A stretch of DNA of 38,735 nucleotides. Source: Alistipes sp. Lineage in GTDB: Bacteria; Bacteroidota; Bacteroidia; Bacteroidales; Rikenellaceae. The position numbers and the translations under genes were made by a program. The notes beneath the pieces were generated by a model. That model saw only the letters and a list, made by a program, of their open reading frames with translations, was not told the origin of the DNA and ran no database searches. Shown in pieces: positions 1-38,735 of the stretch (its first letter is position 1; every line of letters begins with the position of its first letter). The stretch is from NCBI GenBank assembly GCA_017531305.1, contig JAFXLG010000037.1, positions 1 through 38,735 on the forward strand, read 5' to 3'.

Positions 1-348
1 AGCCTTGATGTGAGCCTCAGCCTTCTCAGCTGTAAGGAACAAACCTGGTGACTCAACTACGTACTCAGCCTCAACCTCGTTCCACTTCAAATCCTCTGGG
101 TTGCGCTCAGCAGTTACGCGGATAGCCTTACCGTTAACGATCAAAAGGTTCTTCTCTGAATCGTAGTCGATAGTACCATCGAACTGACCGTGCATTGTGT
201 CATACTTAAGCATGTAAGCCAAGTAATCTACTGGGCAAAGGTCGTTAATACCTACTACATCGTACTTCTCTGTCTGAGTGCAAGCTGCACGGAATACCAT
301 ACGGCCGATACGTCCGAAACCGTTGATACCAATCTTAATCTGTGACAT
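1..348 (-). CDS. gap: Glyceraldehyde-3-phosphate dehydrogenase, N-terminal part (cut by window edge)
   Basis: The reverse strand reads from an ATG at 348 to the window edge without a stop, giving the first 116 residues. The product starts [16 protein letters not shown], the dinucleotide-binding Rossmann signature of type I GAPDH, followed by the typical stretch [16 protein letters not shown] and a VVESPG segment (usually VxEsTG). The enzyme oxidises glyceraldehyde-3-phosphate to 1,3-bisphosphoglycerate in glycolysis in the cytoplasm. The catalytic Cys-His pair would lie outside the window. A strong promoter lies 50-80 bases upstream, as expected for a highly expressed gene. Confidence 0.95.
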
Positions 349-400
349 AATTTGAATAGTGTTATTTGATTATAAAACTTCTGTTACAATTTTATCACCG

Positions 401-432
401 CAAAAATATAGACTTTATATATATAAAGCAAA
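401..432 (-). promoter_or_regulatory. Bacteroidota-type promoter of gap with a 16-bp palindrome in the spacer
   Basis: Read on the minus strand there is TTTG (432-429), a 20-base spacer, then TATTTTTG (408-401), matching the TTTG / TAnnTTTG promoter of Bacteroidota. The spacer holds the perfect palindrome ctttatatatataaag (413-428). It may be only an AT-rich spacer or a repressor site. Confidence 0.7.
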
Positions 433-547
433 TTTACGGGATCAAAAAGAGCATTTTTTTCTTAAACTTAACAATTTGCTAACCCAAAGGCATTGCTTCT
501 CTGGGTTGGTAGGCTCCGTTAAGGCGCAAAATACCCATTCTGATGAT

Positions 548-1303
548 CTATTTACTTGCCATCTTGGCTCTCTTCGCCATTGCCGAAGCAAATACAAAAT
601 CATCCAGCTCCTTGTTGCCCGTGTGCAGGATGTCATCCTTTGACCCTTCCCACCACTTGTTGCCTTCGTATATGAATACAATCTTCTCGCCAATCTCCAT
701 TACCGAGTTCATATCGTGGGTATTGATGATGGTGGTGATGTTGTACTCTTTGGTGATATCGCTGATCAGATTATCAATCACGATAGATGTCTGCGGGTCT
801 AGACCCGAGTTAGGCTCATCGCAGAACAGATAACGAGGATTCATCACTATGGCGCGTGCTATGGCTGCGCGTTTGACCATACCTCCACTAAGCTCCGATG
901 GGTACAATTTGTGGGCGTTATCCAGATTCACTCGCTTCAGGCAGAGATTTACTCTCTCCATCTTCTCCTCCTCCGATTGCTCGGTAAAGAGGTCGAGTGG
1001 CAATTTTACATTTTCTGCCACCGTAGAGGCATCGAGCAGGGCTCCTCCCTGAAAGATCATGCCGACATCTTTGCGTATAGCCTTGCGAGCCTTGAAATCG
1101 AGCTTCGAGAAGCAAATATCATCATAATATATTGCCCCCTCATCTACATCGTGCAGACCGACTAAACTTTTGAGCAGTACGGTCTTCCCCGATCCGCTTC
1201 GACCGATGATCAGGTTGGTCTGACCTGTACCGAACTCAACCGAAATATCTTTGAGTACGGTGCGTCCTTCGAACGACTTTATTACGTTTTCAGCCTTGAT
1301 CAT
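548..1303 (-). CDS. mlaF: ABC transporter ATP-binding protein, MlaF-like
   Basis: This 251-residue protein is the cytoplasmic ATPase of an Mla-type phospholipid transport system that keeps outer-membrane lipid asymmetry. It has Walker A GRSGSGKT at residues 34-41, the Q-loop Q85, signature LSGGM at 138-142, Walker B with CDEP at 161-164, and the H-loop within NTHDMNS. The length matches MlaF, and the family call rests on the adjoining MlaE gene, whose stop overlaps this start by four bases (ATGA), so the two are translationally coupled. The substrate-binding MCE protein (MlaD), usual partner of the pair, is not next to it and must be elsewhere. The C-terminal tail is lysine-rich. Confidence 0.9.
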   Translation of the reverse strand: MIKAENVIKSFEGRTVLKDISVEFGTGQTNLIIGRSGSGKTVLLKSLVGLHDVDEGAIYYDDICFSKLDFKARKAIRKDVGMIFQGGALLDASTVAENVKLPLDLFTEQSEEEKMERVNLCLKRVNLDNAHKLYPSELSGGMVKRAAIARAIVMNPRYLFCDEPNSGLDPQTSIVIDNLISDITKEYNITTIINTHDMNSVMEIGEKIVFIYEGNKWWEGSKDDILHTGNKELDDFVFASAMAKRAKMASK

Positions 1304-2043
1304 GTGCGCAAAAGTTGAGTTAATATCAGGTTACATATCATGATTACCACGGAGCTTACCACCACCGCTTTGGTCGAGGCTTTACCTACCTCCAAAGAGT
1401 TGCCTTTGGCGTAGTAGCCGCAGTATGCCGAAATGCTTGTTATGAAGAATGCGAAGAATACCATCTTCGTAACGGCGTATGTCACCTCGCTTAGGTAGAA
1501 ACAATACTTCAAACCGTCAATATACTCCATCGGATTCATGATTCCCGTCATGACTGCAATGCCGTAGCCTCCCGCCACACCGATCAGCATAGAGAAGATA
1601 GCCAAAAAGGGGAAGAAAAATACCGTAGCCACGATCTTTGGCAGGATCAGATACGAAGCCGAATTGACACCCATAACCTCCAGAGCATCAATCTGCTCGG
1701 TGATACGCATTGTGCCTATCTCGGAGGCGATATTTGAGCCGACCTTACCTGCCAAAATCAGAGCTACCACCGTAGATGAAAACTCCAGAATCATCACCTC
1801 TCGCGTAGCGTAACCGATCATAAATTGTGGAATGAATGGCGACTCCAACGTGATAGCCATCTGCAGGGTTACGGCACAGCCGATGAAGATGGAGATGATA
1901 GCCGTCAGACCGATCGAGTTCAAGCCCAACGCCTCCATCTCATACATGATACGCTCGCGGTAGATTCGCATCTTTTCGGGGCGCGAAAATACCTTCTGCA
2001 TCAGCAGCGTATATTTTCCCAATGATTCTATAATCGAAAGCAT
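1300..2043 (-). CDS. mlaE: ABC transporter permease, MlaE family
   Basis: This 247-residue integral membrane protein has about five or six hydrophobic segments and the MlaE family stretch GxVGSNIASEIGTMRITEQIDALEVMG near residues 120-150, which contains the E-TM-EQIDAL motif diagnostic for this permease family. It forms the membrane channel driven by the MlaF ATPase encoded immediately downstream with a 4-base overlap. The start ATG at 2043 sits 42 bases below a good -7 box, so this gene is the first of the two-gene operon. The MCE-domain partner is not in the window. Confidence 0.92.
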   Translation of the reverse strand: MLSIIESLGKYTLLMQKVFSRPEKMRIYRERIMYEMEALGLNSIGLTAIISIFIGCAVTLQMAITLESPFIPQFMIGYATREVMILEFSSTVVALILAGKVGSNIASEIGTMRITEQIDALEVMGVNSASYLILPKIVATVFFFPFLAIFSMLIGVAGGYGIAVMTGIMNPMEYIDGLKYCFYLSEVTYAVTKMVFFAFFITSISAYCGYYAKGNSLEVGKASTKAVVVSSVVIMICNLILTQLLRT

Positions 2044-2084
2044 CTTTTCTTAATAAATTATTCGCAAAAGCGTTAATCTGCGAG

Positions 2085-2116
2085 CAAAGTTAGCTATCAG
2101 AAACTGAAAAACCAAA
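2085..2116 (-). promoter_or_regulatory. Promoter of the mlaEF operon
   Basis: On the minus strand TTTG (2116-2113) is followed after exactly 20 bases by TAACTTTG (2092-2085), a full match to the Bacteroidota housekeeping promoter. It lies 42 bases before the MlaE start. Confidence 0.7.
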
Positions 2117-2205
2117 AAAGAGTGAATTTTGTCCCCATATTTACCAGCAATTATCCCCTTGAGCATACTCGCCCAAAGGGATAATCTGAGGAAATTAGGT
2201 TGTTT

Positions 2206-2550
2206 TTATCTGTAATAAACATTTCCGTTACCGCGGGAATCGAAATAAATTCTGGTTCTTCGGTTTTCTAAAACTGTAAAACCTTCATAAGATTCCCCAA
2301 AATAGATGTAATAATTGCCTGGATTTAAATCAAATGATATAGGTGATATGTAAGTTATTTTATGAGATGATATTATAGGTTTATTCCCTTTAGTGTTTTC
2401 AGCCACAATAGGATAAATCTGCATATTTTTCCCTTCGTATAATTCAGGCTCAAATTCTATATCCACTCCCGATTGTACATCGTCTTTGGAGCAACTGCAT
2501 ATGCTACATAATATTGCAGCATAGCAAAAATAGATTAAAAATTTTTTCAT
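2206..2550 (-). CDS. Small lipoprotein of unknown function, probably surface-exported
   Basis: I do not recognise this 114-residue protein. It starts with a lipoprotein signal (MKKFLIYF, hydrophobic core, lipobox ICSC) and the mature end is CSKDD. A Lys/Asp-rich run directly after the lipidated cysteine resembles the Bacteroidota lipoprotein export signal that sends lipoproteins to the cell surface. The remaining ~90 residues look like a small beta-rich domain (many Tyr and Ile, ending NGNVYYR). Codons are clearly more A/T-rich (many ATA, AAA, TAT) than in the flanking mlaE and purB genes, which suggests recent acquisition. It stands alone, between the mlaEF promoter and a terminator serving the next gene upstream. 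Confidence 0.75.
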   Translation of the reverse strand: MKKFLIYFCYAAILCSICSCSKDDVQSGVDIEFEPELYEGKNMQIYPIVAENTKGNKPIISSHKITYISPISFDLNPGNYYIYFGESYEGFTVLENRRTRIYFDSRGNGNVYYR

Positions 2551-2621
2551 GACATAAATATTAAATTAGGTTTTGCAGTTGCAATATAGTGATTAATTCT
2601 GAAATAAATTCGAAATCGAAG

Positions 2622-2664
2622 CAAAAAATGCATGATAACGCTATATTTTTCTGTGTTATCATGC
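2622..2664 (-). terminator. Rho-independent terminator of the DUF4834 gene
   Basis: A perfect 10-bp stem, gcatgataac at 2630-2639 paired with gttatcatgc at 2655-2664, has a 15-base loop. On the minus strand the stem is followed by ATTTTTTGC (from 2629 downward), a U-tract. It lies about 50 bases past the DUF4834 stop. Confidence 0.75.
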
Positions 2665-2715
2665 TAAAGTATTGATATTTATTTGTGTTGTGTTTTTGAA
2701 GATAAATGGTAAAAA

Positions 2716-3111
2716 TTACTTCTTTACCTCCTCAAAATCCACATAGTCGCCCACATCTTCGCTCACGCGTTTCTCTTGCTGCTGACCTGTTGAATAGACC
2801 TTCACCTCGCCCTCATCCTTGCGCTGCTGGCGGTTGGTGTTAGTGTATGTTTGGCGAGAGTAGTAGCCCCTGCCGAAATTCTGACTTTGGCTATCCTTCT
2901 CCACCTTGCGGCTCATGCGCCACAGCTTGAAAAACATAAACAAAGGTACCGCCATGATTATCACACCGAAAATCAACAATCCGATCAGAATCGAACCGAA
3001 AAGAGATGGTGCAAATACTGCCAACATCACCAGAATCGTAAAGGTCAACGGGTTCTGCTTGATAAAGTTGGCGATGGAATCTATAATTGCCGAAAAAATA
3101 TTCATAATCAA
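2716..3111 (-). CDS. DUF4834 family membrane protein
   Basis: This 131-residue protein has two closely spaced hydrophobic segments near the N terminus (about residues 20-60), a basic linker (LWRMSRKVEK), a low-complexity Tyr/Asn/Gln stretch, and a C-terminal acidic tail ending VGDYVDFEEVKK. That closing motif is typical of DUF4834, a Bacteroidota family next to purB in many genomes as far as I recall; its function is unknown. The ATG at 3111 is followed two codons later by another (MIMNIF), so the start could be 3105. A minus-strand -7 box (TAATTTTG) lies at 3150-3143, divergent from the purB promoter. Confidence 0.7.
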   Translation of the reverse strand: MIMNIFSAIIDSIANFIKQNPLTFTILVMLAVFAPSLFGSILIGLLIFGVIIMAVPLFMFFKLWRMSRKVEKDSQSQNFGRGYYSRQTYTNTNRQQRKDEGEVKVYSTGQQQEKRVSEDVGDYVDFEEVKK

Positions 3112-3142
3112 TCTTTTATTGTTATTAGTTAAAAAGCCTGCG

Positions 3143-3150
3143 CAAAATTA
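3143..3150 (-). promoter_or_regulatory. -7 box of the DUF4834 gene
   Basis: TAATTTTG on the minus strand matches TAnnTTTG and lies about 32 bases before the start. No clear -33 element is seen. Confidence 0.45.
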
Positions 3151-3181
3151 CAAAAAAATCGTCATTTAAGAGAAATATCTC

Positions 3182-3212
3182 TTTCGAGTATGGATAAAAA
3201 GTATTAAATTTG
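3182..3212 (+). promoter_or_regulatory. Promoter of purB
   Basis: TAAATTTG at 3205-3212 matches the -7 consensus. TTTC at 3182-3185, 19 bases upstream, is one mismatch from the TTTG -33 element. The start codon follows 25 bases after the -7 box. Confidence 0.55.
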
Positions 3213-3237
3213 GTGCCAAATAAACTTATTCGAAACT

Positions 3238-4581
3238 ATGTCACATCAACTTTTAGCAATTTCGCCTGTAGATGGTCGTTATAATAAAGTAACGTCTGTC
3301 TTGTCAGATTATTTTTCGGAGTACGCACTTATCCGCTATCGTGTGCGTGTCGAGGTCGAGTATTTCATCGCTTTGTGTGAGCTTCCATTGCCACAGCTCA
3401 AGGGCGTGCCTTCATCAACTTATGATGAGTTGCGCAAGCTATATACCGAGTTCTCGATGGAGGATGCTCAGCATGTAAAGGAGATCGAGAGCGTAACAAA
3501 TCACGATGTTAAGGCTGTGGAGTACCTCATCAAAGAGAAGTTGGAGGCTTTGGGTCTGAACGAGTATCGTGAGTTCGTACACTTTGGTCTTACTTCGCAG
3601 GATATCAACAATACTGCTACGCCGCTTCTTTTGGAGGAGGCTATTACTGAAGTATATCTGCCTATGTTGCAGGAGTTGGTTGATAAGATCTATGATATGG
3701 CTCAGCAGTGGGAGGATATCCCTATGTTGGCTCACACTCATGGTCAGCCTGCTTCACCAACACGTTTGGGTAAGGAGTTCAAGGTATTCGTAGAGCGTTT
3801 GGAGCGTCAGGTCGAGCAGTTCCAGAACATCGAGCCTATGGCTAAGTTCGGTGGCGCGACAGGTGGTTTCAATGCTCACAATGTAGCTTATCCCGATGTG
3901 GATTGGGTGGAGTTCGGTAATAACTTTGTAGATTCATTGGGCTTGGTGCGTGCGCAATATACCACCCAGATCGAGCATTACGACAACTTGGCTGCTACGT
4001 TTGATGCCATGAAGCGTATCAATACCATCCTTATGGATTTGGCGCGTGATATGTGGACCTATATCTCGATGGAGTATTTCCGTCAGCAGGTCAAGAAGGG
4101 CGAGGTTGGTTCTTCGGCTATGCCTCACAAGGTTAACCCTATCGACTTCGAGAACGCCGAGGGTAATTTGGGTGTAGCCAATGCCATTTTGGAGCATTTG
4201 TCGGCTAAGTTGCCAATCTCACGTATGCAGCGCGATTTGACCGATTCTACTGTTTTGCGTAATGTAGGTGTGCCTATGGCTCACACTCTGATCGCCTTTG
4301 CCTCTTTGCAGAAGGGCTTGGGCAAGGTTATCCTTAACGAGCAGGCTTTAGCTGATGATCTGGAGGATAATTGGGCAGTAGTTGCCGAGGCTATGCAGAC
4401 TATTCTGCGCCGTGAGGCATATCCTAATCCATACGAGGCTTTGAAGGCTTTGACACGTACGGGCGGTCACATCACAGCTCAGACTATCCATGAGTTTGTC
4501 GAGGGCTTGGATGTCGCAGTGTCAGTCAAGGAGGAGCTTCGCGTTATCACTCCACACAATTATGTTGGAGTCGTAAAATAG
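3238..4581 (+). CDS. purB: Adenylosuccinate lyase
   Basis: This 447-residue cytoplasmic enzyme of the fumarase/aspartase superfamily catalyses two steps of purine synthesis: SAICAR to AICAR and adenylosuccinate to AMP, both releasing fumarate. The flexible signature loop GSSAMPHKVNPIDFEN (around residues 296-311) is present, with the catalytic serine region and the conserved THGQPASPTR (catalytic His) near residue 170. N-terminal LLAISPVDGRY is typical of the E. coli-type PurB. Length is normal (about 450). It has its own promoter and ends at a strong hairpin shared with the convergent gene. Confidence 0.97.
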   Translation: MSHQLLAISPVDGRYNKVTSVLSDYFSEYALIRYRVRVEVEYFIALCELPLPQLKGVPSSTYDELRKLYTEFSMEDAQHVKEIESVTNHDVKAVEYLIKEKLEALGLNEYREFVHFGLTSQDINNTATPLLLEEAITEVYLPMLQELVDKIYDMAQQWEDIPMLAHTHGQPASPTRLGKEFKVFVERLERQVEQFQNIEPMAKFGGATGGFNAHNVAYPDVDWVEFGNNFVDSLGLVRAQYTTQIEHYDNLAATFDAMKRINTILMDLARDMWTYISMEYFRQQVKKGEVGSSAMPHKVNPIDFENAEGNLGVANAILEHLSAKLPISRMQRDLTDSTVLRNVGVPMAHTLIAFASLQKGLGKVILNEQALADDLEDNWAVVAEAMQTILRREAYPNPYEALKALTRTGGHITAQTIHEFVEGLDVAVSVKEELRVITPHNYVGVVK

Positions 4582-4594
4582 GCTGGATAAAGCG

Positions 4595-4633
4595 AAAAAA
4601 AATATCTCGGATGAAAGTCCGAGATATTTTTTT
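4595..4633. terminator. Bidirectional terminator between purB and the DUF2723 gene
   Basis: A 12-bp perfect stem aaatatctcgga (4600-4611) / tccgagatattt (4618-4629) with a 6-base loop is flanked by A8 on one side and T7 on the other, so it should stop transcription in both directions. Confidence 0.9.
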
Positions 4634-4818
4634 GTTATTGTCGTTAGTTGTTTGGATGTCATTGCCCTTTGATTGGAACGTCATGCCACAGCCGAGTGCA
4701 ACGAGTGCTGATTGGCATCTCTACACTCAATTTTTTTCGTTAGAGACTCCAATCCTCACCAATATTATGGCTCGGTGGAGTGACGTCTTTTACGACATTA
4801 AACAAACTTTTATTACGC

Positions 4819-7800
4819 CTACTCAATCTGCTCCGAGTCAAGCAATTTGGCAGGATCTGTTCCTGGCATAATCAACTCATCATCTGTATAGCCAAATGTT
4901 CGATAATAGTCGTTGAAGAACTTCAGAAGCTCGTCTCGCTTCGAGTATGCTGCCAGATAATATAACTCCGAAAGGCTATCCATGCGGTCGGTAATCTGAC
5001 CTGAAACCAAAACAGCCTTTGCTTGGTCAAACTGCAGATAATACTCTATGCCCTCGATAAGAGTTTCGGCGTAGTTCTTGAGCAGTTTGTCTGCAGCCTC
5101 AGTCTCATTTATCGAGTAATATGCCTCGATAAAAGGTACGGTGTTGGCATCGGTATAACGGATCTTTGGCGATGGCAGGAGTTCCATACCTCTGTCAAGC
5201 AACTGCTTTGCCTCCTTGTCCTTACCCTCGCGGATTAGTTGCTTGGCAACACGTGCGTAACCTTCACGCGCTTTCGATGCGGTGAGGTTGTATTGAGTGA
5301 AGAAGTCTGCATTGACCTTCTCATCGGCAAGATTACCAAAACGCAGAGTCTCCATCATCAATGGATATGTCTGCTCGGAGTCTATGCGTCCAATCTCCCA
5401 TGATGAGTGATATGGGGTATAGATCGGTACCAAGCGATAAGAGTAACCATCGTACTGCAGATAATCCAGCAATCCGAAATCCTGCAGGATATAGACCTGA
5501 GTGAAGCAGATTGGTCGCTTCCAGTCAAAGTTCGACAACATGTCGAGCATCATCATCTCGCTCTTGTCGATGGAGCGTTTACGCTCAGGGATGGTGATAT
5601 ATACAGTATCGACCATCAGATCGCGATCCTCTTCCTTAACGATGCCTGCCGCTATGGCGTTCTCCTTGTTTACAGGGATGGCAATTTTACGCGCAGGAAC
5701 GTAGTCAAGCAGCGTGCCATCCGAAAGCTCCATCTTGGTCGATTCGCTCTCGCTCTTGATAAACTCCATCAGCTCCTTGATCTCTACCACGCGCTCCACC
5801 TTCTGGCGCACAGGCAACTGATCGTTCACTCCGCTGTCGTATTTGCTTCTTGGCAATGAGAATGGTACGGGCGCAGCTTCGTATGAAGCATTCTTCATCT
5901 GGTCGATGTACCAATCGCCATTCAGGTAGCTTGAGTTCATGATACGCACATCGGTACGCACTCCATCAACCTCTTGGTTAAACCACAGCGGGAATGTGTC
6001 GTTATCGCCATAGTTGATTATAATGGCATTTTTAGGCGTTGATTGCAGGTAATTCCAACCAATATCACGTCCCATGGTACGTCCCGAACGATCGTGGTCG
6101 TCCCAGTTCTGAGCCGCGAGGATTGTTGGCACTCCCAAACATATAATGGTAGCGATCAGAGCTATGTTCTTGTTATCCTTCTTGGTGGCAGCAATGATCA
6201 GATCGCGAATGGCAAGCACACCCAAACCGATCCAGATACAGAATGCATAGAAAGATCCTGCATACACGTAATCTCGCTCACGAGGCTCCGAAGGGCAGGT
6301 GTTGAAATATACGACCAGCGCGATACCCATCATGATGAAGAGCCACATCACTACCGTAAAATTCTTCTGGTCGCGGTTGAGCTGATAGATAAGTCCTATC
6401 AATCCCAAAAGGAATGGCAAGAAGAAATAGGTATTGCGTGCAGGGTTATCCTTCATCTCCTTCGGTAGATCGGTCTGAGGTCCGAGATACGCCTCATCAA
6501 TGAACTTTATACCCGAAAGCCAGTTACCATGTACGATTGTCTCTTCTGAGGCTTGGATATCATCCTGCCTACCCACGAAATTCCATAGGAAGTATCGCCA
6601 ATACATGTAATTGAGCTGATATGTGAAGAAGAAGTAGAGGTTCTCTCCGAATGTTGGCTCGATGAACGTTTCGCCCATCTCCTTATCATATACGGTACGT
6701 CCGAAGTCGAGAACATCGCCACGCATCACACGCCCCTGCTCATCGCGCATTACTTCGCCGTTTTCATCCTTCAGTACATCCTTCTTTGTACGGTATGCAG
6801 CCCAAGGCTTGTATCCAGCCTCACCCTTGCCTGAGTGCCACAAACGTGGGAAGAAATGCATAAACTCGGAAGGATATGTATAACCCGTAAGCTGAGTTAC
6901 CTTCTCATATTTTTTCTTCTCTGGGTTAAATTTATACGATGTCTTTTCGGTATAATCCTCGATCGGTGATGAATAATATGGACCATACAACAGAGGGCGG
7001 TTGCCATACTGATCACGGTTGAGTACCGATAGCAAAGCCTGTGGGTTGTTAGGGTTATTGCTGTTCATCGGTGGATTGGCTACGGCACGAATGGTGACGG
7101 TGGCGTAAGACGAGAATCCGATTAAGATCATCATGGTCGAGAGCAGAATCAGATTCCACACCTTGCGTCCTGCGCGGTGGGTACGGATAACACCGTAGAA
7201 AATTGCACCCAAAACGACCAATGCAAATACCGAAATACCCATATTGACGGGGAGTCCCAACGAATTGACAAAGAAGACATCCACCATTGCACCCAGATAT
7301 ACTGTATAAGGGATGATTATGCCGTTGATGAATCCCAAAATCGCCAAAGCTACAAGCGTAGCCAAAGCCATTCCCTTTAGTGTGATATTGTCATACTTAC
7401 GGAAGTAGTAGATAAATACCAACGCAGGGATAGTCAACAGGTTAAGGATATGAACTCCGATGGAGAGTCCCATCAAATATGCGATAAGTATGATCCAACG
7501 TGCCGAGTGAGGCTCATCTGCCTGCTCTTCCCACTTGAGCATAAGCCACACGACCAATGCCGTAAACATAGAAGAGAGGGCATATACCTCACCTTCTACT
7601 GCCGAGAACCAGAATGTGTCGGTAAAGGTGTATGCTAAAGCTCCCACAGCACCTGCACCCAAAACCGAAATCTTCTCCATCTGGCTCATCTCTCTACCGC
7701 CGCGAGTGAAAATTCTACGTGCCAGATGAGTGATAGTCCAATAGAGGAAGAGGATACAGAATGCACTTGCCAAGCAGTTCATGGCATTTACCATGTGTGG

Positions 7801-8019
7801 CACATAGTAGCTCGATGGCGAAAACATCGTGGCAATGCGTGCCATGAGCATGAAGAGTGGTGCTCCGGGTGGGTGACCTACTTGAAGTTTATAGGATGTG
7901 GCGATAAACTCGGCGCAATCCCAAAGGCTTGTCGAAGGCTCCATTGTGAGCAGGTATGTCATAGCCGCGATGAAAAATACTCCCCATCCGACCAATTTGT
8001 CCCAGCGTTTGAAATTCAT
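4819..8019 (-). CDS. DUF2723 family membrane protein, probable GT-C type glycosyltransferase
   Basis: This 1066-residue protein begins with roughly a dozen hydrophobic segments in the first ~650 residues and ends with a ~400-residue soluble part that contains helical, TPR-like repeats. The DUF2723 hallmark lies in the first external loop: SLWDCAEFI (D34, E37) and GHPPGAPLF (49-57). A second conserved block, NYGDNDTFPLW, follows the membrane domain. DUF2723 is related to protein O-mannosyltransferases (GT-C fold) and includes the human O-mannosyltransferase TMEM260. A role in Bacteroidota protein O-glycosylation or lipid-linked sugar transfer is inference. It is transcribed alone from a consensus promoter at 8089-8059 and terminates at the hairpin shared with purB. 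Confidence 0.85.
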   Translation of the reverse strand: MNFKRWDKLVGWGVFFIAAMTYLLTMEPSTSLWDCAEFIATSYKLQVGHPPGAPLFMLMARIATMFSPSSYYVPHMVNAMNCLASAFCILFLYWTITHLARRIFTRGGREMSQMEKISVLGAGAVGALAYTFTDTFWFSAVEGEVYALSSMFTALVVWLMLKWEEQADEPHSARWIILIAYLMGLSIGVHILNLLTIPALVFIYYFRKYDNITLKGMALATLVALAILGFINGIIIPYTVYLGAMVDVFFVNSLGLPVNMGISVFALVVLGAIFYGVIRTHRAGRKVWNLILLSTMMILIGFSSYATVTIRAVANPPMNSNNPNNPQALLSVLNRDQYGNRPLLYGPYYSSPIEDYTEKTSYKFNPEKKKYEKVTQLTGYTYPSEFMHFFPRLWHSGKGEAGYKPWAAYRTKKDVLKDENGEVMRDEQGRVMRGDVLDFGRTVYDKEMGETFIEPTFGENLYFFFTYQLNYMYWRYFLWNFVGRQDDIQASEETIVHGNWLSGIKFIDEAYLGPQTDLPKEMKDNPARNTYFFLPFLLGLIGLIYQLNRDQKNFTVVMWLFIMMGIALVVYFNTCPSEPRERDYVYAGSFYAFCIWIGLGVLAIRDLIIAATKKDNKNIALIATIICLGVPTILAAQNWDDHDRSGRTMGRDIGWNYLQSTPKNAIIINYGDNDTFPLWFNQEVDGVRTDVRIMNSSYLNGDWYIDQMKNASYEAAPVPFSLPRSKYDSGVNDQLPVRQKVERVVEIKELMEFIKSESESTKMELSDGTLLDYVPARKIAIPVNKENAIAAGIVKEEDRDLMVDTVYITIPERKRSIDKSEMMMLDMLSNFDWKRPICFTQVYILQDFGLLDYLQYDGYSYRLVPIYTPYHSSWEIGRIDSEQTYPLMMETLRFGNLADEKVNADFFTQYNLTASKAREGYARVAKQLIREGKDKEAKQLLDRGMELLPSPKIRYTDANTVPFIEAYYSINETEAADKLLKNYAETLIEGIEYYLQFDQAKAVLVSGQITDRMDSLSELYYLAAYSKRDELLKFFNDYYRTFGYTDDELIMPGTDPAKLLDSEQIE

Positions 8020-8058
8020 ATTATTTTAGTATCTCTATTTATTCTTAATAACGGAGGG

Positions 8059-8089
8059 CAAAGGTAGTTATTATTTTCCTTTTCGGCAA
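8059..8089 (-). promoter_or_regulatory. Promoter of the DUF2723 gene
   Basis: On the minus strand TTG (8089-8087), 20 bases, then TACCTTTG (8066-8059). This matches the Bacteroidota promoter and separates the gene from the phosphoesterase upstream. Confidence 0.65.
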
Positions 8090-8103
8090 GATTCGTTTTT
8101 GCC

Positions 8104-9093
8104 TTACTTTGTGTCTGAAGGGAAATCAACCGTATTGATTATCTTGCCGTCCTTCAGGCGTATCCAAGTCTTGAATGAACGCTCGCCCTCGCGAAGTTCG
8201 ATGATGCGTGCGCCGTTACCCCCAGGGATGTTGTTATAGACGGTATTACCTCCCGTAAATCGACCATAGCAGAGCAGAATCCCGCGCCATGTGGTTGCGT
8301 AGTCATTCACATGGTCGTGACCTACGAATACGCCCATCATATCACCACATTCAAGCATTGCAGCTCCCAAACCTGTGTTGATTTCGGGAGAGCAGACATT
8401 CTCTTTGCGTGTGCCGACCATGAAATTTCCAGTGGAGGCAGCAGCTTCGCGATATTCGGGTATCGGGATATGGAAAAATGCCAACGAAGGCAGTGGCTTA
8501 CCCTGATTTTTTGCGGTAAACGACTTGCTCGATTTTTTGTACCACTCGATCTGGTCATTCTCGATCCAACCGTAACCCTTCACACCCTTTATGTTGGAGT
8601 AGGAGTGGCTGTCGAAGATGTAGAGTGTAGCTGCATCGTAATCGCCCTCAGAAGCCTCGATCGGCAGGATGTAATTCGTGATGCCCGATATGCCCTCTGT
8701 CGTTGAGCTAAGATTGCCTGGCAGATCCTCAATAAAATGTGAGAGTTGCGCTCGTGCCATATCGTGCTCATCATCGTGATTACCCCATGTAACGGCAAAT
8801 CTCAGACCACGTTTTAAAATCGGCTCCAAGACCTTTTGCAGGGCTTTGCCTGCTGGTTTGGCATATACCAGATCTCCTGTCAGAACAACCAGATCGGGTC
8901 TCTCTGCGTCCAGCACCTCAGCCATCAGAGTGGCGGCTTCTTGTGAAGCGTCATTGCCATAGACCCAATGCACATCGGTGAATTGTACGATCTTAAAGCG
9001 GCGATCTTTATTGAATTTTAGCTCTCGCTCTTGAGCGTTTAATGCTGGGATGGTCGTAAATGCCAATAGCAAAAGGAGAAGCACTTTTTTCAT
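8104..9093 (-). CDS. Secreted metallophosphoesterase (calcineurin-like)
   Basis: This 329-residue protein starts with a signal peptide (MKKVLLLLLL...PALNAQ) and carries the dinuclear-metal motifs in order: FTDVH (D40, H42), LTGDLV (D74), WGNHDDEHD (N104, H105), AFFHIPIPEY and GHDHVND near residue 255. This is the purple acid phosphatase/Siz1-like branch of calcineurin phosphoesterases. It probably hydrolyses phosphomonoesters or diesters in the periplasm; the substrate is unknown. There is no neighbour with a related function. The DUF2723 gene downstream has its own promoter, so this gene is likely monocistronic. Confidence 0.9.
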   Translation of the reverse strand: MKKVLLLLLLAFTTIPALNAQERELKFNKDRRFKIVQFTDVHWVYGNDASQEAATLMAEVLDAERPDLVVLTGDLVYAKPAGKALQKVLEPILKRGLRFAVTWGNHDDEHDMARAQLSHFIEDLPGNLSSTTEGISGITNYILPIEASEGDYDAATLYIFDSHSYSNIKGVKGYGWIENDQIEWYKKSSKSFTAKNQGKPLPSLAFFHIPIPEYREAAASTGNFMVGTRKENVCSPEINTGLGAAMLECGDMMGVFVGHDHVNDYATTWRGILLCYGRFTGGNTVYNNIPGGNGARIIELREGERSFKTWIRLKDGKIINTVDFPSDTK

Positions 9094-9141
9094 ATGAGTA
9101 ATCTTTATGTATAAAGTTTTTTTGTTTAGCTTAATTAGCTA

Positions 9142-9149
9142 CAAAGTTA
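9142..9149 (-). promoter_or_regulatory. -7 box of the phosphoesterase gene
   Basis: TAACTTTG on the minus strand, about 49 bases before the start codon, fits the TAnnTTTG consensus. No good -33 element is visible. Confidence 0.45.
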
Positions 9150-9279
9150 ATAAATTATCGCGAGTGGATAACTTTTTGATATAGAAAAAGTGTAGAAGTT
9201 AAAATATATTAGTCCTCAAGGCGTTTTGTCTAAAAAGATGTTTTTTGAATAGTCGTGTCTCTTTTTATAAAAAAAGAGT

Positions 9280-9287
9280 TATCTTTG
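9280..9287 (+). promoter_or_regulatory. -7 box of cysS
   Basis: TATCTTTG fits TAnnTTTG and lies 20 bases before the cysS ATG. No clear -33 element. Confidence 0.5.
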
Positions 9288-9306
9288 TAAAAAATAAATT
9301 TTAACT

Positions 9307-10782
9307 ATGGAAACTAAACTCAGTTTATACAATACACTTACTCGCCGTAAGGAAATTTTTGAGCCACTCAATGAGGGTCGCGTGGGAATGTACGTCTGCG
9401 GTCCTACCGTATATGGAGATCCTCATTTGGGTCATGCCCGTCCTTCGATCACCTTCGACTTGATGTTCCGTTACCTCAAGGCTTTGGGTTACAAGGTGCG
9501 CTATGTTCGCAATATCACCGATGTAGGTCACTTGGAGCATGATGCCGATGATGGCGAGGATAAGATCGCTAAGAAGGCTCGCCTCGAGGAGTTGGAGCCA
9601 ATGGAGGTTGCGCACTACTATACCGAGCGTTACCATAAGGCTATGGAGCAGCTCAACGTCTTGAGCCCATCTATCGAGCCACACGCTTCGGGACATATCA
9701 TGGAGCAGATTGACTTCGTTCAGCGCATATTCGATGCAGGTTATGCCTACGAGTCTAATGGCTCGGTATATTTCGATGTAGAGAAGTATAACGAGGTTTA
9801 CAACTACGGTAAACTCTCGGGTCGCAATCTGGATGATATCGTAGCAAATACTCGTGATCTGGATGGTCAGAGCGATAAGCGTCACTCATACGACTTTGCT
9901 CTTTGGAAGAAGGCTGCGCCAGAGCATATCATGCGCTGGAAGTCGCCATGGAGCGATGGTTTCCCCGGTTGGCATATGGAGTGCTCGGCTATGAGTTGTA
10001 AGTATTTGGGAGAGCAGTTTGATATCCATGGAGGCGGTATGGATCTGATGTTCCCACACCATGAGTGTGAGATCGCTCTGGCTACAGCTGCTTTGGGTAA
10101 GGATTCGGCTCGTTATTGGGTTCACAACAATATGATCACCATCGATGGTCAGAAGATGGGTAAGGCGTATGGTAACTTCATCACCATGGAGCAGCTCTTT
10201 AATGGCGAGCATCCAAAGTTGGAGCAGCCATACTCTCCTATGACTATTCGCTTCTTCGTTCTTCAGGCTCATTATCGTTCAACGCTCGATTTCTCTAATG
10301 CCGCTTTGCAGGCTGCCGAGAAGGGCTTCGATCGTCTGATGAAGGGAATGGAGACTTTGGGTAAGTTGAAGGCTTCAGCCACCTCTTCGGTAGAGATCGC
10401 CGACCTTGAGAAGCGTTGTAGTGAGGCTATGAACGATGATTTGAACTCTCCAATGGTTATCTCTGCTCTGTTCGACTATGTGCGTATAATCAATCAGATT
10501 GCCGAGGGTCAGCAGACCATCTCTGAGGCGGATTTGGCAGAACTCAAGCGAGTGTTCGACCTCTATGTATATGAGATTTTGGGACTCCGCAACGAGAAGC
10601 AGGAGGGTGTTGCAGGCGGTAGCGATATGCTCGGTAAGGTTGTTGATATGATCCTTGCCGTACGTCAGGATGCCAAGGCTAACAAGGATTGGGCTACATC
10701 GGACAAGATTCGCAACGAACTCACAGCCATCGGTATCCGCGTGAAGGATCGAAAGGATGGCGTTGACTGGGAGATCGAATAA
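9307..10782 (+). CDS. cysS: Cysteinyl-tRNA synthetase
   Basis: This 491-residue class I aminoacyl-tRNA synthetase charges tRNA-Cys. The catalytic motifs are HLGHARP (the HIGH motif, near residue 40) and KMGKAYGN (the KMSKS equivalent, near residue 284). Zinc ligands for cysteine selection are present: Cys in [10 protein letters not shown], Cys in HMECSAM and the HHECE stretch. The C-terminal DALR/anticodon-binding part is complete, ending GVDWEIE. Length is standard. The codon pattern (GAG, CGT, GGT preferred) is that of a highly expressed gene. A 118-nt palindromic element begins two bases after the stop. Confidence 0.97.
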
Positions 10783-10783
10783 A

Positions 10784-10901
10784 AACTCCTTCTGATTGGC
10801 TCTTTTGGCGTCTGGCTTGATTTCGGGTCGCTCACATACGCTTAAGTATGCTCCGTACCCTCAATCTGCGACCAGCCCAAAATAGCCAATCGTAGTAAGT
10901 T
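10784..10901. repeat. 118-nt imperfect palindromic element (copy A)
   Basis: The element is almost its own reverse complement over its whole length: gattggct (10794-10801) pairs with agccaatc (10883-10890), and the centre holds CATAC (10835-10839) / GTATG (10846-10850). It shares ttttggcgtc (offset 19) and ctcacatacgctta (offset 47) at identical offsets with the copy at 34771-34888, which is also 118 nt. It can fold into one long hairpin in RNA or single-stranded DNA and may also end cysS transcription. I do not know a formal name for the family. Confidence 0.8.
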
Positions 10902-10934
10902 TTGAGTGAGTAATAATTTTAAGTGAGAGAGAGT

Positions 10935-11114
10935 ATGACAAAAGAGAAGAAACCACTTCATCCAGGTCAGAGCCTTGCTATCGGTTTAGCGATAGGTATT
11001 GGTTTGGGTGTTGCTATGGATAACATTCCAATTGGAATTTGTATAGGTGTTGCTCTCGGAACGGCTTATTCTGCCAATGCCAATAAAGAGGAGAACAAAA
11101 AGGATAAAGAGTAA
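10935..11114 (+). CDS. Small glycine-rich membrane protein
   Basis: From the ATG at 10935 this encodes 59 residues: a charged N terminus (MTKEKKPLHPGQ), a ~35-residue hydrophobic stretch with repeated small residues (GLAIGIGLGVA, GICIGVALG) of the glycine-zipper type, and a lysine/glutamate-rich tail (NANKEENKKDKE). A GTG at 10923 in the same frame would add four residues, but ATG is the better choice, with a purine-rich run just before it. It probably forms a helical hairpin in the inner membrane. Its stop is 8 bases before prfB, so the two are likely co-transcribed. Function unknown. Confidence 0.65.
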   Translation: MTKEKKPLHPGQSLAIGLAIGIGLGVAMDNIPIGICIGVALGTAYSANANKEENKKDKE

Positions 11115-11122
11115 AAATAGAT

Positions 11123-12245
11123 ATGATTTCTGAAGAACAGATTAGAGAGGCTATAAGACGACAGGATTCGTTGGGGAGGTGTCTTTGACATCGCTCAGAA
11201 GCGAATAGACCTCCAGAACGAGGAGGAGAAGACTCAAGATCCAACATTTTGGGAAGATGCCGAGGCTGCGCAGAAGCAGTTGCGCAAGGTGGCTCAGATC
11301 AAGAGTTGGATAGAGGATTACGATGCGGTTGCAAAGGCGGTGGAAGATCTTAGCCTGATGCCAGAGTTTGTGACTGCCGAGCTTGCTACCGAAGCCGAGA
11401 TGGAAGAGCATTATGCCAAGACTATAGAACTCATCGAGGCTTTTGAGTTGCGTAATATGCTCCGATCCGAGGAGGATAAGATGGGTGCCATCATGGATAT
11501 CAATGCGGGCGCAGGTGGTACCGAGGCTTTAGATTGGGCTTCGATGTTACTGCGTATGTACACTCGCTGGTGTGATGCTCATGGTTATAAATACCGCATG
11601 ATGGATTATCAGGCGGGTGATGAAGTGGGCGTGAAGTCCTGTACGTTGGAGATCGAAGGCGAGTATGCCTATGGTTATCTAAAGAGTGAAAATGGCGTGC
11701 ATCGCATGGTGCGTCTCTCGCCATTCAATGCCAATAATAAGCGTCAGACTACCTTTGCATCGGTCTTCTTGACTCCTGCCGTTGATGATAGTATTGATAT
11801 TGTAATTAATCCTTCGGATATCGAATGGGATACCTTCCGCGCAAGTGGTGCAGGTGGTCAGAACGTCAATAAGGTCGAGACTGCTGTGCGCCTGCGCTAT
11901 CATGGTAAGGATCCCGATACAGGCGAAGCCGTTGAATTTCTCATCGAAAACATGGAGACCCGTTCTCAGCTCGATAACCGCAATAATGCCTTGCGTATCC
12001 TTCGCTCGAAACTCTATCAACGCGAGCTGGAGAAGCGTATGGCAACCCAGCAGGCGTTGGAAGCTACCAAAAAACGTATCGAATGGGGCTCACAGATTCG
12101 TTCCTATGTCTTCGATGATCGCCGTGTGAAGGATCATCGTACAGGTTTCCAGACCTCCAATGTCGAGGCTGTGATGGATGGTGATCTGGATGGATTTATC
12201 AAGGAGTATTTGATGCAGACAGGCGGGGGTGTTGAAAGTCTATAG
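11123..12245 (+). CDS. prfB: Peptide chain release factor 2, with programmed +1 frameshift
   Basis: Translation starts at ATG 11123, runs 21 codons to CTT (11183-11185), meets an in-frame TGA (11186-11188) and must slip +1 to continue with GAC (11187-11189) up to the stop at 12243-12245, giving about 373 residues (family about 365). The frameshift site is canonical: GGGGAGG (11173-11179), a 3-base gap, then CTT TGA C. RF2 reads UGA and UAA stops, so low RF2 lets the ribosome pause and shift: autoregulation. The RF2-specific SPF tripeptide is at residues 199-201 and the catalytic GGQ at 244-246, inside SGAGGQNVNK. Annotation from the internal ATG at 11280 would wrongly drop the N terminus. Confidence 0.96.
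11173..11189 (+). promoter_or_regulatory. prfB recoding site (SD-like element plus slippery CTT TGA C)
   Basis: GGGGAGG at 11173-11179 sits three bases before CTT (11183), the spacing known from E. coli prfB to push P-site tRNA-Leu from CUU to UUU. TGA at 11186 followed by C is the weak-termination context. The site is complete and looks functional. Confidence 0.95.
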
Positions 12246-12250
12246 TGTGG

Positions 12251-12297
12251 AACTTTTAGCATCTGGCTTGATTTCGAGTTGCTCACATACGTTTAAG
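12251..12297. repeat. Degenerate half copy (B) of the palindromic element
   Basis: Bases 12262-12297 match the left arm of copy A (10811-10846) at 33 of 36 positions, ending at the palindrome centre. The right arm is missing and the outer left arm is shortened. It lies in the short gap between prfB and the next gene. Confidence 0.75.
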
Positions 12298-12310
12298 GTT
12301 ATAAATAAAT

Positions 12311-13474
12311 ATGAAACATATTCTTATCATCATACTCTCCCTTTTCTCGTTCTCTTGTCAAGCGACTGAGCAATCAGAAAAAATAAAAGTCGGAGCTGAG
12401 CAGACCGAGGAGTACCTTCCTGCGCTTAAGGGACAGCGTGTTGCCGTATTGGCAAATCATACCGCTATGGTAGGGGAGCAGCATCTGGTCGATATGCTTA
12501 TCGCCCACGGGGTGAAGTTGGTCGGCATCTTCTCGCCCGAACATGGTTTTCGTGGTGGTGCAGATGCTGGCGAACACGTCAAAAGTTCGGTAGATGAGAA
12601 GACGGGAGTGCCCATCTGGTCGCTATATGATGGCAACTCAAAACGCCCTTCGGATGAAAAGATGCAGGCTTTTGATCTGCTGCTGGTAGATATGCAGGAT
12701 GTGGGATTGCGCTTTTATACATATTATATAAGTATGTTGCGCATGATAGATGCTTGTGCTGAGTTCGATCGCAAAGTGATAGTCCTTGACCGCCCCAATC
12801 CCAACGGAATGTATGTCGATGGTCCGATACTTGACATGACTAAGTATAAATCGGGCGTGGGTGCGCTTCCAATCCCCGTTGTGCATGGTCTGACTATGGG
12901 TGAAATTGCCCTAATGGCGCAAGGCGAGGGCTGGAGTCGCAAGTGTGACGTCAAGGTTGTGAAGTGTGAGGGCTATACCCATCAAACTCGCTATGAGCTA
13001 CCTATTCCGCCATCTCCCAATTTGCCCAATCAGCACTCTATATATCTCTATCCATCAACGTGTCTTTTCGAGGGTACGGTATGCTCTTTGGGGCGTGGAA
13101 CGGATGCTCCTTTCCAGATTTACGGTCATCCCTCATATAAGGGTGGAGAGTTTGAGTTTACACCTCGCTCGGTAGCAGGAGCAAAGAATCCCCCACTGAA
13201 GGATCAGAAGTGCCGAGGTGTGGATCTACGCGGAGTGGATGATGAGCAGATCATAGCCGAGGGATTTAACTTGGAGTATGTGATAGATGCATATCGAAAT
13301 CTTGGCATGGGCGAGAAGTTCTTTACCCGTATGTTCTTGCTCCTAACGGGTGTGGATTACATCAAGCAGATGATTATCAAGGGTAAATCGGCTGGTGAGA
13401 TCCGTCAGATGTGGCAAAAGGATGTCGAGGAGTTTAAGCTCCTGCGCCGTAAATATCTGCTCTATGAGGAATAG
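12311..13474 (+). CDS. DUF1343 lipoprotein, NamZ-type exo-beta-N-acetylmuramidase (GH171)
   Basis: This 387-residue protein has a lipoprotein signal (lipobox FSFSC, Cys16) and a complete DUF1343 domain: VAVLANHTAMV, the family's FSPEHGFRG block around residues 75-83 with the likely catalytic Glu-His pair, DMQDVGLRFYTY, LDRPNP and the C-terminal FEGT half. NamZ of Tannerella forsythia and Bacillus, in this family, removes terminal MurNAc from peptidoglycan fragments. The likely job here is cell-wall turnover or salvage in the periplasm. It follows prfB by 65 bases, separated by half repeat B. Its stop is only 6 bases from the stop of the convergent chromate transporter gene, with no terminator between. 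Confidence 0.88.
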   Translation: MKHILIIILSLFSFSCQATEQSEKIKVGAEQTEEYLPALKGQRVAVLANHTAMVGEQHLVDMLIAHGVKLVGIFSPEHGFRGGADAGEHVKSSVDEKTGVPIWSLYDGNSKRPSDEKMQAFDLLLVDMQDVGLRFYTYYISMLRMIDACAEFDRKVIVLDRPNPNGMYVDGPILDMTKYKSGVGALPIPVVHGLTMGEIALMAQGEGWSRKCDVKVVKCEGYTHQTRYELPIPPSPNLPNQHSIYLYPSTCLFEGTVCSLGRGTDAPFQIYGHPSYKGGEFEFTPRSVAGAKNPPLKDQKCRGVDLRGVDDEQIIAEGFNLEYVIDAYRNLGMGEKFFTRMFLLLTGVDYIKQMIIKGKSAGEIRQMWQKDVEEFKLLRRKYLLYEE

Positions 13475-13480
13475 TCGCAA

Positions 13481-14035
13481 CTAAGCGATTAATGTCGGCA
13501 GATAATATATCGCAATACCTGCCAGAGCCGAAAGAACTATAAGCATTATGGGGTTTACCTTACGATAAGATAGGTAGCACGCCCCCAAAAATAGTCCCCA
13601 ACTCCACGCATCAATAAAACTTGCACCTTCTTGTGTAGAGGGGAAGAGTAGCAAAAGTGCCGCCGAGACAATCATGCCAATCACTATAGGGCGCATACCC
13701 GAAATTATGCCTTTGAAAATGTGGTTATCCTTAAGCAAAAGGAAGAATCGAGTTATCAGCGTCATTATCGTCAGGGCAGGCATGCAGACCGAGATTGTCG
13801 CAACCACCGATCCCCAAAATCCCGCTACACTATATCCCACATAGGTTGCCGAGTTGATGGCGATAGGTCCAGGGGTCATTTGCGATATAGCCACTATGTC
13901 CGCAAATTCGGCATTAGTCAACCATCCGTTCTGCACCACAATCTCGTTTTGGATAAGCGAGAGCATGGCATATCCTCCTCCAAATCCGAAGAATCCGATC
14001 TTTAAGTAACTGATGAAGAGTTGTAGGTATATCAT
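13481..14035 (-). CDS. Chromate transporter, second half-size subunit
   Basis: This 184-residue membrane protein belongs to the CHR family: FGFGGGYAMLSLIQNEIV near the N terminus and the MTPGPIAINSATYVGY block are diagnostic. I chose the start at 14035 because its ATG overlaps the stop of the upstream CHR gene (ATGA); an in-frame upstream start would add 45 residues with no CHR similarity. The two genes together make a pair of half-size subunits, replacing the single ~400-residue ChrA. The family exports chromate in some bacteria; in gut anaerobes the natural anion is unknown. Confidence 0.88.
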   Translation of the reverse strand: MIYLQLFISYLKIGFFGFGGGYAMLSLIQNEIVVQNGWLTNAEFADIVAISQMTPGPIAINSATYVGYSVAGFWGSVVATISVCMPALTIMTLITRFFLLLKDNHIFKGIISGMRPIVIGMIVSAALLLLFPSTQEGASFIDAWSWGLFLGACYLSYRKVNPIMLIVLSALAGIAIYYLPTLIA

Positions 14036-14574
14036 CTCTTCACCTCCTTTCCCCTTGCCGCAACCCATAATGCTCCGCCCACGGCACCTGCCAAGAGTAG
14101 ATAGATGGGCGAGATCCCGAAATGCCAGATCACAAAAGCCACAACCGCCGCTACGCTGATCATCGTCCAATGTAATCCCTTTGTAAAGCCGAGTATGGGG
14201 GCAAGAATCAGGGCAACCACTACGGGGCGCATACCCTTGAAGGCTGCATCTACTATGGCGTTCTCTCTAATCTGTGAGAAGAATATAGCAACCACAAGGA
14301 TTATCAGAAACGATGGCAATATTACTCCCAAAAGAGCCGACAAAGCACCTCGGTAACCATACATTTTATAACCGACAAATACCGCCGTATTGAGTGAAAT
14401 AGGTCCAGGTGCCGATTGTGCGAGTGTCAATAGATCCAAGAACTCTTGTTGCTCTATCCAATGGCGATTATCGATGACCTCGCGTTGGATAATAGGAATC
14501 ATGGCATATCCACCGCCGAAGGTGAACAGTCCGATCTTAAAAAATGAGAAAAAGAGTTCTGCGAATCGTCTCAT
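14032..14574 (-). CDS. Chromate transporter, first half-size subunit
   Basis: This 180-residue protein has the same CHR-domain marks as its neighbour: LFTFGGGYAMIPIIQREVID and SAPGPISLNTAVFVGYKMYG. It has about five to six hydrophobic segments. It is the first of a coupled pair (4-base overlap) that presumably forms a heterodimer equal to one full-length ChrA. It starts only 5 bases after the stop of the upstream methyltransferase gene, so it belongs to the U32/methyltransferase operon, although no functional link to those genes is evident. Confidence 0.88.
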   Translation of the reverse strand: MRRFAELFFSFFKIGLFTFGGGYAMIPIIQREVIDNRHWIEQQEFLDLLTLAQSAPGPISLNTAVFVGYKMYGYRGALSALLGVILPSFLIILVVAIFFSQIRENAIVDAAFKGMRPVVVALILAPILGFTKGLHWTMISVAAVVAFVIWHFGISPIYLLLAGAVGGALWVAARGKEVKR

Positions 14575-14579
14575 TGCCC

Positions 14580-15476
14580 CTATTTTTTACGCGTAAAACG
14601 GCAGAATGTACCCAATGGAAGCTCCTTGCCCATGCGGTCGGTGAAGTATAGCTCTCCCATCTCTTCACTACCCGTATTGCCAAACGTCTGACGCAAGGCT
14701 GTGCGAGCCAAAAGTGCCGATAATCCCATAGAGTAGAGATTCAGCACCAAAAAACCGTGATCCTTGTCCAATAGCTCTGCGCAACACTCCAACATCTCGC
14801 AGATATTCTCCTCCAAGACCCACTTTTCGCCATTTGCACCGCGTCCGTATGCTGGGGGATCAAGTATTATGCCATCGTATTTGTTGCCTCGCCTAACTTC
14901 TCGGCGCACAAACTTCAAGGCGTCCTCCACTATCCAGCGTACACCCTCCAGATGGCTATTCTCCATATTCTCTCTTGACCAAGTGACAACCTGCTTAACC
15001 GAATCCACATGGGTGACATCGGCTCCCGCAGAACGTGCCGCGAGTGTGGCACCTCCCGTATATGCAAACAGATTCAATACTTTTGGCTGCACTCCACTTT
15101 GGCGTTGCTGAATGATCTGATCATAAATAAAATTCCAGTTGGCAGCCTGCTCAGGGAAAATTCCTACGTGTTTGAATGAGGTGAGTCCCAAGCGCATATT
15201 CAGATGCATCTGTTTGTAACTATATTTTATCTGCCATCTGTCGGGCATATGTGATTTTGTGTGCCACTCTCCACGTTCCTCGTTTTTTGAGGATGAAGTG
15301 CGCAGGAATGAGGCGTCAGCCATCTTCTGCCACTGCTGCTCATCGAGTGATTTGTGCCAAATGGCTTGTGGCTCTGGACGGCGTGTGACATAATCGCCGA
15401 AACGCTCCAGCTTCTCGAAATCACCCGAATCGATCATCTCGTAGTCGGGGAATGTGGGTGTAAGTAATTTACTCAT
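14580..15476 (-). CDS. Class I SAM-dependent methyltransferase, RlmI/COG1092-like
   Basis: This 298-residue cytoplasmic enzyme has the SAM-binding motif LNLFAYTGG (134-142), an acidic residue after the next strand (HVDS, 156-159) and the catalytic DPPAYGRG (206-213). This arrangement is that of COG1092, whose member RlmI makes m5C1962 in 23S rRNA. The protein lacks the N-terminal PUA domain of E. coli RlmI (396 residues), so the exact target is uncertain. It lies 13 bases downstream of a U32 protein related to RlhA, another 23S rRNA modification enzyme, which supports a role in rRNA modification. Confidence 0.82.
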   Translation of the reverse strand: MSKLLTPTFPDYEMIDSGDFEKLERFGDYVTRRPEPQAIWHKSLDEQQWQKMADASFLRTSSSKNEERGEWHTKSHMPDRWQIKYSYKQMHLNMRLGLTSFKHVGIFPEQAANWNFIYDQIIQQRQSGVQPKVLNLFAYTGGATLAARSAGADVTHVDSVKQVVTWSRENMENSHLEGVRWIVEDALKFVRREVRRGNKYDGIILDPPAYGRGANGEKWVLEENICEMLECCAELLDKDHGFLVLNLYSMGLSALLARTALRQTFGNTGSEEMGELYFTDRMGKELPLGTFCRFTRKK

Positions 15477-15489
15477 ATCCTTGTTCTCT

Positions 15490-17313
15490 TTACTCCTTGT
15501 TTTGTGGTTTTATGCTACAGTCGTAGAGCGACATCAGGCAACGCTTGCAGTCGAACTCCAAACGATATTTTGAATATCCGTGTTCGATGTGTAGCTCTCC
15601 TTTGAGTCGAGGGTTCTCTTTCAGACACTCGCCAATCTCTCGGCGGATGCAATATGAAGATACCATAACTCTTTCACCGTGGGTGGGCAAGCATTCTAAA
15701 GCCTTCTCAATCTCTTCAACGCCATGCTTACGATAGAACTTTTCAGCCATAGCGTTAGTCACATTTTCATAACGCGTAACACGCCTTGATGGGTATCGGG
15801 CTGAGCCGTCATCTTTAATTATGTTGTGAGGCAATGTTCTATTTACTCGCTTGAGTCTTAGCTCCTCCAAAGCTTTGCGGCGTAACTCAGAGATAAGCGA
15901 AGCAGGAGCAAAAAACTCACCTCCTAAGATATCTATTTTGCGCATGCTGAATATCGTGCCACCGCATTTGGCGATCTGTTTGTGAGCCGTCTGGATCATC
16001 TTCTCTTTGTTGTTGGATTCAGTGAGAGGCTGTAGCTCCGAAAACTGAACTTCTATCCCCTCTTCATCCCTGAGCCAAAGTTCGCATCCATCCTTCGAAA
16101 GCTTTAGACGTGCATCCACATCTAAGATGCGGCGTGTGCGACTACGTTCCAATTGCATGGTGAAGCGGTGGTCGTAGTTGCGGAAAATTTTTGCTCCTGC
16201 TTCGATTCCGTCCATGCGGTTGGGGATTATCCACTCGCCCTCGATGGCATTGATATTACTGCCCGTCATGTGATTGGACGTTATGGCGCAAATGCCATCT
16301 GCCGTAGAGATATCTGCTTTGCGGTCCAAAACAAACCCTTTGCGGGAAGTGCTTTTTACAACTCCTATGAACTCGCCAATGGCTTTTGGTGTGTCGAATG
16401 ATGCCACATCAGCCTTGCGACCGTGCAACATATACTCCGATCCTCCTCTTGTAAAGCTTTTGGCTGGGTCGGGGGTAAAATCTATTATCGAGCGACCTGC
16501 GGATTGACGTTTCAGATCATCGCGGCGTGCTATGATTTGATCCAGCAGGGTGCGATAGTGGCTTACTATGTTTTGGATATAGCCATTATCCTTTAGTCGT
16601 CCTTCGATCTTGAAGGATGTGATGCCTGCATCGATCAACTCCTCAAGGCTTCTCGATAGATCCAGATCTTTGACCGATAGCAAATGCTTGCCCTGCATGA
16701 TAAGTCGCCCGTTGCTGTCCCTCAGATCATAGGGCAGACGGCAAGGCTGAGAACACTCTCCGCGATTACCGCTACGGGAAGATGTGGAGCGAGAGAGGAA
16801 GCAACGTCCGCTATGTCCCACACAAATCGCTCCATGTATGAAACACTCCAATTCGGCGGTAGTGGCTTGACGTGTGGCTCGTATCTCATCTAATGATAGG
16901 GCGCGTTCCAGAATGATGCGTGAGAATCCGCACTCCTCCAGAAATTTTGCCCCCTCTGGCGTTGTGTTACCCACCTGCGTAGAGGCGTGAAGCTCTACAT
17001 CGAGCCCCATCTCTCTGAGTGCCATATCTTGTACTATGAGGGCATCTATGCCCGCATCGATTAACTCCTGAGCCTGAGCTTTGGCTTGAGATAGCTCATT
17101 GTCATAAAGCACCGTATTCATCGTAGAGTGGACTCTGACTCCATATTGATGAGCATACTCCACAGCGCGTGCAATCTCCTCGATGGAGTTTGCAGCTCCT
17201 CGGCGAGCTCCGAAACGAGCTGCGCCCATGTATATGGCATCTGCTCCGTGATCTATGGCAGCTTTGGCTGCTTCGAAGTTTTTTGCAGGAGCGAGTAACT
17301 CGATATAACGCAT
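15490..17313 (-). CDS. U32 family protein, RlhA-like (probable 23S rRNA hydroxylation factor)
   Basis: This 607-residue protein shows the peptidase U32 domain: ELLAPAKNFEAAKAAIDHGADAIYMG at the N terminus, ELHASTQ (107-113) and the signature ECFIHGAICVGHSGRCFLS (156-174). Cysteines C164, C171, C187 and C191 can hold an iron-sulfur cluster. A long second half (DUF3656-like) makes it resemble RlhA (653 residues in E. coli), which hydroxylates C2501 of 23S rRNA using prephenate, more than the shorter TrhP. It heads a minus-strand operon of four genes. A -7 box (17342-17335) lies just upstream. A true peptidase activity is unlikely. Confidence 0.82.
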   Translation of the reverse strand: MRYIELLAPAKNFEAAKAAIDHGADAIYMGAARFGARRGAANSIEEIARAVEYAHQYGVRVHSTMNTVLYDNELSQAKAQAQELIDAGIDALIVQDMALREMGLDVELHASTQVGNTTPEGAKFLEECGFSRIILERALSLDEIRATRQATTAELECFIHGAICVGHSGRCFLSRSTSSRSGNRGECSQPCRLPYDLRDSNGRLIMQGKHLLSVKDLDLSRSLEELIDAGITSFKIEGRLKDNGYIQNIVSHYRTLLDQIIARRDDLKRQSAGRSIIDFTPDPAKSFTRGGSEYMLHGRKADVASFDTPKAIGEFIGVVKSTSRKGFVLDRKADISTADGICAITSNHMTGSNINAIEGEWIIPNRMDGIEAGAKIFRNYDHRFTMQLERSRTRRILDVDARLKLSKDGCELWLRDEEGIEVQFSELQPLTESNNKEKMIQTAHKQIAKCGGTIFSMRKIDILGGEFFAPASLISELRRKALEELRLKRVNRTLPHNIIKDDGSARYPSRRVTRYENVTNAMAEKFYRKHGVEEIEKALECLPTHGERVMVSSYCIRREIGECLKENPRLKGELHIEHGYSKYRLEFDCKRCLMSLYDCSIKPQNKE

Positions 17314-17334
17314 GAGTGCTTAGTTTTTCTTTTG

Positions 17335-17342
17335 CAAAATTA
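17335..17342 (-). promoter_or_regulatory. -7 box of the U32 operon
   Basis: TAATTTTG on the minus strand matches TAnnTTTG, 21 bases before the start codon. No clear -33 element. Confidence 0.45.
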
Positions 17343-17447
17343 GTAAAGAAACAGCAAAAACTCTCGTTTAGGGCAATATTTTATCTTTTCATTACCTTAT
17401 ATTAGAAAAAAAGCCACCCGTAAGAGGATAACGAATAGAGTTTTTTT

Positions 17448-17455
17448 ATACCTTT
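17448..17455 (+). promoter_or_regulatory. -7 box of serS
   Basis: TACCTTTG fits TAnnTTTG exactly and lies 34 bases before the serS ATG. A TTG start at 17454 would overlap this box, another reason to reject the longer reading frame. Confidence 0.55.
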
Positions 17456-17489
17456 GCACTTTAGTAAAACATTTTTAAACGAAAATTTT

Positions 17490-18761
17490 ATGTTGACACT
17501 CAAGCAACTGAGAGATGATAAGCAGTTGGCTATCGCCCGTTTGGCAAAGAAGGGCGTAGATGCTGCTCCTATAATTGAGAAGATCGAAGAGCTGGATGAC
17601 AAGCGTAAGGCTATTCAGGCAGAGCTTGATAACTGCCTTGCCGAGCAGAATAAGGCTGCCAAGCAGATTGGTGCCTTGATGGGTCAGGGCAAGAAGGAGG
17701 AGGCTGAGGAGATGAAGCGTTTTGTGGCTTCGCTCAAGGCTCGTTCTGCTGAGCTGTCGATTGAGCATCAGGCTGCAAACAATGAGTTGCAGGCTCAGAT
17801 CGTGCTTTTGCCAAACTTCCCTGCCGAGATCGTACCTGAGGGTAAGAGCGCAGAGGATAACGTAGTGGTTAAGTTGGAGGAGAATTATAGCCAGATGCCA
17901 GAAAAACCACTTCCACATTGGGAGTTGGCTGCCAAGTACGATATTATTGACTTCGATTTGGGTGTAAAGCTTACAGGTGCAGGTTTCCCTGTCTATAAGG
18001 GCAAGGGTGCGCGTTTGCAGCGTGCGTTGATCAACTACTTCCTCGATTGCAATACCGCAGCAGGTTATCAGGAGGTTGAGCCACCTGTACTCGTTAATGA
18101 GGCTTCAGGTTTCGGAACAGGTCAGTTGCCAGACAAGGAGGGTCAGATGTATCACGCTACAGCCGACAACTTCTATTTGGTTCCTACTGCTGAAGTGCCT
18201 GTGACCAATATCTTCCGTGATGTGATTTTGGATGAGAAGGATTTCCCTGTCAAGATGACTGCATATACTCCATGTTTCCGCCGCGAGGCAGGCTCATATG
18301 GTAAGGATGTAAGAGGTCTTAACCGTCTGCACCAGTTCGATAAGGTAGAGATCGTGCAGGTAGCTCACCCTGATCACTCCTATGAGGCGTTGGATGGCAT
18401 GGTTGCTCATGTGGAGTCTATCGTTAAGTCGCTCGGTTTGCCATATCGAATTTTGCGTCTTTGTGGCGGCGATATGTCATTCACATCGGCTCTTACATAC
18501 GACTTTGAGGTATATTCTCAGGCTCAGGAGCGTTGGTTGGAGGTATCTTCAGTATCTAACTTCGAGTCGTTCCAGGCAAATCGCTTGAAGTTGCGTTACC
18601 GTGGCTCAGACAAGAAGACTCAGTTGGCACACACCTTGAATGGCTCTTCATTGGCTTTGCCTCGTATCGTAGCAGCACTTTTGGAGAATAATCAGACCGA
18701 GGAGGGTATCCGCATTCCAGAGGTACTTATCCCTTATACAGGTTTTGATATTATCAAATAA
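17490..18761 (+). CDS. serS: Seryl-tRNA synthetase
   Basis: This 423-residue class II synthetase charges tRNA-Ser and tRNA-Sec. It starts MLTLKQLRDD, with the N-terminal long coiled-coil arm that grips the tRNA extra arm (residues about 25-110). Motif 2 is seen in CFRREAGSYGKDVRGLNRLHQF, and motif 3 in LNGSSLALPRIVAALLENNQ at the C terminus. Length matches the family. The ATG at 17490 is chosen over an in-frame TTG at 17454 because that one lies in the promoter and adds unrelated residues. The promoter of the next gene, a ferredoxin, overlaps its last codons. Confidence 0.97.
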   Translation: MLTLKQLRDDKQLAIARLAKKGVDAAPIIEKIEELDDKRKAIQAELDNCLAEQNKAAKQIGALMGQGKKEEAEEMKRFVASLKARSAELSIEHQAANNELQAQIVLLPNFPAEIVPEGKSAEDNVVVKLEENYSQMPEKPLPHWELAAKYDIIDFDLGVKLTGAGFPVYKGKGARLQRALINYFLDCNTAAGYQEVEPPVLVNEASGFGTGQLPDKEGQMYHATADNFYLVPTAEVPVTNIFRDVILDEKDFPVKMTAYTPCFRREAGSYGKDVRGLNRLHQFDKVEIVQVAHPDHSYEALDGMVAHVESIVKSLGLPYRILRLCGGDMSFTSALTYDFEVYSQAQERWLEVSSVSNFESFQANRLKLRYRGSDKKTQLAHTLNGSSLALPRIVAALLENNQTEEGIRIPEVLIPYTGFDIIK

Positions 18762-18774
18762 AGTATTATATTTG
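18744..18774 (+). promoter_or_regulatory. Promoter of the ferredoxin gene, overlapping the 3' end of serS
   Basis: TTTG (18744-18747), 19 bases, then TATATTTG (18767-18774) is a full Bacteroidota promoter. The -33 box lies in the last serS codons. It drives the small ferredoxin 42 bases downstream. Confidence 0.7.
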
Positions 18775-18815
18775 CGTTAGACAAACTTTATTAACTAACA
18801 TAAAACAGAAAAATT

Positions 18816-18983
18816 ATGGCTTACAAAATTTCAGATGCATGCGTAGCATGTGGTACTTGTATCGATGAGTGTCCTGTTGAGGCTATCTCTGCAGGTGATA
18901 TCTATGTAATTGATCCAGATAAGTGTATCGATTGCGGAACTTGCGCTGGCGTATGTCCAAGCGAGGCTATTTCTGCAGAGTAA
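18816..18983 (+). CDS. 2[4Fe-4S] ferredoxin
   Basis: This 55-residue clostridial-type ferredoxin has two complete cysteine motifs: C9, C12, C15, C19 (CVACGTCIDECP) and C37, C40, C43, C47 (CIDCGTCAGVCP). It is a soluble low-potential electron carrier for reactions such as pyruvate:ferredoxin oxidoreductase, Rnf or hydrogenase in anaerobes. It has its own strong promoter and a strong terminator (19005-19038), so it is a free-standing high-expression unit. No redox partner is adjacent. The nearest possible partner, the hydrogenase-related operon further right, appears to have lost most of its redox centres. Confidence 0.96.
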   Translation: MAYKISDACVACGTCIDECPVEAISAGDIYVIDPDKCIDCGTCAGVCPSEAISAE

Positions 18984-19004
18984 CTCGGTTAGAAAATAGA
19001 GAAC

Positions 19005-19038
19005 AAGAGCCTTGGTTCATCCGAACCAAGGCTCTTTT
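19005..19038 (+). terminator. Terminator of the ferredoxin gene
   Basis: A 14-bp perfect stem aagagccttggttc (19005-19018) / gaaccaaggctctt (19023-19036) with a 4-base loop ends in TTTT. Confidence 0.9.
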
Positions 19039-19076
19039 GTCTGCTAACTTTAACTTACATGAACGTCCTTTTATAT

Positions 19077-19658
19077 CTACTCCTCTGTCTTCTCTACGGT
19101 CTCTTTGTTGCTCTTTTCAGCCTCATTTTTTAGCTCAGGCTTAGGCTCATTACCCTTCATCATGCGGCGTGGCTGCATCATTGGTTTGCCGTCCTTTAGC
19201 TCAGGGTGCCCAAATGGCTGATTACCCTTTGCGAAGTTTCCCATCTTATGCATCTGCCATGGTGCCATTTGATTACATGGGCGCATCATAAATCCTTTCT
19301 GATTGTGGCGGAAATTCTGGCGGTGCATTGCAGGACGCTTCTGGTTCTTCTCATAACGCTCCCACTGAGCATCGTTCAAGATACCCTTCATATCCTTCGA
19401 CATCTGCTCTCGTTCCGCTATAATCTCCTTGCGGCGTGCCTCGTTCTGCTTAGCCTGCTTTAGACAAAGCTTATATACCTTGTCATATTGATCTTCACCC
19501 AAAAGGTACTGCTCACGCATACGGTCTGCATTACGTTTTGCGATCTGCTCTACGGTTGGAGCTTGCTTCTCAGGAAGCTTCTGCTCCTCTGCCTGCTGAG
19601 CAAAAATAGATGTGCTAAGGAATAACGATACGAGCGAAATAATAACTGTCTTTTTCAT
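19077..19658 (-). CDS. DUF4890-like periplasmic protein, Met/His/Lys-rich
   Basis: This 193-residue protein begins with a signal peptide (MKKTVIISLVSLFLS...FAQ). A helical part follows (about residues 35-110) with a Spy/LTXXQ-like rhythm: IAKRNADRMREQYLLGEDQYDK, then ILNDAQWERYEKNQ. The second half is low-complexity and rich in Met, His, Asn and Lys (for example MHRQNFRHNQKGFMM). The layout resembles DUF4890 and the Spy/CpxP stress chaperone group, but the match is by pattern only. The Met/His-rich half could bind metal. It stands alone on the minus strand with a -7 box at 19719-19712. Confidence 0.65.
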   Translation of the reverse strand: MKKTVIISLVSLFLSTSIFAQQAEEQKLPEKQAPTVEQIAKRNADRMREQYLLGEDQYDKVYKLCLKQAKQNEARRKEIIAEREQMSKDMKGILNDAQWERYEKNQKRPAMHRQNFRHNQKGFMMRPCNQMAPWQMHKMGNFAKGNQPFGHPELKDGKPMMQPRRMMKGNEPKPELKNEAEKSNKETVEKTEE

Positions 19659-19711
19659 TTTTTTTAGATTTTAATTGTTCGTTATTTTTGTTATGTTTGT
19701 TTTTCTGAGAG

Positions 19712-19719
19712 CAAAATTA
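19712..19719 (-). promoter_or_regulatory. -7 box of the DUF4890-like gene
   Basis: TAATTTTG on the minus strand, 53 bases before the start, fits TAnnTTTG. No convincing -33 element; the T-tract of the upstream terminator lies there. Confidence 0.4.
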
Positions 19720-19730
19720 CAGAGCAATTA

Positions 19731-19768
19731 AAAAAAATGTTCCGCCTTCGGGGCGAAACATCTTTTTT
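19731..19768 (-). terminator. Terminator ending the hydrogenase-related/alsT operon
   Basis: Stem 19737-19746 / 19752-19761 (10 pairs including one G-U) with a 5-base loop; on the minus strand it is followed by a run of Ts. A T-run on the other side makes it potentially bidirectional. Confidence 0.8.
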
Positions 19769-19837
19769 GGTAGTTGAAATGACTTGTGCGAGGTCTGAAT
19801 CGCATGCAAAATAGCCGATATATTGCGCTCTACCAAC
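19767..19837 (-). other. tRNA-like relic or structured 3' element
   Basis: On the minus strand GTTGGTAGAGCGC (19837-19825) copies the D-arm of many tRNAs. It is followed by a possible anticodon-like arm and a 5-bp T-arm-like hairpin (tgcga 19787-19791 / tcgca 19800-19804), and closes with CTACCAA. TTGGTAG and CTACCAA can pair (19836-19830 with 19773-19767). The acceptor stem is not canonical, so this is not a working tRNA. The alsT stop codon lies inside the D-arm-like piece. Confidence 0.4.
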
Positions 19838-21233
19838 ACTCTATGGAGTCATCATTGGCGAACTCCTTTACATCCGATTTCTTGAAAACAGGATCTTTGC
19901 CTTTGCCTAATTGTGAGCGATAATCCTTAAGCAGAAGCATAACTTTACCTCCGAGCATTGTTATGGCGACAAGGTTGCAGAGCGTCATCAACCCCATAGT
20001 GATATCTGCCATGCTCCACACCATCTTAAGGCTCATCATGGCACCAGCCATAACCATTGCCCCGACCAAAATGCGGTATATGGTAAGCGTTAGGCGTGAT
20101 TTGGTGATGAATCTGATGTTAGCCTCACCGTAGTAATAATTACCGATAATGGATGAATATGCGAAGAATAAAATTGCTATGGCAATAAATATACGTCCCG
20201 ATGCTCCTATGTGCAACGTCAGAGCCTCCTGAGTAAGGCGTACTCCGTCTGCTTCGTCAAGCCCCACGCCGCTTATGAGGATTATAAATGCAGTACAACT
20301 GCAAATCAGCAGAGTGTCAGTAAATACTCCTAATGTTTGTATAAGTCCCTGCTTTATGGGGTGCGATGTCGAGGCTGTCGCTGCTGCGTTGGGGGCAGAG
20401 CCCATTCCCGCCTCGTTGCTGAACAGACCTCGTTTTATACCTTGCATTACGGCTGCACCCATACCTCCAGCCACGACCTTATCTATACCCAAAGCATTTT
20501 CGAAGATCAGATCTATAATCTGAGGCAGGTGCGAGATGTTTAACGCAACTATGACCAATGCCAAAGCTATATATCCCAACGCCATGATTGGTACAATTAT
20601 CGAGCTGAACTTGGCGATTCGTTGTATGCCACCGAAGATAATGAGCAGCGTGGCGATGGTTATAATTATGCCAAATTCCATGTGCCCGATCCCAACGGCG
20701 TTATTTACCGCTTCGCATATAGTGTTGCTCTGTACGGTATTGAACGCAAAGCCGAATGTGAGGATCGTAAGCACACTCATCATTATCGCCATAGGCTTAT
20801 TCCTCAGTCCATACATTATATAATATGCAGGACCGCCAATGTATGAGTCTGCCGAATGACGTTTATATAACTGCGCCAATGTGCTCTCCACAAAGGCGTT
20901 GGCTGCACCAATAAGAGCTATCACCCACATCCAGAATACCGCCCCCGGACCACCAATGGTAATTGCTGTTGCTACTCCTGCCAAGTTTCCTGTGCCCACT
21001 CGGCTGGCAAGCGATACGGCGAATGCCTGAAAAGGCGAGATGTGGCGTTTGCTTTGATTGTGATTCTTCTCTGCAGAGTTGGTCAGTTGGCGAACCATCT
21101 CTCGGAGCATAGTAAACTGCACAAAGCGGCTGCGAATGGTAAAGTAGAGGGCGCAACCTATCAGTGATGCAATCATCACATAGCCCCATAGGATGTTATT
21201 CGTTGAGTCGATTATTTGTTGCAGTTGTTCCAT
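19830..21233 (-). CDS. Amino acid:sodium symporter, AlsT/AGCS family
   Basis: This 467-residue inner-membrane protein has about eleven hydrophobic segments and the AGCS blocks: RVGTGNLAGVATAITIGGPGAVFWMW near residue 80, then GAANAFVESTLAQLYK and FSNEAGMGSAPNAAATA near residue 270. The family imports alanine, glycine or glutamine with Na+. It starts 10 bases after the stop of the hydrogenase-related small subunit, with no terminator between, so it is very probably the last gene of that operon. The pairing could join a Na+ or H+ pump and a Na+-driven importer (inference). The last residues (SIECW) are encoded within a tRNA-like relic. Confidence 0.92.
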   Translation of the reverse strand: MEQLQQIIDSTNNILWGYVMIASLIGCALYFTIRSRFVQFTMLREMVRQLTNSAEKNHNQSKRHISPFQAFAVSLASRVGTGNLAGVATAITIGGPGAVFWMWVIALIGAANAFVESTLAQLYKRHSADSYIGGPAYYIMYGLRNKPMAIMMSVLTILTFGFAFNTVQSNTICEAVNNAVGIGHMEFGIIITIATLLIIFGGIQRIAKFSSIIVPIMALGYIALALVIVALNISHLPQIIDLIFENALGIDKVVAGGMGAAVMQGIKRGLFSNEAGMGSAPNAAATASTSHPIKQGLIQTLGVFTDTLLICSCTAFIILISGVGLDEADGVRLTQEALTLHIGASGRIFIAIAILFFAYSSIIGNYYYGEANIRFITKSRLTLTIYRILVGAMVMAGAMMSLKMVWSMADITMGLMTLCNLVAITMLGGKVMLLLKDYRSQLGKGKDPVFKKSDVKEFANDDSIECW

Positions 21234-21243
21234 CTCTTATGTG

Positions 21244-22005
21244 TTATCGTTTTTTTAGACCGATGAGGTTCATCACACCGTCAATAAATGTCATTGGGTG
21301 TGTTGGAGTACCAGGTAACCATAAATCAACATGATACTTTTCTAAGAATGAGCGATCCACAGCCTTGCTCTGGGCGTACAGTCCTCCCGAGATAGCCTCC
21401 GATCCGCATACAATCACAATCTTTGGGTCGGGAATGGCTTTAAAACATATATCCAGCGGCTCAGCCATACTCTTCGAGATAGGTCCTGTGATTACAACTC
21501 CATCGGCATGACGAGGTGATGCTACAAACTCTACGCCATAGCGACCGAAGTCGAAATTTACATTGCCCGTAGCATTAAGCTCCATCTCTACCGAAGCATC
21601 GCCCGCAGCCGACACCTGACGTAGTTTCAGCGCACGACCAAAGAGCTTGGGGATCTCCTTGCGTACGTTCTGCTGATGGAAATCCACAGATTTGGTTTGG
21701 GGAGTAACGATGAGTGCCTCGCGCGAAGTTGAGCCAATTTTGTAATCGTTTGTAAAGCGTATGTTACGTGGCGCACGCAAAGCACACTCGCCACAGAACA
21801 AACAACGTCCCATGTCGAGCGAAAAAGGAACCGTGGTGATTGCCTGAGTAGGGCAGATCTTGGCTGCCGCCTCCACATCGCTCATGTCCGAAGTCTCAGA
21901 GAGTTCTACTCGTCCGCGAAACTCCTCGGTGAGAGTTACATTATTCAGATCGGGTATATATTGCCATCCATGGCTCTTTAGTACCTTTATTTTTGGCAGA
22001 ATCAT
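21244..22005 (-). CDS. Fused HyfH/HyfI-like subunit of a hydrogenase-related (Ehr) complex
   Basis: This 253-residue protein joins a ferredoxin-like domain (about 40-90) and a NuoB/HycG-like small-subunit domain (about 138-250; ASPRHADGVVITGPISKSM, then SGGLY). I chose ATG 22005; a longer frame runs into the upstream gene. The ferredoxin part keeps C51 of motif 1 and C68, C71, C74 of motif 2, one full [4Fe-4S] ligand set. The other set is gone (the fourth motif-2 Cys is A78). The NuoB-like part lacks the proximal-cluster cysteines: the CGGCNGC region reads like NATGNVNFDF, GAC is GSE (E203) and PGC is PGT (T233). Such a subunit cannot bind the usual proximal cluster. Confidence 0.85.
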   Translation of the reverse strand: MILPKIKVLKSHGWQYIPDLNNVTLTEEFRGRVELSETSDMSDVEAAAKICPTQAITTVPFSLDMGRCLFCGECALRAPRNIRFTNDYKIGSTSREALIVTPQTKSVDFHQQNVRKEIPKLFGRALKLRQVSAAGDASVEMELNATGNVNFDFGRYGVEFVASPRHADGVVITGPISKSMAEPLDICFKAIPDPKIVIVCGSEAISGGLYAQSKAVDRSFLEKYHVDLWLPGTPTHPMTFIDGVMNLIGLKKR

Positions 22006-22024
22006 ATTCTTCTTTCTTAGTCTG

Positions 22025-23536
22025 TTATAAATCGTGTCCGCAGTATGAGAGGTTGAAGCTCTTATTGTTGATCGGGAAGTCCGATATGCCTTCGCCTCTG
22101 ACAGCAAGAGCCAACGCAAGCCAATTGTGCAGGCTCGGATCTTTGATCTTGTAGGTCTCGATCTTACCCTCCTTATCGGTTATCGCCACATGGCAAATCT
22201 CGCCACGCCATCCCTCCATCAAAGCTATCGAGATAGACTCCTCTTTCAATGGGGAATCATAATCGGGCAGATGACTCTCGGCGGGAGTGTAATTAGAGAG
22301 TATCTGTTCAATGTAATCAGCCGACTGCAATACCTCGCGGCAACGTACCATCAGGCGGGCCATCACATCTCCCTGACGCTTGATGATGCTCTCGTGTTTT
22401 AGCTCTGTGCCATAAGCTAAATATGGGTGTGATGAACGAATGTCTCGGCTCACTCCGCTTGCGCGTGCCGCCATGCCCACTCCGCCTATACGCTGCATCT
22501 CTTGTTTAGGCACATTTCCGCATTGCTCGTATCGTGCCAAAAGCGATGCTGAGGTCTTGATGTCTTCGCGCACCTCATTGTATCGGCGTTTGATCTGAGC
22601 CACATTCTGACGAATCATCTCGACCTTCTCTTTGGTTAATGGCTTGTTCGTGCCACTTGGACGAATCAAACCCTTGCCGAAGCGGTTGCCACACCACGCC
22701 TGAGTGGTATTGATCGTCATCGTACGCAGAGCCTCGCAAGCCACCTGTCCCAATTGATAGCCTACATCGGTACACAAAGCTCCCGTATCGGCAATATGCA
22801 TCGCCATACGCTCCAATTCAAGTGCTACGGTACGTTCGCGCTCAAGATTTTCATCAGCCTTTTTGCCCGATAGTTTCTCCATCGCCATAGCAAAAGCTAC
22901 TCCGTGCGATACGGCACTATCGCCTGCTATGGATTCCGAGAGTAACATCTGACGCAGGCGGTTATCTGTAGCTGTAAACTCATTCTCCACACCTCGATGC
23001 TGGTATCCGAGTGCAATCTCCAGATGCAATACATTCTCTCCGTTGCAGATGAAGCGGAATGCTCCTGGCTCGATGATACCTGCGTGGATAGGACCTACGT
23101 TCACCTCGTGAAGCGACTCTCCCTCGATAGTGTAGAATGGGTAGTTATCTATTGTAGAGTTACGGTTACGGCGATTGAAGGCAAAGCGTAGAGGCTTATT
23201 CCATGGCATCGAATCAAACTCCACGTTATATAGTTCCGTAATCTCTCTCTCGAATGGATGCAATGCAGGGTGCAGAGCCGTAAGCGAAGGTAATGCAATA
23301 TCTTCGTAATACTCCATCGAGAAGGATGAAATCATAATCTGCGCAGTAGCATCATCCAGAAGAATCAGATAGAATCGCAATTTCTGCTCTTCTGGGCGAG
23401 CGAAGTAGTGGGCAACGTGGTATTGCTCCTGAGTCAAACGCTCTTTCAAATCCTCATACAACGCGGCGTAATCCACCTCGGGGATCTCTCTGAGATGGAT
23501 AGCTTGGTTACGGTTATCTGTAATGTAATATATCAT
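22025..23536 (-). CDS. HycE/HyfG-like large subunit lacking [NiFe] ligands (Ehr type)
   Basis: This 503-residue protein has a NuoC-like N-terminal part (HPFEREITELYNVEF, 93-107) fused to a NuoD/HycE-like part (GYQHRGVE, 177-184; RGEGISDFPI, 480-489). In true group 4 hydrogenases the large subunit has CGIC and DPCxxC. Here the first reads AGDS (204-207) and the last reads NLSYCGHDL at the C terminus, with Ser497 and Gly500 at the expected ligand places and a lone Cys499 between. It therefore cannot hold a NiFe centre and should not be called a hydrogenase. There is no C-terminal peptide to cleave. It lies 3 bases downstream of the HyfF-like gene. Confidence 0.88.
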   Translation of the reverse strand: MIYYITDNRNQAIHLREIPEVDYAALYEDLKERLTQEQYHVAHYFARPEEQKLRFYLILLDDATAQIMISSFSMEYYEDIALPSLTALHPALHPFEREITELYNVEFDSMPWNKPLRFAFNRRNRNSTIDNYPFYTIEGESLHEVNVGPIHAGIIEPGAFRFICNGENVLHLEIALGYQHRGVENEFTATDNRLRQMLLSESIAGDSAVSHGVAFAMAMEKLSGKKADENLERERTVALELERMAMHIADTGALCTDVGYQLGQVACEALRTMTINTTQAWCGNRFGKGLIRPSGTNKPLTKEKVEMIRQNVAQIKRRYNEVREDIKTSASLLARYEQCGNVPKQEMQRIGGVGMAARASGVSRDIRSSHPYLAYGTELKHESIIKRQGDVMARLMVRCREVLQSADYIEQILSNYTPAESHLPDYDSPLKEESISIALMEGWRGEICHVAITDKEGKIETYKIKDPSLHNWLALALAVRGEGISDFPINNKSFNLSYCGHDL

Positions 23537-23539
23537 GAC

Positions 23540-24943
23540 TTAGAACATTGCGATTTTATCTATAATATCTCTCAATATGGTTGGCTGCCAGAATCCGATT
23601 ACAAGTGCGAAGACCAAAAGCGAAAGGGCACTGTATGAGAGTCGGCGGTTGATATTCGAGAGGTGAAGCTCATCTTGATTTGATTGATAACAGAGCTTGA
23701 TCATGCGGTGGCAGACGGTAAAGATCACAATACAGATGAGCAAAACCATGATAGCAAGCACCCACCATCCTCTCAAGGTCAAAGCCTCCATCATAATCAT
23801 CAACTCCGAGATGAATAGTGGTGAAGGAGGGAATGCCAAGACTGCAATCATACCCAGCAGAAGTCCTATAGCTCCCACCTTATTGATATTGATATAGTCT
23901 CCGATACGGTTGATGCGGTAGCCATTGTAGATCTGACGCACGATAGCAATCTGCAGGAAGAGGCTGCTCTTGATGAATGTATGACATACCACATGGAATA
24001 TAGCAGCCCATACTCCTATACCGCCGATACCCAAACCAATGGCAACGATACCCATATTCTCGACCGTAGAGTAGGATAGGAATCGTTTGTAGTTATTGGT
24101 ACGGCGGAGGAACAAAGCTCCCACCATCAGGCTCAGGAGTCCTATGATGAGCATTACGTTCTTCACCCAAGGGAAGACTTCGGTGGTGGAGAATAGTTTG
24201 TAGATGCGGAAGATCGCCAAGAAACCAGCATTCACCAAGCCTGTTGAAATCATAGCCGATGCAGGTGCTGGAGCTGCAAAGTTGGCATCCACACCGATTG
24301 TATAGAGTGGGAAGATCTCCATCTTACAGCTATAACCCGTGAGAATTAGCAGGAATGCCGCCTTGAGATAAAGCGGATTGCCGTTTATGATAAGGTGCTG
24401 CAGGTCGTTGTAGTTCAACGAGTTGTTGGATGCTGTGGCGCATAAAAGCAGGATGCCCAGATATGCGATAGCGATACCCGTAGAACATACGAAAAGATAC
24501 TTCCATGTAGCCTCCAGCGTTGCCTTCGAGTGGCGGTGGTAGATAATACCTGCCGCACACAAAGTGGTAGTCTCAAGCAGGATCCACGTGATGGCAATGT
24601 TGTTGGCAAAATATACTCCCGTAATGGCGGCAGTAAGCAACATAAGCAGGGCAAAGTAGTTCCTGTAATTTACTATCGTATCATCCTTGAGATACTCCTC
24701 GGAGTGAATGAAAACATAACACGACACCACAAACAGCAACACATAAAAGAGTGTTCCAATCTGATCGAACGTGAAGAACTCTCCCGAAGTAGAAAGATAT
24801 GCTCCGCCAAAGAGAAGATTTAATCCGAAAATGGCATGCGATACCAGATAAATCAGGTATAAAGAGTGTACCATCTTGCGGCTTCGGGCGAAGAATGTGG
24901 CTGCTGCCACTAATATCCATATTGCGAAGAAGATATATATCAT
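23540..24943 (-). CDS. HyfF/NuoN-like proton-pump subunit
   Basis: This 467-residue protein has about 13-14 hydrophobic segments and a complete proton-conducting (PF00361) domain. Ion-channel residues typical of the family are in place: the Glu in WILLETTTL, the Lys in EATWKYLF, the Lys in GYSCKMEIFPLYT and the Lys in NYKRFLSYSTVENMG. The usual MHTWLPDAH stretch reads LYTIGVDANF, so its histidine is lost, as in many HyfF proteins. It is one of two antiporter-like subunits of the membrane arm, in the order expected for hyf-type operons (E-like, then F-like, then G-like). Confidence 0.88.
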   Translation of the reverse strand: MIYIFFAIWILVAAATFFARSRKMVHSLYLIYLVSHAIFGLNLLFGGAYLSTSGEFFTFDQIGTLFYVLLFVVSCYVFIHSEEYLKDDTIVNYRNYFALLMLLTAAITGVYFANNIAITWILLETTTLCAAGIIYHRHSKATLEATWKYLFVCSTGIAIAYLGILLLCATASNNSLNYNDLQHLIINGNPLYLKAAFLLILTGYSCKMEIFPLYTIGVDANFAAPAPASAMISTGLVNAGFLAIFRIYKLFSTTEVFPWVKNVMLIIGLLSLMVGALFLRRTNNYKRFLSYSTVENMGIVAIGLGIGGIGVWAAIFHVVCHTFIKSSLFLQIAIVRQIYNGYRINRIGDYININKVGAIGLLLGMIAVLAFPPSPLFISELMIMMEALTLRGWWVLAIMVLLICIVIFTVCHRMIKLCYQSNQDELHLSNINRRLSYSALSLLVFALVIGFWQPTILRDIIDKIAMF

Positions 24944-24946
24944 AGC

Positions 24947-25576
24947 TTAGTCTTTTACACGAGTTAATGAATCGCTGTCATCGGTATGAATCTTATGATC
25001 TACCTTAGTCATGAACATACCCAACATCAATACCGACATCAAGATATCGAGCATGATAGCTGCATTGATCAACATCGGCATCTCGACTCCGATAGCCATA
25101 GAGAAGAGGAATACTCCGTTCTCGATAACGAGGAATCCCACCATGTGTGTAAAGATGCGTGAGCGCAGAACGATAAGAATCAATCCCGAGAGCATGGCAT
25201 AAAGGGCTACGCCGAAAAATACCATGTTGATCGAGGAATCGGCTATATAGTATGTCATGATCGCACTTATAATGAGTGCTACCACCGACAACATCAGCGA
25301 ATTGAACTGCGAAGTGCCCGAGGTACGGATACGATTGATGCGTGTCTGGTTAATTACCCGCGTCAGGATAGCTGGTACGATTAGAGCCTTGAAGACTAAA
25401 GTCTCGATAACGATAAACGATAGCTCCACCCAATCCAGCGAGTGCAGGCGAAGCAAAGCGATGCCCAACAGAATCCAACCCTGAATAGCGATTATCGAGG
25501 CATAGTTACGGAATCGCTCAACGATAGATATATAGATGAGCGAAATGATGTATAATATGATTAATGTGAGTAACAT
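24947..25576 (-). CDS. HyfE-like membrane subunit (NuoK-related)
   Basis: This 209-residue protein has about six or seven hydrophobic segments. The C-terminal half carries the NuoK-like segment GFLVIENGVFLFS with its buried glutamate, and a further Glu is in SFIVIETLVFKAL. Size and order match HyfE (216 residues in E. coli). It links the antiporter-like subunits to the NuoH-like subunit in the membrane arm. The acidic tail (HTDDSDSLTRVKD) is predicted on the cytoplasmic side. It is spaced 3 bases from the gene downstream and 7 from the gene upstream. Confidence 0.85.
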   Translation of the reverse strand: MLLTLIILYIISLIYISIVERFRNYASIIAIQGWILLGIALLRLHSLDWVELSFIVIETLVFKALIVPAILTRVINQTRINRIRTSGTSQFNSLMLSVVALIISAIMTYYIADSSINMVFFGVALYAMLSGLILIVLRSRIFTHMVGFLVIENGVFLFSMAIGVEMPMLINAAIMLDILMSVLMLGMFMTKVDHKIHTDDSDSLTRVKD

Positions 25577-25583
25577 GATGCTC

Positions 25584-26498
25584 CTATATGTTAATGTCCA
25601 ACTTAAGCAGATAGCCGATAAAGAATATCAGGGCTGCCAAAGCCGAGATTGTTACTATAAATGTGGTATTACGAACAAGTTTGTTACGTCCTTGTGTGGA
25701 CTCAACTACGCCGACCGAGAGTCCCGTTAGCAGGATCGCCAGCGGAGTGGCAAACCACCAGTTGAAACAACATGTGGCAGCTATGGCATTGGCGGCAATC
25801 ATCGAGAAGCAAGCGCACTTGATCCAGCTTGCAATATGAATCATAGCCATGTCAATACCGCAATAATCCAAGCACATCACTTCGTGAATCATAGTAAGCT
25901 CCAAGTGAGTACGAGGATCATCCACAGGCACACGTCCCGACTCCACGAATGTGATATTGACGAACAAAAATGCCGTGAGCAACATCACAATCGTAAGATG
26001 CAGGTCGAAGGTCTGTTCATGCTCGAAAATCTCGGCGAAAGATGTATATCCGCAGAAGAGAGCCAGTGTAGCGAAGCCAATCATCAGTGCAGGCTCTATG
26101 AGCGCACCATACAATGCTTCGCGGGCAGCTCCCATACCTTCGAAGGAACTTCCTGTATCCATAGCTGCAAAGATTATGATTATGCGAGCCAAAGCCAAAG
26201 TGTATGCGAAGCAGATTACATCACCATCGAATGAGATGAGTGGATAGAGATCGGCTACGGGTATAAACAACATGGCTACTATGGCAGCACCTAAATATAT
26301 GGCTGGAGCTATGCGGAATAGAGCCGTGGTAGTGGTAGAATATACCGTGCTCTTTTTCATGAGCAGATTCACATTGCGCAAGTGCTGAGTAAAAGGCATG
26401 CCCTGACGACCAGCCAAAAGTGCGCGTGTACGGTTAATCACTCCCGGTATGGCGAGTGAAGTGATGATTACAAGTAGTGTATTGAGTACGATCGCCAT
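25584..26498 (-). CDS. HyfC/HycD/NuoH-like membrane anchor subunit
   Basis: This 304-residue protein has about eight hydrophobic segments. NuoH/HycD-family motifs are clear: MDTGSSFEGMGAAREALYGALIEPALM near residue 115-140, and the conserved loop VESGRVPVDDPRTHLELTMIHEVM near 185-210, whose acidic residues line the path between the redox arm and the membrane arm. This subunit anchors the peripheral arm; in complex I it forms the quinone cavity with NuoB and NuoD. Its conserved acidic residues are kept, although its peripheral partners have lost their metal ligands. It follows the HyfB-like gene after 2 bases. Confidence 0.88.
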   Translation of the reverse strand: MAIVLNTLLVIITSLAIPGVINRTRALLAGRQGMPFTQHLRNVNLLMKKSTVYSTTTTALFRIAPAIYLGAAIVAMLFIPVADLYPLISFDGDVICFAYTLALARIIIIFAAMDTGSSFEGMGAAREALYGALIEPALMIGFATLALFCGYTSFAEIFEHEQTFDLHLTIVMLLTAFLFVNITFVESGRVPVDDPRTHLELTMIHEVMCLDYCGIDMAMIHIASWIKCACFSMIAANAIAATCCFNWWFATPLAILLTGLSVGVVESTQGRNKLVRNTTFIVTISALAALIFFIGYLLKLDINI

Positions 26499-26500
26499 AA

Positions 26501-28492
26501 CTATATCAATTTAAGGAGTGAAAGAACGAAAATTACCACCAAGAATATCAGTGCGTAGGCAATATAGAGATTGATCTTGCTCGTACGCAACAGATTCATC
26601 ACTCGTTTGTTGATCATGTGCAGAAGTTCAACCCACCATGCCGCAAACAGACGGTCAATTTTATCCTTATGTCGTACATTGTAGTTGTGTGAAGAGGGGA
26701 AAATCTCACTTTTGCTAACAGCTCGTCCTTCTACGGTATCTTGAGTGAAGGATGTGGCGATAGACTCCAACCCCTCGGCAAACGATTCGCCTGTATATTG
26801 CATACGGATGTTGGGTGAAGTGAAGCCACAACCCCAAGTTGGACCTTGATCAATGGTGCGTGATCGCTGAGCGCGACTCTTTATCACATAAAGCAGAGCA
26901 ATGATAATGACCAAAAGCCAAGCCGTAAGCGAAAGCTTGGTGAGCGCAGGCGAGAGATATTGACTCACCACAGGCTCAGTGTAAGGTGTAAATTGCAAGG
27001 CTACAACCTCGACAATGCGAATAGCAAATTGAGGGAACAATCCGATGAGGATTATTGCTGCGGCTGGTATAGCCATAGCCCCGATTCTTACATTATCCAC
27101 CTCCTGAGACTCGGCAACATGATGATGGCGTGGCGAGCCGAGGAAGATCGTGCTGTAGAGTTTACTGAATGCCAAAACTGCAATACCGCCGATCAGAGCC
27201 AACGAAAGTAATCCGCCAGCGGCATAGACTGTGTTGACATTATCCCTGACGCTGTCCAACATTCCCAAATAGATCAAGAACTCTCCTACAAAACCGTTGA
27301 GTGGTGGCAGAGCGCAGATCGCCAACGTGGCGATGAAGAAGAGTATAGCCGTCACGGGCATATGCTTTGCTACGCCACCGAATCTATCGAGCAAGGTGGT
27401 GTGCATCTGAGAATAGATGTTTCCAGCACCGAAGAAGAGCAACGACTTGAAGAGTGAGTGATTTACCGTATGAAGCAAAGCACCGCACAAAGCTATGGTA
27501 GCAACCAGATGATTGCCTGCAGCCTGTCCCAAAGTGGCAATACCCAAACCGATGAATATCACACCGATATTCTCGATACTCGAATATGCCAAAAGTCGCT
27601 TGGCATCGTTCTGAACAGCCGCCAAGATCACGCCCCAGAGTCCTGTGATGATACCTACGGCAAGTATAATCGTGCCGATAATCTGTAAATCAGCCATGTC
27701 GACAACATACCACATCACGCGCATTATGCCATAGACTCCCGTCTTGATCATAACGCCCGACATGATAGCCGAGACGTGTGATGGAGCTGCTGGATGAGCC
27801 TCGGGAAGCCAAACGTGCATAGGGAAGAGACCTGCCTTCATGCCAAATCCTAAAAGGAAGAGTATGAAAAGCAGAATTGTCTTGCCGTTGGAGAAGCAGA
27901 TGGCGAGATTGGCAAAATCGCCAGATGAGGTGATGGAGTAGATTGTAGCAAAACCTGCCACGAGGAATATAAATCCAATGTGCATCATGATCAGGTATGC
28001 TACGGCTGCTCGCAAGACCTCAGCTCGTTCGGCATCGAACAATATGAGCAGGAACGAAGCTATGGTCATCAATTCCCATGCAAAGAGAAATGAGAAACCA
28101 CCGCTTGAGACAACCACTAACATCATCGAGAGGATCAACACCACTAGTGATGAGTAGTGCAATGAAATGTGAGCCGAAGATTTCTTTTGGAGATATTGCT
28201 CTAAATATCCCTTCGAGTAGAGTATGGTTGCAATGCCTGCTACTCCTATAATCAGCAGAAACAGAGCCGAAAGCGGATCAATACTCAAAGACTCTTGTCC
28301 AAAAATAGGACTTGTAAACTCCATAATAGTCAGACTCTTGGTAGAGCTAAGCACCCCTATGGCAGGTATGGCGGCAGCCAATGCCATGGTCACAACACTT
28401 GCCAAAGCCACCCATACCTTACTGCGCAATGGGCTAAGGAAGAGTGCTGCTACAAGCAACGCAAGAGTAGGAAGCAGATAAAGATAAAACAT
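26501..28492 (-). CDS. HyfB/NuoL-like proton-pump subunit
   Basis: This 663-residue protein has about 15-16 hydrophobic segments with a complete PF00361 domain. Signature residues include the Glu in FAWELMTIASF, GMKAGLFPMHVWLPEAHPAAPS (Lys, two His), the Lys in NDAKRLLAYSSIENIG and HTVNHSLFKSLLFF. A HyfB-type C-terminal tail follows (GPTWGCGF). The length matches HyfB (672). It is the first gene of the hydrogenase-related operon. No consensus promoter is seen in the 77 bases before it (the best is TAATTTTA at 28521-28514), so the operon may also be read from rsmE upstream. Confidence 0.9.
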   Translation of the reverse strand: MFYLYLLPTLALLVAALFLSPLRSKVWVALASVVTMALAAAIPAIGVLSSTKSLTIMEFTSPIFGQESLSIDPLSALFLLIIGVAGIATILYSKGYLEQYLQKKSSAHISLHYSSLVVLILSMMLVVVSSGGFSFLFAWELMTIASFLLILFDAERAEVLRAAVAYLIMMHIGFIFLVAGFATIYSITSSGDFANLAICFSNGKTILLFILFLLGFGMKAGLFPMHVWLPEAHPAAPSHVSAIMSGVMIKTGVYGIMRVMWYVVDMADLQIIGTIILAVGIITGLWGVILAAVQNDAKRLLAYSSIENIGVIFIGLGIATLGQAAGNHLVATIALCGALLHTVNHSLFKSLLFFGAGNIYSQMHTTLLDRFGGVAKHMPVTAILFFIATLAICALPPLNGFVGEFLIYLGMLDSVRDNVNTVYAAGGLLSLALIGGIAVLAFSKLYSTIFLGSPRHHHVAESQEVDNVRIGAMAIPAAAIILIGLFPQFAIRIVEVVALQFTPYTEPVVSQYLSPALTKLSLTAWLLVIIIALLYVIKSRAQRSRTIDQGPTWGCGFTSPNIRMQYTGESFAEGLESIATSFTQDTVEGRAVSKSEIFPSSHNYNVRHKDKIDRLFAAWWVELLHMINKRVMNLLRTSKINLYIAYALIFLVVIFVLSLLKLI

Positions 28493-28569
28493 TCTGATAA
28501 AATTTAACGCTTCTAAAATTAAACCATTCTAATTTTGAACATACCGATTCCAATGTTCAGAGCCGAAAA

Positions 28570-29280
28570 TTATTCTCCATTAATGGTTGAAACCATTACG
28601 GTTGCCACGACTGCTGCGGTTTCGGTGCGCAGACGTTGATGACCCAAAGAGATGGGTTGGAATCCGTTTACGAGTGCAAATTTAATCTCTTCGGGCGAAA
28701 AATCACCTTCTGGACCAATCAAAATTAAAATATTTTCATTTTTTTTAATAATTCTGGGTAAATATGGTCTTTCGTGGAAGGTGGAATCGCAGTGAGCGAT
28801 GAATTTTTGCCCCTCGAATGGCATTGTTAATACCTCTTTGAGTGGCGTCATATCGTCCAGTTGTGGGTGATATGCCTTTAATGACTGCTTGACGGCAGAT
28901 GTGATTACCTTAAATTCCCTCTCGTGTTTGATTGTACGGCGTTCACTATGCGCACATTCGATGGGGATAAAACGCGTAACACCCACCTCGGTAGCCTTCT
29001 CCAAAAACCACTCGTAACGATCGATATTTTTGGTAGGAGCTACAGCCATAGTGAGTGTGTAGGGCATCTTTTCGTACTCGCTGTAGGTCTCTACCACCTC
29101 GACCGAGCAGTGTTTGTGGTGGGGATCAACTATGCGGCAAAGATATAAGTTTCCCTTACCATCTGTCAGGTGTAACTTGTCGCCCTGCTTAAGTCTTAAC
29201 ACCCTGATACAGTGTTTTGACTCCTCCTCCTCGAGCGTATATAGGGGCGGAATGATATTAGGTGAGTAAAATAGTTGCAT
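28570..29280 (-). CDS. rsmE: 16S rRNA (uracil1498-N3)-methyltransferase
   Basis: This 236-residue SPOUT-class enzyme methylates N3 of U1498 in 16S rRNA using SAM. The SPOUT knot motifs are visible: LIGPEGDFSPEEI near residue 178 and SLGHQRLRTETAAVVA near residue 215. The N-terminal PUA-like part contains HCIRVLRLKQGD. Length is normal (about 240). Its start faces the M3 peptidase gene; the two promoters abut in a palindrome at 29298-29313. It lies 77 bases upstream of the hydrogenase-related operon on the same strand, with no clear terminator, so some read-through is possible. Confidence 0.95.
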   Translation of the reverse strand: MQLFYSPNIIPPLYTLEEEESKHCIRVLRLKQGDKLHLTDGKGNLYLCRIVDPHHKHCSVEVVETYSEYEKMPYTLTMAVAPTKNIDRYEWFLEKATEVGVTRFIPIECAHSERRTIKHEREFKVITSAVKQSLKAYHPQLDDMTPLKEVLTMPFEGQKFIAHCDSTFHERPYLPRIIKKNENILILIGPEGDFSPEEIKFALVNGFQPISLGHQRLRTETAAVVATVMVSTINGE

Positions 29281-29337
29281 AAATTTCTGTTAATGTTTAT
29301 CTTTGCAAAGATATTAATTATAAGTTAAGTAATGAAA
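29275..29337. promoter_or_regulatory. Back-to-back divergent promoters (M3 peptidase operon and rsmE)
   Basis: Plus strand: TTG (29275-29277), 20 bases, TATCTTTG (29298-29305). Minus strand: TATCTTTG (29313-29306) with TTTC 20 bases upstream (29337-29334). The two -7 boxes touch and form the perfect 16-bp palindrome TATCTTTGCAAAGATA. Confidence 0.65.
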
Positions 29338-31590
29338 CGCTTTTTCCATTTATTCGCATTTGCGATGTTAATTATGACACTAAATTCGTGTAATAAGTCG
29401 GCAGCTACAGCCGATAATCCATTTTTTGAGCCCAAGTGGGATACTCCTTACGGTGCGCCACCATTCGAGCGAATTCGATTTGAGCACTATAAACCAGCCT
29501 TCGAGCAGGGTATGTCGTTGCATAATGAGGAGATTGCTGCGATTGTTGATTGTAAGGACGAGCCTACATTCGAGAATACCATTCTGGCATATGATAATGC
29601 TGGAAAAATGCTCTCTAAGGTGAGTGGTGTGTTCGGCATGCTGGAGTCGGCTGTTACCGATGAGCAGATGCAGGATCTCTCTTCGGAGATGATGCCTCGT
29701 TTGGCAGCCCATAGCGATGCTATCTTGATGAACGAGAAGCTCTTTGCGAGAATCAAGAAGGTCTATGATAATCGAGATGCATCTGGCTTGGATGAACTTC
29801 AGCAGCGTTTGACCAAGAAAATTTACGATCGTTTTGTTCGCTCTGGTGCATTGCTTTCAGCCGAGGATAAGGCAAAGCTCAAGCAGATCAATGAGCAACT
29901 CTCTTCGCTGAGCGTGAAGTTTGGTCGTAATACTTTGGCTGAGACCAATGCTTTCCAGCTTGTGTTGGATGAGAATCAGGTTAAGGGTTTGCCTCAGTCG
30001 GTATTGGATTCTGCCCGTGAGCAGAGTAAGGCGGCTGATAAGGGCGCAGACAAGTATCTCTTTACGTTGCATAAGCCAAGTATGTTGCCTGTCTTGACCT
30101 ACGCTCAGGATCGCAGTGTGAGAGAGCAGATCTATAAGGCATATTTGAAGCGCGGTGATAATGGTAACGAGAACGACAATAAGGCGGTTATCGCCGATAT
30201 GGTTTCATTGCGTTATGAGAAGGCTAAGCTGTTGGGATATGACTCATATTCGCACTATGTTACTGCCAATCAGATGGCTGGCTCGCCTGAGGCGGCTTAT
30301 GAGTTGTTGGAGGGAATCTTCGATGCAGCAAACCAGAAGGCTAAGGAGGAGTTGGATCGCATGACAACCCTCTTTAAGAGAGATCACGGTGCGGATGCCA
30401 ATTTTGAGTCTTGGGACTGGTGGTATTATGCCGAGAAGGTGCGTAACCGCGATTATAAGTTGGAGGAGGAGCAGGTGCGTCAATTCCTCTCGTTGGATAA
30501 TGTGAAGGGTGGAATCTTCTTCCTTGCAAATCGTCTCTATGGCATCACATTCCGTCCTATCAAGGCTCCATTGTACCATGAGGATTGCGAGGCTTATGAG
30601 GTCATTGATGCTGATGATTCGGCTTTGGGTATGCTCTATTTCGATTTCCATCCACGTCCAAGCAAGAGTGGTGGAGCATGGTGCGGTACATACGTAGATC
30701 AGAGCTATGAGGATGGCAAACGTGTAGCTCCTGTGGTAAGTATCGTTTGTAACTTTACTCCTCCGACAAAGGATATGCCTGCGTTGCTTACTATCGATGA
30801 GACTGAGACTCTCTTCCATGAGTTTGGTCATGCTTTGCATAATCTCTTTGCCGATGTCAAGTATTCAGGCTTGGGTGGCGTAGAGGGCGATTTTGTGGAG
30901 CTTCCATCTCAGATTATGGAGAATTGGGCATTCTCTACCGAGTTGCTTAAGCAATATGCCGTACACTATTCGCGTGGCAATGTGATGCCCGATGATATGA
31001 TTCGCAACATCCAGCGTTGCTCTAAATTCAATGAGGGCTTCAACACCACAGAGCTCTCTGCTGCGGCTCTCTCGGATCTGGATATTCATTCAGTTAAGAG
31101 TGCCGAGAAGATTGATGTGGCTTCTTTCGAGCGCGAGGCTTTGAATACTAAGCGAGGTCTTATCTCTCAGATTGAGCCACGTTATCACTATACATATTTC
31201 AGCCATATCTTCAACGGAGGTTACTCTTCGGGTTATTACTTCTATTTGTGGGCTGAGGTGCTGGATAAGGATGCATATCAGGCATTTGTGGAGAGTGGCG
31301 ATATCTTCAACCAGCAGATTGCTAAGCGTTTCAGAGATGAGGTTCTCTCACGCGGAGGTACTCGTAACGGAATGGATATGTATCGTTCGTTTAGAGGTGC
31401 CGATCCCGATAAAAATGCCATGCTCGTAGCTCGTGGTTTGATCGAAGAGGCGGTGGTTGAGCCACTGGAGAAACCTCAGATCGCGGCTAAGGTCGATACT
31501 CGTGAGCAGGCTCGTCAGCGTGCCGAGCGTTCGCGCCGTGAGCGTGAGGCAGCGCGTCTGGAGGCGGAGTCGGTTGAACAGGCTGAATAA
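29332..31590 (+). CDS. M3 family metallopeptidase, peptidyl-dipeptidase Dcp-like lipoprotein (1)
   Basis: This 752-residue protein has a lipoprotein signal (lipobox LNSC) and a full M3 (thimet oligopeptidase/Dcp) domain. The zinc motif is HEFGHALH at residue ~496, followed by GDFVELPSQIMENW with the third ligand glutamate. Bacteroidota Dcp-like enzymes trim dipeptides or short peptides in the periplasm. Unlike its tandem neighbour it has a C-terminal tail of ~45 residues rich in Arg, Glu and Ala (REQARQRAERSRRERE), probably helical. It is first in an operon with a second M3 enzyme and a GH43 protein, driven by the promoter at 29275-29305. Confidence 0.93.
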   Translation: MKRFFHLFAFAMLIMTLNSCNKSAATADNPFFEPKWDTPYGAPPFERIRFEHYKPAFEQGMSLHNEEIAAIVDCKDEPTFENTILAYDNAGKMLSKVSGVFGMLESAVTDEQMQDLSSEMMPRLAAHSDAILMNEKLFARIKKVYDNRDASGLDELQQRLTKKIYDRFVRSGALLSAEDKAKLKQINEQLSSLSVKFGRNTLAETNAFQLVLDENQVKGLPQSVLDSAREQSKAADKGADKYLFTLHKPSMLPVLTYAQDRSVREQIYKAYLKRGDNGNENDNKAVIADMVSLRYEKAKLLGYDSYSHYVTANQMAGSPEAAYELLEGIFDAANQKAKEELDRMTTLFKRDHGADANFESWDWWYYAEKVRNRDYKLEEEQVRQFLSLDNVKGGIFFLANRLYGITFRPIKAPLYHEDCEAYEVIDADDSALGMLYFDFHPRPSKSGGAWCGTYVDQSYEDGKRVAPVVSIVCNFTPPTKDMPALLTIDETETLFHEFGHALHNLFADVKYSGLGGVEGDFVELPSQIMENWAFSTELLKQYAVHYSRGNVMPDDMIRNIQRCSKFNEGFNTTELSAAALSDLDIHSVKSAEKIDVASFEREALNTKRGLISQIEPRYHYTYFSHIFNGGYSSGYYFYLWAEVLDKDAYQAFVESGDIFNQQIAKRFRDEVLSRGGTRNGMDMYRSFRGADPDKNAMLVARGLIEEAVVEPLEKPQIAAKVDTREQARQRAERSRREREAARLEAESVEQAE

Positions 31591-31628
31591 GCAGATGTAT
31601 GAAGAATAAATTATAATGAAATAAAATG

Positions 31629-33764
31629 ATGAAAAAATTAGTTTTGATGATGACACTAAGTGCGTTGCTCTCTTCTTGTGGCTCAGATCAGATGCCACAG
31701 GTTGTTTTGCCAGAGATTGACACCTCTAATCCTTTGTTGGCAGAGTGGGATACTCGATATGCCACTCCGCCTTTCGATAAGATCAAGATCTCGGATTATG
31801 AGCCAGCTTTCGAGACTGCCATTGCCGTATCGCGTGCCGAGATTGATGCTATTGTAAATAATCCCGCTAAGCCAACCTTCAAGAATACTATCGTGGCTAT
31901 GGAGCGTCAGGGCGAGTTGCTTGGTCGTATCAGTGGTATTTTCTATAACTTGCGTGAGGCAGATACATCGGATGAGATGGATGCTATCGCTATGCGTATT
32001 CAGCCTAAGATGACCGAACTGAGCAATGATATTTCGCTCAATCCAGAGCTTTTTGCTCGTGTGAAGGCTGTCTATGAGGGCTCTCGCCGTGGTCTGTCTG
32101 ATGTGGATATCAAGCTTTTGGAGGAGACATATAAGGGATTTGCTCGTTCGGGAGCTGAACTCTCGGATGAGAAGAAGGAGGAGTATCGCAAGTATAGCTC
32201 TTCTTTGGCCTCTTCTACATTGCTCTTTGGTCAGAATTCGCTCTCAGCAACAAATGCCTTTGCTATCAATATCACTGATCCAAAGAAGGTTGCCGAGTTG
32301 CCCGATTTCGTTAAGGAGGGTATGGCTGCCGAGGCTAAGGCTCGTGGCGAAAAGGGTTGGAGCGTAACGCTTAAGGCTCCGAGCTACATTCCGTTTATGA
32401 CTTACTCTTCGCAGCGCGATCTGAAGGAGAAGTTGTATCGTGCGTATAACTCTCGCGCTTTGGGTGGTGAGTTTGATAATACCCAAGTGATTAAAAATAT
32501 CATCTCGGATCGTCTTGCCATAGCTTCGCTGTTGGGATATAAGACCTATGCGGATTATGTTTTGGAGGATAAGATGGCGGAGAGTTCGGAGAACGTAAAT
32601 AACTTCCTCTCTGAGCTTCGCGATCAGACTTTGGAGTATGGTCGTAAGGACTATGCTATGATCAACGAGTTTGTTAAGCAAAACGGTCTCAAGGGAGATG
32701 TAATGCCTTGGGATTGGGCATATTATACCGAGAAGTATAAGAGCGAAAAGTATGCTATCAACGATGAGCAGGTGAAGCCATACCTGAAGCTCGACAATGT
32801 TATCAAGGGTGTATTCCTTTTGGCAGAGAAGCTCTATGGCCTTTCGTTCGTGCCAAATAAGGATATTCAGGTATATCACCCCGATGTGACAGCCTATGAG
32901 GTTTACGACAAGGATGTGAACGGTAAGAGGGAGCTTTTGTCGATTCTATATCTCGATTTCTTCCCACGCGAGTCTAAGCGTTCGGGTGCATGGATGACTG
33001 AGTTTAGAGGTGCTAAGGTTGTCAATGGCGAGGAGACTCGACCTTTGGTTTCGCTTGTGATGAACTTCACTAAGCCTACCGAGACTATGCCTTCATTGCT
33101 TACGTTCGATGAGTTTGAGACCTTCCTCCATGAGTTTGGTCACGCTCTGCACGGAATGCTTGCCAAGGGTGGGTATGAGTCTATGAACGGTACTGCTGTT
33201 TATCGCGATTTCGTGGAGTTGCCTTCTCAGATTATGGAGAATTGGGCTACCGAGAAGGAGTATCTCGATATGTGGGCAGTACATTATCAGACAGGTGAGA
33301 AGATTCCTGCTGAGCTTATCGAGAAGATTGTGGCGGCTAAGAACTACCTTGCAGCATACCTCAATCTGCGTCAGCTCTCGTTCGGTATCTCTGATATGAA
33401 GTGGCATATGCTTACTGACAAGAGCCAGATCGAGGCATTGGATATCGAAACATTTGAGCGTGAAGCTGTGACATCGGTTCAGATCACTCCTTTGGTGGAG
33501 GGTACATCTATGGCTCCAGCCTTTACTCATATCTTCTCAGGTGGTTATGCTGCAGGCTATTATGGTTACAAGTGGGCAGAGGTGTTAGCTGCCGATGCAT
33601 ATTCACTCTTCCAAGAGAAGGGTATCTTTGATGCTCAGACAGCCTCTAAGTTCCGCCATCTTTTGGAGCAGGGTGGTCAGCGTCATCCGATGGATATCTA
33701 CGTGGAGTTCCGTGGTCATAAGCCAGAGACAAAGGCTTTGATCGAGTCTATGGGTCTTAAATAA
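31629..33764 (+). CDS. M3 family metallopeptidase, peptidyl-dipeptidase Dcp-like lipoprotein (2)
   Basis: This 711-residue protein has a lipoprotein signal (lipobox LSSC) and the same M3 layout as the preceding gene: WDTRYATPPFDKIK at the mature N terminus, HEFGHALHGML at residue ~501 and RDFVELPSQIMENW. An ATG one codon earlier (31626) is possible. The two proteins share motifs throughout and are tandem paralogs, but are clearly diverged, so the duplication is not recent. It probably degrades peptides in the periplasm. It lies 38 bases after the first copy and 18 before the GH43 gene, in one operon. Confidence 0.93.
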   Translation: MKKLVLMMTLSALLSSCGSDQMPQVVLPEIDTSNPLLAEWDTRYATPPFDKIKISDYEPAFETAIAVSRAEIDAIVNNPAKPTFKNTIVAMERQGELLGRISGIFYNLREADTSDEMDAIAMRIQPKMTELSNDISLNPELFARVKAVYEGSRRGLSDVDIKLLEETYKGFARSGAELSDEKKEEYRKYSSSLASSTLLFGQNSLSATNAFAINITDPKKVAELPDFVKEGMAAEAKARGEKGWSVTLKAPSYIPFMTYSSQRDLKEKLYRAYNSRALGGEFDNTQVIKNIISDRLAIASLLGYKTYADYVLEDKMAESSENVNNFLSELRDQTLEYGRKDYAMINEFVKQNGLKGDVMPWDWAYYTEKYKSEKYAINDEQVKPYLKLDNVIKGVFLLAEKLYGLSFVPNKDIQVYHPDVTAYEVYDKDVNGKRELLSILYLDFFPRESKRSGAWMTEFRGAKVVNGEETRPLVSLVMNFTKPTETMPSLLTFDEFETFLHEFGHALHGMLAKGGYESMNGTAVYRDFVELPSQIMENWATEKEYLDMWAVHYQTGEKIPAELIEKIVAAKNYLAAYLNLRQLSFGISDMKWHMLTDKSQIEALDIETFEREAVTSVQITPLVEGTSMAPAFTHIFSGGYAAGYYGYKWAEVLAADAYSLFQEKGIFDAQTASKFRHLLEQGGQRHPMDIYVEFRGHKPETKALIESMGLK

Positions 33765-33782
33765 CTTAAATGAGTATAGATT

Positions 33783-34745
33783 ATGAAGAGAGTATTGTTT
33801 GCGGTTGCGGCTATTTTAGTAGCTTTTTCGGCTTCGGCTCAGAAGATGAGTGGAAATCCTATCTATGAGGGTGATTATGCCGATCCCGAGGGTGTAGTGT
33901 TTGGTAAGACCTATTGGATCTTCCCTACATTCTCGGCTGCGTACGATGATCAGTTGCATTTCGACTGTTTTTCGTCAAAGGATTTGGTTAAGTGGACCAA
34001 GCATGAGCGTATTATCGATAATTCGAAGATCAAATGGTTGCGCCGAGCATTGTGGGCTCCAGCAGCTTTGGAGAAGGATGGTAAGTATTATCTTTTCTTC
34101 GGAGCAAACGATGTGCATGAGGGCGAAATCGGTGGTATCGGTGTAGCTGTGGCTGATAAACCTGAGGGACCATACGAGGATCTGTTGGGTAAGCCTCTGA
34201 TTGGTAATATCGTCAATGGCGCACAGCCAATCGATCAGTTTGTCTTCAAGGATAAGGATGGTACATATTATATGTACTATGGTGGTTGGGGACATTGTAA
34301 TGTCGTGAAGCTGAAGGATGATTTTACAGGTATTGTTCCTTTCGATGATGGTACATTGTATCGCGAAGTTACGCCTAAGAACTATGTTGAGGGTCCATTT
34401 ATGTTTATCAAGGATGGCAAATACTACTTCATGTGGTCTGAGGGTGGCTGGACAGGTCCTAATTATAAGGTTGCTTATGCCATTTCGGACTCTCCATTTG
34501 GTCCATTCGAGCGTAAGGGCGTGATCCTTCAGCAGGATGATAAGGTTGCTCGCGGCGCAGGTCACCACTCGGTTTTGCACAATCCAAAGAGTGATAAATA
34601 TTATATCGTATATCACCGCCGTCCGTTGGAGTCTAATAAGCGCGACAATCGTGTCACATGTATCGATGAGATGCATTTCGATAAGGCGGGTAATATCTTG
34701 CCTGTGAAGATGACATTCGAGGGCGTAAAGAAAGATAAGTTGTAA
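33783..34745 (+). CDS. Secreted glycoside hydrolase family 43-like enzyme
   Basis: This 320-residue protein has a signal peptide (MKRVLFAVAAILVAFSASAQ) and a five-bladed propeller of the GH43/GH117 type. Likely catalytic residues are Asp34 in YADPEG (base), Asp151 in QPIDQFVF (pKa modulator) and Glu203 in YVEGPFMF (acid). Other propeller marks are LWAPAALEKDGKYYLFF and GAGHHSVLHN. GH43 enzymes remove arabinose or xylose from plant polysaccharides; the exact substrate is unknown. It has no SusC/SusD partner nearby, so it is not in a typical polysaccharide utilization locus. It is the last gene of the M3 peptidase operon and is followed by a palindromic element and a terminator. Confidence 0.88.
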   Translation: MKRVLFAVAAILVAFSASAQKMSGNPIYEGDYADPEGVVFGKTYWIFPTFSAAYDDQLHFDCFSSKDLVKWTKHERIIDNSKIKWLRRALWAPAALEKDGKYYLFFGANDVHEGEIGGIGVAVADKPEGPYEDLLGKPLIGNIVNGAQPIDQFVFKDKDGTYYMYYGGWGHCNVVKLKDDFTGIVPFDDGTLYREVTPKNYVEGPFMFIKDGKYYFMWSEGGWTGPNYKVAYAISDSPFGPFERKGVILQQDDKVARGAGHHSVLHNPKSDKYYIVYHRRPLESNKRDNRVTCIDEMHFDKAGNILPVKMTFEGVKKDKL

Positions 34746-34770
34746 GATTACACTTTTTTTAAGAATGAAG

Positions 34771-34888
34771 AAGCTGTCTAAGAAGGTGATTTTGGCGTCA
34801 CGCTCGCCCCTAAAATCCTCACATACGCTTAGTATGCTGCGGTTTTAAGAGCTTCGCAGTCCTAAAAATCCCTCTTCTTATACAACTT
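34771..34888. repeat. 118-nt imperfect palindromic element (copy C)
   Basis: Outer arms aagctgtctaagaagg (34771-34786) and ttcttatacaactt (34875-34888) pair imperfectly; the centre is CATAC (34822-34826) / GTATG (34832-34836). ttttggcgtc (34790-34799) and ctcacatacgctta (from 34818) fall at the same offsets (19 and 47) as in copy A, while the outer arms and the parts between the boxes differ in sequence. It sits in the 3' untranslated region of the GH43 gene, just before its terminator. Confidence 0.8.
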
Positions 34889-34895
34889 CAAAGCA

Positions 34896-34939
34896 ATGAG
34901 GTTGTCCTTCAAAAACTTGTTGGACAACCTCATCTTTTT
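34896..34939 (+). terminator. Terminator of the M3/GH43 operon
   Basis: A 12-bp perfect stem atgaggttgtcc (34896-34907) / ggacaacctcat (34922-34933) with a 14-base loop is followed by CTTTTT. Confidence 0.9.
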
Positions 34940-34995
34940 ATGTGCATAAAAGATTCTCTTTCCTCAGATAAGGATGCTAATTGCAAAATTTTCGT

Positions 34996-35003
34996 TATAT
35001 TTG
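34996..35003 (+). promoter_or_regulatory. -7 box of the glutaminyl cyclase operon
   Basis: TATATTTG fits TAnnTTTG and lies 21 bases before the ATG. The nearest TTG upstream is too close to be a -33 element. Confidence 0.45.
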
Positions 35004-35024
35004 TTCGATAAATATATTTGTATT

Positions 35025-35819
35025 ATGAAAAAGTTATTGATAGCATTGATTATAGCTGCATCCATCGTGGCGTGCGGATCTCAACAAAATCAAAAGCGCA
35101 ACTCCTTGCAGCGTCAGGTTGTTGAGCCTACGCAATATGGTTATGTGGTGAAAAAAGTCTATCCTCATTCGACCTCAAGCTATACCCAAGGTTTGCAGTA
35201 TGTCGATGGCGTATTGTGGGAAGGCACAGGCGAGTGGGGTAAATCGGTGTTGCAGAAGGTCGATCTGGAGAGTGGTAAGTGTGAGGTACTTTCGCGCCTT
35301 CCTAAGAGTGAGTTTGGAGAGGGAATTACAGTGCTGGGCGACAAGGTCTATCAACTCACATGGACCAATAATGTGGCTCATGTATATGATCTGAATGGCA
35401 AGTTACTCAAAAACGAGCGTTACCCAGGTGAAGGATGGGGACTTACCACCGATGGAAAGATGCTCTATATGTCGGATGGCTCGACCTATATCTACAAAGT
35501 AAATCCCGAAACTTTCAAGCGTGAAGGTAAAATCACCGTTACACTTCGTGGTCACGCCATCGAGTATATCAACGAGTTGGAGTGGATCGAGGGTAAGATC
35601 TGGGCAAATGTCTATACTACACATGAGATTCTGATTATCAATCCCGAAACAGGAGTTGTCGAGGGTGTGGTAAGTTTTGCCGACTTGTTGAAGCAGGAGG
35701 ATGTGACAGATCAGACAGATGTCTTTAACGGCATAGCCTACGACAAGGAGCAGAAGAGAATCTTTGTTACGGGCAAGAATTGGAATAAACTCTACGAAGT
35801 TGAGGTAGTAAAACGATAA
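35025..35819 (+). CDS. Glutaminyl-peptide cyclotransferase (plant/bacterial type) lipoprotein
   Basis: This 264-residue protein has a lipoprotein signal (MKKLLIALIIAASIVAC) and the beta-propeller of the glutamine cyclotransferase family PF05096: SYTQGLQY, LWEGTGEWGKS, EGWGLTTDG, INELEWIEGKIWANVY and FNGIAYD. The enzyme converts N-terminal Gln to pyroglutamate on exported proteins. Many Bacteroidota secreted proteins have Gln right after signal peptidase cleavage, so a periplasmic site fits. ATG 35025 gives the signal peptide directly; an earlier in-frame start at 34974 overlaps the promoter. It leads an operon with a methionine synthase module 4 bases downstream and rnr. Confidence 0.92.
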   Translation: MKKLLIALIIAASIVACGSQQNQKRNSLQRQVVEPTQYGYVVKKVYPHSTSSYTQGLQYVDGVLWEGTGEWGKSVLQKVDLESGKCEVLSRLPKSEFGEGITVLGDKVYQLTWTNNVAHVYDLNGKLLKNERYPGEGWGLTTDGKMLYMSDGSTYIYKVNPETFKREGKITVTLRGHAIEYINELEWIEGKIWANVYTTHEILIINPETGVVEGVVSFADLLKQEDVTDQTDVFNGIAYDKEQKRIFVTGKNWNKLYEVEVVKR

Positions 35820-35823
35820 AGAG

Positions 35824-36699
35824 ATGATTTTGGAAGATATTTTGCGGCGTAAGATATTGCTTCTGGATGGAGCGATGGGTACCCAACTCCTGAGTCAGGG
35901 CGAAAAAGGCGCGTTGGAGTTGCTCAATGTGGAGAAACCCGATGTGGTCAAGGCAGTCCACGCTTCATATTTAGAGGCAGGTGCAGATATAATAACCACC
36001 AATACCACTTGTGCCGATTCACTTTCGCTCAAGGCTGAGGGTTTGGAGTCGCGCTCCTATGAATTGGCGTTGGCAGGTGCTAAGCTGGCCCGTGAGGTGG
36101 CGGCGGAGTATTCCACTACGCTCAACCCTCGTTATGTGGCGGGGTCGGTAGGTCCTACAACACGTAATCTCACACTCGCCAACGACACCTCGCCCGAGGA
36201 GGTCGCTGCGGCATATAAGGAGCTTCTGCGAGGTTTGATTGACGGGGGTGTGGATATGATCTTGGTGGAGACTGCTATGGATGCCAAGAATGTGAATATC
36301 GCCATCGAGGAGTGTAGAAAGTTGGATGCAAAGATTCCTATTCTGCTCTCTGCGGTGTTGTCGCGTATCGAAGGCAGGGTGGCAAGCGGAGCTACATTTG
36401 CCAAATTTTTCGGCGATATAGCTTTGGATCAGGTCTCTATGGTCGGTTTTAACTGCTCGAATGGAGTAAAACCTTTGGAGTCGGCTCTTAAGCATCTGAA
36501 GGAGGTGACCGATAAACCCGTTATAGTCTATCCTTCGGCTGGAGAACCTCGAGTGGCGGCTAACCATTTTGTCAAAGCCATGGAGCAGTTGTGCCGAGCC
36601 TCGATGGTCAATGTGGTGGGTGGTTGTTGCGGTACGACTCCCGAATATATTGCCCAGATGAAACGTGTGGTGGAGCGTTGGCGTCCCAAGAAATTTTAA
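35824..36699 (+). CDS. Stand-alone homocysteine S-methyltransferase domain (MetH N-terminal module)
   Basis: This 291-residue protein equals only the first module of cobalamin-dependent methionine synthase. LLLDGAMGTQLL (12-23) is the entry motif, and the zinc ligands are C211 (GFNCSNG) and C268/C269 (GGCCGTTPEYI). The folate, cobalamin and reactivation modules are absent, and no other MetH part is adjacent: the next gene is rnr. It may be one piece of a split methionine synthase with partners encoded elsewhere, or a B12-independent enzyme using S-methylmethionine or betaine. It lies 4 bases after the cyclase gene, so the two are likely co-transcribed, though no shared pathway is apparent. 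Confidence 0.88.
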   Translation: MILEDILRRKILLLDGAMGTQLLSQGEKGALELLNVEKPDVVKAVHASYLEAGADIITTNTTCADSLSLKAEGLESRSYELALAGAKLAREVAAEYSTTLNPRYVAGSVGPTTRNLTLANDTSPEEVAAAYKELLRGLIDGGVDMILVETAMDAKNVNIAIEECRKLDAKIPILLSAVLSRIEGRVASGATFAKFFGDIALDQVSMVGFNCSNGVKPLESALKHLKEVTDKPVIVYPSAGEPRVAANHFVKAMEQLCRASMVNVVGGCCGTTPEYIAQMKRVVERWRPKKF

Positions 36700-36733
36700 A
36701 AAGATAGTTAAAATCATATAATACCCTCTTACA

Positions 36734-38735
36734 ATGAGACAGACCAAAAAAAGAGAGTCTCGCCAAGCTAAGAGCGAGCAGAAGCATCGAGATACGAAGA
36801 GTATCCGTTCGGCGTTTATTATCAATATGTTTAGGGAGTTCCCTGATCGAGTTTTTACTTTGAAACATCTCGTTTCGGCATCGGGTGGAAACTCTCGCGA
36901 GGGACGTTATATGGTCAAGGATATCCTCGATGATCTGATTTCGCAAGAGGTGGTGATTCAGGCGGGAAGAGATAAATATCAACTCTCCTATGCTCAGTTG
37001 CCACATTATGAGGGCGTGGTGGAAATTGTAAATTCTGGTGCCGCCTATGTCAAGGTAGAGGAGCTGGAGCGTGAGATATATGTCAATCCGCGTGCTACCT
37101 CGTGTGCTTTGGATGGCGATCGTGTGGAGGTAGTCCTTCAGCGCGAGCCACAGCGCGAAGGTGATAATCCCGAAGGAGCCATTACACGCATCATAGAGCG
37201 TAGCGGCAAGCAATATGTCGGTGTGGCAGAGTTAAGTCGCTCAGCGATATTTGTAAGACCCGACAGCCGCAAATTACAGATGGATATCTTCTTCTCTCGC
37301 AAGGAGTATCCTGCGGTGAAGGATGGCGATAAAGTAGTATTCCGCATCACTGATTGGCGTGAGGGGGATCGCTCTCCACGAGGCGTTATTGTCGATGTGC
37401 TTGGGCGCGAGGGCGATAACGATACCGAGATGCATGCTATCTTGGCGGAGTATGATTTGCCCTATAAGTTTGAGCAGGAGGTGGAGGATGCCGCCAATAA
37501 TATAAGCTCTCAGATTACCGAGAAGGATTATGCCGAGCGTAGGGATTTCCGTCAGGTGACAACCTTTACCATAGACCCAGCCGATGCTAAGGATTTTGAC
37601 GATGCTTTGTCTATCCGTAAGGTCGAGGATGGGTTGTGGGAAGTCGGTGTGCATATTGCCAATGTGACTCATTATGTGCGTCCTGGTTCTATTATCGAAC
37701 AGGAGGCTCAGGAGCGTGGAACTTCTGTCTATTTGGTGGATCGTACCGTTCCGATGTTGCCCGAAAGATTGTGTAACGAGTTGTGTTCGTTGCGTCCCAA
37801 TGAGGAAAAGTTGGCTTTCTCGGCAGTATTTGTTCTGAATGAAAATGCCGATGTGCTGGATGAATGGTTTGGTCGTACGGTCATCTATTCCGATCGCCGC
37901 TTTACCTATGCCGAGGCTCAGGCGCGTATTGAGACGGGAGTAGGAGATTTTGCCGAGGAGATAAATATATTGAACGATTTGGCTCAGAAGATGCGCCGCA
38001 ACCGTTTTAAGAATGGCGCGGTGAGCTTCGAAAGAGCTGAGTTTAAGTTTATTCTCGATGAAAAGGGTAAGCCTTTGGGCGTATATACCAAGGAACAGAA
38101 GGAGTCGAATCAGCTCATCGAGGAGTTTATGCTTTTGGCGAACAGACGTGTTGCGGAGTTCTGTGCTTACAAAGAGATCAAAGGCAAAAAGGTGCAACGA
38201 CCTATGGTCTATCGTGTACATGATGAGCCTAATGAGGAAAAACTCACTCGTTTCAGAGATTTCGTCTTGAAGTTCGGATATCAGTTCAAGGCTTCGAAGG
38301 GTCGTTCGGTGGCTAAGGCTATCAATAAATTGGTCTCTGAGGTCAAAGGACGTCCCGAGGAGAATGCTGTGCAGGCTCTTGCTGTGCGTAGTATGGCAAA
38401 GGCTCTATATACTACCGATAACGTGGGTCACTATGGTTTAGCATTTAAGTATTATACCCACTTTACCTCTCCTATCCGCCGCTATCCCGATATGATGGTG
38501 CATCGCTTGTTGGCAGGCTATCTGGCTGAAGGCAAGAGTGTTGATAGGCGAGCTTTGGAGGCTCAGTGTGTCTATGCTTCAGAGCGCGAGATCGTAGCAT
38601 CGGAGGCAGAACGCGCATCTATCAAGTACAAGATGGTGGAGTTCATGCAGGACAAGGTCGGTCAGATGTTCAAAGGCAATGTGTCGGGCATGAGCGAGTG
38701 GGGTATATATGTCGAGCTGAAAGATACCCATATCG
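36734..38735 (+). CDS. rnr: Ribonuclease R, 5' part (cut by window edge)
   Basis: The frame is open from ATG 36734 to the window end (667 codons). It starts with a basic region (MRQTKKRESRQAKSEQKHR), then a winged-helix part, cold-shock domains, and the catalytic RNB domain with TIDPADAKDFDDALSI (its aspartates bind Mg2+) and HFTSPIRRYPDMMVHR. The S1 domain begins just before the edge (FKGNVSGMSEWGIYV). RNase R is a 3'-5' exoribonuclease that degrades structured RNA and helps rRNA quality control. It is 34 bases downstream of the methyltransferase module, probably in the same operon. Confidence 0.95.
   Translation, partial: MRQTKKRESRQAKSEQKHRDTKSIRSAFIINMFREFPDRVFTLKHLVSASGGNSREGRYMVKDILDDLISQEVVIQAGRDKYQLSYAQLPHYEGVVEIVNSGAAYVKVEELEREIYVNPRATSCALDGDRVEVVLQREPQREGDNPEGAITRIIERSGKQYVGVAELSRSAIFVRPDSRKLQMDIFFSRKEYPAVKDGDKVVFRITDWREGDRSPRGVIVDVLGREGDNDTEMHAILAEYDLPYKFEQEVEDAANNISSQITEKDYAERRDFRQVTTFTIDPADAKDFDDALSIRKVEDGLWEVGVHIANVTHYVRPGSIIEQEAQERGTSVYLVDRTVPMLPERLCNELCSLRPNEEKLAFSAVFVLNENADVLDEWFGRTVIYSDRRFTYAEAQARIETGVGDFAEEINILNDLAQKMRRNRFKNGAVSFERAEFKFILDEKGKPLGVYTKEQKESNQLIEEFMLLANRRVAEFCAYKEIKGKKVQRPMVYRVHDEPNEEKLTRFRDFVLKFGYQFKASKGRSVAKAINKLVSEVKGRPEENAVQALAVRSMAKALYTTDNVGHYGLAFKYYTHFTSPIRRYPDMMVHRLLAGYLAEGKSVDRRALEAQCVYASEREIVASEAERASIKYKMVEFMQDKVGQMFKGNVSGMSEWGIYVELKDTHI

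Follow-up and report, generated by a model that had tools for sequence, protein, structure and literature searches.

The window, that is the whole stretch of 38,735 nucleotides of DNA from Alistipes sp., a gut bacterium, analysed here, carries on its minus strand (28492-21244) a complete hyfB-C-E-F-G-(H+I) operon made of six adjacent ORFs. The families to which Pfam and NCBIfam assign them, HyfB, NuoH/HyfC, HyfE, HyfF, NuoC+D/HyfG and NuoB, agree with the complete Hyf-like operon proposed in the initial annotation. They encode, in the order of transcription, a HyfB-like antiporter subunit of 663 aa (26501..28492), a HyfC/NuoH-like subunit of 304 aa (25584..26498), a HyfE-like membrane subunit of 209 aa (24947..25576), a HyfF-like antiporter subunit of 467 aa (23540..24943), a HyfG/HycE/NuoCD-like large subunit of 503 aa (22025..23536) from which the NiFe ligands are absent, and a small subunit of 253 aa (21244..22005) in which a HyfH-like ferredoxin domain is fused to a HyfI/NuoB-like domain. 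The gene of this small subunit starts at the ATG at 22005, where the alignment of its relatives begins, and not at the TTG at 22119. The presence in one operon of Hyf/Ech-like membrane subunits and a NuoH-like anchor is a trait of the energy-converting hydrogenase-related (Ehr) complexes. Neither NuoEFG genes nor a separate MrpB/E/F/G-like gene were identified in the operon. A fusion of HyfF and HyfG, suggested in some Alistipes by ORFs about 978 aa long, was rejected: the two examined, those of L073 and L087, are stop-to-stop run-through in high-GC sequence, and their frame contains no HyfF match.

Aligned with HycE and MbhL, the large subunit displays SIAGDS where the VCGIC-type motif would stand, AGDS (residues 204-207, 22916..22927, minus strand) replacing the first NiFe CxxC, and it terminates in FNLSYCGHDL, of which LSYCGHDL (residues 496-503, 22028..22051, minus strand) replaces DPCxxC. 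This alignment bears out the substitutions of AGDS for CGIC and of NLSYCGHDL for DPCxxC initially read from the DNA. The CxxC ... CxxC signature of group 4 [NiFe] hydrogenases is therefore missing, and the lack of all four NiFe cysteines from a group-4-like large subunit is the trait of Ehr complexes, in line with the Ehr-type identity already suggested in the initial annotation. The Ehr-type large subunits that were aligned present AGD[ST] or SGD[ST] together with LSYxGxD, whether their proximal cluster is intact or not; because it also affects complexes with an intact proximal cluster, the NiFe loss is the general trait of Ehr complexes. Exceptions come from plasmid sequences, L206 having AGGE and L208, on a very long branch, diverging further with a C terminus reading LTISGCAR, while for L209 and L213 the comparison covers the C termini only, the first NiFe-type motif not having been extracted by pattern. 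The HPxTH and DY motifs of NuoD bind quinone. Neither is conserved in the alignment of the large subunit, which disfavours quinone, one of the substrates put forward in the initial annotation.

The small subunit aligns without gaps with MbhJ (6cfw_J) and HycG (7z0s_G), and the four positions that ligate the proximal [4Fe-4S] cluster in these proteins are occupied by D136 and V139 (positions 1 and 2, 21589..21600), E203 (position 3, GSE for GAC, 21397..21399) and T233 (position 4, PGT for PGC, 21307..21309), all on the minus strand. The claimed loss of the proximal cluster, with its GSE and PGT motifs, is consequently found at all four ligands, and the N2 ligands of the NuoB of complex I are likewise lacking. 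A replacement set of cysteines in this subunit was considered and rejected, no new invariant Cys being found among the aligned sequences. An AlphaFold model built with 44 aligned sequences reached a mean pLDDT of 91.8 and has as its best PDB matches HycG, NuoB-type chains and MbhJ (6cfw_J, TM-score of 0.83 on the target, rmsd 2.1). The fused ferredoxin domain holds the four-Cys set of one [4Fe-4S] cluster, C51, C68, C71 and C74 (21784..21855, minus strand), presumably the N6b-type set according to the ligand pattern of complex I. The second, N6a-type set is absent, its CxxCxxC and last Cys being missing. With this one complete set, the complex of the window is not cluster-free.

The extent of the proximal loss was determined on 130 distinct small subunits, retained from 170 profile matches by dropping identical sequences, fragments, complex I NuoB and sequences without the ferredoxin part; L057 (D-C-D-D), which belongs to the last category, stands outside these 130 and is the operon taken up below as L214. 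Only 8 of the 130 possess the four proximal cysteines and 122 are without the set. In these 122, position 1 is always acidic (D in 120, E in 2) and position 3 nearly so (120/122, with D in 82, E in 38 and A in 2). Position 2 holds C in 65, V in 34 and I in 9, the remaining 14 having other residues, and position 4 holds N in 80, A in 33, T in 7 and D in 1, one sequence not covering it. Outside Alistipes, D-C-D-N is the most frequent combination; the sequences of the genus (L033-L052) read D-V/I-E/D-A/T, and L140 and L141 read D-A-A-N and D-T-A-N. All 130 sequences, the 122 as well as the 8, have a complete four-Cys set in the ferredoxin domain, a conservation overlooked by the qualification of the complex as "redox-free" in the initial annotation. 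By eye, no complete second ferredoxin set was found among the 122, while six of the 8 cluster-bearing sequences have all three sets and two (L005, L006) are without the second ferredoxin set. The nearest named relatives of the window, taken as the best 80 of 573, belong to Alistipes and other Rikenellaceae, and the close homologues lack the ligand cysteines too, so that their absence is not a sequencing error. Ehr complexes with a proximal cluster were found in 13 of 395 genomes of the phylum. Proximal [4Fe-4S] ligands are thus present in part of the Ehr complexes examined and absent from that of the window, and the literature passages on Ehr cited below do not state them as defining. We term "D-type" the Ehr sub-family without proximal cluster, a label of our own; it is Bacteroidota-wide.

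The membrane arm and the pocket have been maintained in this sub-family. The HyfB-like subunit keeps E140, K219, K250, H341, H345, K349 and E404, the HyfF-like subunit E124, E144, K207 and K325, the HyfE-like subunit K63, E152 and D177, and the HyfC/NuoH-like subunit the E-channel-type charges E127, E135, E186, R189, E200 and E206. The ion-path charges of these four subunits are invariant or nearly so among D-type sequences, confirming the Lys/Glu ion path noticed at the outset. In the large subunit, the HRGxE motif (H180-E184, 22985..22999, minus strand), the Arg of which flanks N2 in complex I, has its arginine in 75 of 75 D-type sequences. The pocket residues E201, D206, H211, D486, K492, Y498 and D502 are alike in D-type and in 13 cluster-bearing sequences, the sole deviation among the D-type being one sequence at D502; the cluster-bearing sequences also keep the ion-path residues, with, where noted, at most one of the 13 differing.

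Selection on the operon is purifying: dN/dS (NG86) of the six genes ranges from 0.02 to 0.25 in the unsaturated pairs L067/L068, L077/L080 and L107/L114, the pairs including the window being mostly saturated at synonymous sites. A loss of catalytic residues would also be expected from a decaying operon and, by score, no more than 38 of the 61 genus genomes have an Ehr-type large subunit (complex I being found additionally in six of the same 61 and alone in one). A sequencing error or a pseudo-operon is nevertheless hardly credible and is ruled out by the recurrence of the loss in 122 of the 130 sequences, distinct relatives carrying the same residues, and by the purifying selection on six genes which are intact in the window.

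The NiFe loss and the proximal loss differ in age, the proximal loss being the later. In a tree of the large subunits of at least 400 aa (71 of 88), the 56 D-type sequences and the cluster-bearing L200 form a group with 99% SH-aLRT, and the Alistipes-type sequences, which are acidic at positions 1 and 3 and have neither Cys nor Asn, constitute a single clade, also with 99%. W281, R292 and R364 mark the D-type clade, yet they occur in the cluster-bearing L200; R292 and R364, considered as salt-bridge partners of the new acids, therefore do not track the loss, and no large-subunit change tracking the cluster loss itself was found, L200 sharing the marks of the clade. A tree of 38 sequences, rooted with complex I, requires two changes, both forced by its starred branches. 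One falls on the D-type group and the other, apart from it, on Allomeiothermus silvanus (Deinococcota; plasmid pMESIL01, L206), whose small subunit has only four cysteines, those of the same ferredoxin set, and presents GNE at ligand 3 and PGS at ligand 4. Allomeiothermus thus lost the proximal set separately. L206 and L208 are long-branched, which makes their exact places in the tree uncertain.

Other combinations of cluster sets were retrieved outside the 130 sequences. L214 is a Bacteroidales operon on one contig of 8370 bases with all six genes, the small subunit coming first. Its small subunit, 177 residues from stop to stop, is devoid of a ferredoxin domain, reads D-C-D-D at the proximal ligands and contains two cysteines in all, and its large subunit has VSGDTS, LSYCGNDL and four scattered cysteines. 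The six genes hold no complete cluster set; this absence concerns these six genes on one contig, the genome being fragmented into 700 contigs with a contamination of 3%. On that contig, no other ORF of at least 60 aa lies on the coding strand before or after them. L214 is nearest to L203/L204 in the tree, which then needs three changes, the starred branches forcing two. No second case of this kind was found in 295 genomes of the class: 11 had matches at 1e-30, all with open frames of 250-282 aa, a length sufficient to encode the fused form. The reverse pattern, four proximal cysteines without a ferredoxin domain, is found in plasmid operons of Rhizobium, Bradyrhizobium, Azospirillum, Methylovirgula and Cupriavidus (L207, L209, L210, L211 and L213). 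Four of them are annotated, and their gene table, which is incomplete, shows no ferredoxin gene; the Cupriavidus record (L210) is unannotated. The plasmid sample comprises nine records among those matched (89 and 87 records), one of which, L212, is complex I. Considering L214 without any complete set and the reverse pattern of the proteobacterial operons, no single cluster set is universal among the Ehr complexes examined, and the minimum common to them is the membrane arm and the pocket.

The genome from which the window derives (2.05 Mb, 87% complete) has a single PF00346 match, the large subunit of the window, and no match to PF00374 (NiFe hydrogenase); at this completeness, the second large/small subunit pair envisaged as a possible partner of the membrane arm was not found elsewhere. 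An NqrA match at 9e-34 is also present. The operon is patchily distributed, being found in 22 of 37 genomes of the same genus, one of them as a fragment. A conserved partner gene was sought among 80 named loci and rejected: none recurs in more than 26 of them, and the most frequent gene clusters outside the operon (26, 23 and 13 loci) reflect Rikenellaceae synteny. No formate dehydrogenase or NuoEFG-like partner recurs among these 80 loci. Short contigs, and antisense ORFs where the loci are GC-rich, reduce the resolution of this comparison, the operon genes themselves being picked up in 54-72 of the 80. In L102, transcription of the membrane genes leads away from those of the two soluble subunits.

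Several known systems share part of this composition. Like Mrp-type Na+/H+ antiporters, in which such subunits work without redox energy, the complex possesses antiporter-like subunits; unlike them, its operon also encodes HyfC and two soluble subunits. It has in common with complex I (NuoB/NuoD) the fold of the small subunit, the HRGxE motif and the ion-path residues, and differs from it by the absence of N2 ligands, of the N6a-type set, of conserved quinone-site motifs and of NuoEFG genes in the operon. The MBS and MBH of Pyrococcus belong to the same superfamily, MbhJ being the best sequence match of the small subunit and MBS itself lacking two NiFe cysteines; the proximal cluster held by three cysteines, as described for MBS in the passages cited here, has no equivalent in the window. 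The subunit set is related to that of the E. coli Hyc/Hyf complexes, HycE being the best and HycG the second-best of the solved relatives by sequence. In FHL, eight [4Fe-4S] clusters are described as the relay, along with a NiFe site and FdhF (PMC9474812), and the window differs from it in lacking any NiFe or proximal ligand. As in the Ehr complexes of Geobacter sulfurreducens (GSU0739-45), Nitrospira, CPR and AOA, the window has a group-4-related complex with a large subunit deprived of NiFe ligands. In the passages concerned, the loss of these ligands is the only one described and the function is unknown or proposed (PMC7894505, PMC12342949, PMC10284858, PMC7304191, PMC10432482, PMC6349859), whereas the complex of the window is also without proximal cluster and has fixed acidic replacements. 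No prior description of a proximal-cluster loss was found in the passages of the open-access PMC literature consulted.

Electron delivery to the pocket seems very unlikely in the complex of the window, because a complex I variant without cluster N2 is reported to assemble normally and to have no quinone reductase activity (PMC8042128), and because the proximal cluster of MBS has been proposed as the catalyst itself (PMC7684303). The complex I variant agrees with the initial proposal that electrons would hardly reach a NiFe-like site. As the membrane path and the pocket are intact, the simplest reading of the D-type Ehr complexes is an ion translocation without redox catalysis or electron delivery at the old hydrogenase/quinone pocket, to which we assign a probability of about 0.48, with a driving force that we infer. 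Carboxylates of the D136/E203 type, at ligands 1 and 3, would supply, alongside the arginine of HRGxE, the negative charge once provided by the cluster, so that the electrostatics of the pocket would be retained without the cluster. Protonation in the pocket, and the binding of ions or of a ligand there, would then be coupled via HyfC to HyfB and HyfF, and the complex would function as a gated H+/cation antiporter, similar to Mrp in its energetics, rather than as a redox pump, the single remaining cluster being structural or a modulator with a regulatory role. The maintenance of one cluster set in 130 of 130 sequences speaks against this reading, as it is odd if no redox event matters. Moreover, electrons may matter in the cluster-bearing Ehr complexes, in view of the three sets found in six of the eight checked.

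This maintenance, while the surrounding sequence erodes, would be in favour of a valve in which ferredoxin would reduce the single [4Fe-4S] cluster, the charge of which would gate the membrane arm with electrons going no further. Allomeiothermus, where only these four cysteines remain in the small subunit after a separate loss, is also in its favour. We nevertheless regard such a valve as unlikely, since a structural role would account equally for the conservation and since the five proteobacterial Ehr complexes and L214 do without ferredoxin domain, so that not every Ehr requires it. A different metal centre, either mononuclear or a small cluster, could still relay electrons if it were bound by the residues at the four former ligand positions: D-C-D-N would offer four possible ligands, and L214 has D-C-D-D. 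The D-V/I-E/D-A/T of the window and its genus leaves two likely ligands, however, L140 and L141 have A at position 3, and the small subunit has gained no new invariant Cys, all of which makes this relay improbable. The pocket could finally host a non-redox chemistry, such as the hydration or hydrolysis of a small molecule, driving or driven by the ion flow, as its polar set from E201 to D502 has been retained despite the loss of electron delivery; neither a substrate nor a partner gene was found, the comparison with hydratases and hydrolases being that given by the Pfam, NCBIfam and PDB searches, and we give this chemistry little credence.

Ion translocation without redox catalysis, should it be correct for the D-type complexes, has a wider counterpart, in which redox chemistry would have been abandoned in the Bacteroidota-wide class, the Deinococcota case and L214, the binding of an ion or a ligand in what was the hydrogenase pocket driving or gating the translocation; we put this forward only tentatively, as somewhat doubtful. 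According to the passages cited, each of the structurally described relatives (complex I, MBH, MBS and FHL) makes use of a proximal cluster at this site. A conserved and selected family without it represents a natural test of whether an E-channel and antiporter-like subunits can function without electron transfer, which is a debated point of the coupling mechanism of complex I. The D-type family also narrows the possible roles of Ehr complexes, the function of which is unknown in many phyla and, if redox chemistry has indeed been abandoned, the core job of Ehr complexes in general would not be electron transfer.

The gene neighbourhood of the six-gene Ehr-type operon (28492-21244, minus strand), which encodes a hydrogenase-related complex whose large subunit is devoid of NiFe ligands, includes a gene for an AGCS sodium:alanine symporter (19830-21233) starting about 10 bases past the operon. 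Among the 80 named loci of relatives compared, a match to this symporter was found only in L062 and L064, in both cases directly after the operon. Several Rikenellaceae also carry a chromate-transporter pair, or a single fused gene, near or adjoining the operon: in the window (13481-14574), L066 and L067, where the assignment was confirmed by PF02417, and in L085 and L090, where it was made by cluster.

The two soluble-subunit genes of L102 are divergent from the four membrane genes, and plasmid 3 of Variovorax sp. PBL-E5 (L205) bears two Hyf/Ehr-like operons, the first at 2466-9750 and the second following it from 13162 onward. The Ehr operon of L214 (G343 contig 386) begins with the small-subunit gene, and none of its six genes encodes a complete set of cluster ligands. 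The small-subunit match of the L127 contig, at 9001-9747, includes a single in-frame stop codon.

Two HyfB-like genes stand in tandem at the operon start in 12 of the 80 named loci (L095, L098, L099, L113, L116, L117, L121, L132-L135 and L139), a count limited by the 9 kb flanks. This duplicated arrangement suggests that some complexes of the D-type, the Ehr sub-family lacking the proximal [4Fe-4S] ligands, may contain three antiporter-like subunits.
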